Shown here: positions 1 to 64,000 of the stretch, piece after piece
How the letters are laid out: every line of letters begins with the position of its first letter
Position numbering within the stretch: position 1 is the stretch's first letter
From: Symmachiella dynata
GTDB lineage: Bacteria; Planctomycetota; Planctomycetia; Planctomycetales; Planctomycetaceae
NCBI RefSeq assembly: GCF_007747995.1
Contig: NZ_CP036276.1
Coordinates: forward strand, 3,153,001 to 3,217,000
Direction: 5' to 3'
Length of the DNA: 64,000 nt
Notes under the pieces: model-generated
What the model was told of the DNA's origin: nothing
The model's input: only the letters and a program-made list of their open reading frames with translations
Database searches by the model: none
Translations under genes and position numbers: made by a program

Positions 1-1032
1 GCCGCCGATGCCGATCTTTTCTGGATGCCGGGCAATTTTGTCGGCGAAGACTCTTAGGTCTCGCATGGCCGGCTCCAGGTTGCGGAGCATTACGCTCATC
101 AATTGCGCTGTGTGATTCAGGTTATCATACAGTTCCGGATCGGCGACAAATTTCTTCAGCGAGCCATCTTCGGAATTCGCCATTTGGGCGAACTGGTTCA
201 ATTCGCTCATCAGCTTATCCAGCTTGACGACCGAACTGTCGAGGCTCATCACAATCTTGTGGCTACGCAGGGCCAGCGGTCTGGTGACGTGGGACAGGTT
301 TTCGAGATTTTCATCCGCTCTGCCGACTGCCATTTTAACGGCAGCGATGGCGTCACGCGTTTCTTCGACCATCGTGGGGAGCGCGGCGACGGCGCGTTCG
401 ATGTTTCGTTGATTTTCGGGATTCCCGACAATCTGATTGGCATTGTTGAGCGTGATGGTGAATTGGTGCAACGATTCAGCGGCGCGCTCCACGACCGTTT
501 CGATGTTGCCTCGATTGGTGTCGACAAGGTTATTGACGTTTTCGCCCACTTTTCTCCACTCGGCGCTGGTTGCTTCGAAGGACTCCATGGTTTTGCCCAT
601 AGTCTCCTCGAGCCGCTCAACGATTTTCATCACGTCGACGGCCGGTTCGCCGACCAGGACGTCGCCGGGTTTATAGTAATGCGGGCTTTTGCCGGGTGTG
701 AATTCGATGCTCGCGTCACCCAAGAGCGATTGCGTCAGCCGTGCTTGGCTGTCACGTCGCAGACGGTATTGTTCATTGACTTCGATGGTCACGGTCACGC
801 CGCCACGTTTTTCATCGAAAGTAACGGACCCGACCTGTCCGATGGTGATGCCGTTTTTGCGGACAGGGGTCAATTCCTGAACGCCGGGGGCGTCGTCAAA
901 ACGGACGGCCAGTGTGTAGGACTTTTGAAAGAGCCGCCGCATTTCGCCGAATGTAAACATCAACGCCGTTGCCACAACCAAGGCTGTGACGACGAACAAT
1001 CCGACGCGAAATTGTAATTGCCGCTCTGTCAT
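1..1032 (-). CDS. MCE/MlaD-family substrate-binding protein, partial (3' end outside window)
   Basis: This is the periplasmic lipid-binding component expected with the adjacent ABC permease and ATPase. Reverse-strand translation from the ATG at 1032 is open to the window edge (344 codons, no stop). It begins MTERQLQFRVGLFVV and has one N-terminal membrane segment (about residues 8-26, rich in V/A/L). A mammalian-cell-entry (MCE) domain follows at about 35-115, including the stretch GVQELTPVRKNGITIGQVG. The rest is a long helical, coiled-coil-like tail with many Asn/Glu/Leu, as in MlaD/PqiB-type proteins. It lies 90 nt downstream of the ATPase gene and is probably co-transcribed. MCE family membership is seen in the sequence. 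A role in phospholipid or hydrophobic-compound transport across the envelope is inferred from the family. The C-terminus is not visible. Confidence 0.9.
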   Translation of the reverse strand, partial: MTERQLQFRVGLFVVTALVVATALMFTFGEMRRLFQKSYTLAVRFDDAPGVQELTPVRKNGITIGQVGSVTFDEKRGGVTVTIEVNEQYRLRRDSQARLTQSLLGDASIEFTPGKSPHYYKPGDVLVGEPAVDVMKIVERLEETMGKTMESFEATSAEWRKVGENVNNLVDTNRGNIETVVERAAESLHQFTITLNNANQIVGNPENQRNIERAVAALPTMVEETRDAIAAVKMAVGRADENLENLSHVTRPLALRSHKIVMSLDSSVVKLDKLMSELNQFAQMANSEDGSLKKFVADPELYDNLNHTAQLMSVMLRNLEPAMRDLRVFADKIARHPEKIGIGG

Positions 1033-1122
1033 CTCTCAGTCATCCTACTGCTGTATTCAAAGCGATCTGACGGAACTGTGTGATCCGTTTGTATCGATTT
1101 CGATCGCAATAATCTTTGCTGG

Positions 1123-1923
1123 TCAGGCAACGGACAGTTCCCGCATCCGCTCTCCTGCTTCACCGTGAACGAACTGCGCCACCCGTGAATCGGACGAGGC
1201 AAACGCCTCCTCGGCGGTTCCTTCAAAAATGATTTGTGGCTCATCCGCTCCCAAACGCGGTAGCGGATAAAACATCACCACGCGGTCGGCTACCTTGCGG
1301 ACGGTGTTCATATCGTGTGTGACGACAATACTCGTGACTGGGCGGCGAACGCGGGTCTGCAAAATGAGGTTGTTGATCACGTCGCTCATGATCGGATCCA
1401 AACCGGTCGTCGGTTCGTCGTACATCATGATCTCAGGAACCAAGGCCAACGCCCGTGCGAGGCCAACACGTTTCTTCATCCCGCCGGAAAGATGGGCCGG
1501 TTTCTTTTCACAGACCGAAGTCGGGAGCCCAACTTCCAGGACCCGTTCTTCGACAATCGTGCGGATTTTTTCTTCGGGCAGCGCCGTGTTTTGCCGCAGT
1601 GGAAAGGCGATGTTTTCAAACACGCTCAAACTGTCAAACAGCGCCGCCCCTTGAAATAGGTAGCCAAAGCGTTGCCGTTCATAAGAGAGTTCACGCTCCG
1701 ATCGCTCACTGAGTGGACGATCCTCGAACAGCGCTTCGCCTGATGTGGGATCCAACAGACCGATCAACAGTTTCATCGTCACGCTTTTGCCGCAACCGCT
1801 TTCACCAATCACGACCAACGTTTCGCCGCGGCTGACTGTCAGATTGACATCGCGCAGCACTGGCTGGTCGCCGAATTGCTTCGATGCGCTGCGCAGTTCT
1901 AAAATAGGGCTTTCGCGTGTCAT
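1123..1923 (-). CDS. ABC transporter ATP-binding protein, MlaF type
   Basis: ATPase of a lipid-type ABC importer/exporter, 266 aa. It has a Walker A motif GESGCGKS (about residues 38-45), the signature LSGGM, a Walker B with the sequence [12 protein letters not shown], and the switch histidine in VVTHD. The residues between signature and Walker B ([15 protein letters not shown]) match the MlaF/Ttg2A subgroup. The ATG at 1923 lies 7 nt after the permease stop codon, so the two are translationally close. The order permease-ATPase-MCE supports an Mla/Ttg2-like complex at the inner membrane. Substrate is not determinable from sequence. Confidence 0.93.
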
Positions 1924-1930
1924 GGGCTGC

Positions 1931-2815
1931 TTATGAAACGAATTGAGTCCACGAATTGATCAGATCGAAGTCCAGTACCACACCGCCGCCATAGGAGGGC
2001 CAAAGTGTGTAATAAAGGGCTTGCAAAAACGCACCGAGGGCGAAGTCCAAAACCAAAATCAAGACGAAGGAAAAGACAAACGCCTCCGTCGCCGCACGAC
2101 CGACCCCTTCGGCTCCCGCGGTACAATTGAAACCTCGATGACAGGCAACCACAGCGATCGCCGCCCCGAAAAATGTGCTCTTAAACATGCCGCAGAACAG
2201 ATCGTAGGGACCGACATAACTGATCGCATGATGCCAGTAATGGTGGCTGTTGATGTCCAACACATAGCTGCTTAAAAACCAGCCCCCTAAAATCCCGGTT
2301 GCATCAGCCACAATGGTCAGCAGCGGGATCAACGTAAAACAGGCTAAAAACCGCGGCACAACCAAGTAGTTCACCGGGTTGGCGCCCATGGCTGAGAGCG
2401 CGTCGATTTGTTCGGTGACGCGCATTGTGCCCAATTCAGCGGCAAGAGCGCTGCCCACACGTCCGGCGAGCATGGTGGCCGCCAAGACCGGGCCGAGTTC
2501 TTTGACCAAGGAAATATTGATAATCGCGCCGAGCTTGGTTTCCATGTGCATCAAGCGGAACTGATCGTAGGTCTGAATGGCCAGTACCATGCCGATGAAG
2601 ACGCCGGTCACAATCACCACCGGCAAACTCAGCACGCCGGTCTGATACAAACTCGGCAGGAGTACGCGTTTCCGTGGCAAGCGTGTCGTCATCCAATAGA
2701 GGATCTTCGTAAAGAAGATAGTCACATCTCCCACGTTTTCCAGGATCACCAACGTGATCTTCCCGACGACATGTATCGGTCCGATCCGAGGGAGCGGGTC
2801 TGCGACGGACGCCAT
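1931..2815 (-). CDS. ABC transporter permease, MlaE family
   Basis: Integral membrane permease of the Mla/Ttg2 family, 294 aa. Several hydrophobic helices are visible, together with the family-typical stretch around [20 protein letters not shown] and, after it, [10 protein letters not shown] and the final TTEAFVFSF-like region. The reading frame extends 50 codons further upstream (to 2965). The ATG at 2815 is preferred because it has AAGGA about 8 nt upstream and because the upstream extension is not hydrophobic or conserved-looking. First gene of a three-gene operon with the ATPase and the MCE protein. Acts in the inner membrane; lipid substrate inferred from family. Confidence 0.92.
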
Positions 2816-3073
2816 GGGATGGGTTTCCTTGTGTCGGAGGTTATGGGCACATCCCGCCTGCCGTCGCACGTTGCGCGGAGCGGTTGTCTCTGTGGATTGG
2901 AATGAGATGAGGAAGTGTATCTGGGGCGGGAGGATAACCGCTTTCACCAGATGAGGCGAGGGCAATCTACAGACCGTAGACGCTTAGAATGCCCATTTGA
3001 GATGGGAGCGACTGGGAGCTTGCGCGCGATGGCAAAAAACATCTTCAGTGAAGACTATCTCCGCCGCGCAGCG

Positions 3074-4729
3074 TTATTTTGAGATGTCGTAACAAGCAGC
3101 TTCGCGTGCATTTCGGACGAATAACCGGCCGCGGACCAAGGTCGCATGATTCCAAGTCTTGCCTCCGATTGCTTGGAAGCGGGCCAGCGGTTGGCTCTTT
3201 TTTGGCTCGGCTTTGACGAGCAAGACTTCACCCGATTCCGTGATGATCAGCAGGAGATCATCGACGAGCAGGATTTGTCCGTATCCGTAGCGTCCCGCTT
3301 TCCAGACGCGTTTGCCTGTTTTGAGATCCAGACAGGTCAGCACCCCTTCATCCAAACCGTAGACGTAGTCGTCTTTGACCACGAAATCGTTGAACTTGGC
3401 TTTGAGGCGAATCGATTTCCAAACCTGCTCTGCTGACCACTGGTCGCCTTCGTGTTTGACCTCCAGCAGCGCCGCTCCCAATCCATAGCCGGTCGAAATC
3501 AAAATGCGCGACTCATCCAATGGATAGGGCAGAACCGCGTTGACCTTCGGTCCGGTCGTCCAAGGGAAATTCCACAATTCCTCGCCGGTCGTAGGATCGT
3601 GTCCTGACAAACCATTGCCGTTAAAAATCAGAAGCTGCTGCTCTCCTAGAATGTTGGCCAATCGCGGCGAGCTGTAGGAAGCGGGCCCGTTTCCGGCCGA
3701 CCAGACGCGGTCCCCTGTGAGTCGGTGATAAGCGATCAGCCCCGCGTCATCGCCGCCGGCATTGACCACCACGACGTCGTCATAGACCAATGGCGAACCG
3801 GACATACCCCAGGACAAAACCTTTGCGCCGGCATCTTCCAAAATGTTGGTTGCCCAGATCGACTCACCGGTCCGTGCGTCGAGGCAATTCAAAATGCCGG
3901 TCGCACCTTGGGTATAGAGTCTGCCGTCAAAGTACGTGGGTGTGGCCCGCGGTCCGTCGCTGCCCAAGACTTCGGAGAAACGAACGGAGTCGGTGTGTGC
4001 CCAAATCTCATCCCCGGTTTCGGCGTTGTAGCAAACGACGGTTTCGTTTTCTTCGCGTTGCTCCTGCGTGAACGCTAATCCGTCGACGACAATGAACGAG
4101 GACCAACCCAGACCAACGGGATGCCGCCAGATTTCTCGCGGGGGTTGTTCGTCCCAATTCGTGCGAATGCCGGCATCGACGATGCGGCCTGTGCGGTCCG
4201 CACCACGAAAGATGGTGACGTCGCCTTCAGCCGGGACCACTTCTTCGATCGGGACACTCTTCTCGTCCTGGCCACTTTCGGAATGCGCTTCTCGATATTC
4301 GGCGGCAATCTCCTCGGCAGTGGGCGTCCAGCGAAATGCCAGTATGGGAAACACCGCGCCGGAGTATTCCTCGACACGAACGGAATATCGTGCGGCAATG
4401 CCCAATAAGATCATCACGCCCAATCCGACAAATCGCGTGCGCCAGCGTAGTCGGCTAGCGAACATCCACCACATGAGCAACAAAAACGAGACGGTTATCG
4501 TCGTCAGCCACATTGAGACCGACTGGTTAGGACGGTTTTCCGACATCGACCACCAGAGGATCGATTCGACGACCGTAGCAATTCCCAAAATCGCAACTGC
4601 CGGCCACCAACGAAAGCCTTTCGGGCGTCCCGGGACATCGACGTTTTCTGTTTGAGCGACTTCAGCAGAAGGTTCGTCGGTTACGGGCACACGACCGGAT
4701 TCCGCTCTGTTCTCATCAGCCTGGTCCAT
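3074..4729 (-). CDS. membrane-anchored PQQ-type beta-propeller protein (BamB-like repeats)
   Basis: 551 aa. The N-terminus has about 40 polar residues, then three hydrophobic helices (around WWPAVAILGIATVVESILWW, MWLTTITVSFLLLMWW and FVGLGVMILLGIA). The rest is a PQQ-like propeller with repeated blades of the form 'G.(I/V)..LDA.TG..(I/V)W', for example NCLDARTGESIWATN and TCLDLKTGKRVWKAG. The function is unknown: such proteins in planctomycetes are annotated as BamB-like or PQQ-dependent dehydrogenase-like, but no dehydrogenase catalytic residues were recognised. The ATG at 4729 has GGAG 5 nt upstream; a longer frame to 4777 has no comparable site. It stands alone, 88 nt before the sulfatase stop codon on the same strand. 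Confidence 0.88.
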   Translation of the reverse strand: MDQADENRAESGRVPVTDEPSAEVAQTENVDVPGRPKGFRWWPAVAILGIATVVESILWWSMSENRPNQSVSMWLTTITVSFLLLMWWMFASRLRWRTRFVGLGVMILLGIAARYSVRVEEYSGAVFPILAFRWTPTAEEIAAEYREAHSESGQDEKSVPIEEVVPAEGDVTIFRGADRTGRIVDAGIRTNWDEQPPREIWRHPVGLGWSSFIVVDGLAFTQEQREENETVVCYNAETGDEIWAHTDSVRFSEVLGSDGPRATPTYFDGRLYTQGATGILNCLDARTGESIWATNILEDAGAKVLSWGMSGSPLVYDDVVVVNAGGDDAGLIAYHRLTGDRVWSAGNGPASYSSPRLANILGEQQLLIFNGNGLSGHDPTTGEELWNFPWTTGPKVNAVLPYPLDESRILISTGYGLGAALLEVKHEGDQWSAEQVWKSIRLKAKFNDFVVKDDYVYGLDEGVLTCLDLKTGKRVWKAGRYGYGQILLVDDLLLIITESGEVLLVKAEPKKSQPLARFQAIGGKTWNHATLVRGRLFVRNAREAACYDISK

Positions 4730-4817
4730 GATGACTCCGTTTCCCCGTTCAAAGCGTTGAGTGGCCCTGCCCCGCATTCTAGCGCTGCAGCGGGAAATGA
4801 AAAGTCCCGCCTGCTGG

Positions 4818-6161
4818 TTATTGCAGGCGCTCCCCGGTTTCGCGATCGAACTTGGGCGAACGACGTGTTTTGGGAACAGTGTCGTTGGTCTGCTGTTTCC
4901 ACTGACTCAGCTTCGCGCGGAGTTGATCGCGGACTGCCGTAAATTGCGGGTCGTTGGCCAAATTCTGCAGCTCGTACGGGTCGTTTTGCAGGTCGTACAG
5001 TTCCTCAGCCGGGCGCGGCAGTGTGAAGCATTGTTGCTGGTCGGCGGTCAATTTTCCTTGCGCCCTGAGTTTCAACATCGCCTGATAGGTTTCACCCCGA
5101 ACGGCATCGGCAGGTGGTGTGCCGGGCAGGTCGGTGTAGGTGTTGTCGATGAATTTATATTGCGCTGTGCGGATCGCGCGGCTGTGGGCGTTGAAGTCGT
5201 GCCAATTGTGTTCGGCGAACACCGCATCTTGAACTTCCGCATTCGGATCGGACAAAACCGCTGAAAAACTTTTCCCTTGAAACGTTGGCCCCACATCCAG
5301 CCCGGCCAATTCCAAAAGGGTAGGAGAGAGGTCGATCGAGCTAATCAAGGAATCTGTCGAACCGCCGGCGGTGACCTGTTTCGGCCAACGCACGATCCAG
5401 GGTGTCTTGACGCCGCTGTCGTAGACCGTGGTTTTGCCGCGGGGAAATGGGCGTCCGTTGTCGCTGAGAAAGACAACCACCGTATTGTCGGCTGCTCCCT
5501 GTTTATCCAATTCAGCCAACACGTCGCCGATTACGCCGTCCATGCGGGCAATTTCGTCGTAGTACATCGCCAGGTCGCGACGGGTCTCCGGGACATCGGG
5601 CAAATAGGGGGGGACGACCGCGTCGCTCGGTTTGTGCGGCTCGTCGATGGTCCCTTCTTGATAGGGGCGGTGCGGATCGAAAAATGCCATCCAGAGGAAA
5701 AACGGTTGATCTAGCGGCCGCTGCTGAATCGCTTGCAACCAGACCTTCTCCCGTCCGTTGTGGATGCGGTCAAAGTTCTTTTTCTCCGACGGACCTATAT
5801 GCCATTTGCCAGCGGAGGCTGTGTAATACCCCGCTTCCTTTAAGCGGCGGGCGACAGTGATTTGATCGGCGGGCAACGGTTGATGCAATTCCGACGCTCC
5901 GGTGTTGTGCGGATAGCGACCGGTGAGGATGCTGCATCGGCTGGGGCTGCAGGAACTGCAGGTTAAAAACGCGCTGTCGAAGCGCAGTCCGTCGCGTGCC
6001 AAGCCATCGATGTTCGGCGTGCGGATGTGTGGATGCCCATAGGCGCCACAATCATCCCAAGCCATGTCGTCGGCAATGAAGACGATGAAATTGGGACGCT
6101 CCTCGGCGCAAGCCGCGCTGCCACACATCAACAACAGCATTCCACCGAGCATCAATCGCAT
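4818..6161 (-). CDS. secreted sulfatase (type I, formylglycine-dependent)
   Basis: 447 aa with an N-terminal signal peptide (MRLMLGG, hydrophobic core to about residue 18, then AEERPNFIVFIADD). The metal-binding DD is at residues 31-32. The catalytic motif is C-S-P-S-R followed by CSILTGR, with the Cys at about 71 that would be converted to formylglycine. Later SDNG and DLSPTLLELAG elements are also sulfatase-typical. The enzyme would hydrolyse sulfate esters, most likely on polysaccharides, outside the cytoplasm; the substrate cannot be told from sequence. The ATG at 6161 was chosen because GAGGAG lies upstream and the signal peptide starts there; the frame is open to 6215. Sulfatase families are strongly expanded in planctomycetes. 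Confidence 0.93.
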   Translation of the reverse strand: MRLMLGGMLLLMCGSAACAEERPNFIVFIADDMAWDDCGAYGHPHIRTPNIDGLARDGLRFDSAFLTCSSCSPSRCSILTGRYPHNTGASELHQPLPADQITVARRLKEAGYYTASAGKWHIGPSEKKNFDRIHNGREKVWLQAIQQRPLDQPFFLWMAFFDPHRPYQEGTIDEPHKPSDAVVPPYLPDVPETRRDLAMYYDEIARMDGVIGDVLAELDKQGAADNTVVVFLSDNGRPFPRGKTTVYDSGVKTPWIVRWPKQVTAGGSTDSLISSIDLSPTLLELAGLDVGPTFQGKSFSAVLSDPNAEVQDAVFAEHNWHDFNAHSRAIRTAQYKFIDNTYTDLPGTPPADAVRGETYQAMLKLRAQGKLTADQQQCFTLPRPAEELYDLQNDPYELQNLANDPQFTAVRDQLRAKLSQWKQQTNDTVPKTRRSPKFDRETGERLQ

Positions 6162-6218
6162 CGTCGTTCTCCTCTTCGTGTTCGAATCGATCATGGTTCG
6201 ATTATTGTGCTGCAAGCG

Positions 6219-7058
6219 TTACGTTTCTTCGTCCTGCAAGAGAAGTTGATTGTCGTATTCTTCTTCGAGTTGGCGGACGTTTTCGGCGAGTTCGCCATCT
6301 TGTTCGACAGCGGTCGAGACTTGCATCTCCCACTCGGTACTGGCGCCGCGCAGTTCATCGAGGTTGGGTGAAATTCCCAGGATGGTCGCCAGTCGCCGCG
6401 TCACCGCCAAAATGCTCGCGGGATTGGCACCGGTTAAGTAGCCGGGAATTTCGGCGACCAGCGATGTCATACGCAAGTCAGCGGTGTCGGCTTGTGATAA
6501 CAGATAACTCACAAACGAACCGGGACCGGAGTACGTTGTGCGATGCACGCCATATTTTTCCATCGCCGGCAGCATGTCGGCGTGCGAGCATGAGACATGC
6601 AGTCGCGGTTCGCGGGTATGTGGTACTCCGCCACCAAAGGAGCCGACAAACAGGATTTTTTTAATGCCCAATTCCGCACAGACGGCGAACAGGCAATCAC
6701 GAAATGTTCGCCAGCGCATATGCGGTTCTTTCCCGACGAATAGCACCAAGTTCGAGGTGACATCGACGGAGAACTGGTTCTCAGGCATTTGGATCTGCTT
6801 GATTAAACCATCTTCGTATTCAATATGCGGCCGGAATAGCGCAGCGATCTCCATCGGTCCGGGTACGTTTTGAATGTAAAACGGATCGGGATCAATTTCT
6901 GCCAACGGCGTAGCGTTGAGGACCGTCACCAACCGCCGCACGGTGCCGGTCGAAACGTCGCCGCCATCCATCCACCCCGAAAAAGCGAGCAACAGCGTTG
7001 CGTCTTCTAATTGGGCATGATGGTGGTAGCGGATTAAATCAAGGGGATTTTCATTCAT
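6219..7058 (-). CDS. PAC2 family protein (proteasome-assembly-chaperone-2-like)
   Basis: 279 aa, full-length PAC2-type domain: an early LLLAFSGWMDGGDVSTGTV segment, a central KKILFVGSFGGGVPHTREPRL, and a C-terminal helical region EEYDNQLLLQDEET. The family is related to archaeal/eukaryal proteasome assembly chaperones and is found in actinobacteria and planctomycetes, where its role is not settled. No signal peptide, so cytoplasmic. It is followed 57 nt later by the sulfatase on the same strand, which may be co-transcribed although the functions are not obviously linked. Confidence 0.88.
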   Translation of the reverse strand: MNENPLDLIRYHHHAQLEDATLLLAFSGWMDGGDVSTGTVRRLVTVLNATPLAEIDPDPFYIQNVPGPMEIAALFRPHIEYEDGLIKQIQMPENQFSVDVTSNLVLFVGKEPHMRWRTFRDCLFAVCAELGIKKILFVGSFGGGVPHTREPRLHVSCSHADMLPAMEKYGVHRTTYSGPGSFVSYLLSQADTADLRMTSLVAEIPGYLTGANPASILAVTRRLATILGISPNLDELRGASTEWEMQVSTAVEQDGELAENVRQLEEEYDNQLLLQDEET

Positions 7059-7639
7059 GTCACGATTTTAATGGAGACATGCCTTCTGGACAACACGCGC
7101 CGCGAATTCCGTCGATATTCCAACGTGATTCAGGGGGGCTGTCGAGTCGTATCCAAAATCGCGACACCGGACACTTGGCGTTCCGCACGGAAATTGCGAG
7201 AATGTTCGGCGCGTTTCGGGCCGGGAATGCTTACGGGGCAAAGTTAGCGCGCACGCCCAGACCCTGCAGGTCGCCGTGGGGCGAATCGTGGTCACGCGGG
7301 GGCCGTATTTCGTGACGTCCCGAGAGTAAACGCGCAGCGACCGCGCATTTTTTTACAGAGGGGAAAGTGCGACAGTGCCAGAAGCGCACTACCAGTTTGT
7401 GCGCTTCTGGCAAGGCGAGTGCAATGGGATACGGAATTGCACACGCAGCAGTCGCAAAAGTTGTCATTAAGCCATAGTTAAAGTGCCGACAGTGTCACCA
7501 ATGCAATATTGGTAAGCTCAAACTGAGCATTGCTAAAACGTTGGCCCGCTGAGGTGGGGGAGCCGGCAAATAAAAAGTGGCAGTAACGACAGGTGGGGTC
7601 ACACATTCAAAGTATTGCGTCGAGTTTCCTCGGGCGGAC
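7059..7639. other. noncoding gap between PAC2 gene and the 76-residue-repeat protein
   Basis: About 580 nt with no convincing gene. It holds a perfect 13-bp inverted repeat (7377-7411) and two smaller hairpins: ACCAAT/ATTGGT near 7497-7513 and GCTCA/TGAGC near 7516-7528. Short frames here have no ribosome binding site or recognisable domain. The promoter of the PAC2 gene must lie in its left part; no clear -35/-10 pair was found. Confidence 0.6.
7377..7411. repeat. perfect 13-bp inverted repeat with 9-nt loop
   Basis: Left arm GCCAGAAGCGCAC (7377-7389), loop TACCAGTTT, right arm GTGCGCTTCTGGC (7399-7411). There is no T-run on either strand, so it is a poor intrinsic terminator. It could be a terminator of the minus-strand repeat-protein gene acting without a U-tract, a protein-binding operator, or a REP-like element. 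Confidence 0.7.
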
Positions 7640-8494
7640 TTAAGCGGCAACCGTTGGACGTAAGCCGGACGGCTTTTGTTCTTGGGCTTGGAGGTATTCC
7701 TGGACCGCATTCGCCGGAGAATCGCCGTAATAGTTGGCCAACAGTCCTCCTCCGCCATTCACATAGAAGTCTTGTTTGGAAACGGATTTCCAAGCTTGTT
7801 GCGATGTCAGTTGCAGTTTTTCTCCCAGCCAGTTCATGAAGGCAAAGCGATTGTCGGCGCGTCTCCAAAAGTTTTTGGGGACACTGAGAAACAACCATTC
7901 CTTCCAAGGGTACGCCGATTCGAACTCACGCACAGCGGCTATGGGGGAATCGTGATGCACGTTCGACAAAAAACCGCCGCCGTGATGCGAATGGAAATCG
8001 CATTTGCTCACTCGATACCAATCTTCAGTTTGGCGGATGTCCAACTCCCGCGCTAGCCACCGCATATAGCGACGGCGATTCCCAGGGCTTTTCCAAAATC
8101 CCTGTGGTGCGCTTTTGAACAACCATTCTTTCCAATGGACGTGCGGCAAAAATTCTTGCAACGCGGCCAATGGCGAGGCGTTGTATTTCAAGGCCAAAAG
8201 GCCTGCGCCGTGGTTTTCATCGAAATTGCGTTTGGTCAATGCATACCAATCGTGCGGGACGTGAAAGCCGAGTTTGCGTCCTAACCATTGCATATAAGAT
8301 TTTCGATTTTCGGCGACGTCCCAAAAGCCAGCCGGTACGCGCCCTCGATGCCAGACCTGTTCTGTGTCTGAATTTCGTACATACGAATTTCGATCACGTG
8401 AAATTGCTGGTGGTGTGCTCGTCACGGGAGGGTTTGCAAAACCATGCGGGACAGTCGATCTGTAGTTACTGGAAATCATGCTCATCGTGCTCAT
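7640..8494 (-). CDS. unknown protein with three tandem 76-residue W-rich repeats
   Basis: 284 aa, function not recognised. After a Ser/Pro-rich N-terminus (about 45 residues, no signal peptide or membrane helix), it has three repeats with an exact 76-residue period; the GFW/NFW tripeptide ends at residues 58, 134 and 210. Each unit reads roughly 'WkeWlF.svP.gFW....NR..yM.WLg.kL......W..vsk.dF....GgGlL...y..SP..Al.Ef'. Conserved Trp, aromatic and Gly-Gly positions suggest a small repeated fold rather than low-complexity sequence. ATG at 8494 has AAGGA about 8 nt upstream. Gene is isolated by about 580 nt and 350 nt noncoding flanks. Possibly a binding or structural repeat protein; this is inference only. 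Confidence 0.8.
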   Translation of the reverse strand: MSTMSMISSNYRSTVPHGFANPPVTSTPPAISRDRNSYVRNSDTEQVWHRGRVPAGFWDVAENRKSYMQWLGRKLGFHVPHDWYALTKRNFDENHGAGLLALKYNASPLAALQEFLPHVHWKEWLFKSAPQGFWKSPGNRRRYMRWLARELDIRQTEDWYRVSKCDFHSHHGGGFLSNVHHDSPIAAVREFESAYPWKEWLFLSVPKNFWRRADNRFAFMNWLGEKLQLTSQQAWKSVSKQDFYVNGGGGLLANYYGDSPANAVQEYLQAQEQKPSGLRPTVAA

Positions 8495-8847
8495 GTGTGC
8501 GCGTTCCTTTCACGCTGTGCTTGCAGATTGCAAAGATCTTCCGTGACCAAAATTCGCTGCCAGTCTATGCCGGTTCGTACTCACGATCGTCAGCAGCGGG
8601 TCGTCAACGGTTCTGAGATCACATAGAGCATATGGTGTGCCAACCAATTATGTCGCTTTGGGGAGAATTCGTAACTAGCTATCTTGAAAGCTGTTACGGC
8701 GCGACATTTTGGGGGTCCCAGATTTTATTTCTTACGGGACGGCCAGAAATGTTAGCAGGACTTCCTCAATTCTAGGCGTTTGTACCTAGAATGATTCGCA
8801 CTCAGCACGCGCGATTCACAGAGCGGTGCGCCGATTGGACAGCCGCG
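8495..8847. other. noncoding gap with an 8-bp hairpin
   Basis: About 350 nt upstream of the 76-residue-repeat gene (minus strand) and downstream of the lipoprotein gene. A perfect hairpin ATTCTAGG/CCTAGAAT with an 8-nt loop lies at 8769-8792, about 80 nt before the lipoprotein stop region as read on the minus strand's downstream side. No T-run follows. No gene seen. Confidence 0.5.
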
Positions 8848-10614
8848 CTATTTTACCTTGAAGTTCAACGTCGACTCTGCGAATTTTTGGCCCAGTTTAT
8901 CCGTTACGGTCAGCTTGAGCACGTAACGACCTTGCGCCAAATCGCGAGGAATTGAAAAGAGCGAGGCGATGAAAAAGTCGCGGCGGGGGTACTTGCACAG
9001 ATCCTCCGTCGGCTGCATTTCGATTGCGTTTTGGACGGCGCGGCCACTCATGGGACCATTGCCGGGAATCAAAAACTCAATCGTCGGAGCCAATGTCGTC
9101 AAGTACAAGTTCTCGTCCGTTAAGCGCGTGGAGAAGTTACGGATCTCGGCATACAACACCACTTGCTGTCCCGGACTGAATTCCTCCGGCTCGATCCTCT
9201 TATAGTTTCCAAAGTTTGTCACGCTGCTACACAACGCGATGTCACCAATTTCCAAGTTGGCCAAACTGCTGAGTTTGTTGGTGGCGCGCGTGAAGGATTT
9301 GACCGCTTCGCTATACCGCTCCGGCCCGACAAGTTGTGGGTTGCGATCGAAATAGTTTGACATGCCGTACAACGTGTATTGCCAGAACTCCTGCTGCGCC
9401 GGATCGATGCCGGGAATCGGTTCCCAAGCCCGGGCTTGTTGTGCGGGTTGATCCGACATTAAGTACAGCATTCGCAGGTAGACGTTGTTCTCAATAAAAT
9501 CACGGCTCGCCGGCGAATCATTGTTCATGCCGGGACGCAACTGCGCGACTTCCCGTTCCGCCGTGCCAATCGATTGCCCTAAGTGTGTCCGCCATGTCAT
9601 CACGGCACGCGACTGGTCCTCGGGGGATTGCAGCGCCAGCGGTGCGGTGTTGGCCATGGTGACATTGGTTTGTTGAATCTGTCCCGGTTGTGCGGCATAT
9701 TCGCCGTTGGGCGAATTGCGGGCGTTATCAAACTCACCCGGTTTCAGCGAACCGACCGGCGTTTGTCCCGGTTGCGGTTGTCCCGGTTGGTAATAAGTCG
9801 GCAAATTGTCGGCCGGATCTGTTGAACGCTGCGGAGTCACATTTCCTGCTTGTGTGATGCCGCCGTATTGGCCGGGCGGTTGATAATCGCCGATCCGCAT
9901 CGCTGATTGACCAGGGGCCGAGGTTTGGCCGCCATTCCAATCGGCCTGATGATTCACAGCTTGGTTGCCTTGGCCCTGCTGGGCATGACCGGCTTGCACA
10001 ATGCCTTGTGGGGCGCCGGGAAATTGCCCCGGAGGTTGTGCTGCCCCATACGGCGAATGGCCCGCAGTGACGGCCGGTTGTTGCGGCGCGAAACGGCCCT
10101 GTGGAGGGACGTTCGCGCTATATTGTTGATTCGCGTCAATGGAACGCAATCGATCGGTCGGAGGTTGTGCATCGTTACGGCCGTATGCCGTTTCTTGTTC
10201 GAGTTGTTGGCCTAAGTGAAATGCGTTGAGAATTTGCGGGATCAAATGCGGAGGAACACCCTGCAAATCGCGGCGCATGCGAGCTTTTTGCTCTGGCGTG
10301 GCCGAGGCCAGTTTTCGCTCGATGAGTGCCTCTGTCTCTGCATCAAATCCCGATGTTGGACCGGCGGCCAGCGATTCGGTAGAGGGTTTCGTGGTGGTCA
10401 CATTGGGATCGCGCTGTTCTGTCTTGGCGGTCGTCGCGCCCTGACGCGATTTTCGAAACGCCGACATGAACCGGCTATCAGAGGAGGAAGATTCGGCGAC
10501 CTGCTCTTCAGCGCCGAAGGGGTTCGCCGTTAAGGGAGAGCCGGCGGACCGACAGCCTTCTGTTGTGGCGAACAGTGAAAGTAGCAGCAATGAATAGGCA
10601 AAACGGTGCCGCAT
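8848..10614 (-). CDS. secreted lipoprotein, Gln/Pro/Gly-rich middle region, unknown function
   Basis: 588 aa. Starts MRHRFAYSLLLLSLFATTEGCRSAG: a lipoprotein signal peptide with a Cys at residue 21. Residues about 150-370 are low-complexity, rich in Q, G, P and A (many PGQ/QPGQ repeats). The C-terminal ~230 residues look folded: a helical segment (AVMTWRTHLGQSIGTAEREVAQLRP) and a beta-rich end (QVVLYAEIRNFSTRL; RYVLKLTVTDKLGQKFAES) resembling planctomycete envelope proteins of unknown role. The ATG at 10614 was chosen for the signal peptide; the frame is open to 10761. Likely envelope-anchored, exposed to periplasm. Confidence 0.82.
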   Translation of the reverse strand: MRHRFAYSLLLLSLFATTEGCRSAGSPLTANPFGAEEQVAESSSSDSRFMSAFRKSRQGATTAKTEQRDPNVTTTKPSTESLAAGPTSGFDAETEALIERKLASATPEQKARMRRDLQGVPPHLIPQILNAFHLGQQLEQETAYGRNDAQPPTDRLRSIDANQQYSANVPPQGRFAPQQPAVTAGHSPYGAAQPPGQFPGAPQGIVQAGHAQQGQGNQAVNHQADWNGGQTSAPGQSAMRIGDYQPPGQYGGITQAGNVTPQRSTDPADNLPTYYQPGQPQPGQTPVGSLKPGEFDNARNSPNGEYAAQPGQIQQTNVTMANTAPLALQSPEDQSRAVMTWRTHLGQSIGTAEREVAQLRPGMNNDSPASRDFIENNVYLRMLYLMSDQPAQQARAWEPIPGIDPAQQEFWQYTLYGMSNYFDRNPQLVGPERYSEAVKSFTRATNKLSSLANLEIGDIALCSSVTNFGNYKRIEPEEFSPGQQVVLYAEIRNFSTRLTDENLYLTTLAPTIEFLIPGNGPMSGRAVQNAIEMQPTEDLCKYPRRDFFIASLFSIPRDLAQGRYVLKLTVTDKLGQKFAESTLNFKVK

Positions 10615-10848
10615 CGCTTGGCATCCTTGCAAGACAGGGGACCACCGATGGCAAATTGCCACTCGGGACTCACGCCCAAACGCAGCCGTCCCTAGCTGGT
10701 CGGGGGAGTGAGAGGGGGCGAAGAGTATCGATAATGCAAAGTCAATGCAAGATCGGGTCACCGCTGGTCGTCTTTAAAGACAAGCGCGTTGTTCGCTTGC
10801 GCTAAATCGAGCTCTCTTAAAAGCATTTTTGGCTGCGTATCTCAAATG

Positions 10849-13755
<2,907 letters not shown>

Positions 13756-13879
13756 GAGCCTACCTGTTGTCAGTTGGGCCGAATTTCAGAGAAACGGCGG
13801 TTCCCCAATCATTGTATCCACACAATGCCGTCAGCCACCAGTTGATTTTCTCCGCGCAGCTTTTAACTGCCTCGCGGTT

Positions 13880-14641
13880 TCAATCGCTGGCAGGTCCGCC
13901 GTTCACGTTGTAACACTGCCCGGTCGTCAGACTCGATTCACTACTCGCCAGATAGTGCACCAAGCCGGCCACTTCCTCTGTTGTGCCCACGCGGCCGACG
14001 GGAACGGTGGCGACCAACGAATCCGCCACCGGTTTGGGTAACGATTCCCACATCGGTGTGTCGAGCAGCGCCGGGCTGATGCAATTCGCCGTGATGTCGC
14101 CCTTTCCGCCCACCGACTTAGCAATCGATTTGGTCAACGCGATCACCGCGGCTTTGGACGTGCTATAGGGGATCAAATCAGCGTTGCCTTCTTTTCCCGC
14201 GACCGAGGCGATGTTGATGATACGCCCGTATTTTCGCTCCAACATTCCCGGCAGCACAGCGTGACAAACCAGAAAGGTGCCGATCAGGTTGACTTCCATT
14301 ACCTGACGCATGTTCTCAGCATCCAAATCCCAACAGGGACCGATATGGCCGAGGATACCGGCATTGTTCACCACTATTTGCGGCGGGCCGAATTGTTCTT
14401 CCAAGTAGCGCAGTCCGCGTTCGACGTCCTCTTCACTGGTGACGCTACCTTGGAGTGCGACACCAGAACATTCCAGGGCAACATTGGCCGCTTTTTCGCC
14501 GTCGAGGTCAAACACACCGACCTTTGCGCCGCAGGCCGCTAAACGATACGCAATCGCTTCGCCCAAACCCTGCCCTGCCCCGGTGACAAACGCGACTTTG
14601 CCATCGAGCTTAAAAAATGGTCCCCGTGGTTGCTCTGCCAT
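13880..14641 (-). CDS. SDR-family NAD(P)-dependent oxidoreductase (FabG-like)
   Basis: 253 aa, classical short-chain dehydrogenase. Cofactor motif TGAGQGLG (residues 20-27), NNAG at 92-95, catalytic Ser at 146 (IINIASVAG) and YSTSK (Tyr159, Lys163). The Asp after beta-strand 2 (VFDLDG) suggests NAD(H) preference. Probable 3-oxoacyl-ACP reductase-like or polyol/hydroxyacid dehydrogenase; substrate not determinable. It lies 124 nt upstream of the hybrid kinase on the same strand with no evident functional link. Confidence 0.92.
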   Translation of the reverse strand: MAEQPRGPFFKLDGKVAFVTGAGQGLGEAIAYRLAACGAKVGVFDLDGEKAANVALECSGVALQGSVTSEEDVERGLRYLEEQFGPPQIVVNNAGILGHIGPCWDLDAENMRQVMEVNLIGTFLVCHAVLPGMLERKYGRIINIASVAGKEGNADLIPYSTSKAAVIALTKSIAKSVGGKGDITANCISPALLDTPMWESLPKPVADSLVATVPVGRVGTTEEVAGLVHYLASSESSLTTGQCYNVNGGPASD

Positions 14642-14721
14642 GTCTTGATTTTCTCCAAAAACTCATCATCACATTCAGTGAGCATTAAACGAACGACGAT
14701 TGGGATACCGCCGCAATTCCG

Positions 14722-14814
14722 CTAGAACCAGTTTCAAAACCCGGTTGTGCTTGTTCTCGAAACGTACAGAACAGTATCAGTGAAACGCGTCAGAGGGTTT
14801 TGAAACTACTTGTA
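14722..14814 (+). repeat. interspersed 92-bp palindromic-ended repeat, copy A
   Basis: Begins CTAGAACCAGTTTCAAAACC, continues CGGTTGTGCTTGTTCTCGAA, then a variable middle, and ends GTCAGAGGGTTTTGAAACTA plus CTTGTA. The arms GTTTCAAAACCC and GGGTTTTGAAAC form a 12-bp perfect inverted repeat enclosing about 55 nt. Same orientation as the downstream gene at 15109. Confidence 0.85.
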
Positions 14815-14966
14815 GGAAGTGTAGGAAGTTCGAACCGAAACGGACATGATCGGCCACTGGGTCACTTCGAGAATAGATTTATACACGGTCCCGCAATTTC
14901 TGGCCAATTTGCTCAGAGCAAAAGTCGTTCTTGACCCTGCCCCTGAGGGGACCGTAGGATGGATAT

Positions 14967-15058
14967 TAGAACCAGTTTCAAAACCCGGTTGTGCTTGTTC
15001 TCGAAACCTTCAGATCAGTGTCAGTGAGACGCATCAGAGGGTTTTGAATCGACTTGTA
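14967..15058 (+). repeat. interspersed 92-bp palindromic-ended repeat, copy B
   Basis: Begins TTAGAACCAGTTTCAAAACC and is identical to copy A for about 35 nt (through TGCTTGTTCTCGAAAC). It keeps CAGTGTCAGTGAGACGC and ends AGAGGGTTTTGAATCGACTT; the right arm has AATC instead of AAAC. Direct repeat of copy A, 153 nt downstream of it, and about 50 nt before the next gene. Confidence 0.85.
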
Positions 15059-15108
15059 GTGAATTTGAATGAAAACTCGCAGGAATCGGACCGGCGTTAG
15101 GCTATCGC

Positions 15109-15492
15109 ATGTTACGTTGCATTGAACAATCTGGATCAAAACGGCTTGCCGGAGCGCTGCTCGCAGTCTCTGCAATTTTGGCCGGTGCACAGACAATAGC
15201 TCGTGCTGATGAGCCGATTCTCTATGGACCGAACCAGCCGCAGATTGAGTATCTAGAACCTGCCGGCGAGGTTTACCACGAAGAGTACCACGGTGTTTAT
15301 ACGGCCCCCATCCCCGAGGGACAACGGTTGTACGGGTTGCGGAATTTTAAGCCGCCGGGCAAAAACATCTATGAACCGCCCCCCATCTACCAGCCACCGG
15401 GCCTGTTCCCCGGCCCCTTTTGGCCGTACTACGGTCTGTATGGCTCTGGTTTTTATGGTCCGTATGGCGGCTATTTTTACGGCGGATTTTGA
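15109..15492 (+). CDS. small secreted Tyr/Pro/Gly-rich protein
   Basis: 127 aa, unknown function. N-terminal signal peptide (KRLAGALLAVSAILAGAQTIARA, cleavage near ADE). The mature part is rich in Pro, Tyr and Gly, with PPPIYQPPGLFPGPFWPYYG and a glycine/tyrosine C-terminus. Composition suggests an unstructured or cell-surface/structural protein. ATG at 15109 is the only start that gives the full signal peptide. The upstream leader carries two repeat copies. Confidence 0.75.
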   Translation: MLRCIEQSGSKRLAGALLAVSAILAGAQTIARADEPILYGPNQPQIEYLEPAGEVYHEEYHGVYTAPIPEGQRLYGLRNFKPPGKNIYEPPPIYQPPGLFPGPFWPYYGLYGSGFYGPYGGYFYGGF

Positions 15493-15551
15493 AGCTGGGT
15501 TTTCTTCCGCTCAGTGAACTGCTGAGCCTGACTTTGCTAAAAACGATCCCA

Positions 15552-16712
15552 CTAAAAACGATCCCAGCGGAACGACGTGAGGTCGAGCGACGGTTTTCCA
15601 GCAACGGTCCATTCGGTCATCAATTCGCCGGTGATTGGCGCCAGTAGCAGGCCGTTTTTGAAATGTCCCGCGGCGACCAAGAAATTGTCGACACCGGGCA
15701 GCCGGTCGAGAATTGGTAACCGGTCGGGGGTTGTCGGTCGCGCACCGGTCCAAGCATGCGGGAAGGGAACGTCCTTCAATGCCGGCAGCAAGTCACCCGC
15801 CATTTTGGCAAAATCCGCTGTGACTTGTGCATCGGGCGTCGTCGCATCGCCTTCGACCATACTGCCTCCCGTGACGACTTCGCCCGTCAATAATTGAAAC
15901 ACGATCGCCTTACCGAGTACTGTGTTTTTCAACAGCGGCGGTTGGGGTGCGGTTGCGATCATTTGCCCGCTGATTGGTGTCAGCGGCGGGGGCGTCGGTG
16001 TCTGGGCAGCGAACCAATCGGCCATCCAACCGGTGGCGGCAATCACGTGGCCGGGTTGAATTGTGCCTGCGGTGGTTTGCACCGATTGCACGCGGCCGTT
16101 TTTGACGTCCATCGAAATCGCCCGCGTCTCGCTCGAGAATTGTGCCGTCGATGCCCGCGCGAACGACAACACCGCTTTGACCGGATGAACGTGGGCTTCT
16201 GAAGGGTAATGCACGCCCCCAGTGATATCAGACCGCAGATGCGGCTCCAGCAATTTGACCTGTTCGCCATCAATGGCATGCGCCGAAAGTCCCTCGCTCA
16301 ACAGGTGCATTGCTAGGTCTTCTGGCGAGGTCTCCCAATGCATCGGATCGACCGTCACGAAGCCATTGACCCGCCAATCGAAGTCGAAGCCATCACGGGC
16401 GGGGAGTTTGCCCCAGAGGTCACGACTACGGCGCGCGAGGTTTCGAAATGCCTCCGGGTACTCGATTCCTTGTTGATCTGGCCAAATCCCGCCGGCATTC
16501 GCTCCACTTGCCAATCCACCCAGCGTTCCCGCTTCAACGACCTGGACCTGCACCCCTTGTTGCGAGAGCGAATAAGCAGTCGCCGCCCCCACAATCCCGC
16601 CGCCAACGATCAATACGTCAGGCGTGGTCAGCACCTCGCGCCCCGCGTACGCCCGCAATTCCGCCCGCTCTGTATCGTTGAGCGTCGCAAACCAAATCGA
16701 ATCCTGTGACAT
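15552..16712 (-). CDS. FAD-dependent amine/amino-acid oxidoreductase (DadA/ThiO/sarcosine-oxidase family)
   Basis: 386 aa. N-terminal dinucleotide fold with GGGIVGAATAYSLSQQG and the ribose-binding Glu in VVEAG (about residues 37-62). A DAO-type substrate domain follows (RVNGFVTVDP, LLEPHLRSDITGGVHYPSEAHVHP) and the C-terminal FAD closing motif LLLAPITGELM. Such enzymes oxidise D-amino acids, glycine or N-methyl amino acids to imines. Start chosen as ATG at 16712 because AGGAG is 5 nt upstream; a TTG at 16715 is in frame but too close. It is 122 nt downstream of an M81 peptidase on the same strand, which suggests a shared peptide/amino-acid degradation role (inference). Confidence 0.88.
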   Translation of the reverse strand: MSQDSIWFATLNDTERAELRAYAGREVLTTPDVLIVGGGIVGAATAYSLSQQGVQVQVVEAGTLGGLASGANAGGIWPDQQGIEYPEAFRNLARRSRDLWGKLPARDGFDFDWRVNGFVTVDPMHWETSPEDLAMHLLSEGLSAHAIDGEQVKLLEPHLRSDITGGVHYPSEAHVHPVKAVLSFARASTAQFSSETRAISMDVKNGRVQSVQTTAGTIQPGHVIAATGWMADWFAAQTPTPPPLTPISGQMIATAPQPPLLKNTVLGKAIVFQLLTGEVVTGGSMVEGDATTPDAQVTADFAKMAGDLLPALKDVPFPHAWTGARPTTPDRLPILDRLPGVDNFLVAAGHFKNGLLLAPITGELMTEWTVAGKPSLDLTSFRWDRF

Positions 16713-16834
16713 CAATGCTCCTGGTGGGGATTTTCGCGTACCCTTTTTAGCGCAATCTACGCCGATTTGGTCAAAATGGCTCGTCGTCGTACAGAGTCAT
16801 CTGCGTCGCGCCGCACACTTTCGAAAATAACGCC

Positions 16835-18331
16835 CTAGCCACCGAAATCAACCGTGACGTTGTCCAATGGATAAATCGGACGTCGTAGATTTTGATAGTC
16901 GTAGTTCGCATAGTCAGGGCGGTGGATGCCGGGGGTGTCGGCGTCGAGGATGTGTGTGGCGCATTCGCCAAAGTCCGCCCGAAAGTGAACGGCGCTTTTG
17001 ACGACGATCAATCGCCGATGCTCGGGGGTGACGCCGATCACGCGGAGCATCTCGCGATCCAGCAATTGTTTGCGATTCGAACTGACGACCACTTCCACCC
17101 CGCCGACCAACAATAGCGCCATCGGCCCGAACTCGCCCACGACCCCCTGATTCATCGGGCCGTGATGCACGAAATGACCATCGCACAAGGCACGCACATA
17201 GGCAGGTAATTCAATCGGTGTACCGTGCCGGTCGTCCGTTTTGCCGCCGACACGGGCCTCAATCGTCGCTCCGACCCCGGCTTGATGCGCCAGTGCAGCG
17301 GTCTCAGGGTCGTGCAATATTCCGACGACGGCGTTCTGAAACTTTGCTTCGATCAGCGCTCGCAACACGACTGTCCCATCGCACGGCGCACCGCCTCCGG
17401 GGTTGTCTGAGCCGTCGGCGTAAACGATCGGACCATCGTGTGTCGCGGCAAATTCGATCATTTCGTCAATCGGCGTGAGTTGCGGCTGCAATTCGTCGCG
17501 CAAATCCCACAGCCATCCGGCCAATTCCTCCACCTTTTTTTCTGCCAAAGCGGCGTCGTTATTGGTCGTCACCAAACAGGAGACCCCCGCAGCGGAGATG
17601 TCGGCGAAAGGGAATCCCATTGCAACGGTTGCGGTTAAGACGCCCGGTTCGTCTTCCATGCGAAACACATTTTGCATCAGACTTTGCATCGGCTCGCGCA
17701 GGGTGCATTGCATGGGGGGCATCGTCAGGAGCGGCAATTGCCGATATGCTTGTACGGGCTGAACTTCGCCGCGAATCATGCGGACCAACAATTCGCCCGC
17801 CTCGCGGCCCCGTGCCCGCATATCGACGTGGGGATAGGTATCAAAACCAATAATCACATCGCAAGCGTCCGCCATCCGCTGGGTGATATTCGCGTGCAAA
17901 TCGAGCGTGGCGATGATCGGGATGTCCGGCCCGACCCGTTCACGGACCGCTTCCATAAAAGGCGCTTCGCCATCGTCGCAAGCGGCGGTCACCATAGCGC
18001 CATGCAGGTCGAGCAACACACCATCGACCGCCGGTGTCTCTGATAAGCGATCGAGAAACAGATTCAATATCGTGTCAAACGCGGTTGATTCCACCACACC
18101 CGAGGGCTGCGCTTTGGCGCAGATCAGTGGAATCAAATCGAACTCAAGCACATCCGCAGCATCGATGTATCCGCCGTGAATCGTCCCGGTATTGCGGTAC
18201 CGGTCAAAGACCGCTTGCCCCCCGGAGAAGTCCGGTCCGCACCCGCTGTCACGTTCAAAGTCCGCCAATGTGGTGGGTTGATGCGAAAACGTATTCGTCT
18301 CGTGCTGTATGCCGCCACTGACTATTCGCAT
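16835..18331 (-). CDS. M81-family metallopeptidase (MlrC-like), paralog 1
   Basis: 498 aa, two-domain MlrC protein. It begins MRIVSGGIQHETNTFS, has the probable metal site TLDLHANITQ (about residues 135-145) and FDTYPHVDMRARGREAGE. The C-terminal domain has YADGSDNPGGGAPCDGT and VVVKSAVHFRADF. In the family, MlrC cleaves linearised microcystin peptides, but most homologues have unknown substrates. The ATG at 18331 has AAGGAGG 4 nt upstream, which decides it over the 33-nt longer frame. Next gene downstream is the DAO-type oxidase. Confidence 0.92.
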   Translation of the reverse strand: MRIVSGGIQHETNTFSHQPTTLADFERDSGCGPDFSGGQAVFDRYRNTGTIHGGYIDAADVLEFDLIPLICAKAQPSGVVESTAFDTILNLFLDRLSETPAVDGVLLDLHGAMVTAACDDGEAPFMEAVRERVGPDIPIIATLDLHANITQRMADACDVIIGFDTYPHVDMRARGREAGELLVRMIRGEVQPVQAYRQLPLLTMPPMQCTLREPMQSLMQNVFRMEDEPGVLTATVAMGFPFADISAAGVSCLVTTNNDAALAEKKVEELAGWLWDLRDELQPQLTPIDEMIEFAATHDGPIVYADGSDNPGGGAPCDGTVVLRALIEAKFQNAVVGILHDPETAALAHQAGVGATIEARVGGKTDDRHGTPIELPAYVRALCDGHFVHHGPMNQGVVGEFGPMALLLVGGVEVVVSSNRKQLLDREMLRVIGVTPEHRRLIVVKSAVHFRADFGECATHILDADTPGIHRPDYANYDYQNLRRPIYPLDNVTVDFGG

Positions 18332-18468
18332 CGGTCCTCCTTGCCGAACTTCGAGATGTAACAATCAACGTGCTACTCACAGTTTGAATGCAGTAGCGCG
18401 CTGGCGTGTCGTCTTCGCCCTCACAATTTGCAAAACGGAAGTTTGCCTATTCGTGGTTTGATAGACCA

Positions 18469-18933
18469 CTAGCGACGGATTCGTAGTTTGGCTTTCAAAC
18501 GACCGCGATTGTAGCTGTATCGGTATCGCACGTGAGCACCGTAAGCTGTCCGTCCTTTGATCTTATAATCCATACGGTAATGGCGGGTGCTGTACCGATA
18601 ACTCGGTTTCAGGCTGTAATCAAACCGATACCCGTAATCGTAAACACCGACCGGAATCGTCTCGGTATAGACCGGTGCTGGCTCGACATAAACCGGAGCC
18701 GGCTGGACGTAGACCGGAGCAGTCGGTACGGCGTAAACGACCGGAGCGGGGTCGTAGATGTAATATGGAGGCGGGGAGCCGACCATGCCGTATTGATAGG
18801 TGTACGGGGCCGGGGCGATAAACGACGGCCCCACGCGCCAGTACATGTCTTGAGCATTGGCCGTGCTGGTGAACAGGCTCACGGTCATGACCACAAATGC
18901 CGTTGCCGAGACTCGAAGTGCTGCCGATTTCAT
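18469..18933 (-). CDS. small secreted Tyr/Pro-rich protein with APVY repeats
   Basis: 154 aa, unknown function. Signal peptide MKSAALRVSATAFVVMTVSLFTS, cleavage near ANAQD. The middle has three to four APVYVQ/EP repeats (PTAPVYVQPAPVYVEPAPVYTE). The C-terminus is basic and Tyr-rich (RYRYSYNRGRLKAKLRIRR). Resembles small planctomycete envelope proteins seen near other Tyr/Pro-rich secreted proteins; similar in style but not in sequence to the one at 15109. Confidence 0.75.
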   Translation of the reverse strand: MKSAALRVSATAFVVMTVSLFTSTANAQDMYWRVGPSFIAPAPYTYQYGMVGSPPPYYIYDPAPVVYAVPTAPVYVQPAPVYVEPAPVYTETIPVGVYDYGYRFDYSLKPSYRYSTRHYRMDYKIKGRTAYGAHVRYRYSYNRGRLKAKLRIRR

Positions 18934-19086
18934 TGTCGAAGAACTCCCGAAAACGTTCTGGATGCGCCATCAAGCGTCCTCCATAACGCGTCGGAACTCA
19001 GACTACCATAAAATAGGTCGGTTTGGCAAACCTGGGGGGATCCTGCCGGTTCTTCCGCCGATCACGGCAGTTCTCCGCCGTGACCG

Positions 19087-19881
19087 TTAGTTTCGCTGTG
19101 CATCAAATGCGCGCAACTGGCGGATTCGTCGTGTCTCCGTGAGCGCCGACTTGGCCCGCGAGATCAGATCTGCCGCATCATCGACCTGCAAGACCCGTAC
19201 GGCCAACTGGAACAGAGACTCGGAACGGTCCCAGCGTTGTTGGACTTCGTACATGGCGGCCAGGTTCATCAGATCGCAACCGATTGCGCGGACGTCGTTC
19301 AATTGCCGATGCAATTTCAGGGCGCGGCGCAAGCAATGAATGGCCGAACGGTAATTCCGTTGCAAGCCATGAACGATTGCCAAATTCCCATAATCCGCTG
19401 CTTGTCCTGCCTGCGAATTGGCAGCCGTTTCCAGCGCCAACGAACGCAGCAATAGATTCTCGGCGAGCGATAAATCACCGGCAGCAATGGCATCGACAGC
19501 CAAGTTTCCCAAATCCGCCGCGAGATCGCCTTCGAGTGCATGGTCAATTCCCATGGCTAAAGAGCGACGTTGCAGCACGACCGCCGTATCATACTCGCCC
19601 TGCTGTCGATGCAGACAGGCCAGTTGATTGACGGCCATCGCCCGCAGTTGCGGCATGTCAGCCGATTCTGCAGATCGTAGTACTTGCTGGTATTGCTGAA
19701 TCGCCGTTTGTGTCTCACCGGCATGCGCCAGAAATTCCGCATACTCCAGCCGAACGCAGATTTGATCCGCATCAGCCAGTTGGGCCTCGAATTCCGCACG
19801 GACTTCGTGCATTCCACGTCCTGGCGTAAGCCAACGTTCCGTTGACTGAGCGGCGATATACGGATGGCTCGTTGCGGGCAT
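19087..19881 (-). CDS. TPR-repeat protein
   Basis: 264 aa with five to six tetratricopeptide-like helical pairs: for example AEFLAHAGETQTAIQQYQQVLRSAESA, LACLHRQQGEYDTAVVLQRRSL, ANLAIVHGLQRNYRSAIHCLRRALKL-like segments and NLAAMYEVQQRWDRSESLFQLAVRVL. No signal peptide, so likely cytoplasmic. Probably mediates protein-protein contacts; no partner is indicated by neighbours. Confidence 0.82.
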   Translation of the reverse strand: MPATSHPYIAAQSTERWLTPGRGMHEVRAEFEAQLADADQICVRLEYAEFLAHAGETQTAIQQYQQVLRSAESADMPQLRAMAVNQLACLHRQQGEYDTAVVLQRRSLAMGIDHALEGDLAADLGNLAVDAIAAGDLSLAENLLLRSLALETAANSQAGQAADYGNLAIVHGLQRNYRSAIHCLRRALKLHRQLNDVRAIGCDLMNLAAMYEVQQRWDRSESLFQLAVRVLQVDDAADLISRAKSALTETRRIRQLRAFDAQRN

Positions 19882-20405
19882 AGTGGCTGGACGGGATGTA
19901 GCGAACTAGAGGGAAGTAGATGTTAGGCCGTTTGTTGGCATTTATGGGGTTGGTCTGATTGTATCAATGGTCCGGGAGACTTGTCCCCCGGAAAAACCAT
20001 GAATCCTACAAAATCCGTAAAGGTGGAACAATCGGGGTCCGGTCGTAACGATTAGCTTTTGCAATGGCAGCTGTGTCTCTCACTGCCAGATTGGCAGGTA
20101 ACTATGGGGCCAGCGGGTCATTGCCGCCGGGATGGCAGGGGAGCTGGTTGGTAGGCACTCCGCAAGTCTTATCAGAGTAGGGGTTTGCGTTTTAAGTTGA
20201 TTTGGCACGGCGTTCGCTTTTCGTTGTGTCGCAGAGAGTGTGCGTCGCGCACGAGGTACAATCTCGTGTTTTGACACACGGAGATTGCCCGTTTGGGAGT
20301 CATAACAGTCTGCGCCGTTTGATTTGGATGCGAAGAGATGCCTCCACAGGTCGGCAAATACTGATTTCGAACACTGGAATACACTGATTGAAGGAGAGAG
20401 TTTCG
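19882..20405. other. noncoding region upstream of groES
   Basis: About 520 nt between the divergently transcribed TPR gene and groES. It contains small hairpins: CCGGGAGAC/GTCCCCCGG with one mismatch (near 19971-19990), CTGCCA/TGGCAG (near 20082-20096), GTGCG/CGCAC and CACGAG/CTCGTG (near 20240-20270). A TTGACA lies at 20271-20276 but no good -10 hexamer sits at 16-18 nt. No CIRCE (TTAGCACTC-N9-GAGTGCTAA) was found. Confidence 0.6.
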
Positions 20406-20717
20406 ATGGCAAAGAAGGCCTCGAAGGGTGGAATGAAGATTGTTCCGTTGGGGGACCGCGTGGTGCTCCGTCGCGAAGCTGCCGAGACAACAACAGCCGG
20501 CGGTATCGTTCTGCCCGACTCCGCGGCCAGCAAGCCGCAGCGTGGTGAAGTCATTTCCGTCGGAGATGGACACATGACCGGCGAAGGCAAGCGTCTTCCC
20601 CTGACCGTCAAACCGGGCGACAAGGTGATCTTCAGCTCCTATGGCGGAGACGAAATCAAAGTCGGTGACGAAGAGTTGCTGTTGATGCGTGAATCGGACA
20701 TTTTGGCGGTTTACTAA
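20406..20717 (+). CDS. groS: co-chaperonin GroES
   Basis: 103 aa. Mature core is [29 protein letters not shown], mobile loop GGIVLPD, and the C-terminal strand [18 protein letters not shown], typical of GroES. It has a short Lys/Gly-rich N-terminal extension ([10 protein letters not shown]). ATG at 20406 follows AAGGAGAGAG; an in-frame ATG at 20388 lacks a site. Forms the heptameric lid of the GroEL chamber in the cytoplasm and lies 135 nt upstream of groEL, almost certainly in one operon. Confidence 0.97.
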
Positions 20718-20852
20718 TCGTCTCAGGCAAGGCTGATTGGCTCGCGCTGGATTTTGCCGACGTCGATGATTATCAGTCTCACCCCTCATTCAATTAACGA
20801 CCCACGATACATACGTTCGTCAGATCGAATAAGAAACAGGAGAATTTGACAG

Positions 20853-22466
20853 ATGGCCAAGATGATTGCTTTCGATCAGGAAGCTCAGGAAAAGATTCGG
20901 GCGGGCTTGAGCAAGCTGGCCAAAGCAGTGCGAGTCACGCTCGGCCCCAAAGGCCGCAACGTCATCTTGCAAAAGAGCTTTGGCTCACCCACCGTGACTA
21001 AAGACGGCGTGACAGTTGCTCGCGAAATCGAACTGGCCGACAAGTTCGAAGACATGGGCGCCAAGATGGTGCGGGAAGTCGCCAGCAAGACTTCCGACAT
21101 CGCCGGTGACGGAACAACCACCGCCACGATCATGGCCGAAGCGATTTATAACGAAGGTCTCAAGGCGGTTGTCGCCGGTGTGAGCCCCATCGGTATGAAA
21201 CGCGGCATGGACAAAGCGGTGTCCGACATCATTGAAAAACTGCATGAGATGTCGATCGATTGCCGCACCAAAAAGGCGATCTCCCAAGTCGCGACGATCG
21301 CTTCCAACGGCGACCAAGAAATCGGCCGCATCCTGGCCGAAGCCATGGAGCAAGTCGGTAAAGATGGCGTAATCACCGTCGAAGAAGGCACCAGCCTGAC
21401 GACCGACTTTGAAGTCGTCGAAGGTATGCAATTCGATCGCGGTTATCTGTCACCGTACTTCGTGACCGATCCGCAATCGATGGAATGTGCCTTCGAGGAT
21501 TGCTATGTCCTGATCCACGAAAAGAAAATTTCCAACATCAAGGACTTGGTCCCCGTGTTGGAGAAAGTCGTCAACTCCGGGAAACCGTTGTTGATCGTTG
21601 CCGAAGACATCGAAGGCGAAGCCTTGGCGACTCTGGTGATCAACAAACTCCGCGGCACGTTCAAGTGCGTCGCGGTCAAATCGCCCGGTTACGGCGATCG
21701 TCGCAAAGCGATGTTGCAAGACTTGGCGGTCATGGTTGGCGGCACGGCGATCTTCGAAGATCTGGGTGTCAAACTCGAGAACGTGCAACTTTCCGATCTG
21801 GGTGTTGCCAAGAGAGTCGTGGTCGACAAAGACAATACGACGATCATCGAAGGCAAAGGCAAGACGGCCGACATCAAATCCCGCATCGAGCAAATTCGCC
21901 GCGAATTGGAAGCGTCGACCAGCGATTACGATCGTGAAAAACTCGAAGAACGCGTGGCAAAACTCTCCGGTGGCGTGGCCCAATTGAATGTGGGTGCGGC
22001 TACGGAAAGCGAAATGAAAGAAAAGAAGGCTCGTGTCGAGGATGCCTTGCACGCCACTCGCGCAGCTGTCGAAGAAGGCATTCTTCCCGGTGGTGGTGTC
22101 GCCTTGCTGCGATCGAGCAGCTCAGTCAAGCCCGGCAAATTGTCGCATGACGAAGAAGTGGGCTACAACATCATCCTGCGTGCCTGCCGCGCACCGCTGA
22201 CGCAAATCTCCAACAACGCCGGTGTCGACGGTGCTGTGATCTGCGAAAAGGTCTCCGAATTGGACGGCAACAAAGGTTACAACGCCGCGACCGACAAGTT
22301 CGAAGACTTGGTCAAAGCGGGTGTGATTGATCCCACCAAAGTGACCCGTACCGCGCTGACCAATTCCGCCAGTGTCGCGACGTTGTTGCTCACCAGCGAC
22401 GCGTTGATCGCCGATTTGCCCAAAGAAGGCAAAGGTGGCGGCGGCGGAGATCAAGACCTGTACTAA
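20853..22466 (+). CDS. groL: chaperonin GroEL
   Basis: 537 aa. N-terminal nucleotide-binding residues [10 protein letters not shown] and [15 protein letters not shown], the chaperonin signature [16 protein letters not shown], and a C-terminal glycine-rich tail [12 protein letters not shown]. The tail lacks the repeated GGM motif of many bacterial GroEL proteins. ATG at 20853 has AGGAG 7-8 nt upstream. ATP-driven protein folding in the cytoplasm with GroES. Followed by a strong terminator. Confidence 0.97.
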
Positions 22467-22517
22467 GAAACGCCCCCACAACGGTACTGCCGTTGGTTGG
22501 GGATGCGGATAAAACTT

Positions 22518-22557
22518 AAAACACCCGGTCGAGAGTCAATCTCGACCGGGTGTTTTT
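22518..22557 (+). terminator. Rho-independent terminator after groEL
   Basis: Long, perfect hairpin: arm 22518-22534 (AAAACACCCGGTCGAGA), 5-nt loop GTCAA, arm 22540-22556, with the 3' arm running into six T's. A 17-bp GC-rich stem plus U-tract, located 50 nt after the groEL stop. Because of the A-run on the other side it could also work for the minus strand gene at 22632-22988, whose end it lies just beyond. Confidence 0.93.
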
Positions 22558-22631
22558 TGTGCTGTTGGTATTTAAGTGAATGCTTTTTACCGAAACCTAA
22601 TTCACTGCGGCTGGTGTGAATTGACGTCTGT

Positions 22632-22988
22632 CTATTCCGCTAGTTTCCGGCTTTGCAAATGTCTCATGTAAATGCGAATCAGCAACACGCCGGTGATTCC
22701 GGAAATTCCGCCAAGGGCGGCTCCACCGGCAAAATAGACAATTGCAGGCATCGAATTGTGAGCTTTCCAGTATAAGTGCTCACCCAAGAGACATCCTGGA
22801 ATTGCACCAAACAACCCCGCCAGTAAGTTGATGATGCGGCCACGTCGGTCCGAGGAAACCCGATACGATAATTTTACAAAGACAGCAGCCAAAATAACCG
22901 CAAATGGACCGCTGAAGAATAACGCAACGACCAACAGTGGAATAATGTCTGCAGCGCTTCTCAACGGCATCGCAATGACAACAGGCAC
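22632..22988 (-). CDS. small integral membrane protein, unknown function
   Basis: 118 aa with three hydrophobic segments: residues about 13-40 (AADIIPLLVVALFFSGPFAV), 53-68 (IINLLAGLFGAIPGCLLG) and 80-106 (AIVYFAGGAALGGISGITG). The third contains many Gly residues. The start is a GTG at 22988 preceded by GGAG 8 nt upstream; an ATG six codons later (22970) is an alternative. No recognised family. Stands alone, between the groEL terminator and the Uma2 gene. Confidence 0.68.
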   Translation of the reverse strand: MPVVIAMPLRSAADIIPLLVVALFFSGPFAVILAAVFVKLSYRVSSDRRGRIINLLAGLFGAIPGCLLGEHLYWKAHNSMPAIVYFAGGAALGGISGITGVLLIRIYMRHLQSRKLAE

Positions 22989-23028
22989 TTGAGGAGCTCC
23001 AACTATCGAACCCGAACGAAAGTTCGTA

Positions 23029-23712
23029 TCACTGTTCTAATTCGCGCAGCGTGTATTCGAAGCCCAAAATCTCATTCCAAGTTCGCGTGAGTTGAAATGA
23101 TGCGTTGAGCACAGTCGAACGCAGAAAACCGTCGGCGTCGGGAGTCGTCTCGAGATATCCGGACTTACCGCGTTTTAATAGCTTGAAATCAATTTCCTCG
23201 CCACGGGCGTCGATCAGCCAATACTCTTCAATGCCTGCGGCGTAATAACGGTCTCGCAGAAGTTTGGTGTCTTTGCGGACAGATGTGCGGCTGACCAACT
23301 CCACAACGAGATCGGGGGAGCCGGCAAGTTCCACGAATCTTCTACTGTCCTCTACAATTTCTCGCTCTTGGACTCGCCTCGATCGCAATGCTTCTATGGA
23401 ACAGAACATGAAATCTGGTTCATTGGAAACGTTGGCCGCTTCGTTGATGAGCAAGACGCCATCCGGATAGCATTTGCCCAACTTGTGTTTCCGGACGAAC
23501 ATCCACAACTGTGCGTGTATGCTCAATTTCAACTGCGCATGGGACGAGATTTCTTCCGGGCTCAGGTCGACCACGATCTCCCCGTCAATGAACGAGATCT
23601 TGCCCCGTTCCGGATAGTCATCGGAATGGACCCAGCGTCGAAATCCCGGTAAGTCGAACGCAGCGCTCGGAATCCGAACTTGTTCTTCAAAGGAGATATA
23701 AGCGGTCGACAT
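23029..23712 (-). CDS. Uma2-family (DUF820) PD-(D/E)XK nuclease-like protein
   Basis: 227 aa. Family features: an early GEIVVDLSPEE, the central PDFMFC, the catalytic-type DLVVELVSRTSVRKD and IEEYWLIDARGEEI. The Uma2 fold belongs to the PD-(D/E)XK nucleases; most members are uncharacterised and often occur in many copies in cyanobacteria and planctomycetes. Start at the ATG at 23712 is plain. No signal peptide; isolated gene without evident partners. Confidence 0.88.
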   Translation of the reverse strand: MSTAYISFEEQVRIPSAAFDLPGFRRWVHSDDYPERGKISFIDGEIVVDLSPEEISSHAQLKLSIHAQLWMFVRKHKLGKCYPDGVLLINEAANVSNEPDFMFCSIEALRSRRVQEREIVEDSRRFVELAGSPDLVVELVSRTSVRKDTKLLRDRYYAAGIEEYWLIDARGEEIDFKLLKRGKSGYLETTPDADGFLRSTVLNASFQLTRTWNEILGFEYTLRELEQ

Positions 23713-23787
23713 AAAAACGATCCAATACCGGAACTCGAAGGACGGTCACAGTTCTATTATATCGCTGTGTGCCGCCGACTCAAAATT

Positions 23788-25140
23788 TTATTTCCCGTCA
23801 AACAACGCCCGTACCGATTCGGACATGATGTCGACAATGCGGTCCAAGATCTCGCGGCTGGAGATGACCGGTGGGGCGATGCAAAACACGTCTCCCCGCA
23901 GCCGGCTGAATAGGCCTCGCTTTTGCGTTTCCAGGTGCAACTTGACTCCCATATTCTCTGCGGCGGGGAATTCTTCCTTGGTCGCTTTGTCACGGACCAG
24001 TTCCACAGCCGTCATTAAGCCGAGTCCCCGAACATCGCCGACGTGGGGATGGTCAGCGAGTGCTTCGCGGAGATTTTTGAGCAAATAGGCCCCCTTCTCT
24101 GCTGCTTGAGCGGGAAAATCTTCGGCCTGGATGATTTCCAAGTTCCGTACCGCCACCGCGCAGCCGACGGGATGCGCGCTATAAGTGTAGGCGTGCATCC
24201 AGACCGCATCACCCGATTCTAAAGTCTCGGCAATCTCTTCGCTGATACCGATTCCCCCCAGCGGAAAATAGCCCGAGGTGATCGCTTTAGCGAACTGAAT
24301 CATGTCGGGTTTGACGTTCCAGTGTTCCAGGCCAAACATCTTGCCCGTACGGCCAAAGCCGGTGATCACTTCATCGGTGACCAACAACACCTCGTACTTG
24401 TCACAGATTTCACGAATCCGTGGCCAATAGTCATCCTGGGGCACGATCACGCCCCCGGCGCCTTGGACCGGCTCGGCGAAGAACATGCCCACGGTCTCTT
24501 GGCCTTCGCGTAGAATCGCTTGTTCCAACTCATTGGCGGCGGCGGCTCCTTGACTGCCCCCCGCCGGTGCCTCGTAGCGATAGGGATACGGCGAGGGGAT
24601 ATGCAAAAACCCCGGCACGCGCGGTTCGAACATCGGCCAATAGCCGGAGATGCCGGTCGCGCTCATCGCCGCGAGCGTCACCCCGTGATAACCCCATTGT
24701 CGGGAAATGACTTTGGTCTTTTCCGGTTTGCCCCGCAACCGCCAATAATAGCGGGCCGTTTTGAAGGAACTGTCACTCGATTCGCCGCCGCCGGAGGTGA
24801 AGAAAAAACGCGTGATGTTGGGATAGGTCAACTCGTTGATCTTTTCGGCCAATTCGATTGCCGGTCGGTTTGTGCTGCCGGCATACCCCGAAACGTAGGG
24901 CAAGGTCTGCATTTGCTGCGCGGCGGCATCGACCAGTTCTTTGCGACCGTGCCCGGCGACGACGTTCCACAGTCCGGAAAGACCGTCGATATATTCTTTG
25001 CCGTCGATATCGGTGAGGATTGCCCCTTCGCCTTTCACCCACATGTGCCCATGCTCTGCATGCACGCGGGGGTTATGGAGTGGGTGGATCAAGTGAGCCT
25101 GGTCGCGGGCGAGGAAATCTTCTCGTGTCTGGGTGGGCAT
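23788..25140 (-). CDS. class III (omega) aminotransferase
   Basis: 450 aa PLP enzyme. SGLWNVVAGHG and SGGGESSDSSFKTARYYWRLRG are family positions, VTDEVITGFGRTGKMFG holds the PLP-binding Asp, and the Schiff-base Lys is in QFAKAITSGYFPLGG. It resembles beta-alanine/pyruvate, putrescine/GABA or adenosylmethionine-type aminotransferases; the amine substrate cannot be set from sequence. ATG at 25140. Divergent from argG across a 260-nt intergenic region. Confidence 0.92.
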   Translation of the reverse strand: MPTQTREDFLARDQAHLIHPLHNPRVHAEHGHMWVKGEGAILTDIDGKEYIDGLSGLWNVVAGHGRKELVDAAAQQMQTLPYVSGYAGSTNRPAIELAEKINELTYPNITRFFFTSGGGESSDSSFKTARYYWRLRGKPEKTKVISRQWGYHGVTLAAMSATGISGYWPMFEPRVPGFLHIPSPYPYRYEAPAGGSQGAAAANELEQAILREGQETVGMFFAEPVQGAGGVIVPQDDYWPRIREICDKYEVLLVTDEVITGFGRTGKMFGLEHWNVKPDMIQFAKAITSGYFPLGGIGISEEIAETLESGDAVWMHAYTYSAHPVGCAVAVRNLEIIQAEDFPAQAAEKGAYLLKNLREALADHPHVGDVRGLGLMTAVELVRDKATKEEFPAAENMGVKLHLETQKRGLFSRLRGDVFCIAPPVISSREILDRIVDIMSESVRALFDGK

Positions 25141-25400
25141 AACCGGTCCTTATCGAAGTCCAAATCCATGGAGATAACTAGATTGAGGGGCGGAGAAATC
25201 GCCAATCAGGCCCCGCCTCCCCCAAATGGTACCAGCCGTGCCCTGAAGTGAGTAGCAACGGCAGCCTACCGGTGGCTATAATCGCAGCGATGTCCCGCCG
25301 TCCTTGCTTGGGGCGATTGGGGCGAATCGTACAATTTCCCGTCGGGGCCGTGCCGCAATATCGGCCATGGCAGCACTTTTTTGACAGCAGGTAAACGACA

Positions 25401-26651
25401 GTGGCACGTGAGAAAGTCATTTTGGCGTATAGCGGCGGACTAGATACCTCGGTCGCCGTAAAATGGATCAACGAAACCTACAACATGGACGTGGTCACGT
25501 TCACGTGCGACTTGGGCCAAGGCCGCGAGTTGGATGCGATCAAGGAAAAGGCGATCAAGACCGGTGCCGTCGATGCGATCATCGAAGACGCGCGGAACTT
25601 GTTCGTCGACAACTTCGTGTGGCCTTCGTTGATGGCCGGCACGATGTACGAAGGAAAATATCCGCTCGCCACCGCGCTGGGACGTCCGTTGATTGCCTGG
25701 AGAATGGTCGAAGCAGCCAAGGAACATGGCGCCACGGCCGTTGCGCATGGTTGCACCGGCAAGGGGAATGACCAAGTCCGTTTCGATGTTTCCGTCCAAA
25801 CTCTGGCACCACACCTGAAAGTCATCGCCCCGGTCCGCGAATGGAAGTGGACGCGGACCGAAGAATTGGAATACGCCCGCAAGCACGGCATCGAAGTCGA
25901 TGCGACCAAGCAAAGCATTTATAGCGTCGACCAAAACTTGTGGGGCCGCAGCGTCGAAGCAGGGATTTTAGAAAACCCCTGGATCGCTCCCCCGGCCGAC
26001 GCCTACAAATGGACCACCGACCCGTTGACCGCTCCCGATGAACCGGTGGAGGTGGTCATTGAATTCGATCAGGGCCGACCGACACATATTGACGGTGAGC
26101 CGATGGATGCGGTGCCGTTGATTGAAAAGCTCAACGAGATCGGTGGCGCCAACGGTGTGGGGCGCATCGACCACGTCGAAAACCGCCTCGTGGGGATTAA
26201 GAGCCGCGAAATCTACGAAGCTCCCGCAGCTGTGATTTTGCATCATGCCCATAAGGAACTGGAGTTCCTCACGCTCAGCCGTCAGGCACAACGGTTCAAT
26301 ACCTATGTCTCACAGACCTGCGCCGACATCATCTATGACGGGTTGTGGTTTAGCGCGTTCCACAAATCGTTGATGGCGTATGTCTCCGAGACACAAAAGT
26401 TCGTCAGTGGCCATGTCCGCGTGCAACTTTACAAAGGAAAAATCACCGCCACCGGCATGAAGAGCGAATACAGTCTGTATTCCGAAGAGTTGGCGACGTA
26501 CGAAGAGGGAGATAAATTCCCCCACGAGACGGCGATCGGGTTCATCAAAATCCACGGATTGAGCCAACAAACCCAAGCACGGCAACAGTTGCTCAAAGAA
26601 GAACCAAGCATGCGTCCGGCACGGATCATGCCCTCAGCAGATGACAAATAG
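25401..26651 (+). CDS. argG: argininosuccinate synthase
   Basis: 416 aa. Condenses citrulline and aspartate using ATP (arginine biosynthesis, cytoplasm). N-terminal PP-loop ATP site AYSGGLDTS at residues 9-17. Further ArgG landmarks are CTGKGNDQVRFD, KQSIYSVDQNLWGRS and GVGRIDHVENRLVGIKSRE. The start is GTG at 25401. No argH or other arg gene is adjacent in this window. Confidence 0.96.
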   Translation: MAREKVILAYSGGLDTSVAVKWINETYNMDVVTFTCDLGQGRELDAIKEKAIKTGAVDAIIEDARNLFVDNFVWPSLMAGTMYEGKYPLATALGRPLIAWRMVEAAKEHGATAVAHGCTGKGNDQVRFDVSVQTLAPHLKVIAPVREWKWTRTEELEYARKHGIEVDATKQSIYSVDQNLWGRSVEAGILENPWIAPPADAYKWTTDPLTAPDEPVEVVIEFDQGRPTHIDGEPMDAVPLIEKLNEIGGANGVGRIDHVENRLVGIKSREIYEAPAAVILHHAHKELEFLTLSRQAQRFNTYVSQTCADIIYDGLWFSAFHKSLMAYVSETQKFVSGHVRVQLYKGKITATGMKSEYSLYSEELATYEEGDKFPHETAIGFIKIHGLSQQTQARQQLLKEEPSMRPARIMPSADDK

Positions 26652-26689
26652 GGCGAGGCGTCTTTAGAGAAAAACTTTGCTAAGGATTC

Positions 26690-26764
26690 GTAGGTCATGC
26701 AGTGCATGACGAGACTTGCTGGGATGATACTCCTCCGAGATTCGTCATGCACAGCATGACCTAC
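26690..26764. repeat. 23-bp inverted repeat around 29-nt loop, downstream of argG
   Basis: Left arm 26690-26712 (GTAGGTCATGCAGTGCATG then ACGA), right arm 26742-26764 (TCGTCATGCACAGCATGACC then TAC); 22 of 23 positions pair. Each arm itself contains the shorter palindrome-like GCATGAC/GTCATGC. It lies 38 nt after the argG stop. No T-run, so it looks like a REP/BIME-type element or a processed mRNA end rather than a classical terminator. Confidence 0.78.
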
Positions 26765-26834
26765 GTTTATTTCGGCGACCCCAACTTTCAGTGGGCTTTT
26801 TGATAAAAAATCCAACAGGCGGGATGGAGAACCA

Positions 26835-27500
26835 GTGCCGGGACGGACGTTAGCCATTGGCGATATCCACGGGTGTGATCACGCGCTCGATACGTTGCTC
26901 ACCGAAGTCGATGTGCAGCCCGACGATACCGTCGTTGTGCTGGGAGATGCCGTCGACCGCGGTCCGGGGACCAAACAGGTCATCGACCGACTGCTCCAGT
27001 TGCGGCAGCAATGCCACCTGCTATTCATCATGGGCAATCACGAGGAGATGTTTCTCAACGCCATGGCCGGTGGCGAATGGCTGGGGCCATGGATGATGCA
27101 CGGGGGCCGCGAAGCGCTCGAGTCGTATGGAGGGAGTTTTGATGATGTTCCCGAAGAGCATTACGAATTCATGCGGTCCGGCCTGAACTACGTCGATACG
27201 CCCCGCGACATTTTCGTCCACGCCAATCTAACGCCCGGCGTTCCGCTCGAACAACAACCGGGGCAAGCCTTGCGGTGGGACCGGCTCACCGCCATGGAAC
27301 CCCCCTGGCCCACTGGCCAACGCGTGATCTGCGGACACTCGCCACAAATGTCAGGCGACCCGCTCGTCTTTCCCGGCTGGGTCGGCATCGACACCATGGC
27401 CTACGCCAATCACGGCTGGCTGACTTGTTTGGACACAGGAACCAACATCATCTACCAAGCCAACCAATCCGGCCACTCCCGCACCGGCTACCCCCAATAG
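26835..27500 (+). CDS. metallophosphoesterase (PPP-family-like phosphatase)
   Basis: 221 aa. Calcineurin-type metal motifs in order: AIGDIHGCDHALD, VVVLGDAVDRGPGTKQ, FIMGNHEEMF, and later VHANLTPGV plus VICGHSPQMSGDP. These cover the GDxHG, GDxxDRG, GNHE and H/GH metal ligands. Length and motifs fit small PrpA/PrpB-like or diadenosine-tetraphosphatase-like phosphatases. GTG start at 26835 with GGAGA upstream. Its substrate is unknown. Confidence 0.9.
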   Translation: MPGRTLAIGDIHGCDHALDTLLTEVDVQPDDTVVVLGDAVDRGPGTKQVIDRLLQLRQQCHLLFIMGNHEEMFLNAMAGGEWLGPWMMHGGREALESYGGSFDDVPEEHYEFMRSGLNYVDTPRDIFVHANLTPGVPLEQQPGQALRWDRLTAMEPPWPTGQRVICGHSPQMSGDPLVFPGWVGIDTMAYANHGWLTCLDTGTNIIYQANQSGHSRTGYPQ

Positions 27501-27585
27501 CGCGGCACAGCCGCTTTGTGCGAGCTTCCGCTCGGTGGGGGGTAGGCCGCTCCCGTTGGTCACTACCCCTCGTGAGAGCGGGGAC

Positions 27586-27613
27586 CGGGAGGGCGAAGCT
27601 CCTGCTGAGCCGC
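27586..27613 (+). repeat. REP family 2 unit (28 nt)
   Basis: CGGGAGGGCGAAGCTCCTGC then TGAGCCGC, identical in all 28 positions to 62362-62389 and 24/28 identical to the inverted copy at 62450-62477. It lies just after the phosphoesterase gene. Such GGGAGGGCGA..TCC..GAGCC units are a familiar planctomycete intergenic repeat and give [15 protein letters not shown]-like peptides when translated. Confidence 0.8.
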
Positions 27614-27657
27614 ATCGGTGTATAGGGCGCGGTTTGCAAGATTAGCAGCGCGGGGTG

Positions 27658-27680
27658 GCCCCGAAAGATTCTTTCGGGGC
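27658..27680 (+). repeat. REP palindrome left of the RAYT gene
   Basis: A 10-bp perfect hairpin GCCCCGAAAG/CTTTCGGGGC with loop ATT. It is preceded by GGGGTG and followed by a stretch containing CAGGAGTT. The mirror-image copy flanks the other side of the RAYT gene (28327-28349). Confidence 0.85.
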
Positions 27681-27756
27681 GGCGCAGCCGCAGGAGTTAT
27701 TGACCTCGGCGATGTCGTAGGAATGTGTCTGGTTCAGCCGGAAAGTGCTTGATCCG

Positions 27757-28299
27757 ATGATTCGATTCGCACATCATTCATGCATGTCCGATAAACGCCG
27801 CCAATTCGATGACAAGCTCTACTGTCATTTTGTCACGTTTTCCTGTCAGGGACGCCGCCGTCTGCTTGATGAGGATCAACCTAAACGAATTCTGCTAGGA
27901 CAACTGAACACGCAACTGGAACATCGTTTTGCAAAGTGTCTGGGATTCGTGGTGATGCCCAACCACGTACACGTTTTGATCCAGTTCTCCGAGACCGGTC
28001 AGTTGAGCAGATTTATGCAGCATTGGAAGCGTCGCTCAAGCCACGCCATTCGAAAATGGTACCGCGAAGGGAATTCCGCTTATTTCCAATTTGGTGACCT
28101 GCCCGACTGCTTTTGGACGCCGAAGTATTACTCTATTGAAATCTACTCAGATAGAAAACTCTCCGAAAAATTGGATTACATGCATCTCAACCCAGTGCGA
28201 GCCGGTTTGGTGGAGCGATGCGTTGATTGGCAGTGGAGTTCCGCACGCTGGTATTTTGAGAGGAAATCTGTGGGTGTTCCAATTGATGGGCCGAATTAA
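27757..28299 (+). CDS. REP-associated tyrosine transposase (RAYT, Y1 HUH transposase)
   Basis: About 180 aa. HUH motif in GFVVMPNHVHVLIQ, then helices SRFMQHWKRRSSHAIRKW, FWTPKYYSIEIYSDRKLSEKLDYMHLNPVRAGLVER and WQWSSARWYF. The Tyr in KYYSIEIYS and the LNPVRAGLV box are typical of IS200-like RAYTs, which act on REP palindromes with single-strand DNA chemistry. Start uncertain: ATG at 27757 (GGAAAG 11 nt upstream), GTG at 27745 or ATG at 27784. Flanked by inverted REP palindromes, which supports a functional REP/RAYT unit. No disabling mutation was seen. Confidence 0.92.
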   Translation: MIRFAHHSCMSDKRRQFDDKLYCHFVTFSCQGRRRLLDEDQPKRILLGQLNTQLEHRFAKCLGFVVMPNHVHVLIQFSETGQLSRFMQHWKRRSSHAIRKWYREGNSAYFQFGDLPDCFWTPKYYSIEIYSDRKLSEKLDYMHLNPVRAGLVERCVDWQWSSARWYFERKSVGVPIDGPN

Positions 28300-28326
28300 T
28301 CACAGCAACTCCTGCCGACTTCGTCG

Positions 28327-28349
28327 GCCCCGAAAGAATCTTTCGGGGC
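28327..28349 (-). repeat. REP palindrome right of the RAYT gene
   Basis: The same 10-bp hairpin as at 27658-27680 with loop AAT and followed by CACCC, preceded by a stretch holding AACTCCTG. Read on the minus strand, it reproduces the left copy, so the two are an inverted pair about 650 nt apart enclosing the transposase. Confidence 0.85.
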
Positions 28350-28390
28350 CACCCTGTGTTTCACAAATCAACAGCGTTTGACACCCGCCC

Positions 28391-29890
28391 TCAACACCAC
28401 TCCGCATCACTCACAAGCTCAAACGCATTGAGCGGCCACAACGGGCGATGCACGTTGTGGAAATTCAGCCGCGGCCAATCGGGCATGGCACAACCGGGGC
28501 AATCGGCGAGGTAGGTCCCGGCGACGAATGGGTCGTAGTCGGCGCGAAAACCTGCTGGGGATTTGGCGACGACGATTCCGCAGGTTCGTGGATCGAGACC
28601 GGCTGCTTCGTACAATAGCGGCGAACTTCCTGGGCCGTTCTTTTCTGTGAAGAGCACAGTGACATCGCCCGAGCGGACGACGGCTCCGCGGCCCATGTGG
28701 ATGGGGAGCTTTTTGCCGATGTGTCCGTCGAGGACGAAATTCACGTCGAGTAGGTTTTCCACCGTCCCGCGAAATTCCAGCGGTTCGGAATACTCCGGTG
28801 CGAAACTTCCTCCCACAAACGCATGAAACGGTCCGCCGATGCCCGCCTGTGTCGCCGTGGCGACTGCTTCGGGATCGACTAGAAATGTGAGTGCTCCGTG
28901 CGGAATCGGTTGCTGGGCGAGGAATTCCCGCAATAGATGCGTGGAGTCGCCCGGTGCGCCGCTGTTGGTCGCATCAGCGCCGTCGCCGATGACGATGGGA
29001 TGTCCCGCATGCGCTTTGGCCCGTGCGACGACTTCGGCGGGAGGAAACCGCTCGATGTCAGCCATCGGCTTGCGCAAGGCCCAACACTGCTCGGCTAAGT
29101 CGTCGACGATTTGCTGCGCATCGCGCCGCCCGGTGGTGGAGAGGACGACCGACCACCCCAAATGCGGGCAGTCGAACCAAGGCATCGCCATATAGATGCC
29201 GGCTGTGAGGATGTCCTCCTCTTTTTCTAATGCTTCAAGTTGTCGATACAGCGGTGCCGGGGGGCCGGTGAATGTGTTGTGGCTTTCAGCGGCAACGATC
29301 ATGGGGAGTTTGCGCGAAACTGTCGTCGGCCGCACCTGTTGCTGGAGCATGCACCTGAGACCGGCGACCGCGCGTTGTCCGGTTTCGAAGGCATCTAAGT
29401 GCGGGCAGGCGTGGTATCCGACCAGCAAGTCAGCGCTGTCGAGCATCAGTTGGGTGACATTGGCGTGCAAGTCGAGCGTACCGATCACTGGGATGTCCGG
29501 TCCGACTGCGGCGCGAACTTGGGCCAGCAGCGCTCCGGTTAAATCATGCTCATCATCGGCCGCCATTGCTCCGTGCAGAGCCAACAACACTCCATCAACC
29601 GGTCCCATTGATTCGAGTTGCTCAGCGAAAGCGGCGCGGATCCACTCGTGCGTTGGCACATCGACGCGGCCCCAGGGCCAACAGGCGCAGCGGACCAGTC
29701 CTGCGAATTCCACACCCGCGTCCCAGTCGCGGCAGGCGGAAATGAATCCGCCCAGTTCGCCTGTTTCGCTATATTGGGCAACGATTTCGTCCCCGACAGC
29801 GACGCCCCAATTCTCAAAATCAGCCCGCGTCGTGGGATTGCGGTTGAAGGTATTCGTCTCTTGCCACAACTGCCCAATCGCAATCCGCAT
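28391..29890 (-). CDS. M81-family metallopeptidase (MlrC-like), paralog 2
   Basis: 499 aa, the same two-domain architecture as the protein at 16835-18331 but clearly diverged. It begins MRIAIGQLWQETNTFNR, so the His of QHETNTF is Gln here; TLDLHANVTQL, GYHACPHLDAFETGQRA and IGDGADATNSGAPGDST are kept. ATG at 29890. Predicted metallopeptidase of unknown substrate. The neighbouring type II secretion operon ends about 100 nt upstream on the same strand; a functional link is not implied. Confidence 0.9.
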   Translation of the reverse strand: MRIAIGQLWQETNTFNRNPTTRADFENWGVAVGDEIVAQYSETGELGGFISACRDWDAGVEFAGLVRCACWPWGRVDVPTHEWIRAAFAEQLESMGPVDGVLLALHGAMAADDEHDLTGALLAQVRAAVGPDIPVIGTLDLHANVTQLMLDSADLLVGYHACPHLDAFETGQRAVAGLRCMLQQQVRPTTVSRKLPMIVAAESHNTFTGPPAPLYRQLEALEKEEDILTAGIYMAMPWFDCPHLGWSVVLSTTGRRDAQQIVDDLAEQCWALRKPMADIERFPPAEVVARAKAHAGHPIVIGDGADATNSGAPGDSTHLLREFLAQQPIPHGALTFLVDPEAVATATQAGIGGPFHAFVGGSFAPEYSEPLEFRGTVENLLDVNFVLDGHIGKKLPIHMGRGAVVRSGDVTVLFTEKNGPGSSPLLYEAAGLDPRTCGIVVAKSPAGFRADYDPFVAGTYLADCPGCAMPDWPRLNFHNVHRPLWPLNAFELVSDAEWC

Positions 29891-29937
29891 CGAACCAGTC
29901 CTTGTTAAGATTGATGATCTGCAACGGACATCTTAAG

Positions 29938-29960
29938 CACTGGCGGACAAGCCGCCAGTG
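29938..29960. repeat. 9-bp hairpin after the secretion operon
   Basis: CACTGGCGG/CCGCCAGTG with loop ACAAG, located 33 nt past the end of the last type II secretion gene as read on the minus strand. GC-rich but without a T-run on the minus strand. Possible weak terminator or REP-like element. Confidence 0.6.
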
Positions 29961-29993
29961 GCACCCTCGGGCTTCACTACTCAAGCCGCAAGC

Positions 29994-30872
29994 CTAAAAC
30001 TCCGGCGGCAGTGCGCTGGCTTCGTTGAGGTTTTCGCCGATGGAAAGTAACCAGCGTTCGCCGCGGGCTTCGAGGATCACGTCGGTCCGGTGAATTTCCG
30101 CCACGGTGCCGGTGAACTGGCCCACATCCAGCATCTCGCCTTGCTTGAGTCGGATCACTCGGTTTTCTGAACCCAATGTGAACCAGGCTTCCGTGTCGCC
30201 TTGTTCCGTGACAGCGGTCAGCCGGGTGAAATTGGCAGGGTCTGCTTCGCCACCGATCCCAAAGATGTTGCGTCTCACGATCGGCGAAAAGTAGGTGATG
30301 TCCTTGTCTGCGAATTCTTCTGCGATCGCCGTTGGCAAGTCTTGGGCATAGGCCGAGTTGGTCATGGCGACAGCTTCAATCGAAATCGATAGGTCCAGCA
30401 ATCCGGCGCTGCGCAGCGGCGTAATGCCGATCGACTGGATCTGATGCAGAAAATCGGCGCGATAGAATTCGTACAAGAAGGCTGTGAACTGTTGCAATGT
30501 CCCACGGGCACGGACGGAGAAGGTGAGCGAATGATAAATGCCGTTTCGCAACACAGGGGTGCCGGAGTCAAAACTGGGGGTTGTCAGTCGGGAGCGATCC
30601 ACGACATCAACCAACCATTCTTGATAGACCGTCCGCGCCGTACTGGGATCGGCTGGCAGCGACTGCTCTTCCCATTCGGCAATACGGCGGCTGGTTTTCT
30701 TGGCGCGGTTTAAAGTCTTCTTCGCTTTGGTGCGATCCTTTTCCAGTTTTTCAATCCGCTTTTGTTGCGCGTCAAAGGGTTCGTCGATCAACGATGTCTT
30801 GAGCTTCTCGCCGCCGAAAAAGAGGACGATCACACCCAAGAGGCCGTATAACACTAATTGGCGAGTTTCCAT
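29994..30872 (-). CDS. type II secretion inner-membrane protein, GspM/PilO-like with C-terminal PilP/GspC-like part
   Basis: 292 aa. One N-terminal membrane helix (LVLYGLLGVIVLFFGGEKL), a coiled coil (about 38-75, QQKRIEKLEKDRTKAKKTLNRAKK) and a PilO/GspM-like ferredoxin-type domain (about 85-180, SLTFSVRARGTLQQFTAFLYEFYRA). The C-terminal part (about 195-290: SPIVRRNIFGIG, WFTLGSENRVIRLKQGEMLDVGQFTGTVAEI) looks like a GspC/PilP homology region. The ATG overlaps the stop of the upstream gene (TAATG). Completes the inner-membrane platform of the operon. Confidence 0.75.
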   Translation of the reverse strand: METRQLVLYGLLGVIVLFFGGEKLKTSLIDEPFDAQQKRIEKLEKDRTKAKKTLNRAKKTSRRIAEWEEQSLPADPSTARTVYQEWLVDVVDRSRLTTPSFDSGTPVLRNGIYHSLTFSVRARGTLQQFTAFLYEFYRADFLHQIQSIGITPLRSAGLLDLSISIEAVAMTNSAYAQDLPTAIAEEFADKDITYFSPIVRRNIFGIGGEADPANFTRLTAVTEQGDTEAWFTLGSENRVIRLKQGEMLDVGQFTGTVAEIHRTDVILEARGERWLLSIGENLNEASALPPEF

Positions 30873-32593
30873 TATTTCGCCCCCCCCTTCTCTGCCGGCT
30901 GCTTGTCTGTTGATGGTTTGTCTTTAGAGTCTTCGGCCGGTTTTTTTGAGGATTGGGTTGTCTCGTCTTCCGTTTCATCGGAAGGAGTTTTCTTAGCAGG
31001 TGCTGTCTTTTTGGCTGTCTTGGATTTCGAAGTTGGTTTTTTATCGGCTGCGGACGACTTCTTCTCGTCCGACTTCGTTTTTTCTTCTTTGCCGGATGAT
31101 TTCTCTGCTGATTTCTCCGACTCTTTCGACGCTGCTTTGGGTGGGGTCATACTCACTTTGGTTTCGAACTGCCAGGTATAACCATTTTCCTGCACGCGTT
31201 CTTGGACGCGGGGGGTTTGAATGTCGTGCGTGTCGTCGCGGAGATCTAGTTCCATGCGTGTGACCACCGCTGGGTCACGGGCCAATCCGTTGAACGTGAT
31301 AATTCCTCCCCGCGATGAGGACAGCGCCATGCGTAACACCATTGCATCCCGCGGGGGCGGAAATCGTGTGGAAAAGGTTTGTAGTTCGTTCAGCCAGTTC
31401 ACACCTCCCGACTCCCATTTGGAGAGGGTGGCAGCGATCGCCGCTTGTTTTTTGATCGTTTTCTCGCTGGCCTTGGCCTCTTTGATTTCGCTCATCAGGC
31501 CGTCGATTGTGGCTTGGTTGTCCTGATATTCTTCGTACAGCGGATACGCAAAGACCACCGCCGCCACCAGGGCCAAACCTCCGACGAGCATCATGATGCG
31601 TTTGCGATCGGGTGGTTTCGGAGGCTTGCGAGGATTCAGGAAATCAAACGGATGCGTGCCCCCGTCTGCTTCGGTCCGCAACATTCCCAACAGCGCGGCG
31701 TAGCTGCCTGAGTTCTTGGGAATCGCCTCGTGATCGACGCCGAGCGATGCAAAGACGTCAAAAGCACTGACATCCACATCGGACGTATGGTCGTCCGCTC
31801 CCCCGGGGCGGTCGGATGCGAATTCCCGGCGAATCACCGCGAGCAATTCCGCATGTTCTTCTTCGCGGCCCAGCAAGTAGACCGCTTCGACGCCGCGGTT
31901 TCCACTTCCGTGCGGCGCGACCATCATGGTGCGGCGAATTTCCTGCATCAACCGGCTGGTGGTCGCCTCGTTGTTATCTTGTGCAGGCACACGCACCGAG
32001 CGTGAAAAGACCACATGTCCCGCATCGACGACCGTCAGATCAACGTCTTCGCCGACGCGATTGACCAACAGCGAACGTTGAGCGTTGCCCGCCGGCAACA
32101 ACGCAGCCGTTGCATAGGGGCGGAGTACGATTTTTTGCGGCGCTAGTTTTGCAGTTGTGCAGGCTTGTTGAATCCAGCGAAACTTTTCGGCAGTCACCGC
32201 GGCCGCTGTCACTTCGGCTGTTTCGTCTTCACCATCGGGTGACGAAACAAAATCGACAACCGACTCTTCCGTGACAGTGGGAGATTCCCGCATCGCCAGA
32301 TTTAAAACAATCTCCGGAAGTTCCGTCGGGGGGACTGCGGGGACGGAAAAATTGAGGAGTTCGACTTGCTCGCGACTCATGCCCAACAGGGTCGTTGCGC
32401 GTCCGACTTTAGCAGACGACAATCCGGTGCGGATCGCCTCGCCAAATTTCTCGGCGCTTGCGAAATCCGCATCTGCAAGTTCAGACAAGGAAATCGCGCC
32501 GGACGCTTCGATCGTCAGCTTTTCGCCGCTGCTGTTAGCGAGAACATAGCGGGCTTCATTGCGGGTCCAGTCCAAGGCCAGCATGCGTGCCAT
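30872..32593 (-). CDS. type II secretion GspL-like protein: PilM-like + PilN-like fusion with Lys/Ser/Glu tail
   Basis: 573 aa. Residues 1-320 resemble an actin-fold PilM/GspL cytoplasmic domain (LALDWTRNEARYVLA; LLVNRVGEDVDLTVVDAGHVVFSRSV). A single membrane helix (IMMLVGGLALVAAVVFAYPLYEEY, about 325-350) is followed by a PilN-like coiled coil and domain (about 350-470). The last ~100 residues are low-complexity Lys/Ser/Glu/Ala (EKSSGKEEKTKSDEKKSS). Bridges the GspE ATPase to the periplasmic platform in known systems. Overlaps the next gene by one base. Confidence 0.82.
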   Translation of the reverse strand: MARMLALDWTRNEARYVLANSSGEKLTIEASGAISLSELADADFASAEKFGEAIRTGLSSAKVGRATTLLGMSREQVELLNFSVPAVPPTELPEIVLNLAMRESPTVTEESVVDFVSSPDGEDETAEVTAAAVTAEKFRWIQQACTTAKLAPQKIVLRPYATAALLPAGNAQRSLLVNRVGEDVDLTVVDAGHVVFSRSVRVPAQDNNEATTSRLMQEIRRTMMVAPHGSGNRGVEAVYLLGREEEHAELLAVIRREFASDRPGGADDHTSDVDVSAFDVFASLGVDHEAIPKNSGSYAALLGMLRTEADGGTHPFDFLNPRKPPKPPDRKRIMMLVGGLALVAAVVFAYPLYEEYQDNQATIDGLMSEIKEAKASEKTIKKQAAIAATLSKWESGGVNWLNELQTFSTRFPPPRDAMVLRMALSSSRGGIITFNGLARDPAVVTRMELDLRDDTHDIQTPRVQERVQENGYTWQFETKVSMTPPKAASKESEKSAEKSSGKEEKTKSDEKKSSAADKKPTSKSKTAKKTAPAKKTPSDETEDETTQSSKKPAEDSKDKPSTDKQPAEKGGAK

Positions 32594-32744
32594 GGGGAGC
32601 AGTCTCCAAGTGGGTTATTGCCGTCCGTGGGAAAGGTTTGCCGCGGATGGCGACCATTAACAATGTGGAGTGTGCAGCCGAACCGCAGCATCAAAGGCTT
32701 TGGAAAAGCCGGGGCTGAAATTCGAATGCGACCGAACGCACTGA

Positions 32745-34331
32745 CTACTCCGTATCGGCGGAATCAGCGGTGGATGGTGTGGGTAGGTCTTCTAGCTGCT
32801 CGCCGCGAAGCATCTCCATGTCAAATCCGCGTCCCAGCAGCCGAAGGTTCTTATAGTATACCTGACGTGGTACCTCGCCGGTAGCATCAATGACCACTTC
32901 GGCGCGGGCTGAAGGGGTCCCGCTGTCAAAATAGCCGACCACCTGTGCACGGTAGACGTCACCGCCGCACGTCAAATAGGGCATCAATTCTCGCATCGTC
33001 TCTAGGCTGACCAAGTTTTGTGCCAACAGCCACGTCGGATGCCGCCGGCTGGGTTCTTCCGTCCCACCCTGCAAGCCGCGACCTGCCAAAATCTGTTCGA
33101 CTTGGGTCTCAGGCATTCCCGGGACAGCGGCAATCACCTCGCGGGGGGCGGTGTTGATATTAATCCGTCCCACCAACACGGGCGACTTGTCGACCGTAAC
33201 TTGATCCAGCAAGAGCGGTAAACTTGTCCGCAGCGAATCGGGCGAACTGGTGAACGGACTGAGAAAAACCTCGGGGGGGCCGGACGCTTGCGGGATCGAG
33301 ACCCGCGCATCGATCAGGTCCAGCAGACTGGTGATTTTGAATTTCGATGGCAGATTCAAATCCAACGTGACTGTTGCATTGGCTTGTCCTTCCTCACTGC
33401 CTGTGTAAGGACCGAATTGTCGATAAGCAATCAGGAACCGCGCCCAAGGTTCGTTTAGTGCCCCCGATAATGTTTGATAAAGCAATTGCAGATCGGGATG
33501 GTTGATGTCAATCCGCGGGGGTCCATCGGGACGGGTATTGCGTTCGCCGCTATACAGCGTCAAATATGCCGCCCAAGGCAGACCGGAAGAACTTCCGCTG
33601 TGCCCCAAACCACCGGCGACTGAATCGATTTCGTCTTGCTCGACGAAGTGATTTTGATTCGTGTCGCTGCCGAAGAGCAGTTCGCGCGTGACTCCTTTGA
33701 CCAGCAGGAGTTCCTCTAACGATTCGACAGGCCCGTTGCGGGGCTGCATGGGGGGATCTAGCCCGCTGTAGTAATCTCGTTCGGCTCCGCTGCTGCGTGG
33801 AGTGGAATCTGCATCCAACCAATCCATGATGGCATCGGCTACCGAGTCGGTCATTTCGGGCAATTGCATCAGGGCGTTGCGCCCCGAATCTGGAATGGCC
33901 TCTTCCCACTGCGCGAGCACTGAGAGGTTGATGCGTGCTGATTCGTTTTCGGCGCCATACCGTATGCCGATGATATTTCCTTCTTCGATTCGAGGAACCA
34001 ACACGCTGAACCGCACCACGGCCTGGGTGCCCGGTTCGAGGTAGAGGACTTGCCCTTTGAACAAATCAGGATTGTCGAACAAACCACCCATGGCTATGCG
34101 CCCTGGAGGACCTTGGGCCAAGACCGCTTTGAGTAGTTCCTCTCCCGAAGCGGCTGCATAGTCGACATGGATTTCATCGACGTTTAAGTGAGCGGCTTTG
34201 TTTTCGGTGTACATCACCGCCACAAAACCAAATCCAGCCAGGCTGATCATCACTAAGACGATCGTCACCACGATCAAGATCATTCCCTGCCGCGGGGACG
34301 ATGAGTGTTGAGCCGGTCGCTGGGAAATCAT
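32745..34331 (-). CDS. gspK: type II secretion minor pseudopilin GspK-like
   Basis: 528 aa. N-terminal prepilin-like helix after a basic leader (RQGMILIVVTIVLVMISLAGFGFVAVMYTE). The large globular part has GspK features, including a helix-hairpin-helix-like end (GRININTAPREVIAAVPGMPETQVEQILAGR). GspK caps the pseudopilus tip in T2SS. ATGA overlap (4 nt) with the upstream GspJ-like gene. Family size is 300-350 aa in proteobacteria; this one is longer. Confidence 0.85.
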   Translation of the reverse strand: MISQRPAQHSSSPRQGMILIVVTIVLVMISLAGFGFVAVMYTENKAAHLNVDEIHVDYAAASGEELLKAVLAQGPPGRIAMGGLFDNPDLFKGQVLYLEPGTQAVVRFSVLVPRIEEGNIIGIRYGAENESARINLSVLAQWEEAIPDSGRNALMQLPEMTDSVADAIMDWLDADSTPRSSGAERDYYSGLDPPMQPRNGPVESLEELLLVKGVTRELLFGSDTNQNHFVEQDEIDSVAGGLGHSGSSSGLPWAAYLTLYSGERNTRPDGPPRIDINHPDLQLLYQTLSGALNEPWARFLIAYRQFGPYTGSEEGQANATVTLDLNLPSKFKITSLLDLIDARVSIPQASGPPEVFLSPFTSSPDSLRTSLPLLLDQVTVDKSPVLVGRININTAPREVIAAVPGMPETQVEQILAGRGLQGGTEEPSRRHPTWLLAQNLVSLETMRELMPYLTCGGDVYRAQVVGYFDSGTPSARAEVVIDATGEVPRQVYYKNLRLLGRGFDMEMLRGEQLEDLPTPSTADSADTE

Positions 34332-35404
34332 GGCGTCCCTCCCGGCAGTTCCTGGCTATCGGAAGCGGGAAATCCCAATCCTCCGCTGCTAGAGTGCGAT
34401 CCTTTGAGGCCGCCGGGGAGATAAATCAAAATGCGCTGCTGCGGATTCTGGTTTTCTTCCGGGTCGATGAAGTTGGAGCCCACTTCGTTATCCAATACCA
34501 ACTCTTCGGGTTCGGATGACGAATCGATTGCGGTTTCCTCATTCTCATCCGCATTGAGGTCTTCGGGGTCGTGCAATTCCAGGATGATTTCCACGGCCGA
34601 TGGCAACGTTTTGCTTTGCAAACTGTCCCAGGATGTCTGCCAGCGGCCGTTGCCGAAGTAGCGGATTTTCAGTTCAGAAATCTCCGGCACCCACATCATG
34701 GAATCGTCGATCACGATTTCCTCGCTACTGCCCACATCGGGCGAGTCGGCGATTCCAAATTCGGAGGCAGCGGCGAACTCACGGTCGGAGAGTGCGGTTT
34801 GCCAATCCAAGTCGCGGCGCAATAATCCCGGCGGCGGCCCGTGGTCCAGCGGGGACTGTTCGCGCATCTCGTTGAATGTATAGAGCACGGTGCGCAATTC
34901 CGGCGCGAGTGATGTCGTCGGTTCCGTGAAGTCTACCTGCAAATCCGAGGCGGACGGGTCGTTGGGGGAGACCGCGGGAACTTGCAAAGTCACGATCGCC
35001 AGCGATTGGGAGGTTCCCACAATTCCAAATCGCGGTAAGGGGGAGGACTCGGATGAGGAAGAAATGGTAGCGGCTGCCTCTGTCTCGCCATCGGGAGTAA
35101 GTTCGGAGGACGTCGCATCAGTGCCGAACGTCATCACGTTCGAGGAGACATCGGGGATTTCAGCAATCTGAATCGCGCCCCGCAGGTCGTCACTGAGTTG
35201 TTGTTTCAATGCACGCAACAACTGCGCGCGTTCTGTGCGGGCCGGTCCCGACTCGAACAACCGAATGTAGGTGCCAAACAGATTCCACAAGCCGACCATT
35301 AAGACGGCGGACAGAATTGTAACCAGCAGCACCTCCATCAATGTGAATCCACTACGAGTCGTGGAACGGGGGCGGCGGGGCAGATTGGCGGGGATGCGTC
35401 TCAT
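34328..35404 (-). CDS. gspJ: type II secretion pseudopilin GspJ-like
   Basis: 358 aa. The prepilin signal RSTTRSGFTLMEVLLVTILSAV is preceded by a basic leader and has G^FTLME with Glu5. The globular domain has Ser/Glu-rich insertions (SSSSESSPLPRF; EEPEELVLDNEVG). ATG at 35404 overlaps the GspI stop (ATGA); the frame is open to 35482 but the overlap decides this start. Confidence 0.87.
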   Translation of the reverse strand: MRRIPANLPRRPRSTTRSGFTLMEVLLVTILSAVLMVGLWNLFGTYIRLFESGPARTERAQLLRALKQQLSDDLRGAIQIAEIPDVSSNVMTFGTDATSSELTPDGETEAAATISSSSESSPLPRFGIVGTSQSLAIVTLQVPAVSPNDPSASDLQVDFTEPTTSLAPELRTVLYTFNEMREQSPLDHGPPPGLLRRDLDWQTALSDREFAAASEFGIADSPDVGSSEEIVIDDSMMWVPEISELKIRYFGNGRWQTSWDSLQSKTLPSAVEIILELHDPEDLNADENEETAIDSSSEPEELVLDNEVGSNFIDPEENQNPQQRILIYLPGGLKGSHSSSGGLGFPASDSQELPGGTP

Positions 35405-35865
35405 GGTGAGATGGCCCCTGCTGCAGAGGAGGATCCCGGCGCGGTCGATCCAAACTGTGCGATGCTTGGGTCCAACATCCAACGGACAAGCGTAACCGAG
35501 ACCTTTTTTTTATCTTCAGTCGGTGCCGTTGCCAAGCCGGCTAAGTCCTCCGGTGCACGTGTGACAGTGACCGACAACGCCACAACACCGGGCTGCTCAA
35601 GTGGTAGCAATTCCTGAGAGATCACCCAGTCGGGTGAGTTGGGCAGCGGTTCCTCTTCCAGCGTTTCAGCAGGAGCAATTCCCGCGAGGATTTCCGTAAT
35701 GCGGGCTTCGCAGAGCAGTTGAGCGGCAGCCAAGTCCTCAGCGGTTCGGGCGTGTTTCGCACCGATGGAGGCCAGTCGCCCCAAGACGACCACGCCTCCC
35801 AGCAGGATGCTCATCGCGAGTATGACTTCCATTAATGAAAATCCCTCGCGGCGAACGTTGGTCAT
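35401..35865 (-). CDS. gspI: type II secretion pseudopilin GspI-like
   Basis: 154 aa. Prepilin N-terminus MTNVRREGFSLMEVILAMSILLGG (G^FSLME). After the helix, LCEARITEILAG and a short C-terminal beta region consistent with GspI size. ATGA overlaps with both the upstream (GspH) and downstream (GspJ) genes show tight translational coupling. Confidence 0.88.
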   Translation of the reverse strand: MTNVRREGFSLMEVILAMSILLGGVVVLGRLASIGAKHARTAEDLAAAQLLCEARITEILAGIAPAETLEEEPLPNSPDWVISQELLPLEQPGVVALSVTVTRAPEDLAGLATAPTEDKKKVSVTLVRWMLDPSIAQFGSTAPGSSSAAGAISP

Positions 35866-36509
35866 TCTGGGACCTCAACCTTTTTCAAATCGCCTACCTT
35901 AGCGGAACCGGTTAAGCCTCGTAGCGTCACCATGATGAGGTGCCCATCTTCATTTTGCAATGTGAATTGGGCGTTGGCAGTGCGACCGTTGGGGAAAAAG
36001 ACAATCGGTGCCGACCACTCTTCGGAACGGGAATCTGACAGAGTGTCGACCGCTTCGACGGTTTGAGTTTCCTCGAAAGCCAGGGAGGAATAACCCTCTT
36101 CTTGGTTCTCCGTCTGGCCACCGAATACGACGCCTTCGGGCAGTTCCAATTCGAAAATCGGCAGTGCCGCTTCCGCATCTTCATCTTCGGTGACGGTTTG
36201 CTCACCTTCGTCATTGAGGGCCGAGACAGGAGCGACTTCAAAATGCCCCGTTCCCAATTGGTAGCGGAACTGGTACGCCACGCCATTTTCCATGGCGGTC
36301 AGCCGGGCCTTGGCCAATTCCGAGCGAAGCTGCTTGGCTCCACTGCGCAATTGGCTTTTACCCAGTCCCCCGCTAATTGCCGGCCATCCCGATCCTACCA
36401 GGGAAACCACAATTGCCAGGACAACCAGCATTTCCTGAAGCGTCGTTCCCCGACGGTTCTGACGCCCATTTTTGGTTGTTTTTCGTCTTGTCGCCAACAT
36501 CGTTTTCAT
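35862..36509 (-). CDS. gspH: type II secretion pseudopilin GspH-like
   Basis: 215 aa. N-terminus has a basic leader and prepilin-like helix NRRGTTLQEMLVVLAIVVSLVG; the residue after the cleavage Gly is Thr rather than Phe/Met (G^TTLQE), but Glu5 is kept. Acidic insertions (DEDAEAALP) and a C-terminal beta domain (WSAPIVFFPNGRTANAQF) with a GspH-like end. ATG at 36509. Confidence 0.83.
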   Translation of the reverse strand: MKTMLATRRKTTKNGRQNRRGTTLQEMLVVLAIVVSLVGSGWPAISGGLGKSQLRSGAKQLRSELAKARLTAMENGVAYQFRYQLGTGHFEVAPVSALNDEGEQTVTEDEDAEAALPIFELELPEGVVFGGQTENQEEGYSSLAFEETQTVEAVDTLSDSRSEEWSAPIVFFPNGRTANAQFTLQNEDGHLIMVTLRGLTGSAKVGDLKKVEVPE

Positions 36510-36569
36510 CCTGCCGTTAAGTCAAAGTCGGTCGTTCCTGGTACATATCGGCCCAAATGCCGCGAGGAT

Positions 36570-37070
36570 TTACTCCTCAGTCGAGGTTTCTTCGCCCTCT
36601 TCGCCTTCTTCTTTCGTCCAGTTCGTGATGTCGTCGTCAGTGTTATCTTCGCCATCAGGACCGTACGACCAAATGTCAGGGAAATCGCCCTTACCATGCT
36701 CAGGGGGAAACTCGTACTGATAATCGTTACCCCAGGGATCTTTAGGAATTTCCGACTTACTGATGTAAGGACCATCCCAGTTGGACGTCCCTTCTTCTTC
36801 GTCGGCCGGAGCTTCGACCAAGGCTACAAGACCTTCCTCAGTCGACGGATAGGAGCGTGTGTCCAGGTTGTATTGCTCCAAGGAACCCCGAAACATGCCG
36901 ATTTGGGTCTTGGTGCTGCTAATGTCCGCCTTCTCTCGGCTGCCCAGAATACGGGGACCAACCATTGACATCAGGAGAACCAGAATTGCCAGAACGACCA
37001 GCATTTCGATTAATGTAAAACCACCGCGTTGTTGCGGGTTTCTTTTTGTCTGTTGAATCCGTCTCATCAT
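36570..37070 (-). CDS. gspG: type II secretion major pseudopilin GspG
   Basis: 166 aa. The prepilin signal QQRGGFTLIEMLVVLAILVLLMS has the expected cleavage Gly and Glu5. Then MVGPRILGSREKADISSTKTQIG and the C-terminal calcium-site-like region YPSTEEGLVALVE...WDGPYISKSEIPKDPWGNDYQYE, all typical of GspG. The tail is unusually acidic (GEEGEETSTEE). GGAG lies just before the first ATG. Confidence 0.93.
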   Translation of the reverse strand: MMRRIQQTKRNPQQRGGFTLIEMLVVLAILVLLMSMVGPRILGSREKADISSTKTQIGMFRGSLEQYNLDTRSYPSTEEGLVALVEAPADEEEGTSNWDGPYISKSEIPKDPWGNDYQYEFPPEHGKGDFPDIWSYGPDGEDNTDDDITNWTKEEGEEGEETSTEE

Positions 37071-37145
37071 TTTGCTCCCTAGAATTGCAGTCCAGTTTTT
37101 TCGTTATTTGAATTTTTTCAGTGGCGGGGATTTCCACGCCTTCAA

Positions 37146-38363
37146 TTACATCGTTGCGCTCATGTCGAATACCGGCAGCAATAAAGCCACCAGTACAAAC
37201 AAAATCACCGTGCCCATGACCATCAACATGGTCGGTTCGACGAGCCGTACCATGATGTCGATCTGACGTCCGATTTTGCGGTCGATACCGTCCGCGACAT
37301 TGATTAACACGTTCTCTAAGTTGTTCGATTCTTCGGCGATCTTGATCATGGCCATCACCGGTTTGGGAATCAGCCCACATTCGCCCAGTGGCTGTGACAG
37401 TGTGTCGCCTGAAGAAATATTCTCCGCCGAAGCTTTGATCGCATCGGCCAACACCAAATTCCCTGTTGAGTCTTGGCTGATCTCCAAGGCTCGTAGCAGC
37501 GGGACTCCATTTCGCAGCAGCGTGCCCAACACGCGGCAAAACCGCGAAACAGCTGACCCCAGAAAAATGCTGCCCGCAACGGGGATCTTTAATTTCCAGC
37601 GATCCACTAAATGTCGGCCAGCTGGTTTGGCCAACTGTTTCTTCACGTAACTCCCTAAGGCGAACAGTCCGGCAATTAAGAAGATGCCCCACCGCCCGAG
37701 GAAATCACTCAGTGCCAACAACACCACGGTGGGAGTCGGCAATCCGCCTTGCTTCTCCAGTTGTTTAAACAGTTCCGCAAATTTCGGCACGAAGAACACA
37801 ATCAACACGACTGTGACCACGAAACCAGCAGCTGCCAGGAATGCCGGATAAGCCATCGCCCCTTTGACGCGGCTTTTCATTTCTTCCTGCAGTTCCAAAA
37901 AGTCAGCGGTCCGCTTGAGTGCGTCTTCCAAAAATGCCCCTTCGGAACCGGCACGGACCATGCTGACCGTCAACTCACCGAACACCTCAGGATGTTGGGC
38001 AAACGCCTCGTCCAACGGAGCCCCTTCGACGACTTGGTCGTGAATCGCCGTGAGGACTTCTTTCATCCGCTCGTGGGCACATTGCTCAGACAGTAACTTG
38101 AGCGAATTGAGCAGCGGTACGCCGTTTTCCAAGAGGTCCGACAACTGCGTCAGCGTTGAGGCCAAGACTTCCGCCTTGATCTTCCGGCCCATGGACAACT
38201 TGAAGTCAAAGAGCGGCTTGGCCTTTTCTGTGCTGTCTACACGAACCGGAAACAATGCGCGCTCAGCGAGCGTATTGAGCGCTTCGCGGCGGCTGCCGGC
38301 AGTGATGGAACCCACCACGTCTTCGCCGGTCATGTTTCGGGCTGTATAGGCAAACTCAGGCAT
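37146..38363 (-). CDS. gspF: type II secretion inner-membrane platform protein GspF
   Basis: 405 aa. Two T2SSF domains, each with membrane helices: about residues 60-190 (LASTLTQLSDLLENGVPLLNSLKLL) and 270-390 (VSRFCRVLGTLLRNGVPLLRALEI), the last helix LMVMGTVILFVLVALLLPVF. Platform protein that couples the ATPase to pseudopilus assembly in the inner membrane. Located between gspE and gspG with 62 and 75 nt gaps. Confidence 0.94.
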   Translation of the reverse strand: MPEFAYTARNMTGEDVVGSITAGSRREALNTLAERALFPVRVDSTEKAKPLFDFKLSMGRKIKAEVLASTLTQLSDLLENGVPLLNSLKLLSEQCAHERMKEVLTAIHDQVVEGAPLDEAFAQHPEVFGELTVSMVRAGSEGAFLEDALKRTADFLELQEEMKSRVKGAMAYPAFLAAAGFVVTVVLIVFFVPKFAELFKQLEKQGGLPTPTVVLLALSDFLGRWGIFLIAGLFALGSYVKKQLAKPAGRHLVDRWKLKIPVAGSIFLGSAVSRFCRVLGTLLRNGVPLLRALEISQDSTGNLVLADAIKASAENISSGDTLSQPLGECGLIPKPVMAMIKIAEESNNLENVLINVADGIDRKIGRQIDIMVRLVEPTMLMVMGTVILFVLVALLLPVFDMSATM

Positions 38364-38425
38364 TGTCAGTCAGTTGTTCTCTTTGAAAATCATCGTGATC
38401 CCCTCACCAGTTTGAGAGGGGCGTT

Positions 38426-40120
38426 TTAGTCTTCTTTACTCACACGCAGGACTTCATCCACTGAGGTCCGGCCTTCGAGCACTTTTTTCCATCCGTTGTG
38501 TCGTAGTGATTGCATGCCGGCTTTGATCGCCGCTTTTTTGATAATCGTTGACGACATCCGCTCTGTTGCTAAATTGCGGATTTCCTCATTGGCACGCAGC
38601 AGTTCGTACAAACCAACTCGCCCGGAGTACCCCGCGTTACGGCAAGCGCGACAACCAACAGGTCGAAAGATTTGAGCCCCTTGTTCCCGCATCAGGTCCA
38701 TCGGGAAATCGTCCGGCAATTCGTCTTTGCTCGGTTCGTAAGCTTCGCAGCATTCGCGGCAGAGGGTTCGCACCAAACGTTGGGCCATCACGCCCTCGAC
38801 CGTACTGCTGACCAGAAACGGTTCGACACCCATGTCGACCAGACGCATGAATGCGCCGGCGGCGTCGTTGGTGTGCAAGGTGCTGAAGACCAAGTGGCCA
38901 GTCAGCGAGGCTTGAATCGCGTTTTCGGCGGTTTCTTGGTCCCGAATTTCACCCACGAGCACCACGTCCGGATCGTGCCGCAAGATCGCCCGCAAACTGG
39001 CGGCGAAAGTCAGCCCGACTTTGTGATGCACCTGAATCTGGTTGATCCCATCGAGTTGATATTCGATTGGATCCTCGGTGGTGATGATCTTGTTTTCTTC
39101 GTTCTTAATTTCGTTGAGCGCGCTGTAGAGTGTCGTCGTTTTTCCTGAACCGGTTGGCCCAGTGACGAGAATAATTCCGTGCGGCAGTGTGATCAGCTTT
39201 TGGAATTGGTTGTAGATGTCTTCATCCATGCCGATGCCCTTCAAGGAGAAGTTCATCTTGTCCTTGTCGAGAACACGCATGACGACCCCTTCGCCATGCA
39301 GCATGGGGATCATGGAAACACGAATATCGACTTCGCGGCCCGAAACACGCAGCTTGATCCGCCCATCTTGCGGCACGCGTTTTTCGGCGATGTTCATCTT
39401 GGCCATGATTTTCAACCGGCTGAGGATCGCCGCTTGAAAACGATTGAGTTCCGGCGGGAGCGGTTGACGCTGTAGCACACCGTCGATGCGATACCGCAGC
39501 TTCATGCCCTTGGCTTGGCATTCCAAGTGAATATCACTCGTGCGAGCTTCAACAGCTTCGCTGAGGATTTCGTTAACGAGCCGGACGACCGAGGCTTCTT
39601 GAGCCATCGCCGCGTCTTCCGACTGGTCCCATTCCAATTCGTCAAGAACTTCGATGCCGCCCGCGTCTTCACGCTGCGCCATCAAGCCATCGATCGTTTC
39701 GGCACCGACACCCAGATTCGATTTGATCAGCTTGTTCAACTCGTCAGGAGCCGCCACAACCGGCGTGACGCCGACTCCGGTCGATGCCCCGACTGCATCC
39801 AACGCGTGCAGGTCAAATGGGTCTTTCGTGGCGACGATGATCGAGCCATCCTGGCGGCCGATCGGAAAGATGCTGTAGCGATGAATCAATTTGACATCGA
39901 ACTCGTGGAGCAGCGACAAATCGACGTCGTAATTTGCGAGATCGACGAGTTCCAACCCGAGCGTGGCGCAAACAGCCTGCAATGCCGCATCTTCGCTGGG
40001 TAAACCCAACTCAGCGGCAGCGCGATCCAGTCGTCCGTCGTCGGCTTGCGCTTCTCGAGCGATGCGCAGCTGACGAGCGTCGAGGACCAACGGCTCTTTG
40101 GCGGTGTCTAGGGATGTCAT
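38426..40120 (-). CDS. gspE: type II secretion assembly ATPase GspE
   Basis: 564 aa. N-terminal MshEN/T2SSE-N region (about 45-140: LGLELVDLANYDVDLSLLHEFDVKL), then the ATPase with Walker A GPTGSGKTTTLYS (about 329-341), Asp box EDPIEYQLDGINQIQ, Walker B-region DPDVVLVGEIRD and His box STLHTNDA. A CxxC...CxxC zinc site follows (CRECCEAYEPS ... CRACRNAGY). ATG at 40120 has no clear Shine-Dalgarno sequence. First gene of the E-F-G-H-I-J-K-L-M operon. Confidence 0.95.
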   Translation of the reverse strand: MTSLDTAKEPLVLDARQLRIAREAQADDGRLDRAAAELGLPSEDAALQAVCATLGLELVDLANYDVDLSLLHEFDVKLIHRYSIFPIGRQDGSIIVATKDPFDLHALDAVGASTGVGVTPVVAAPDELNKLIKSNLGVGAETIDGLMAQREDAGGIEVLDELEWDQSEDAAMAQEASVVRLVNEILSEAVEARTSDIHLECQAKGMKLRYRIDGVLQRQPLPPELNRFQAAILSRLKIMAKMNIAEKRVPQDGRIKLRVSGREVDIRVSMIPMLHGEGVVMRVLDKDKMNFSLKGIGMDEDIYNQFQKLITLPHGIILVTGPTGSGKTTTLYSALNEIKNEENKIITTEDPIEYQLDGINQIQVHHKVGLTFAASLRAILRHDPDVVLVGEIRDQETAENAIQASLTGHLVFSTLHTNDAAGAFMRLVDMGVEPFLVSSTVEGVMAQRLVRTLCRECCEAYEPSKDELPDDFPMDLMREQGAQIFRPVGCRACRNAGYSGRVGLYELLRANEEIRNLATERMSSTIIKKAAIKAGMQSLRHNGWKKVLEGRTSVDEVLRVSKED

Positions 40121-40766
40121 TGTATTTGGTGGGTAATATGGAGGTAGGACAAAATCAGCGCGGGGCCGAATTTGTTATCAACCAACGAAAACTGCAATCG
40201 ACATCAATGGGTCTGACATCAACGAACGCAAAATCCGCGGGTAGTCTTGGCGTGTTACAGCCTGCCAAACCAGTGACCGTTGTGGTGGGTCACATGGCTT
40301 CGCTACTTCAAGGTAGGAAAACTGGTGGGTTGGTACGGGTCCGCTCTTACCGTCTAGGCCACGGTGATTGAGGACTCGTCCCAGTTCAGTTTAGGTGGGG
40401 AATAACGTATGCGTCTTAGTTTATGCCAACTTCTCATAACAGTCAATAGCCAGCTTCCCCACTCCAGCGATACACGATAGTGACGAGACTCAGATGACGC
40501 AAGCTGCTTTTCGTTAAGAACTTATGAAATGCAGCTGCTTTTGAAAAAACGATCAAATGTCTGTTTTTCTCAGCGGACACCTCAGGGGGGACCAACGCGC
40601 TGTGCTCTATCATTTAGGCAAATCATCCCATAGAACGGTGGCGAAAGCCTTTTGATATGTCAATTGTTTGATGTATCGATGCCCCTATTCCTGGCTCACC
40701 GTTCCTAACCGTGATAAACTCGCTAGAGGGCCGTTTGTGACAATTGACTGTACGCATTTTCGGATT
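40121..40766. other. noncoding divergent intergenic region
   Basis: About 645 nt between the type II secretion operon (minus) and the EF-hand gene (plus). It must carry promoters for both. A 54-codon plus-strand frame at 40207-40371 has no ribosome binding site and no recognised domain, so it was not called. No tRNA or strong hairpin was noticed. Confidence 0.6.
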
Positions 40767-41495
40767 ATGACGAAAGAATTGATGATGACGATTAGACGTG
40801 CAGTAACGATTGCGTGCAAAGGGGCGTTGGTTGCCGTTTGCCTATTCGGGACCACGATGGCGGACGAGGCGCCTCTGGAGACCACTGACGAACCGAACGA
40901 CCCGTTTAAGACACCGGCCCCAACCGCCGCTCCCACACCGTCGGCGAAATTGTCCCGTTACGCAAAACGGATCATCGACAAATACGACACCAACGGCGAC
41001 GGCATGCTACAGCCAGCCGAATGGAAAATGATGGCGGGTAAGCCTGAGAGTATTGATGCTGATCAAGACGGGGTGATTACGGCCAACGAGTATGCCGCAC
41101 ACGTAGCCGCCTACGGTCATTTCCGCCGCATGCTTTTGCTCTCCCCCAACGCTTCTGAAAACCGTGCCGTCGGAGGCACGACAGGAGACGCCTATGAAGA
41201 GCAGCCCCTTCAAGACGACCGGGAATCGTTGCGACGGAGCAAGAAGTTCTACGTGCCCAGTTCGCGTCTGCCGAAGGGGCTTTCGCAGGAGTTTTTCAAC
41301 CGCGACCGTGACGGCGACGGACAATTAACGCAGTCCGAATTCTCTCCGAAGCTGACAGCGGCGGATGCGGAGCGATTCAAAAAACTGGACGCGAATTTGG
41401 ATGGGGTCATCACAGCACGCGAGTATGCACGCGGCCCGAAAAGCACCCCGTCCCCGTCCGACAATAACCCCGCTGCACCAGGACAGCAGCCGTAA
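40767..41495 (+). CDS. secreted EF-hand (calcium-binding) protein
   Basis: About 242 aa. Signal-peptide-like N-terminus (RRAVTIACKGALVAVCLFGTTMADEA, cleavage near MAD). Four EF-hand loops: DTNGDGMLQPAE, DADQDGVITANE, DRDGDGQLTQSE and DANLDGVITARE, all with the Dx[DN]xDGx...E pattern. Loops 1-2 and 3-4 form two pairs separated by a ~100-residue linker; C-terminus Ser/Pro-rich. ATG at 40767 was chosen; 40782 is also possible and the frame is open to 40668. Sits between the type II secretion operon and the giant N1-module gene, convergent with the latter. Confidence 0.84.
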   Translation: MTKELMMTIRRAVTIACKGALVAVCLFGTTMADEAPLETTDEPNDPFKTPAPTAAPTPSAKLSRYAKRIIDKYDTNGDGMLQPAEWKMMAGKPESIDADQDGVITANEYAAHVAAYGHFRRMLLLSPNASENRAVGGTTGDAYEEQPLQDDRESLRRSKKFYVPSSRLPKGLSQEFFNRDRDGDGQLTQSEFSPKLTAADAERFKKLDANLDGVITAREYARGPKSTPSPSDNNPAAPGQQP

Positions 41496-41573
41496 TCGTT
41501 GCCGGCCGTTTTGCCTCTGCACTGCAACCTGTCGGTTTGGGAATTTCGATCCGTGTTTTTTCTGTGTTCAATC

Positions 41574-41596
41574 TGTGGCTAAACAATAGAGCCACA
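41574..41596. terminator. possible bidirectional terminator hairpin
   Basis: TGTGGCT/AGCCACA with a 9-nt loop between the convergent EF-hand gene (plus) and the giant gene (minus). Stem is 7 bp and there is no long T-run, so termination efficiency is doubtful. Confidence 0.4.
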
Positions 41597-41626
41597 ATGT
41601 GTTGCGACTCTGCAGCGATTGCGTGC

Positions 41627-44600
41627 CTAGCGACCTCGTCTTCTTCGTCGTGAACGCGATCGACTACCTTCGCCGGTGAGCATATCCAGCGAATTCTCTA
41701 AGCTGCGGATGTTGAGGCTTTTAAGTTTGATGACTTTTAACCGCCGGGTGGAGTCGTCATTGGCCGCCGTGTCCATTTGCTGCACGAGTTCTTTGATTTC
41801 CTCGAACAATGACGTCGGAGCCATCACCACCAGCGAGTTGGTCCGTTCGTCGACTTCGACAGTGAGCAACGGGGCATTACTAGCCGCGTTGACGCGTTGA
41901 ATTGCCACAGCGACATCTTGCGACACACCGGCCGGCACCGGGATGGGCGGTGCGCCGCCACCGTTTTTTAATGCCGATTGATAGATGGAACGGATCACAT
42001 CTTCGATCCGCGAAGCTTCGGTGTTTTTCACCAGAATCAAGCGGGGACGATTGGCGGAGAGCATTTCTGGACTGTCTTCAGCATCGAGCACCTGGAGCAG
42101 CTCTTCGATGGTATCCCGGTCATGACGGTTGCCGTGCACGATAATCGCATTCAGACGTTGGTCCGGAACGATGGTCACGTTGCTGCTGAACCGTGAACGC
42201 GATGAACCGCCCCGTCTGCCCCCGGTTTCGAAAAACTGTTGCAGTGTGGTGGCGGTCTGCACGGCGCTGGTGTATCGCAGGGAGAACACGACAAAGTTGT
42301 TGCCGCGTCCCCCGGTCCGTTTCGGCGACATCGCTCGTAACAGGGCTTCGAATTGGTCCAAGGCTTCTGGATCGTCCGAGGCAATCGTAATCCGGCCATC
42401 GCCCGGAGCGACAATCACCGGTAACACTGCAGGGTCTTCATCGGACTCAGCTTCAGGTTTGGTTGTCGATTTTTGCGGCGTTGCGGATTCCGCAGTCTGC
42501 TGTCGTAGCATCGGTCGTTTATTGTTTACGGTCGGCTTGGCGGATTTGTTCTGTGCAGGCCGTTGTGCAGGGACCTCTTCCGCAGGGACTGCAAATTGGG
42601 CCCCGTTTTTCTTGGCAGGTTTTGGCTTGGCCCCGCCGTTGCGCAATGATTTTGGCGATGAACGTCGCAAGCTGGGCATGACGGCCGACGGGGTGACGAC
42701 GCGGATGCTATTTTTGCGCAATTGCGGCCAAACCCGTTCGATTTCCCGAATCGCGGCGGCGGTGTCGCCCTGGAACGGAATCACGCGCATCCGCCCTCCT
42801 TTGCCGCTTTCGGCTTGGACCGCCAAACCGGTTTCTCCCATTTTGGATAACAACTCGCGAATCTCGGCCTGTTGCTCTTTTTTGGCGCGGACAAAAAGTT
42901 GCTGGGTGGCATTGTCCGAATCGACGACCGGGGCGTTGGGGTCGTCAAAATCGAAGCCGCCGAATAAGCGATCGATCGACAACTCCGCTGTGAACGGTTC
43001 AATCACATCGAGTTGATACACTTCCAGCACCCGCTCGTCGGTATCCATTTGTTCGAGTGTTTGTTGAATCATCTTATGTTGTTCGGGACGGGCGATGGCA
43101 GCAATCTGCCGCCCGCGGCGATCCAACGACAATTTGATTTTGGGGATCTGCTGGCTAAAGGCGTTTTCCAGGATTTCCATCGCTGTACGGGAATCGACAT
43201 TTTCCAAACGATACAGTTGTAGCGTCGCCAACGGATCGGCCGAGGCGGCTCTTTCGACTTCTTGAACCATATCGGCGATTCGTTGTTGTGTTTTCTCGGG
43301 AGCCAATGCCAGGATGCTGTTGTTTTCCCTGTCATAGGAAACATCGACGTCTCGATCACGGCGAAACAGCGTTCGCAACGTGGTCTGCAAACTGCGTCCG
43401 TCGGCGGCGTTGAGCGGATAGACCTTCAGTCCCGGAACGCCTAGGGCGGCTCCGTCTCCGTCCATGGCGTCGACGGTGGCTTTGATTTTTGCATGGTCCG
43501 CTTCCGAAGCGCTAACGACAAGACTGTTGTTCTCGGTGTCGACAGCGGCGTCGGCATTCGGTGCCAGTGACCTGAGCACACGCAGCGCGGCTTGGGCATC
43601 GGCATTTTCAAAACGGTAGACTTTGGGAACCATCGGCACGCTCTGTTTCTCAGCGTTTTCGATAAATTCTTTAATCTTCGCTTGTTCCGCCGCCGGTGCG
43701 ACGGCCACGACCGTACCATTTTGTCTGTCGAAAGTGACCTGTACATCGGGACGCAAGCGGTACATCAATTGAATCGCCTGTGCCAAGGTGTTGACTTGTG
43801 CGTTTTGCACAGCGTAGGACTGCAGTTGCTGACCGGAGCCCTCTGCGTCCTCGCGGTCCATTTCCTGAATCGTGGCGGCAATTTTTTCATGGTCCCCCTC
43901 GGTGGCTGTGACCACCAAACTATGGCTACCTTGATCGACCGCCATTTGCGCCTTGGGAGTTAACACACGGAGAACCGACAATGCAGTGTTGGGATCTGCG
44001 ATACTAAAACGATACACCTGCGCTCGCCGCGATTGCCCCCCCTTTTCGACCTCTTCGATAAAGTGTTGAATCTTCTCGTGCTGTTCGGGACGGGCAAAAG
44101 CCAGGATCGTGTCGTTCAGAGAATCGAGTGACAGACGAATATCGGGTTGCAGGGCGAAATTCGTTTGCAGCATGTTGAGGAGATTGTTCGGCTCGGCCGC
44201 TTTGACCGGATACGAACGCAATACGGAGCCTCTTCCACCGGCCGGTTCCTCTTCCATTTTGGCAATCGTCGATTTGATCAACGCATGTTCTTCGGGTGTA
44301 CCTGTCACCACGAGACTGCGACTCGCGTTGTCGACCGCCATTTGGACTTTGGGAATCAACGTCCGCAAAATGCCGCTGGCAGCGGTCGGATCGGCGGAGC
44401 GGAACCGGTAGACCTCAGCCGTACGCACTTTGCCTTTGTCATCGACTTCGGCGATAAAGGCGGCAATTTTTTTATGCTGTGCTTCGGTCGCCAATGCGAC
44501 GATGGTTTCGTTCTTGTAATCCGCCGACAACCGAATATCCGGCTGCAAGGCAAAGTTGGTCTGCAGCATATTGAGCAGGTTGCCAGGTTCCGCCGACTTG

Positions 44601-47600
44601 ATCGTATAGGCCTTCAACACCGCGCCGTTTTCGTCATTTCCATCGGCGTCTATCTTGGCGATCGTTTCTGCGATGGCTGCGTGATCCGCTTCGATGGCAT
44701 TGATGACGATGCTGCGATTGCGGTTGTCGACTGTCATTTGAGCGCGGGGAGCGACCATGCGTAGAATCGCGATGGCGGCATTCGGGTCAGCTGTGCGAAA
44801 ACGATAGACCTCTGAGGTGGCCCCTTCGATATCTTTTTCGATGTCGGCAATCACTTCTTCAATTTTTTTCTGCTGCGCCGCATCGGCAAAGGCAATGATC
44901 GCACCGTTACGCGAATCATAAGACAAGCGGACCTCGGGGTGGCTGGCCAGCAGTTGTCCCACGACGCCGAAGGTTGTGCCTGGGTCGGCTTTTTTGACCT
45001 GGTGAGACTTGAGAAACGCCGCATTTTCGGCATCAGGCTCGACATCGAACTTGGCGATGGCCTCTTTCATTTTTTGATGATCGGCCGCGGTCGCCACGAT
45101 CACCAAGCTCCGTTGCGGGTTATCAACAGTGATCGACGCCCGCGGTACGAGTGTCCGTAAAAAGGCCGCGACCACATTCGGGTCGGCTGTGTGCAGACGA
45201 TACATCTCCGGCGTGGCAGCGACAAAGTTTTTTTCGACATCGGCAATTGTCTCGGCAATCGTTTTATGCTGATCGGGATGCGCGATGGCAATCACTGCAT
45301 TATTTCGCCCGTCGTAATAAAGTTGCATGTCGGCCTGCCCGGACATCAGATTGGCGACAATGCCATATACCGTGCCGGCGTCAGAACGCTCTAGCGGATA
45401 CGACTTTAAGTAGGCCGAGTCTTCGCCCGCGCGTGCGACGTCGATCTTCGCGATTTCCGCTTTGAATTTTTCATGATCTTCTGGCGATGCGGTAATCACC
45501 AACGACCGGTCGCGGACGTTGGGGACCATCGGCGATGAAGGTGAAATCGGCCTTACGATCGCCATCAAAATGTTGGGATCCACGTGCTTCAATTGATAGA
45601 CGTGTGCCGTTGGTTTACCCATCTTGGGTAGTTTTTCCTTGGCCTCTTCGATGGTCGATTTGAGTTCTTCCAGATGCTTCGGTTTGGCGCGAACGATCAA
45701 CCGTTGGCCGTCATTGGAGGTGATGAACTGTGTTTCGCTGCGGAGGACTGGATTGATGAGCTGGATGATCGCGGCTGAATCGGTGCCTTGCAGTTCGAAG
45801 ACCGCCAATTCGCGGGCATCGTTGCTATCCGCGTCTTTTTCAATCTGCTTGATGATTTCAGCAACCTCGGTGTGCTCTTCCGGCTTGGCCCAGACGACGA
45901 CACGCGGCGGATTGCCGCCAATCATGACCCGCGCCTGTGGAACGGCCATTCGCAGCACTTGTCGCGCTGAAGTCGCAATGGCAGACTCGACAGGATAGAT
46001 GACCATCTTGCCGCCGTTTCGCTGTTTCATATTGGCCGCAATTTCATCCATTGCCGATTGGATTTCCTGATGCCGGTCAGGTGTTGTCCAAACCAGAATG
46101 GAGTTCGAAGCGGAGTCGTCATCGATTCGGGCATCGGGGAACAGTTGCCGCAGCCCGCGCATGAGATTTGCCGAATCACTTTCGCCGGCTGGATAGACAA
46201 CCAGTTTCGGCTTGCGTTTCGGATCCAGCCCCGCCAAAACTTGCTTCAAAATCGCGTCGACCTTTTGGTGGTCGGCTTTACGGCCCCAGGCGATGATCGC
46301 TTTGGAGGTCGTGTCGTTGGTGAAAGTGACATCCGGCAGTTGTTGCTGCAACAAATTGATCACCGCGGCGGCATCGGAATCGGGGACCGGATAGACTTTG
46401 TAGGATTCCTGGACGTCCGCAGCGGCGCCGGAGTCGATTTTGTCGACCACATCCTGAATTTTTTCGTGCTCACTTGGGGGAGCCCAGATGAGCAATTTTT
46501 TGGTCTTCGCATCCAACACAATTTTGATGTTGGGAAAGATGCTTTGCATCACGGTCAGCGTGTTGGGCGCATCCGCGTTTTTGATCTGATAGGGCACCAG
46601 CACAAATTTGTCACCCGCGGGGGTCTCCCGTCGCAGCTTGGAGATGATGTCGGCCAGCTTCTCGTGCTGGCTTTTCTTGGCCCACACCGCCAATTCACCC
46701 GGTTCAGCATCGGTGATGATCCGCATGCCGGGCATTTCGCTTTGCACCGTATCCAAAATCGATTGAAAACGAGTCCGCTGTGCGGCGGTCACCGGATAGA
46801 TTTCTAACGAGAACTTTTCTGCAGGGGCAGCGGAGTCGATGACACGTTTGACAGATTCGTTGATCACATCGTGATCGGCGGCCGTGGCGACGACCATCAA
46901 CCGTTTGCCTTCGAGGTCATACGAGACTTGCGATTGCGGCGCCAGTTGCTGCAAGACCGCCAACAGGCTGGCGGGTGGGGCTTGTTCGAGCGGAATAAAC
47001 CGCAGCGTGCGTTCATTGGGGCCGGGCGTTTCGGGTTGAAGTTGTTCCAACGTCGCGCGGATGCCTTGTTGGTCTTCGGGGATGGCCACGGCAATCAGGC
47101 TCCGCGTTTGCGGGTCAACCGTCAGACGCGCCGCCGGGAAAAGTCCCTGCAACAATGTCTGCGTCGCAGAGGGATCGGCTTTGGTGAGTCGATAGACTTC
47201 GATTTGCGGCGACATTTCCGCCGTGCCGCCACCGACCTTGGTTAAGGCCGATTTCAACATCTGATGTTCTTTGGGAGTCCCCCAGGCGATCAGCCGTGTG
47301 GTCTTGGGGTCCACCGATAACCGCATGGCCGGCAACAGTGTCTGCAATGTGGGCATGAGACTTGTCGCGTCCGCGCCTTGGATGGCGTATGCCTCAAAGC
47401 GGGGTTGATCGGCTTCGGGAACTTCGGCGAGGACCTTATCCAACGTGGCTTTGAGGTCGGCGTGCCGCTGGGGTCCCGCCCAGACAAGCAGGCGATTTCC
47501 TTCGGCATCGGGGATAACACGCAGTTCCGGGTACAGGGTCTGCAGGACGCTTGTGGTCTGCGGTTGTTGAGCGGCCTTGACTGGATAGCTGGTCAGCGTG

Positions 47601-49513
47601 AACTTTTCTTCATCCGGCACATCCCGCTTTAATTTCTCTAGGATTGTCCGGAGCGCCTCGTGTTCTTTGGATTTCGCCCACACGGCCAGTTCCCCCGGCT
47701 CGGCATCGGTGATAATCCGAATCCCCGGCAGGTCGCCGGTTATTGTTCCAACGACTGCATCAAATCGTTTGCGCTGGGCGGGCGTGACGGGATAAATCTC
47801 CAAACGCGGTTTTTCACCCTCGATGGGCATGGGGAACTTTTTGATCGTATCGGCAATCAAGGCGTGATCAGCCGGGATGGCGGTGACAATCAGTTTCTTT
47901 CCGTCAGCACGTATTTTTGCATTGGGAACCAACGCTTGCAGAACTTCCATCAAGCCGGTCGGAATGTTCACCTTGAAGGGATAGAACTGCAATTCCGGGG
48001 TATTAGCCCCCGGCTGCGTCGGTTGCAGTTGGTCCAACATCGCTTTCACAACCCGTTGGTCGTCCGGCACAGCGACGACGATCAAATTTCGAGATTGCGG
48101 GTCATACGAAATCCGGGCGTTGGGAACCAGAGTGGATAACAACGTCTGCGTCGATGTGGGATCCGCTTTTAATAATAGATAAGTCGCTAGCTGCGTTGTC
48201 TTGCCATTCGGCCCGTCTCCTCCCAGTTGGTCGAGAGACGACTTGATTTTGGCTTGTTCCTCGGGGGTTCCCCAAGCAATCAGGCGATTGTCTACCGGAT
48301 CAATCCGCATTTGCATTTCCGGTAAGACTAGCTTCAGCGATTCCAACAACTGCGTGTGGTCGCCCCGGGTAAGGGAATAGACTTCCAAACGGGGCATCGA
48401 TTCGGGCGGATTGTCGGTCTGTATTTTGTCCAACAGCGCTTTGACTGCCGTTTGCTGTGTAGGCGTGGCGAAAACGTTGATCTGACCAGCTTTGGCATCG
48501 GCAACGACTTTGATCCCAGTGATCAACTGATTGATCAGTTCCACAGCTGCACCGGCATCAGCGGATTTCGTGGCGTAGGTTCTCAGTTCCGGTTTTTCAG
48601 GGGGCGCGGGTTTGGGGGCTTTTTTGGGAGGCGCCGGTTCGGGAATGGAACCGATGACTGCGCCGATCGCCCGCATGTTGCCTGCGGTGGCTGTGACCAG
48701 GATTTGCTGCGTCTTGGGCAGCGGCACGCTTTTGCCTTGGTTTCCCAACAGCGGTGTAATTTCCGCGTTGACTTCCTCCGCATTCTTTTTACCCAACGGA
48801 AACATCACGCTGACGAATTCATGTTTGCCGCGATCTTCCAAGTCTTTTAAGTCGATCCGCGGAATGAGGTCTTGCGGAATACCTTCTTTCATATCGATCA
48901 CGATCAGCATGCGACCGCGCCGAATCAGCGTGAAGTCCTTGGTTAGCAAGACGCCGTTGAGTAGATCGATCGCTTCGGTCGGGGTGTATTCCTTGGTATC
49001 GGTGTAATTAAACGTCGCGGGCGGCGGGGCATCCATCACCAGCGATAGGTCCGCTTCGTTCGCAAACCACTGCAAAACCTCGGCCCAACGTTGAAATCGA
49101 AAATTGAAGCGGAGCTTGGGAACCGGGCGAATTTGGGCCAATTTCGCCCGTTGTTCCTCCGTAAGCAGGGCCGCAATGGTTCCATCTTGCTCGGCGGCAA
49201 TCTTGGCCTTGTCGGCGGCTTCGGCTTGGGAGAGCGCGTCGCTGCGTTTTTTGAGCAGTTCTTGGAGTTTCGTTTGCTGTTCAACTGTCAGATTTAACTG
49301 AGCAGCAACCTCAGGATCAGCCAGTTGAGCATAATCCAGCTTCGCCGCGGCCGGTTTTGCGGCAGCGGGGGGAGTCTTGGCAGCTGGAGTCTCGCTAGCA
49401 GGCGGCGCATCTTGAGCGATCGCAAGCGACGGGCAAATTCCGCAGAGTGCCGCAAGCAGCGACGCGCGGAACAGATGTCGACGACAAGGCGAGAAGTTTT
49501 GATGTAACGTCAC
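41627..49513 (-). CDS. giant secreted protein: secretin N0 domain plus about 33 tandem secretin N1-like modules, no pore domain
   Basis: About 2,628 aa. Signal peptide LFRASLLAALCGICPSLAIA (cleavage before QDAPP), a helical LTVEQQTKLQELLKKR/LLTEEQRAKL region, then an N0-type domain (RWAEVLQWFANEADLSLVMD ... LIRRGRMLIVIDM). About 33 modules of about 65 residues follow, each roughly 'YpV..AdP......Lq.l.P.ari..D.....LiVwAtpe.HekI...i..l', the KH-like fold of secretin N1/N2 domains. The end is a low-complexity linker and an Arg/Ser-rich tail (SRSRSRRRRRGR). No C-terminal secretin (beta-barrel) domain is present. GTG at 49513 has TGGAG 8 nt upstream; the frame extends to 49654. Probably exported to the periplasm; a role with the neighbouring secretion machinery is inference. 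Confidence 0.9.
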   Translation of the reverse strand: MTLHQNFSPCRRHLFRASLLAALCGICPSLAIAQDAPPASETPAAKTPPAAAKPAAAKLDYAQLADPEVAAQLNLTVEQQTKLQELLKKRSDALSQAEAADKAKIAAEQDGTIAALLTEEQRAKLAQIRPVPKLRFNFRFQRWAEVLQWFANEADLSLVMDAPPPATFNYTDTKEYTPTEAIDLLNGVLLTKDFTLIRRGRMLIVIDMKEGIPQDLIPRIDLKDLEDRGKHEFVSVMFPLGKKNAEEVNAEITPLLGNQGKSVPLPKTQQILVTATAGNMRAIGAVIGSIPEPAPPKKAPKPAPPEKPELRTYATKSADAGAAVELINQLITGIKVVADAKAGQINVFATPTQQTAVKALLDKIQTDNPPESMPRLEVYSLTRGDHTQLLESLKLVLPEMQMRIDPVDNRLIAWGTPEEQAKIKSSLDQLGGDGPNGKTTQLATYLLLKADPTSTQTLLSTLVPNARISYDPQSRNLIVVAVPDDQRVVKAMLDQLQPTQPGANTPELQFYPFKVNIPTGLMEVLQALVPNAKIRADGKKLIVTAIPADHALIADTIKKFPMPIEGEKPRLEIYPVTPAQRKRFDAVVGTITGDLPGIRIITDAEPGELAVWAKSKEHEALRTILEKLKRDVPDEEKFTLTSYPVKAAQQPQTTSVLQTLYPELRVIPDAEGNRLLVWAGPQRHADLKATLDKVLAEVPEADQPRFEAYAIQGADATSLMPTLQTLLPAMRLSVDPKTTRLIAWGTPKEHQMLKSALTKVGGGTAEMSPQIEVYRLTKADPSATQTLLQGLFPAARLTVDPQTRSLIAVAIPEDQQGIRATLEQLQPETPGPNERTLRFIPLEQAPPASLLAVLQQLAPQSQVSYDLEGKRLMVVATAADHDVINESVKRVIDSAAPAEKFSLEIYPVTAAQRTRFQSILDTVQSEMPGMRIITDAEPGELAVWAKKSQHEKLADIISKLRRETPAGDKFVLVPYQIKNADAPNTLTVMQSIFPNIKIVLDAKTKKLLIWAPPSEHEKIQDVVDKIDSGAAADVQESYKVYPVPDSDAAAVINLLQQQLPDVTFTNDTTSKAIIAWGRKADHQKVDAILKQVLAGLDPKRKPKLVVYPAGESDSANLMRGLRQLFPDARIDDDSASNSILVWTTPDRHQEIQSAMDEIAANMKQRNGGKMVIYPVESAIATSARQVLRMAVPQARVMIGGNPPRVVVWAKPEEHTEVAEIIKQIEKDADSNDARELAVFELQGTDSAAIIQLINPVLRSETQFITSNDGQRLIVRAKPKHLEELKSTIEEAKEKLPKMGKPTAHVYQLKHVDPNILMAIVRPISPSSPMVPNVRDRSLVITASPEDHEKFKAEIAKIDVARAGEDSAYLKSYPLERSDAGTVYGIVANLMSGQADMQLYYDGRNNAVIAIAHPDQHKTIAETIADVEKNFVAATPEMYRLHTADPNVVAAFLRTLVPRASITVDNPQRSLVIVATAADHQKMKEAIAKFDVEPDAENAAFLKSHQVKKADPGTTFGVVGQLLASHPEVRLSYDSRNGAIIAFADAAQQKKIEEVIADIEKDIEGATSEVYRFRTADPNAAIAILRMVAPRAQMTVDNRNRSIVINAIEADHAAIAETIAKIDADGNDENGAVLKAYTIKSAEPGNLLNMLQTNFALQPDIRLSADYKNETIVALATEAQHKKIAAFIAEVDDKGKVRTAEVYRFRSADPTAASGILRTLIPKVQMAVDNASRSLVVTGTPEEHALIKSTIAKMEEEPAGGRGSVLRSYPVKAAEPNNLLNMLQTNFALQPDIRLSLDSLNDTILAFARPEQHEKIQHFIEEVEKGGQSRRAQVYRFSIADPNTALSVLRVLTPKAQMAVDQGSHSLVVTATEGDHEKIAATIQEMDREDAEGSGQQLQSYAVQNAQVNTLAQAIQLMYRLRPDVQVTFDRQNGTVVAVAPAAEQAKIKEFIENAEKQSVPMVPKVYRFENADAQAALRVLRSLAPNADAAVDTENNSLVVSASEADHAKIKATVDAMDGDGAALGVPGLKVYPLNAADGRSLQTTLRTLFRRDRDVDVSYDRENNSILALAPEKTQQRIADMVQEVERAASADPLATLQLYRLENVDSRTAMEILENAFSQQIPKIKLSLDRRGRQIAAIARPEQHKMIQQTLEQMDTDERVLEVYQLDVIEPFTAELSIDRLFGGFDFDDPNAPVVDSDNATQQLFVRAKKEQQAEIRELLSKMGETGLAVQAESGKGGRMRVIPFQGDTAAAIREIERVWPQLRKNSIRVVTPSAVMPSLRRSSPKSLRNGGAKPKPAKKNGAQFAVPAEEVPAQRPAQNKSAKPTVNNKRPMLRQQTAESATPQKSTTKPEAESDEDPAVLPVIVAPGDGRITIASDDPEALDQFEALLRAMSPKRTGGRGNNFVVFSLRYTSAVQTATTLQQFFETGGRRGGSSRSRFSSNVTIVPDQRLNAIIVHGNRHDRDTIEELLQVLDAEDSPEMLSANRPRLILVKNTEASRIEDVIRSIYQSALKNGGGAPPIPVPAGVSQDVAVAIQRVNAASNAPLLTVEVDERTNSLVVMAPTSLFEEIKELVQQMDTAANDDSTRRLKVIKLKSLNIRSLENSLDMLTGEGSRSRSRRRRRGR

Positions 49514-50522
49514 GGTCTTCACTCCAGTGCGATTCGATTGCGCAAACGGCGAACAGGGCCGATATTGCTGCTCGGAATGGATTCTCGGTGTGAGTTTCGG
49601 CGCGATTGCGCGGACGCAAGTTGAGTCCGGCCATCGGGATCGATTGATTGTCATCCTCTAAATTTCAAAATCGTCCTGAGGGACGACTCAGAAGTAGCGA
49701 GCAGTTGTGGCAAAACCAAAATGATCGCGACGTTCAGGATGCGGATTAGGTGGGCTAGGTAGGTGGGTTTTCTTTGGAGTTGTTTTCAAAACTCGGTCGC
49801 GCTGATTCCGGAAACATGCCTATCAAAGTGAACAAGACGCGTCAGCGGGCTTTGAAACCTCTCGTAATACAGTACACGCCTCGGAACTGTGGGTAAAGCG
49901 CGGATTCCAGGAAATCGGCGCAGAATCCCCGGCCTGTCCTCAGTCAACATTCGAGGGGTTGGCTTCAGGCGAGCTATCTGGTTGGACCCGCATGAGGTCG
50001 TTTGGCGGGGGTTTTGGCAATTCGTTGATATTCCTGGTTGACCGATGGTTTGCCGCATCCGCCTTTGAAGTTGATCGGCTTCGCAGCGGAATGACAAGAA
50101 TCTTTGGAGTGTGGTTTTTTGAAATCATTCCGTAACTCACGTTGTCGTCGAGCCTTGAGATGATTGTGGTGATGTGGTCCGGCAACATGAATAGACTTTG
50201 CCGATTTCGTGGAATTGTTTGCTTGACTCAACCTTTCCGTGACCTAGGTTTTTGTTGTGCCGGTAACAACGCAGGCGGAAATCAGGAGTGGCTGCAAAGC
50301 TGCTCACCACCTGTGTTGAACCAAAAGGCCGTCATTTATTTTGGGTGTAACCTCGCTGTGAGGTTTTAATTTGGGTGGCGGACTTTGAGAGGCGTTTGCA
50401 ACCGATGCGTCGGTTGCCGGGTTTTGCGCAAGCATCCACCCACCGGGCCAATCAGAGTTCGTAAGCTTGCGCCCCAGTTGTTCGCCAGAACGGCTGTGGC
50501 AAACCTGTAATGGGAGAATCCT
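49514..50522. other. noncoding region before the flp genes
   Basis: About 1 kb between the giant gene (minus) and flp1 (plus); the first 140 nt could belong to the giant gene if it starts at 49654. Contains repeat copy C (49780-49866), a small hairpin AACCTC/GAGGTT (50349-50365, followed by TTTTAATTT) and the hairpin GCAACCGA/TCGGTTGC (50398-50417). From about 50373 the sequence is the first copy of a leader that is repeated before flp2. No gene is supported here. Confidence 0.65.
49780..49866 (+). repeat. interspersed 92-bp palindromic-ended repeat, copy C (divergent)
   Basis: Begins TTGTTTTCAAAACTCGGTCG, keeps GACGCGTCAGCGGGCTTTGA and AACCTCTCGTAA at its end. The CTAGAACC start of the other copies is lost, and the arms are only partly complementary. 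Same length class and order as copies A, B, D and E. Confidence 0.7.
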
Positions 50523-50693
50523 ATGAAGACACTGGCTAAGAGCGTTAAGAAGTTTCTGGTTTCCGAAGATGGCCCGACAGCTGTTGAATACGCCGTGATG
50601 TTGGCGTTGATCATCATCGTCTGTCTGACCGCGATTACGTCGGTCGGTACCACAGCCAACACGACCTTCGAAGGCGTCGCCACAGCGATGTAA
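50523..50693 (+). CDS. flp: Flp-type pilin 1
   Basis: 56 aa, complete. Basic leader MKTLAKSVKKFLVSEDG, then the processed helix PTAVEYAVMLALIIIVCLTA; Glu5-Tyr6 after the Gly is the Flp signature (G..(A)VEY). The C-terminus is SVGTTANTTFEGVATAM. Flp pilins form bundle-forming Tad pili. Nearly identical to the gene at 50855. The ATG at 50523 is the only good start. Confidence 0.93.
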   Translation: MKTLAKSVKKFLVSEDGPTAVEYAVMLALIIIVCLTAITSVGTTANTTFEGVATAM

Positions 50694-50854
50694 GGTTGTC
50701 ATTTCAGGTGGCGCGACTGGAGAGGCGAACGCATCCGCGGCTTAATTGCCTAGGTATTGCGAACGCCTCTCCGTCACGCCGCTTGAGGCTTGCGCAATGC
50801 TGTTCGGGAAGCGTTGCCGCATTGGCTGGGCCCGAAATGAACAGGGAGAAGAAA

Positions 50855-51022
50855 ATGCAGATGCTTAAGAGCGTCAAGAAGTTTTTGGTTTCGGAAGATG
50901 GCCCGACGGCTGTCGAATACGCGGTCATGTTGGCGTTGATCATCGTGGTTTGCCTCACAGCGATCACATCTGTTGGTACGACGACCAATACGACCTTCGA
51001 AGGTGTTGCCACGGCTTTGTAA
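50855..51022 (+). CDS. flp: Flp-type pilin 2
   Basis: 55 aa. Same processed helix (PTAVEYAVMLALIIVVCLTA) and Glu5-Tyr6 as flp1; differs at a handful of positions (KTLAKS versus QMLKS, SVGTTTNTTFEGVATAL). GGGAGAAGAAA just before the ATG at 50855 gives a good ribosome binding site. The leader upstream (from about 50707, GGTGGCGCGACTGGAGAGGC) repeats that of flp1, so the pair arose by tandem duplication. Confidence 0.93.
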   Translation: MQMLKSVKKFLVSEDGPTAVEYAVMLALIIVVCLTAITSVGTTTNTTFEGVATAL

Positions 51023-51052
51023 TCGGGGCACGTTTTCGAACGAGATTGACAA

Positions 51053-51087
51053 CCGTCCAGTTTCACATGCGTTGTGAAACTGGGCGG
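51053..51087 (+). terminator. strong hairpin after flp2
   Basis: An 11-bp core stem CCAGTTTCACA/TGTGAAACTGG with loop TGCGT, extended by four outer pairs to about 15 bp (51053-51087). Followed only by CTTCTTG, so a partial terminator or mRNA-stabilising 3' end. Such a site would explain high pilin mRNA with lower downstream tad expression (inference). Confidence 0.7.
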
Positions 51088-51188
51088 CTTCTTGAGTCTC
51101 AGAGGCATTGCAACTGATTCGTTACGGCATCCATCGTGATATGCCGTACAAGTAACCACTTAAGAATACATAATCGAGGGCGGCTAAA

Positions 51189-51305
51189 ATGGTACCGTTC
51201 TGGATCGAAGCTTCGCTCGAATCGCTTCCACAAACAATCGTGCTCGTCATGGGCGCCTTGGTGGCGTTGTTTACATTGTTCACCGTCGGCCGTCCCGGTG
51301 TTTGA
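51189..51305 (+). CDS. 38-aa membrane microprotein in the Tad locus
   Basis: Reads MVPFWIEASLESLPQTIVLV then MGALVALFTLFTVGRPGV. One membrane helix of about 20 residues (IVLVMGALVALFTLFTV). GAGG lies 9 nt before the ATG. It fits between flp2 and cpaA with no overlap. No family recognised; could be a small Tad accessory or a chance frame. Confidence 0.45.
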   Translation: MVPFWIEASLESLPQTIVLVMGALVALFTLFTVGRPGV

Positions 51306-51322
51306 TTCCGTCCGTTCAGCTC

Positions 51323-51418
51323 CTAGAACCCGTTTTCAATACCTGGTCTCGCCTGTTTCGTAAACTTGCATTGCAGTATCAACGGAACGCATCCCAGGGT
51401 TTTTGAAACGACTCGTAA
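51323..51418 (+). repeat. interspersed 92-bp palindromic-ended repeat, copy D
   Basis: Begins CTAGAACCCGTTTTCAATAC, keeps CAGTATCAACGGAACGC and ends CAGGGTTTTTGAAACGACTC plus GTAA. Lies inside the Tad locus between the microprotein and cpaA and is in the same direction as both. Confidence 0.8.
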
Positions 51419-51537
51419 GAAAAAACTTGCCACAAACATTCCCTCCGACTAATCCCCTGCCCTCCCCGGCCTGCGATGAATTTTTGTCGTGAATACAGCG
51501 TCCGAGGCGGAGTCGTAACAGAAGGACAGATGCAGTC

Positions 51538-52089
51538 ATGGATCTACACGAGATTTTTATTCACAACTGGCCCGTCAAATTGGTCTCGGTCATTTTGATC
51601 GTGGCGGCTTACATCGACGGCAAGGAACTACGGGTTCCCAACTGGATTACGTTTCCCATGGTCCTTTCGGGACTAGCGGCCAACACCTGGATGCATGGTT
51701 GGGCAGGCTTGAGCAGTGCACTGATCGGCATGTGCGTTGGGCTGTTGACCCTATTGCCACTGTATAGTGTGGGCGGAATGGGGGCAGGCGATGTCAAGCT
51801 GATGGCCGGCATCGGGGCGTGGCTGGGCGGATGGGTGACTGTGTACGCGTTCGTCGTCTCAGCGGTGATCGGCGGATTGATGGCAATCGTCATGGCGGTC
51901 TCTAGCGGTAAGCTGAGAAAACACTACGAGAATTTCTTCATGATCATGTTTGAATTCAAGCAGGTGAAAAATCCGCGCGAACTTTCGGTAATCGCCGCGG
52001 AGCGTAAATCCAGCATGTTACTCCTACCCTACGGGATTCCGATCTGCATCGGTTCAATTGGGTACTTTTTCTATGCTGGCATGATTTAA
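51538..52089 (+). CDS. cpaA: prepilin peptidase, CpaA/TadV type
   Basis: 183 aa, A24-type aspartic protease with about five membrane helices. Catalytic Asp 1 is in AAYIDGKELRVPNWI and Asp 2 in MGAGDVKLMAG. The N-terminal methyltransferase domain of PilD is absent, as in CpaA. Cleaves the Flp leader (G^PTAVEY). ATG at 51538 follows GAAGGACAGATGCAGTC. It lies between flp2 and cpaB. Confidence 0.93.
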   Translation: MDLHEIFIHNWPVKLVSVILIVAAYIDGKELRVPNWITFPMVLSGLAANTWMHGWAGLSSALIGMCVGLLTLLPLYSVGGMGAGDVKLMAGIGAWLGGWVTVYAFVVSAVIGGLMAIVMAVSSGKLRKHYENFFMIMFEFKQVKNPRELSVIAAERKSSMLLLPYGIPICIGSIGYFFYAGMI

Positions 52090-52115
52090 TCGGGCGATAT
52101 TTTGAGATGACGGTG

Positions 52116-52152
52116 TACCCCGTTTCCAGCTGTTTTGGTTGGCGACGGGGTA
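52116..52152. repeat. 8-bp inverted repeat between cpaA and cpaB
   Basis: TACCCCGT/ACGGGGTA with a 21-nt spacer, about 25 nt after the cpaA stop. Could be part of a terminator or attenuator; there is no T-run. Confidence 0.45.
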
Positions 52153-52371
52153 TATCCGCACAACCGTTGTGATCATTCCAAGCGTTAAAACCGGTATAGA
52201 TTGAAGCTTTTGACTCATCGTTGCCGATGAACCAATCGATAAGATCCTTCTAGTCGAAAAACCGGGGTTGATGTCGGGAATGCGAGATACGTTGCGAAGC
52301 CGGAATTGTGGGCCCATCGGCCGGCGGCTGCGTGACCAACTGCTAACCTCCCAAATCAAGCAGGTGGATCG

Positions 52372-53352
52372 ATGAAAGGTAAATCAATCGTAATGTTGGC
52401 CGTCGCACTCGGGTGCGGCTTAGTCGCCATGATTGGCGTCCAACAAGTTCTCTCCGGAGACAAAAAAGAAGAAGCCAAAAAAACCATGCCGGTGTTGGTT
52501 GCCCTAGAGGAAATCAGCCCCGGAATTGAGATTGAAGATTCGATGGTGACGTTCAAAGAAATGCCAATGGACATGATGCCGACTGATGCAGTGACATCGG
52601 CGGATCAATATGTCAACCGGGGCTTGCGGTCACGCGCATTTCCCGGCACCCCAATCGTGCAAGCCATGCTTGGTGAGGAAGGTGTTTTTAGTGCATCGAA
52701 TGAGATCCCCATAGGAATGCGAGTGGCGGCAATCAGTGTGACTGCCAAAACTGCAGTTGCTGGATTCGTAAATCCCCACGACCGGGTCGACATTCAAGTG
52801 ACCTATAAGCGGCGAATCGACGGAAAGACGTTGGAACGAACCAAAACGGTACTGGAATACATTGAAGTGTTTGCTGTCGACAAACAAAGGGACATGGTCG
52901 ACAACGAATCCGAGTCGATTTACAAAAACATTTCTGTCTTGGTGACACCTGAGCAAGTCAACTTGTTGCGTCTGGCTGAGAAGAAAGGCGACTTAAACTT
53001 TTCACTACGGCACAAGGACGACGACACGCAAGAACAAGTTGCGGACATCGATGATGAAGACTTCGATGCCAAGATGCGTGCATTGTTCGGTGAAGATGAC
53101 ATCGCCCCGGAAAATGCGGATTACGTCAATCCAGAGTTGTCCAGCGAAGAGCAGGACATTCGGAATAGTATCAACGAGGAAATCGTCGAGGAGCCGGTGA
53201 CTGAACCGATTCCGACCTGGACAATTGTAATTTATCACGATGGCGAAAAGACGGTCGAGGACGTCCCTCTATCCGATCCCAATGCCATCGATAACATCGA
53301 TGTGGAACCCACGCAACCACAAGGTATTGAACCAGAACCGTCCGCCACGTAG
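52372..53352 (+). CDS. cpaB: Flp pilus assembly protein CpaB
   Basis: 326 aa. N-terminal membrane helix (VMLAVALGCGLVAMIGVQQVL) then a SAF domain (MPVLVALEEISPGIEIEDSMVTFKEMP) and an RcpC/CpaB region (GMRVAAISVTAKTAVAGFVNPHDRVDIQVTY). The C-terminus is acidic/low-complexity (EEPVTEPIPTW...EPEPSAT). AGGTGG lies 4 nt upstream of the ATG. Periplasmic subunit of the Tad secretion machine. Confidence 0.92.
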   Translation: MKGKSIVMLAVALGCGLVAMIGVQQVLSGDKKEEAKKTMPVLVALEEISPGIEIEDSMVTFKEMPMDMMPTDAVTSADQYVNRGLRSRAFPGTPIVQAMLGEEGVFSASNEIPIGMRVAAISVTAKTAVAGFVNPHDRVDIQVTYKRRIDGKTLERTKTVLEYIEVFAVDKQRDMVDNESESIYKNISVLVTPEQVNLLRLAEKKGDLNFSLRHKDDDTQEQVADIDDEDFDAKMRALFGEDDIAPENADYVNPELSSEEQDIRNSINEEIVEEPVTEPIPTWTIVIYHDGEKTVEDVPLSDPNAIDNIDVEPTQPQGIEPEPSAT

Positions 53353-53399
53353 TCCTGAATGCTAGGGACCGCAACGGCGAACTACCGGAGAGTAAGGCA

Positions 53400-53490
53400 G
53401 TCGTTTTCAACGATTTTAATCAAGACGGTTGCCGGGACATATGTCAAAGCAACACCGCACTGAGCGGTTTGATGAGACATTGAAAACGAC
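53400..53490 (+). repeat. probable divergent member (F) of the 92-bp repeat family
   Basis: Ends GTCGTTTTCAA (53400-53410) and TTGAAAACGAC (53480-53490) are perfect inverted repeats, 91 nt in total length, matching the size and the TTTCAA/TTGAAA ends of copies A-E. The interior (GACGGTTGCCGGGACATATG) is not clearly related, so membership is uncertain. Confidence 0.5.
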
Positions 53491-53508
53491 AAGAGTTTGC
53501 AGTTAAGT

Positions 53509-53551
53509 GGTGGGGCGCGCAAGCGTCCCCACCAGTATTTTCTTGTTTTTG
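53509..53551 (+). terminator. terminator-like hairpin between cpaB and cpaC
   Basis: GGTGGGGCGC/GCGTCCCCACC with loop GCAA and one bulged T, followed by AGTATTTTCTTGTTTTT. A good Rho-independent candidate on the plus strand; would terminate or attenuate before the secretin gene. Confidence 0.7.
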
Positions 53552-53777
53552 CGGGCCAATTGAAATCGCCCGAGTTGTGGTCTTCGACAAGCCTATTCTT
53601 GGCAAGTCGGCCGCGGCCGAGCGAACACGAGTTGATTTCCCGCTCGTAATTTCCAAAAGTCAGGATAACGTTCGCACGTTTATGGAAGAGGCCATCGCTT
53701 CTGCCAGGGACACTGTCGAATAGGATCACGCCCGAGGGACTCTGGACGGGATCACTCAAACGAGGGAGAGTGCAAGG

Positions 53778-55883
53778 ATGCATATGCCAATTCGGTTTCG
53801 ATCACGAGGTCTTATCTGTACCTCATTATTCGCTTTGTTGTTAGCTGCATCGGCGCCTATCACCGCCGAAGATGCTCTGCCCATAGCGAACCACATGATT
53901 CATCACGTCGACCGTCCATTTACCAAATTGGAAATGGTGGAGAAATCGACGCGAATCCTCGAACTCAAAGGCCGCATCACAACGGTCGATGTCAATGACT
54001 CGGAAGTCATTACCGCGTCTAAAGTGGAAAACCCATTCAATCCTCGGCAACTGCGAATCACTGCCGGAGCACCGGGTGTCACCGACGTGACCGTCGTCGA
54101 CGAATTTGGCCAAAGCCATAAATTGGAAATCCTCGTCGTGGGCGACGTGCGGCATCTGCAATCGTTGCTGCAGCTGAGTTTTCCTGATGCTGCCATTCAT
54201 GTCACGAAGGTGCAAAACACCGCCGTGCTGAGCGGATGGGTCGACCAACCGGCGCAGATTCGCCCGATCATGCAATTGACCGAGCAGTTCTTCCCCGAAC
54301 CGATCAACAACATTCAAGTCGGTGGCGTCCAACAGGTCACGCTGAAAGTGAAGGTCATGGAGGTTCAACGTGGCAAGATTCGCCGGTTGGGCTTCAACTT
54401 CTTCGACATTGGAAACAACGGATACATCATCTCGAATCCGGGGAACTTGATTCCTATTCGAACTTTGACGTCGGCTGCAGGAGCGGCAACCAGCCTCGAC
54501 TTCAATCCGGCAGGGGCGACAGCGATGTTTGGGATTATCAGCGACAGCAATATTTTCCAGGGCTTTATTGAAGCCTTGAAAGAAGAGTCGCTGTTGAAGA
54601 TCTTGGCTGAGCCGAACCTTTCGGTGAAGAGTGGTTCCAAGGCGAACCTACTGCAAGGTGGAGAATTCCCGATTCTTATCCCGCAATCTCTGGGAACATT
54701 GAGCGTCGAATTCAAATCCTTCGGCGTCAAACTCGAAGCATTGCCCATCGTATTGGGGAACGGCCGGTTGAGCTTGCAATTGATTCCTGAAGTCAGCGAA
54801 CGGGACTTCTCCAGTGCGATCGAAACACAGGGAATCGTGGTGCCCGGTTTGACGACACGTCGTGTACAAACCGCTGTGGAAATGGATTTTGGTCAAACGT
54901 TTGTGATTGCAGGTTTGATCTTCGATCGACAGACAGCCACGACGTTTAAGGTTCCGGTTTTGGGAGAATTGCCCTTTTTTGGTGCCCTGTTCCGTCGCGT
55001 TCGCTATGACGAAACCGAAACCGAACTGTTGATTATGGTCACGCCGGAATTGGCCGACCCATTGAAACCGTGTGAAGTCCCGCCGCAAGGCCCTGGACAA
55101 TTCACAAGTACTCCGACCGATCGCGAGTTGTATCTCGATGGCACACTGGAAGTCCCCTACTACGGACCGCAATGTGTCGATTGCGAAGCTGACGGTGGCT
55201 ATGTGCCGCAACCGGCTTACATCGAACCGACTCCGAACGGCAACATGCAGTACGCTCCGAGTACCGTTCCGCCGGCCCCGGCCGCTAGTGGATCCGACAT
55301 TTCACCTCCGCCGACACCGCAACCCGAAGCTGCCAAACCGCAGGGAGTGGGGCCCACCTTGGGCCACTCCCCCGCCAAGCCCGATTTGGTCACACCACGT
55401 TTTCGTAGTGCGGCCCCTCGAGTTCAACAAGCTTCTGTTGCCCCCTCAGGTGCCACGCCCTTACTGGGGCCGGCACCGACCAAACGGGTGAAACCAGTGC
55501 AGTCTACAACTGTGCGAGCCAAAGCGACCACAAAAGTGACGACAGCACCGCGAGCAAAAACATTGAATCAAACTCGTCCGAATCGCCGCACCGGGCCGAC
55601 GCAGGTCGTCCAACAGCAGCGAACCGGCCAGAACAACACGACCATCGTACGGCGAGCTTCGGCAGCAACCGCGCAGCCATCAGGCACAGCACCGACAACA
55701 GCGGCTCCCGCTAATCCAGCATTGGTCTTTCCCGATGCGGAAAAGCAGAAATTGCTGAACCAGTTGAAAGCATCCAGCCAAGCAAAACCCAGTCGTCGCG
55801 CCCCGCGGCCGGGATTAATTGCTCCCAAGGAGTTAACCGGTCGGGCAAATCCGGACGGACAATCGTCGAGCGGCACTCCCTAA
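53778..55883 (+). CDS. cpaC: Tad/Flp pilus secretin CpaC/RcpA with Pro/Ala/Thr-rich tail
   Basis: 701 aa. Signal peptide (LICTSLFALLLAASAPITA), a pilus-assembly N-terminal domain (about 50-125, ITAGAPGVTDVTVVDEFGQ), a BON/N1-like domain (HVTKVQNTAVLSGWVDQPAQI), then the secretin domain (about 190-435: VKVMEVQRGKIRRLGFNFF ... AEPNLSVKSGSKANLLQGGE ... MDFGQTFVIAGLIFDRQTATTFKVPVLGELPFFGALFR). The last ~260 residues are Pro/Ala/Thr-rich and repetitive, which is unusual for this family. Forms the outer-membrane channel of the Tad system. Confidence 0.93.
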   Translation: MHMPIRFRSRGLICTSLFALLLAASAPITAEDALPIANHMIHHVDRPFTKLEMVEKSTRILELKGRITTVDVNDSEVITASKVENPFNPRQLRITAGAPGVTDVTVVDEFGQSHKLEILVVGDVRHLQSLLQLSFPDAAIHVTKVQNTAVLSGWVDQPAQIRPIMQLTEQFFPEPINNIQVGGVQQVTLKVKVMEVQRGKIRRLGFNFFDIGNNGYIISNPGNLIPIRTLTSAAGAATSLDFNPAGATAMFGIISDSNIFQGFIEALKEESLLKILAEPNLSVKSGSKANLLQGGEFPILIPQSLGTLSVEFKSFGVKLEALPIVLGNGRLSLQLIPEVSERDFSSAIETQGIVVPGLTTRRVQTAVEMDFGQTFVIAGLIFDRQTATTFKVPVLGELPFFGALFRRVRYDETETELLIMVTPELADPLKPCEVPPQGPGQFTSTPTDRELYLDGTLEVPYYGPQCVDCEADGGYVPQPAYIEPTPNGNMQYAPSTVPPAPAASGSDISPPPTPQPEAAKPQGVGPTLGHSPAKPDLVTPRFRSAAPRVQQASVAPSGATPLLGPAPTKRVKPVQSTTVRAKATTKVTTAPRAKTLNQTRPNRRTGPTQVVQQQRTGQNNTTIVRRASAATAQPSGTAPTTAAPANPALVFPDAEKQKLLNQLKASSQAKPSRRAPRPGLIAPKELTGRANPDGQSSSGTP

Positions 55884-55974
55884 GGGATTTGGCGCCTTGA
55901 CGTATGACGGCATGATGCCGGCCTGTTCTTGAACTTCGGAGTATTTGTCCTTTTGAATCAGCGGCGAGAGACTA

Positions 55975-57189
55975 ATGAATAACGTAGTCCGATTGGCAAT
56001 AGTAGACCCCAACGACTCCTCCCGAACGACCATCAAAAACTTGTTGATGGGTATGGATATGGTGTGGTTGGAAGCCGAATGCTCACGTTACGACTTTTTT
56101 GCCGATGTCATTTCACAGACGCAGCCTGACATCGCGCTGATTAATCTCGACGACGATGAGGAAAAAGGCTTGGCCTTGATCAGTCGCGTGACACAGGATC
56201 TTCCCGGCTGCAGCGTTTTGGTCGTCAGCAGTTCGACCGAAGGCAGCCTGATCCTGCACGCCATGCGAAACGGGGCCAAGGAGTTCTTGAGTTATCCTCT
56301 CAAATGGGAGGATTTCCTAGCCGCGTTGGACCGTATTCAAAATGCGGGACGCGGCCGTGGCGGCGATGGGTCGGCGCTTTCCTGCCAAGTGGTAGCCGTT
56401 GGCGGTGCCGGCGGCGGCGTGGGATGTACCTCTTTGGCGGTGAATTTGGGCTGTAGTCTCGCCAAAGAGGAACGCAACAGCGTCGCAATTGTCGACATCG
56501 ATTTCGCCTTGGGTGATGCGGACGTCTGGTTGGATATCATTCCTGATTACACCATTCACGACGTCACTGAAAACATCACCCGCTTGGACTACTCGTTGTT
56601 AAAACGTTCGTTGACGCAACACGACTGCGGTGTCTATCTACTGCCGCGACCGGTGCAAATCACGAATGACACAACGGTCGATACCGACCAACTCAAACGC
56701 ATGATTGCCTTGTTGAAGGCAACGTTTACCCATCTGGTGATCGACGTCAGTAAGACGTATTCACCGTTGGATATGGCCACGTTGGAGTTGGCTGACAGCG
56801 TGCTCATGGTCACGCAACTCGACTTGCCCTGTTTGCGCAACGTCGTGCGATTGATGCAGTATTTTGACAATATCGACGGATTAGTCGACAAGACCAAAGT
56901 GGTCGTCAACCGTTTGGGATTGGAAGAAGAACAAATCAGCTTGAACAAAGCATTGGAAACGATCGGCCGCGAAATCTTTTGGCAGATCCCCAACGACTAC
57001 GCCACGATGGTTGAGGCACGTAACAACGGCATCCCGCTCCAAATGCAGGCTCCGCGGGCGAAACTGACGAAGTGCGTTGATCAACTCGCCGCCGCATTGG
57101 ACGGGAAAAACGCCGCTGAAACGACGGACGATGGCAAGAAGCCGCGTCGCACCAGCCTGTTTGGATTCCTTTCCAGCGGATCCAAATAG
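55975..57189 (+). CDS. cpaE: Tad pilus localisation ATPase CpaE/TadZ
   Basis: 404 aa. N-terminal receiver-like domain (about 5-120; DPNDSSRTT, LINLDDDEEKG) then a ParA/MinD-type ATPase domain: deviant Walker A AVGGAGGGVGCTSLAVN (about 142-156) in which the usual Lys before Thr is Cys, and VAIVDIDFALGDADV. The C-terminal GREIFWQIPNDYATMVEARNNG is typical of CpaE. Positions the Tad machine in the cell; the missing lysine is common in TadZ/CpaE. It is the last tad gene here; no TadA/B/C follows. Confidence 0.92.
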   Translation: MNNVVRLAIVDPNDSSRTTIKNLLMGMDMVWLEAECSRYDFFADVISQTQPDIALINLDDDEEKGLALISRVTQDLPGCSVLVVSSSTEGSLILHAMRNGAKEFLSYPLKWEDFLAALDRIQNAGRGRGGDGSALSCQVVAVGGAGGGVGCTSLAVNLGCSLAKEERNSVAIVDIDFALGDADVWLDIIPDYTIHDVTENITRLDYSLLKRSLTQHDCGVYLLPRPVQITNDTTVDTDQLKRMIALLKATFTHLVIDVSKTYSPLDMATLELADSVLMVTQLDLPCLRNVVRLMQYFDNIDGLVDKTKVVVNRLGLEEEQISLNKALETIGREIFWQIPNDYATMVEARNNGIPLQMQAPRAKLTKCVDQLAAALDGKNAAETTDDGKKPRRTSLFGFLSSGSK

Positions 57190-57273
57190 CAGGCTGCGAA
57201 TATTCGTCGCACGAGATGTCGTGTGCCGGTCGCGTTTGGTATACGCAGTGCGCAGTATCATCAGACAACTTGA

Positions 57274-57612
57274 TTAGGCATCAACGTCCAAGCGGCCGCC
57301 GCGAAGTCCCAAGGCATCGGTGGCATGGCGGGTGGGGCTTTCGGCTGTCTCAGAGTCACTGGCATCTTGCTGATCTTCAGCGTGAATTTCGCCGGGAGAG
57401 GCTCCCCAACTCTGTCGACCGTCTGCATCGCGGTCGGCATCCAAGTCGGCTTCCTCCACGTCTTTATCGATGGCTTCGGTCTGTTCGACTTGGAATTTCT
57501 GCGCCGCTTGCTGAGCTTTGGACTCGTCCTGCTGTGAGTTCGTCCGTTGGGCACCGGCGAAAGAACTCGCCAGGTTGAACGCGGCTGGATTGCTCGAACC
57601 GATACTGCTCAT
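57274..57612 (-). CDS. small acidic hypothetical protein
   Basis: 112 aa, unknown. N-terminus MSSIGSSNPAAFNLASSFAG; the rest is rich in Gln/Glu/Asp/Ala (QQDESKAQQAAQKFQVEQ, VEEADLDADRDADG), ending GLRGGRLDVDA. No signal peptide or membrane helix. ATG at 57612 has GGGGAG 8 nt upstream; the frame is open to 57669. Convergent with cpaE, so not part of the Tad operon. Confidence 0.65.
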   Translation of the reverse strand: MSSIGSSNPAAFNLASSFAGAQRTNSQQDESKAQQAAQKFQVEQTEAIDKDVEEADLDADRDADGRQSWGASPGEIHAEDQQDASDSETAESPTRHATDALGLRGGRLDVDA

Positions 57613-57825
57613 CGCAATTTCTCCCCGTTGTTTTTTAATAACCGTCCCTGGTCGATTGGCGGTGATCAAAATTAGCAGACGAGGAACGTCGGAATTCCCG
57701 TAAAGCGGGATTCTCGAGGGGGAGCATCAAGGGAGTCAAGCACCGCGGGCCTCCTCGTCCTGCTGCCCGCAGGTGCAAAAGTATAGCTCACTTCCAGGTA
57801 AGCGGCACTACCAATTTTCGGTCCA

Positions 57826-59676
57826 TTATGGGTTTTGAGAGGGCGAATCCGCAGTTGTTCCTGTGGATTTCGTCTCCGTAATCGGCGTGACCTCGCCAAT
57901 TTTAATCGTCGGAGTCGGCTTGGTCTCGGTTTCGATTTCTTTTTTACTGCTCGCTGGTAGAAACGGATTTGTCGGTGGCGTGATCGGGGTGTCATCAGCC
58001 ACCTTGGAGGGCGCCGGTTGTGTGGGGGAAGTTTTTACCAAGCGTCCACCGGAACGTGTTGGGCGTCCGTAGCGAATCAACGACAGTTGTCGGCCTTCGA
58101 ATTTAATGTCGGAGACCAAGTAGTTACCTCCGCGGCGCCCGAGCTGCGAAGGTTGTCGCGCGTCGTCATTTTGCCAAATTGCCGTGACAGCATTTGATGG
58201 AACGCGACGCAGGTGCAACACCGTCGGCTGCATGTGTGGATACTTGAGAACCAACGCGATTTTCGTCGAACGCGGTGTTGAGGAAAATATCCCCCCCAAT
58301 TGAACGGCATCGCGAAAACGAACTTCGGCAGCGTCGTTCTTTTGTCCCAACTCGGGAGCGTGCACGGTTCGGCCATTGATCAACAAACTGACTTTAGCCG
58401 TGCCAATTTGCCACAAGGGGTCCGCTCGGAAGACAATGTCGTCCATGCCCAAATTCATATCGGCGTAACCGAAGAGCGTTCGCAGCAAATGCCGGTTGAC
58501 CATGGTGGGCACTTCGTCGGATCCGAGATAAGTACAGGCCCGGAGGACTGCCGGCACGGGAATTTGTCCCAGCACCTGTTCATCGCGGAGCCAGTGAATC
58601 AGTTTTTCCCGTTCACCCGAGTCCTGGTAGATGGTCATCAACGCGACCAAGCTTTGTGTCCGTTCCAAACGTGCATCAATGTTTCGCAAGGCGGCCTCTT
58701 CAGCGAGTTCATATTTCCCATGCTTGGCCAAAATGCGCGCACAGACCAGATTGGCCTGCCAGGCAGTGTCCGCATAGCCTAATGCTTCTTGGGCAGTCCG
58801 TGCCGCTTCGCGGTTGCCTTGAAAGTCTTGAATGGCCGCTAGGTTCGCGACCCCCGCTGCCAGCATTTCATCCCTGCGGAAGTGCCCTGCCCCGTAGTTG
58901 GCAAGGTTCTCATAGGTCTCCGCAGCCTTGTCCCAATCGCCCAATGCTTGGTGCGTGCGGGCCACGTGATACCAATAGGGTGGGTAACATTCCATGAATT
59001 TTTCTAAGCGTTGCAACAATCGCAAACGAATTTCAGGGTCTGTTTCGTTCAAGGCGGCGTCCAGGCTGTCTAAGTCGGCGCAGCGGATCAACCAGCGATC
59101 GGGAATGTTTTTCTTCTGGATCATTTTCCAGAACGTGTCCAGGAATTGCGAAGAACTGTTCACAACCTGCACCATTCGCGATTTTTCGATGTTCCAGACA
59201 GCGTGATCGGTGTTGGTTTTTAAGTTTCGGTAGTCCCACCAACTCCCGGCGCCAGTTCGCAAAGCTTCGCCGTATTGAAATGTTGTCACTTGCGTGCTCA
59301 ATAAAAACGCGGAGGCCATCGCTTGTCGGCCGAGATTCCGCCGAAATTCCGATTTGAGATGTTGTCGTTCTTTCTCAGCGATCGTTTCGCCGCCAATTTC
59401 TTCCAAAACCTTGGTGTAGAGCGTTACTACCTCTTGGTCGGCAATGCCGTTGAGGTTTAAGTTGTTGAGAATGTTTTCTTGCTCTTCAACCAACACCGGT
59501 TTTGTGCCGTTGCGCTTGATGCGAAAAAAGGCGGCGCGGCAGTAGTTGAGCGCAACGGCAGCGGCACGATCACGGCTGTCGGAATTGGGGGAGCGCGGCA
59601 CGTTGCTCGCTTCCTCCGCACCGACGGCGGTGGTCAGGAAAATAGAAATCGTCAAACTAATAATGAGTGCTCGCAT
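57826..59676 (-). CDS. secreted TPR-rich protein, unknown function
   Basis: 616 aa. Signal peptide MRALIISLTISIFLTTAVGAEEAS. The middle has tetratricopeptide-like pairs (WYHVARTHQALGDWDKAAETYENLANYG; ARILAKHGKYELAEEAALRNI; SLVALMTIYQDSGEREKLIHWL). The C-terminal ~130 residues are Thr/Pro/Lys-rich. Probably a periplasmic or surface protein; the TPR region may bind partners. Isolated on the minus strand. Confidence 0.8.
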   Translation of the reverse strand: MRALIISLTISIFLTTAVGAEEASNVPRSPNSDSRDRAAAVALNYCRAAFFRIKRNGTKPVLVEEQENILNNLNLNGIADQEVVTLYTKVLEEIGGETIAEKERQHLKSEFRRNLGRQAMASAFLLSTQVTTFQYGEALRTGAGSWWDYRNLKTNTDHAVWNIEKSRMVQVVNSSSQFLDTFWKMIQKKNIPDRWLIRCADLDSLDAALNETDPEIRLRLLQRLEKFMECYPPYWYHVARTHQALGDWDKAAETYENLANYGAGHFRRDEMLAAGVANLAAIQDFQGNREAARTAQEALGYADTAWQANLVCARILAKHGKYELAEEAALRNIDARLERTQSLVALMTIYQDSGEREKLIHWLRDEQVLGQIPVPAVLRACTYLGSDEVPTMVNRHLLRTLFGYADMNLGMDDIVFRADPLWQIGTAKVSLLINGRTVHAPELGQKNDAAEVRFRDAVQLGGIFSSTPRSTKIALVLKYPHMQPTVLHLRRVPSNAVTAIWQNDDARQPSQLGRRGGNYLVSDIKFEGRQLSLIRYGRPTRSGGRLVKTSPTQPAPSKVADDTPITPPTNPFLPASSKKEIETETKPTPTIKIGEVTPITETKSTGTTADSPSQNP

Positions 59677-60027
59677 GTGCGTGCCTGTATCTCGATTTCA
59701 ATGATTCTCAGGGGTTGTGGCAAATTCGCCAAAGGGGCGAGCGACCAAAAGAATTGGTGAGCGCAATCCACATCCGGGAATGCTCGCACCCTGTTGAAAG
59801 TCTACACGCGCACCGCGAGCGTGTCGGACTTCTTAGAGAACGGCGAAGAACTTCACCCCCTGCCCGGGGTGATTTGCCGTGTTAGTGAAAATCTGCGGCC
59901 CAGTGCACGGGCCGACTCGGTGGCACAACAATTAGCATCCGTATCGATTCGCAAGCTTCGCGAATCGGTACGACCCAAACATCCAGAGAATGTCAGAGTT
60001 CATTCAAGAATTGTTGGCGCGGTACGA
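59677..60027. other. noncoding gap with an 8-bp hairpin
   Basis: About 350 nt between two minus-strand genes. Hairpin CGATTCGC/GCGAATCG with a 7-nt loop at 59945-59967, no T-run on either side. A plus-strand frame (59794-60087) overlaps the aminotransferase C-terminus antisense and has no start signal. Nothing else was recognised. Confidence 0.5.
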
Positions 60028-61275
60028 TCAACCCGCTTTGGCGCGCGTTTGAGTCTCCATAGCCGCAAACTGTGCGGCTGGGATTGAGATCGGCGCCGTT
60101 TTTTCGCCACTGCGACCCAAGGCGATCGAAATGGCTTGGACAACCCGTTCTAATTGTTGGGCGGTCAGCTCCGAGAAGATTGGCAATGCCAACGTTTCAG
60201 CGGCCGCTCGTTCCGATTCGGGCAACGAGCCCGCTTCGTATCCCAAATACTCAAAGCATGGTTGCAGATGCAATGGAATTGGGTAATAGATCGCGCAGCC
60301 AACCTGTTGTTCGTGCAACTTTGCCTTGACCTCGTCGCGGCGACCATCTTTGACACGAATGCAGTATTGGTTGTAGATATGTTTTCGACCGGTAACGACA
60401 GCCGGCGTTTCGATGGCATCCAGCAGACCGTATTCTTCAAATAACGTCTGGTATTGGCTGGCGTTATTTCTGCGGGCCTCGGTCCAGGAATCCAAATGCG
60501 GCAATTTGACACGCAACACGGCTGCCTGCAAGGCGTCTAAACGGCTGTTGAGGCCGACTTCCAGATGATGATAACCGCCGGCGTCGCCGTGAACACGGAG
60601 CCGTCGCAATCGCGCGGCCAAGTCGGCGTCATCGGTTGTGATCAATCCGCCGTCCCCGGCTCCTCCCAGGTTTTTGGTGGGAAAGAAGCTGAAGCAACCC
60701 ATTGTTCCCAGAACACCGGCACGGCGGCCCATGAGTTCTGAGCCGATGGCCTGAGCGGCATCCTCAATGATTGCCAAGCCATGTTGGACGGCAATTCGCC
60801 ACAGCGGTTCCATGTCTGCACATTGTCCGTACAAGTGAACCGGTAAAATCGCCCGTGTTTTGGGGGTGATGGCCGCTTCGACCGCCGCAGGGTCAATGTT
60901 GAAACAGTCTGGTTGAATATCAACGAAGACCGGGACCGCACCGGAACGATAAATCGCGCCGCCGGTGGCAAAAAATGTGTAAGGACTGGTGATCACCTCG
61001 TCGCCCGGTTTCAAATCGAGCGCCATCAGCGCCAGCAACAGCGCATCGGTGCCCGAAGCGCAGCCGATCGCTTCGCGGGAATCACAGTAAGAGGCCACTT
61101 CGAATTCGAACTCGGCGACCTCGTCGCCCAACACAAAATGTTGCGAGGCGAAGACTTGGGCCACCTTGTCCTGGACTGCTTCAGCGATACTGGCGTTTTG
61201 AGACACCAAGTCGATGAATGGAACCGGTTCGGCGACAACGTCGCTGTGAGCGCGCAGGGGAAGAATCTCGGACAT
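60028..61275 (-). CDS. DegT/DnrJ/EryC1-family sugar aminotransferase
   Basis: 415 aa PLP enzyme. [46 protein letters not shown] and the Schiff-base Lys in [17 protein letters not shown] are family signatures; [22 protein letters not shown] follows. Transfers an amino group to a keto-sugar (often nucleotide-linked), a step in surface polysaccharide or antibiotic-sugar synthesis. ATG at 61275 has GGAG 6 nt upstream; the frame is open to 61293. Neighbouring glycan genes are not evident apart from the ABC-2 permease. Confidence 0.92.
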
Positions 61276-61409
61276 GGGCGACTCCATTCGCACATGATGA
61301 CATCAAAGGGGGGAAATTGAGGCGGTAAATTACGGGCGAGGATCGTTTGTGTCAAGATGAGGTCGTGGAGCAATATTGATGCTGAAATGTCACCTTGACG
61401 GCTGCAAAC

Positions 61410-62234
61410 TCAACCGCCGAACGCACCGTAGCGTCGCACACCACGGATGAACATCACCCGGTTGGCCACAGCCAGAATCAATATCCAACCGCCGGCAATC
61501 AACAGTTCGTTGATCAGTTGCGCATGTGTGTAATGACCCAACATGATCGAAGCGGGAAAATAGGCGAGGTACTTAAATGGCAAGTAGATCACCCAGGCAT
61601 TGACGGGTGCAGGCAGCCAGTCGAGCGGAATCATGTGCCCCGACAAAAAGTAGTTGAGCATCATGTACACGAAGATCAGCGAACTGACTTCCAGAAACCA
61701 AAACGACACCAGTCCGATCATGCTTTCGATCAAAAACCCGATCAAAAATGCAATCGGCAGTGAAATCAAAAATCCCACGATCGTGAAACCGTCCGGCCAA
61801 CCCGAGAAGTAATCCCGGCACAAGAAGAACACCAACGCAAACGGGCCAACCGCCACGATGTAATACACCAGCTTGTGGGCCACACGGTGCCAAAACAGGT
61901 AACCCAGAAAATCGACTGGTTGAATCAGAAACTTTTTGATAGTCCCCTCACGCACGTCGCGCGCCACCCCGGTTGCTAACCCAGGCATGCTGGAAAACGC
62001 CCGGGCTACCATCGCCAACAAAAAGTAGGCGATCATGTCGTCATAGCTGTAGCCGTTTAGTTTCTGCTTGGGTTGGTCGGAGTGAACGGCGAAGATCGCG
62101 CCCCACAAAAAGATCTGGGTCACAATCGGCAAAAATCGAACCAGCGTCGCAAACGCAAAGTCAGCGCGATAAACGAGTCGCTCCTCAATGCAGGTCCGCA
62201 GAATGACCCAGTTAATACGAAGTCGCGCGATCAT
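61410..62234 (-). CDS. ABC-2-type transporter permease
   Basis: 274 aa with six hydrophobic helices (for example [87 protein letters not shown]). Matches ABC-2 permeases usually paired with a second permease and an ATPase; neither is adjacent here. The frame is open to 62483, but that extension reads through REP family 2 repeats, so the ATG at 62234 is used; it lacks a clear ribosome binding site. Substrate unknown. Confidence 0.82.
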
Positions 62235-62361
62235 GGACGATGATGCCAAGTGAAGACGAAAAGAAACAACCACTGACCGGCCGACATCATAGGAAGCCCC
62301 ACAACGATTGCAAAGCAAACGCAATCGTGTGCCCGTTACCGGGCAATGAATTGCGGTGTCA

Positions 62362-62477
62362 CGGGAGGGCGAAGCTCCTGCTGAGCCGCGCTGGTCCCGA
62401 CGACTGGGCTTGCAAATTCGTCGGGCCAAATGACACGTGCTGGTCGCGCGCGGCTCGGACGGAGCCTCGCCCTCCCG
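62362..62477. repeat. REP family 2 inverted pair
   Basis: Unit 62362-62389 (same 28 nt as 27586-27613) and its inverted relative at 62450-62477 (24/28 matching) face each other across about 60 nt that contains a further CCGACGA/TCGTCGG stem. Together they form a composite palindrome (BIME-like) between the mannonate dehydratase-like gene and the permease gene. Confidence 0.82.
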
Positions 62478-62495
62478 GAACACGAAATCGCGCGA

Positions 62496-63611
62496 TTATG
62501 ACGCCTTGACCGCTTGGAGTAGACCTTGGATGTAACCGTAGCTGAAGGCGAATCCTTGGTGTCCGCCGGGATCTTCGGGGTGTTTCGGCACATGGTCGGG
62601 CATGACCATGTATTCGTATCCCACATCGCGCAGCGCTTGCATCAGTGCGAGCATGTCCATGTCTCCCTCGTCGGGATAGACCTCTTGAAAATCTCCCCGC
62701 TTGCCGCGGATATTGCGAAAGTGGATATTGAAGATTTTCTTCCGCTCTCCAAAATGATGAATCACATCCACGATTTCGCCGGCCGGATCTTGCAGCATCT
62801 CCGCTGTGCTGCCTAAGCAAAGGTTCAGACCGTGGTAGTCGCTTTCATTGATCGTGACGAATTTCTTCAGCCCGTCGACGGTCCCCAACACGCGATTGAG
62901 CCCTTGGAATCCGCCCGGGGGTGTGCCGGGGTCGTGAGGATGGCAGGCGGCGCGGATTTTGTATTCTTCGCAGACTGGGATAATGCGTTCTAGAAAATAG
63001 GTAATCCGCTCCCAGATCACGTCGTCGCTGACTTTTCCTGCCCGCGTTAACGGTGGATCGGCGACCGCTTCGGCGGCTTTCCAGGTGCTATACGTCGAAC
63101 CGCCGCGGCCGGGTGTCCGCTCGGTTCGCAAGACGCCCAGAAGACTCATGTTGTATTTGACCGCCGGAATACCGACAGCGGCGCAGTTGGCGATCATTTT
63201 TTGGATATGTTCGATATCCCGATCGCGCTCAGGACTTTGCCCGAGCATGATCGCTCCCCGTTTCTCACGGTCGATATGGCTGGAGGATAAAAACGGAAGC
63301 GCGACAATATCCAAACTAACGCCATGCTCTTCACAAACATCACGCGTCTTCTGCAGATCTTCGACGGACCAATATCCGCGTTCGCCCGGTTTGGGCGGGT
63401 GGCCGCAAATGTGATTCACGCCATTCCGCTTAAAATACTGCAACATGCTGGGCGAGGTCGGGCCCCGCTGGCAACCGACGTGCATTTTGACCGGCGGCGC
63501 CACTTTGGGGGCGGCGTTTTCTGGTTGTGCGGTCGAACCGGTTTGTTCGCAGCCGGTCAGGGCCAATGCTGACGCGGCGGTCGTGGCGGTGAGGAATTCG
63601 CGTCGTTGCAT
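62496..63611 (-). CDS. exported mannonate dehydratase-like TIM-barrel protein
   Basis: 371 aa. N-terminus MQRREFLTATTAASALALTGC combines a twin-arginine-like motif with a lipobox Cys at residue 21. The barrel has UxuA-like segments (MHVGCQRGPTSP, NHICGHPPKPGERGYW, AACHPHDPG, FNIHFRNIRGKRGDFQEVYPDEGDMDMLALMQAL, YMVMPDHVPKHPED) that fit mannonate dehydratase/sugar-isomerase families. Would dehydrate an aldonate such as mannonate, if active. ATG at 63611 has GGAG 9 nt upstream; the long frame to 63896 runs through repeat copy E and is not coding. Confidence 0.88.
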   Translation of the reverse strand: MQRREFLTATTAASALALTGCEQTGSTAQPENAAPKVAPPVKMHVGCQRGPTSPSMLQYFKRNGVNHICGHPPKPGERGYWSVEDLQKTRDVCEEHGVSLDIVALPFLSSSHIDREKRGAIMLGQSPERDRDIEHIQKMIANCAAVGIPAVKYNMSLLGVLRTERTPGRGGSTYSTWKAAEAVADPPLTRAGKVSDDVIWERITYFLERIIPVCEEYKIRAACHPHDPGTPPGGFQGLNRVLGTVDGLKKFVTINESDYHGLNLCLGSTAEMLQDPAGEIVDVIHHFGERKKIFNIHFRNIRGKRGDFQEVYPDEGDMDMLALMQALRDVGYEYMVMPDHVPKHPEDPGGHQGFAFSYGYIQGLLQAVKAS

Positions 63612-63632
63612 GATGCTGGTCTCCGTTCTGTT

Positions 63633-63725
63633 TACAAGTAGTTTCAAAACCCTCTGACGCGTTCCACTGACACTGGTCTGTAAGTTCCTGTTACAAGCGC
63701 AACCGGGTTTTGAAACTGGTTCTAG
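63633..63725 (-). repeat. interspersed 92-bp palindromic-ended repeat, copy E
   Basis: On the minus strand: CTAGAACCAGTTTCAAAACC, then CGGTTGCGCTTGTAACAGG, and end GTCAGAGGGTTTTGAAACTA plus CTTGTA. It lies between the sialidase-like and mannonate dehydratase-like genes in their transcription direction. Its first bases (CTAG) overlap the TAG stop of the upstream gene. Confidence 0.87.
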
Positions 63726-64000
63726 CGCTCGAATTGTGCGGGGTCCCAAATTGTGCAGCCAATAAAGCGTTGTGGTTGTTCGTCGTTGTGATAATAGTAA
63801 ATGGTGACCATCTTGCCATCGGCCCGTTGGATGCTCCGGGGATAGCCGATGTCCCAACTCGAGGCGTCGTCGCGCAGTATGAATTCGCGGCTCCAAGTTT
63901 GGCCATCGTCGTCAGAAATCCGGCCGCGAATTCCATAAGGAGCCCGTCGCCAACCGTAGGTCATCGCCAGCTTACCATTTTTCAACCGAGTGAGTGTGGC
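63722..64000 (-). CDS. BNR/sialidase-like protein, partial (5' end outside window)
   Basis: The frame is open to the window edge (about 92 codons visible; stop TAG at 63722-63724). Contains ISDDDGQTWSREF (a BNR/Asp-box SxDxGxTW motif), SSWDIGYPRSIQRADGKMVT and YYYHNDEQPQRFIGCTIWD, as in exo-alpha-sialidases and related glycosidases. The N-terminus is not visible. Its stop codon is supplied by the edge of repeat copy E. Confidence 0.8.
   Translation of the reverse strand, partial: ATLTRLKNGKLAMTYGWRRAPYGIRGRISDDDGQTWSREFILRDDASSWDIGYPRSIQRADGKMVTIYYYHNDEQPQRFIGCTIWDPAQFER

Follow-up and report, generated by a model that had tools for sequence, protein, structure and literature searches.

A giant pore-less array of secretin N-modules beside a type II secretion operon of Symmachiella dynata, a likely detached periplasmic stalk of a split secretin

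The DNA analysed here (the window) is a stretch of 64,000 nucleotides from the planctomycete Symmachiella dynata, whose genome is a single contig of 7.77 Mb. On its minus strand lies a giant reading frame encoding a string of secretin N-domains, and downstream of it on the same strand are the genes of a type II secretion system (T2SS) in the order gspE, F, G, H, I, J, K, L, M, with gspH, I, L, and M assigned by position (Table 1). The first-pass annotation had described a single gene of about 2,630 codons at 41627-49513; the single gene stands; read from the first ATG, at 49654, it has 2,675 codons, 49513 being an in-frame GTG at codon 48 and an alternative start. The proposed N-terminal signal peptide agrees with a signal-peptide-like stretch, recognised by eye, downstream of this GTG. 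An EF-hand protein gene (40668-41495, plus strand) lies between the giant gene and gspE; with this opposite-strand gene and then gspE coming next, a frame error or an in-frame pore further on is ruled out. Similar EF-hand genes were seen in L053, L054, L057, L118, and L119 among 22 loci scanned, some without the full interval (G, L, and f numbers are handles for genomes, loci, and families). Directly past the T2SS operon is an M81/MlrC-type metallopeptidase gene (28391-29890, minus strand).

Table 1. Features of the giant gene and of the adjoining T2SS operon, in window positions.
Feature	Position	Strand	Basis or remark
Giant pore-less secretin-stalk gene (candidate)	41627..49654	-	2,675 codons; GTG alternative start 49513
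Signal-peptide-like stretch, residues 58-81	49412..49483	-	by eye
N0 domain, residues 181-255	48890..49114	-	match to GspD N0 (4jtm_A)
First N1-like module, residues 278-338	48641..48823	-	hand count, model
28 regular N-modules, residues 357-2204	43043..48586	-	hand count, Pfam
Module with short insert, residues 2209-2274	42833..43030	-	hand count
Module split by about 106 low-complexity residues, residues 2289-2442	42329..42790	-	sequence, by eye
Last two full modules, residues 2453-2628	41771..42298	-	match GspD positions upstream of its pore
Terminal half-module (strand and helix), residues 2638-2661, then Arg-rich tail	41672..41743	-	by eye
gspE (T2SS ATPase)	38426..40120	-	profile matches
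gspF	37146..38363	-	profile matches
gspG, major pseudopilin	36570..37070	-	profile match
gspH-position gene	35862..36509	-	no Pfam match; by position
gspI-position gene	35401..35865	-	no Pfam match; by position
gspJ	34328..35482	-	profile match
gspK	32745..34331	-	profile matches
gspL-position gene	30872..32593	-	no Pfam match; by position
gspM-position gene	29994..30872	-	no Pfam match; by position

The modules are of the secretin N1 type, as had been proposed, and are not background: in an independent Pfam test the Secretin_N model (PF03958) scored 568.6 bits against a cut-off of 28.2, with 13 stretches individually passing 1e-3 and 29 passing E<=1. The reported absence of a secretin pore was borne out, PF00263 not being listed for the protein at E<=1, a level to be read with the fact that HMMER filters remove most matches above about 0.1. 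The GspD model TIGR02517 scored 346.2 bits, 5 bits short of its curated equivalog cut-off of 351.35, and its best stretch, residues 2452-2630, aligns to model positions 160-334 of 600. The Pfam model of the GspD N0 (PF21305) gave no listing for the giant protein. An AlphaFold2 model of residues 176-566, built with 41 aligned sequences (pLDDT 88.8), shows an N0 followed by four beta-alpha-beta-beta-alpha modules, and the N0-like domain of the earlier annotation is upheld by the structural match to the N0 of GspD (4jtm_A; Z 12.0, rmsd 2.0 over 80 residues). The top Foldseek matches of the model are PulD, XcpQ, and GspD structures; of nine profile matches to PDB sequences, eight are named type II or general secretion protein D and the ninth is DR_0774, a 'probable type IV piliation system protein'. 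The pTM of 0.55 makes the relative placement of the domains unreliable, so no length was taken from the model. An LTXXQ-like stretch precedes the N0 in a short pore-less protein of the same genome (L015 2393-6145, residues 90-168; PF07813, E 1e-4, just under the cut-off), and residues 106-175 of the giant protein appear similar by eye.

By hand count there are 33 full N-modules and one terminal half-module, in agreement with the roughly 33 consecutive modules first reported: one N1-like module after N0, 28 regular modules spaced at 63-69 residues, one with an insert, one interrupted, and two more. A module profile partly trained on the giant protein itself found 32 modules, and none in 100 shuffles. 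At lag 5, modules 2-6 and 7-11 are 35-59% identical, and a two-module unit underlies modules 16-26 (34-62% identity at lag 2). Judged from these identities, the array is the product of old duplications of two- and five-module units; Tandem Repeats Finder detected no DNA-level tandem repeats in the gene.

A cluster of Tad-like pilus genes lies upstream on the plus strand (51538-57189), encoding an A24 prepilin peptidase, RcpC/CpaB, a CpaC-type secretin, and a CpaE-like ATPase. The stalk might conceivably serve this Tad-type secretin (53778-55883, 4 kb from the start of the giant gene) and not the T2SS: the Tad genes begin 2-4 kb upstream, and a secretin without N-modules also adjoins the giant gene in G001 and G002. 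This is nonetheless very improbable, because in L118, L119, L141, and L164 gspE stands next to a long pore-less gene while the sequence fetched contains no secretin pore, the giant protein itself scores so highly with the GspD model, and the composite proteins described below are T2SS-linked.

The earlier statement that the neighbouring T2SS operon lacks a secretin gene is correct for the operon but not for the genome, where PF00263 matches at six places, among them the Tad-type secretin and an orphan gspD; a genome without a secretin is thereby ruled out. The orphan gspD (L018, about 120-124 kb) lies about 3 Mb from the giant gene. Its product of about 1,315 aa has 8 modules and a pore without a detectable N0; among the modules are a complete interrupted one and three additional ones. 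A second T2SS operon (L015, L016) encodes a 1,250-aa pore-less protein, gspE-M, and a 1,304-aa GspD with pore. A third pore-less N0 protein, of 980 aa and 5 modules, is encoded at L017 7492-10434 (G000:C1:6412491-6415433); no T2SS match was found near it on the fetched stretch, and its N0 groups with those of L070, L078, L091, and L092. At L019 5235-9378 (G000:C1:3757234-3761377), a 776-aa secretin is followed by a GspE-like ATPase; together with a PF08334 match at 3767635, these may represent a third T2SS-like or a type IV pilus system.

Homologues of the giant protein are widespread among related genomes. When 40 relatives were scanned with the window protein (P0001, E<=1e-20) and with T2SSG (PF08334, E<=1e-6), the giant protein was matched in 30. 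Homologues in genomes without a T2SS would speak against the proposed link; 28 genomes had both markers, two the homologue only, one T2SSG only, and nine neither. One of the two homologue-only genomes (G016) has gspE-F-G-H adjoining its pore-less gene; in the other (G021) no T2SS gene was found in the 15.6 kb fetched from the 19.6-kb contig that bears the homologue. A genome of the last group (G031) carries K-L-M beside a fused GspD, and neither marker is thus perfect. In a wider draw of 199 genomes an N0 profile matched 26, all with T2SSG (26/26), but as T2SSG is present in 168 of the 199 anyway, phylum-wide co-occurrence is weak evidence.

The closest orthologues are 2,672 aa (G001, 92% identity over the full length) and 2,632 aa (G002), with further long frames of 2,701 aa in G020, of at least 3,053 aa at a contig end in G022, and split across two contigs in G017; another, of 2,794 aa, is at L170 in Planctomycetes bacterium CA13, a cultured strain of the Pirellulales. 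A shorter pore-less protein, with 5-7 detected modules, occurs in many relatives. Among 51 complete named homologues of at least 700 aa, 28 have 3-6 detected modules and 23 have 16-34, and incomplete ones reach 47-48 (L116, L134); the module count is unusual beside the published secretins seen in part, but long arrays recur within Planctomycetota. Module number differs widely between relatives, and length may be tuned to the envelope. A truncated, decaying gspD could be imagined from the missing pore and the half-module at the end, but it is hardly credible given intact frames across families (the 51 named homologues and 31 complete frames of at least 700 aa among the relatives) and the full-length identity in G001. 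Planctomycete titles are carried by 79 of the 80 named loci. The other entry (L191) is a metagenome-assembled genome labelled Candidatus Nealsonbacteria that carries a planctomycete-type pore-less secretin gene, possibly through a binning error.

The giant gene is also found upstream of gspE in several relatives. Where at least 4.5 kb of downstream sequence was at hand, gspE lay within 3 kb on the same strand for 7 of 10 long-array genes (window 1/1, relatives 2/3, named loci 4/6); for short-array genes under the same requirement the figures were 13/23 among relatives and 0/22 among named loci, the latter speaking against a stalk role, as does the distance of about 770 kb between the giant gene and the T2SS operon in G020. 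In G036 and G032 the second T2SS operon also encodes, ahead of gspF, small pore-less N0 proteins of about 495 aa and 3 modules (L066 12756-14243 and L079 760-2250).

The pore-bearing proteins fall into several types. Among 45 pore-bearing frames with at least three modules, 19 had no detectable N0 and 17 had a short N0 (about 75 residues); the remainder were five fused giants, three truncated frames, and one type IV pilus-like secretin. Apart from the source genome, five relatives have a long array (G001, G002, G017, G020, and G022); their GspDs are N0-less like the orphan, which forms with them and with the GspDs of eight named long-array loci a 14-row clade (100/99). At 8 of 8 named loci holding both a long pore-less gene and a GspD of at least three modules, GspD was without a detectable N0 (one of these loci, L188, is cut at its 5' end). 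The GspD of short-array f1 systems also has the short N0, which forms a separate clade, and in the source genome (G000), G001, and G002 the second operon supplies an additional GspD of this short-N0 kind. That N0 is always missing from the pore gene is ruled out by these 17 of 45 frames.

These observations bear on whether the giant protein might be an accessory, GspD-derived duplicate beside a complete secretin, serving as an inner-membrane docking ring, a pseudopilus sheath, or an assembly factor. Such a role would suit the f1 systems, where GspD has its own N0, and the three extra modules and complete interrupted module of the window genome's GspD. It is quite unlikely, given that the GspDs of the long-array clade are without a detectable N0 and that array and pore are one protein in the single-chain forms. 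As to linkage, the gene order in G017 is giant (its C-terminal part, at a contig start)-E-F-G-H-I-J-K-L-M-GspD; four named loci (L146, L148, L190, L193) have a divergent pore-less/GspD pair about 220-317 bp apart, and in G032 an interval of 187 bp separates a short pore-less gene from an N0-less pore gene downstream. A point against the pairing is that in the source genome and its genus the proposed pore partner is unlinked to the operon.

Several genomes encode array and pore as a single chain. None of the 80 named loci has N0 and pore in one reading frame, a count open to bias because the search profile was derived from pore-less proteins and contig ends cut many frames short. In G032 (3,240 aa) and G036 (3,269 aa), one protein carries the pore together with N0, an array of 23-24 detected modules, and five more modules; its gene is placed after gspM, and no pore-less gene was found upstream of gspE in these operons within the roughly 9-10 kb fetched (L093, L094). 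Pfam finds 20 Secretin_N stretches and PF00263 in the G032 protein. The best matches in this protein run in consecutive order: window protein residues 175-327 to 131-286 (E 4e-25), window protein residues 2296-2657 to 1841-2151 (E 3.5e-23), and orphan GspD residues 520-860 to 2403-2751 (E 7e-72), after which comes the pore domain (2800-3022). Weaker second matches are out of order (E 1e-10 to 4e-13) because all modules are related. The same order is repeated in G036 and, more weakly, in the single chains of 2,175-2,328 aa of family f3 (G026, G031, G035). Still longer chains were found in two more distant families, at loci L214-L219, L227, and L228 (family f9) and L220 (G149, of another family): G041, G133, and G207 of f9 have single chains of 4,605-4,624 aa with N0, 45-47 detected modules, and pore, downstream of gspF, G, K, and L matches; the f9 member G072 has a 5,073-aa frame with N0 starting at residue 533; and the 4,213-aa protein of G149 has N0, 42 Secretin_N stretches (1,396.7 bits), and PF00263 (170 bits). 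In four other genomes of the phylum that were examined, the GspDs measure 813-1,218 aa and combine N0 and pore with 3-4 modules.

The N0 tree and the pore tree recover the same four groups, namely the long-array group, f5/f7/L185 beside it, the fused proteins with the f4/f6 splits, and the short-array f1 group; at least two changes on the pore tree are required to account for the fused state. The agreement is not independent proof, since the groups partly follow species descent and several group-defining forks of the N0 tree, a quick tree, have modest support of only 83-94% SH-aLRT.

The protein ends hint at where the two parts separate. Complete pore-less proteins appear by eye to end in the first half (strand, helix) of an N-module; 66 of 82 score above the 99th percentile of shuffled tails and 16 below it, a looser threshold being uninformative because 348 of 820 shuffled tails also match. 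The fused proteins of G032, G036, and G026 show by eye a first half, very roughly 130-200 low-complexity residues, and a second half (strand, strand, helix), and in the split pore proteins of G032 (1,079 aa) and G029 (925 aa) the second half-module is the first recognisable element after the leader. An AlphaFold2 model of the break region of L166 (8 sequences; pLDDT 63.9) gives strand-helix, a very-low-confidence stretch at 40-110, and strand-strand-helix. These patterns suggest that the break falls inside a loop of one N-module, although no more than 2 of the 14 pore proteins inspected show a clean half/half break. The pore protein of the window lineage keeps both halves, so the joint there must differ; that the terminal half of the giant protein completes the interrupted module of the orphan GspD is unsupported, the orphan having its own first half.

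On this comparative sequence evidence, the product of the giant gene is likely to be the periplasmic stalk of a type II secretion secretin that has been split, with the stalk detached from the pore. This genome has separate genes for the N-terminal secretin domains and for the pore, and the giant protein and the orphan GspD, the proposed pair, probably form one extremely long secretion tube, because some relatives carry both parts as one protein. The first-pass annotation had offered a ring stack or strut tied to the neighbouring T2SS, or an unrelated surface scaffold; gene order, the composite single-chain homologues, and the similar trees favour the former, and no support was found for the latter. 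In known secretins N0 is the inner-membrane-proximal domain, and ring height is about 2-3 nm. The giant protein would be exported via its signal peptide, and many copies, packed laterally, would build up a stack of about 34 coaxial rings, with N0 docking on the GspE-M platform at the inner membrane. Near the outer membrane, the top of this stack would meet the rings formed by the N-modules of the orphan GspD, which bears the pore. A pseudopilus inside the tube could then push substrates across an unusually wide periplasm; at the above ring height, the tube would have a length of the order of 100 nm.

A strut without rings is the alternative reading of the T2SS link, that is, a monomeric or low-copy elongated tether from the platform to the outer membrane or peptidoglycan. 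Thirty-three small domains with short linkers are plausible as a strut, the Arg-rich tail could bind the wall, and ring formation by the giant protein is itself a proposal. A strut is, however, unlikely: N-domains stack as rings in the characterised secretins, according to the excerpted text (PMC5745081), the closest structures to the giant protein are secretins, and in the single-chain relatives comparable arrays run on into a secretin that has the pore.

A secretin whose periplasmic part has 30-50 modules, in some cases encoded as two proteins, would be a concrete answer to how large machines cross the planctomycete periplasm. More broadly, and tentatively, the T2SSs of Planctomycetota may be tubes of about 20-50 rings, up to about 100 nm long, in which the number of N-modules acts as an evolvable ruler of periplasm width, the tube of the Pirellulales is separate and exchangeable, and some lineages re-form one N-module from its halves at the pore. 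The change in module number from species to species makes the ruler idea directly testable, and if the modules form rings, secretin stalks would be extended from the six rings described to about forty. According to the part of the source available, planctomycetes have an enlarged periplasm and crateriform structures of the outer membrane (PMC11131199).

The giant protein shares the N0/N-module fold and the sequence family of GspD (PulD, XcpQ, and E. coli/Vibrio GspD; TIGR02517, PF03958 with PF00263), its gene stands beside T2SS genes, and its C-terminal modules match GspD upstream of the pore. GspD normally has N1-N3 after N0, whereas the giant protein has about 33 N-modules and no pore domain. 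In the excerpts consulted, the secretin family averages 555+-151 aa (PMC4827864) and secretins are homo-oligomeric rings of 12-19 subunits (PMC5745081). Split secretins and six-ring secretins have been published; among the matches listed from the open-access literature, seen in part, there was no planctomycete giant secretin, no secretin of 16-50 modules, and no split T2SS secretin, so that neither the length of the giant protein nor a split T2SS case was found there. The chains of 4,200-4,600 aa with 42-47 modules likewise far exceed any published secretin encountered in those texts. As far as the available portions of the papers go, the split secretin of rhizobial and some P. syringae type III systems, RhcC1 (NolW)/RhcC2 (PMC3574062, PMC3973906), is similar in having two non-adjacent reading frames for an N-terminal part and a pore part. 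It belongs to type III secretion, whereas the neighbours of the giant gene are T2SS genes, and those portions do not mention an expansion of the N-terminal part, in contrast to the giant array and the unsplit giants of relatives seen here. The PilQ of Thermus thermophilus, with six stacked periplasmic rings spanning most of a wide periplasm (PMC5745081, as excerpted), has the most rings encountered in this partly seen literature and resembles the giant protein in its extra N-domains, which form a long tube in PilQ and would do so in the giant protein if its modules stack as proposed; PilQ, however, has its six rings and pore in one chain, whereas here 33 modules are separate from the pore and 42-47 accompany it in single-chain relatives.
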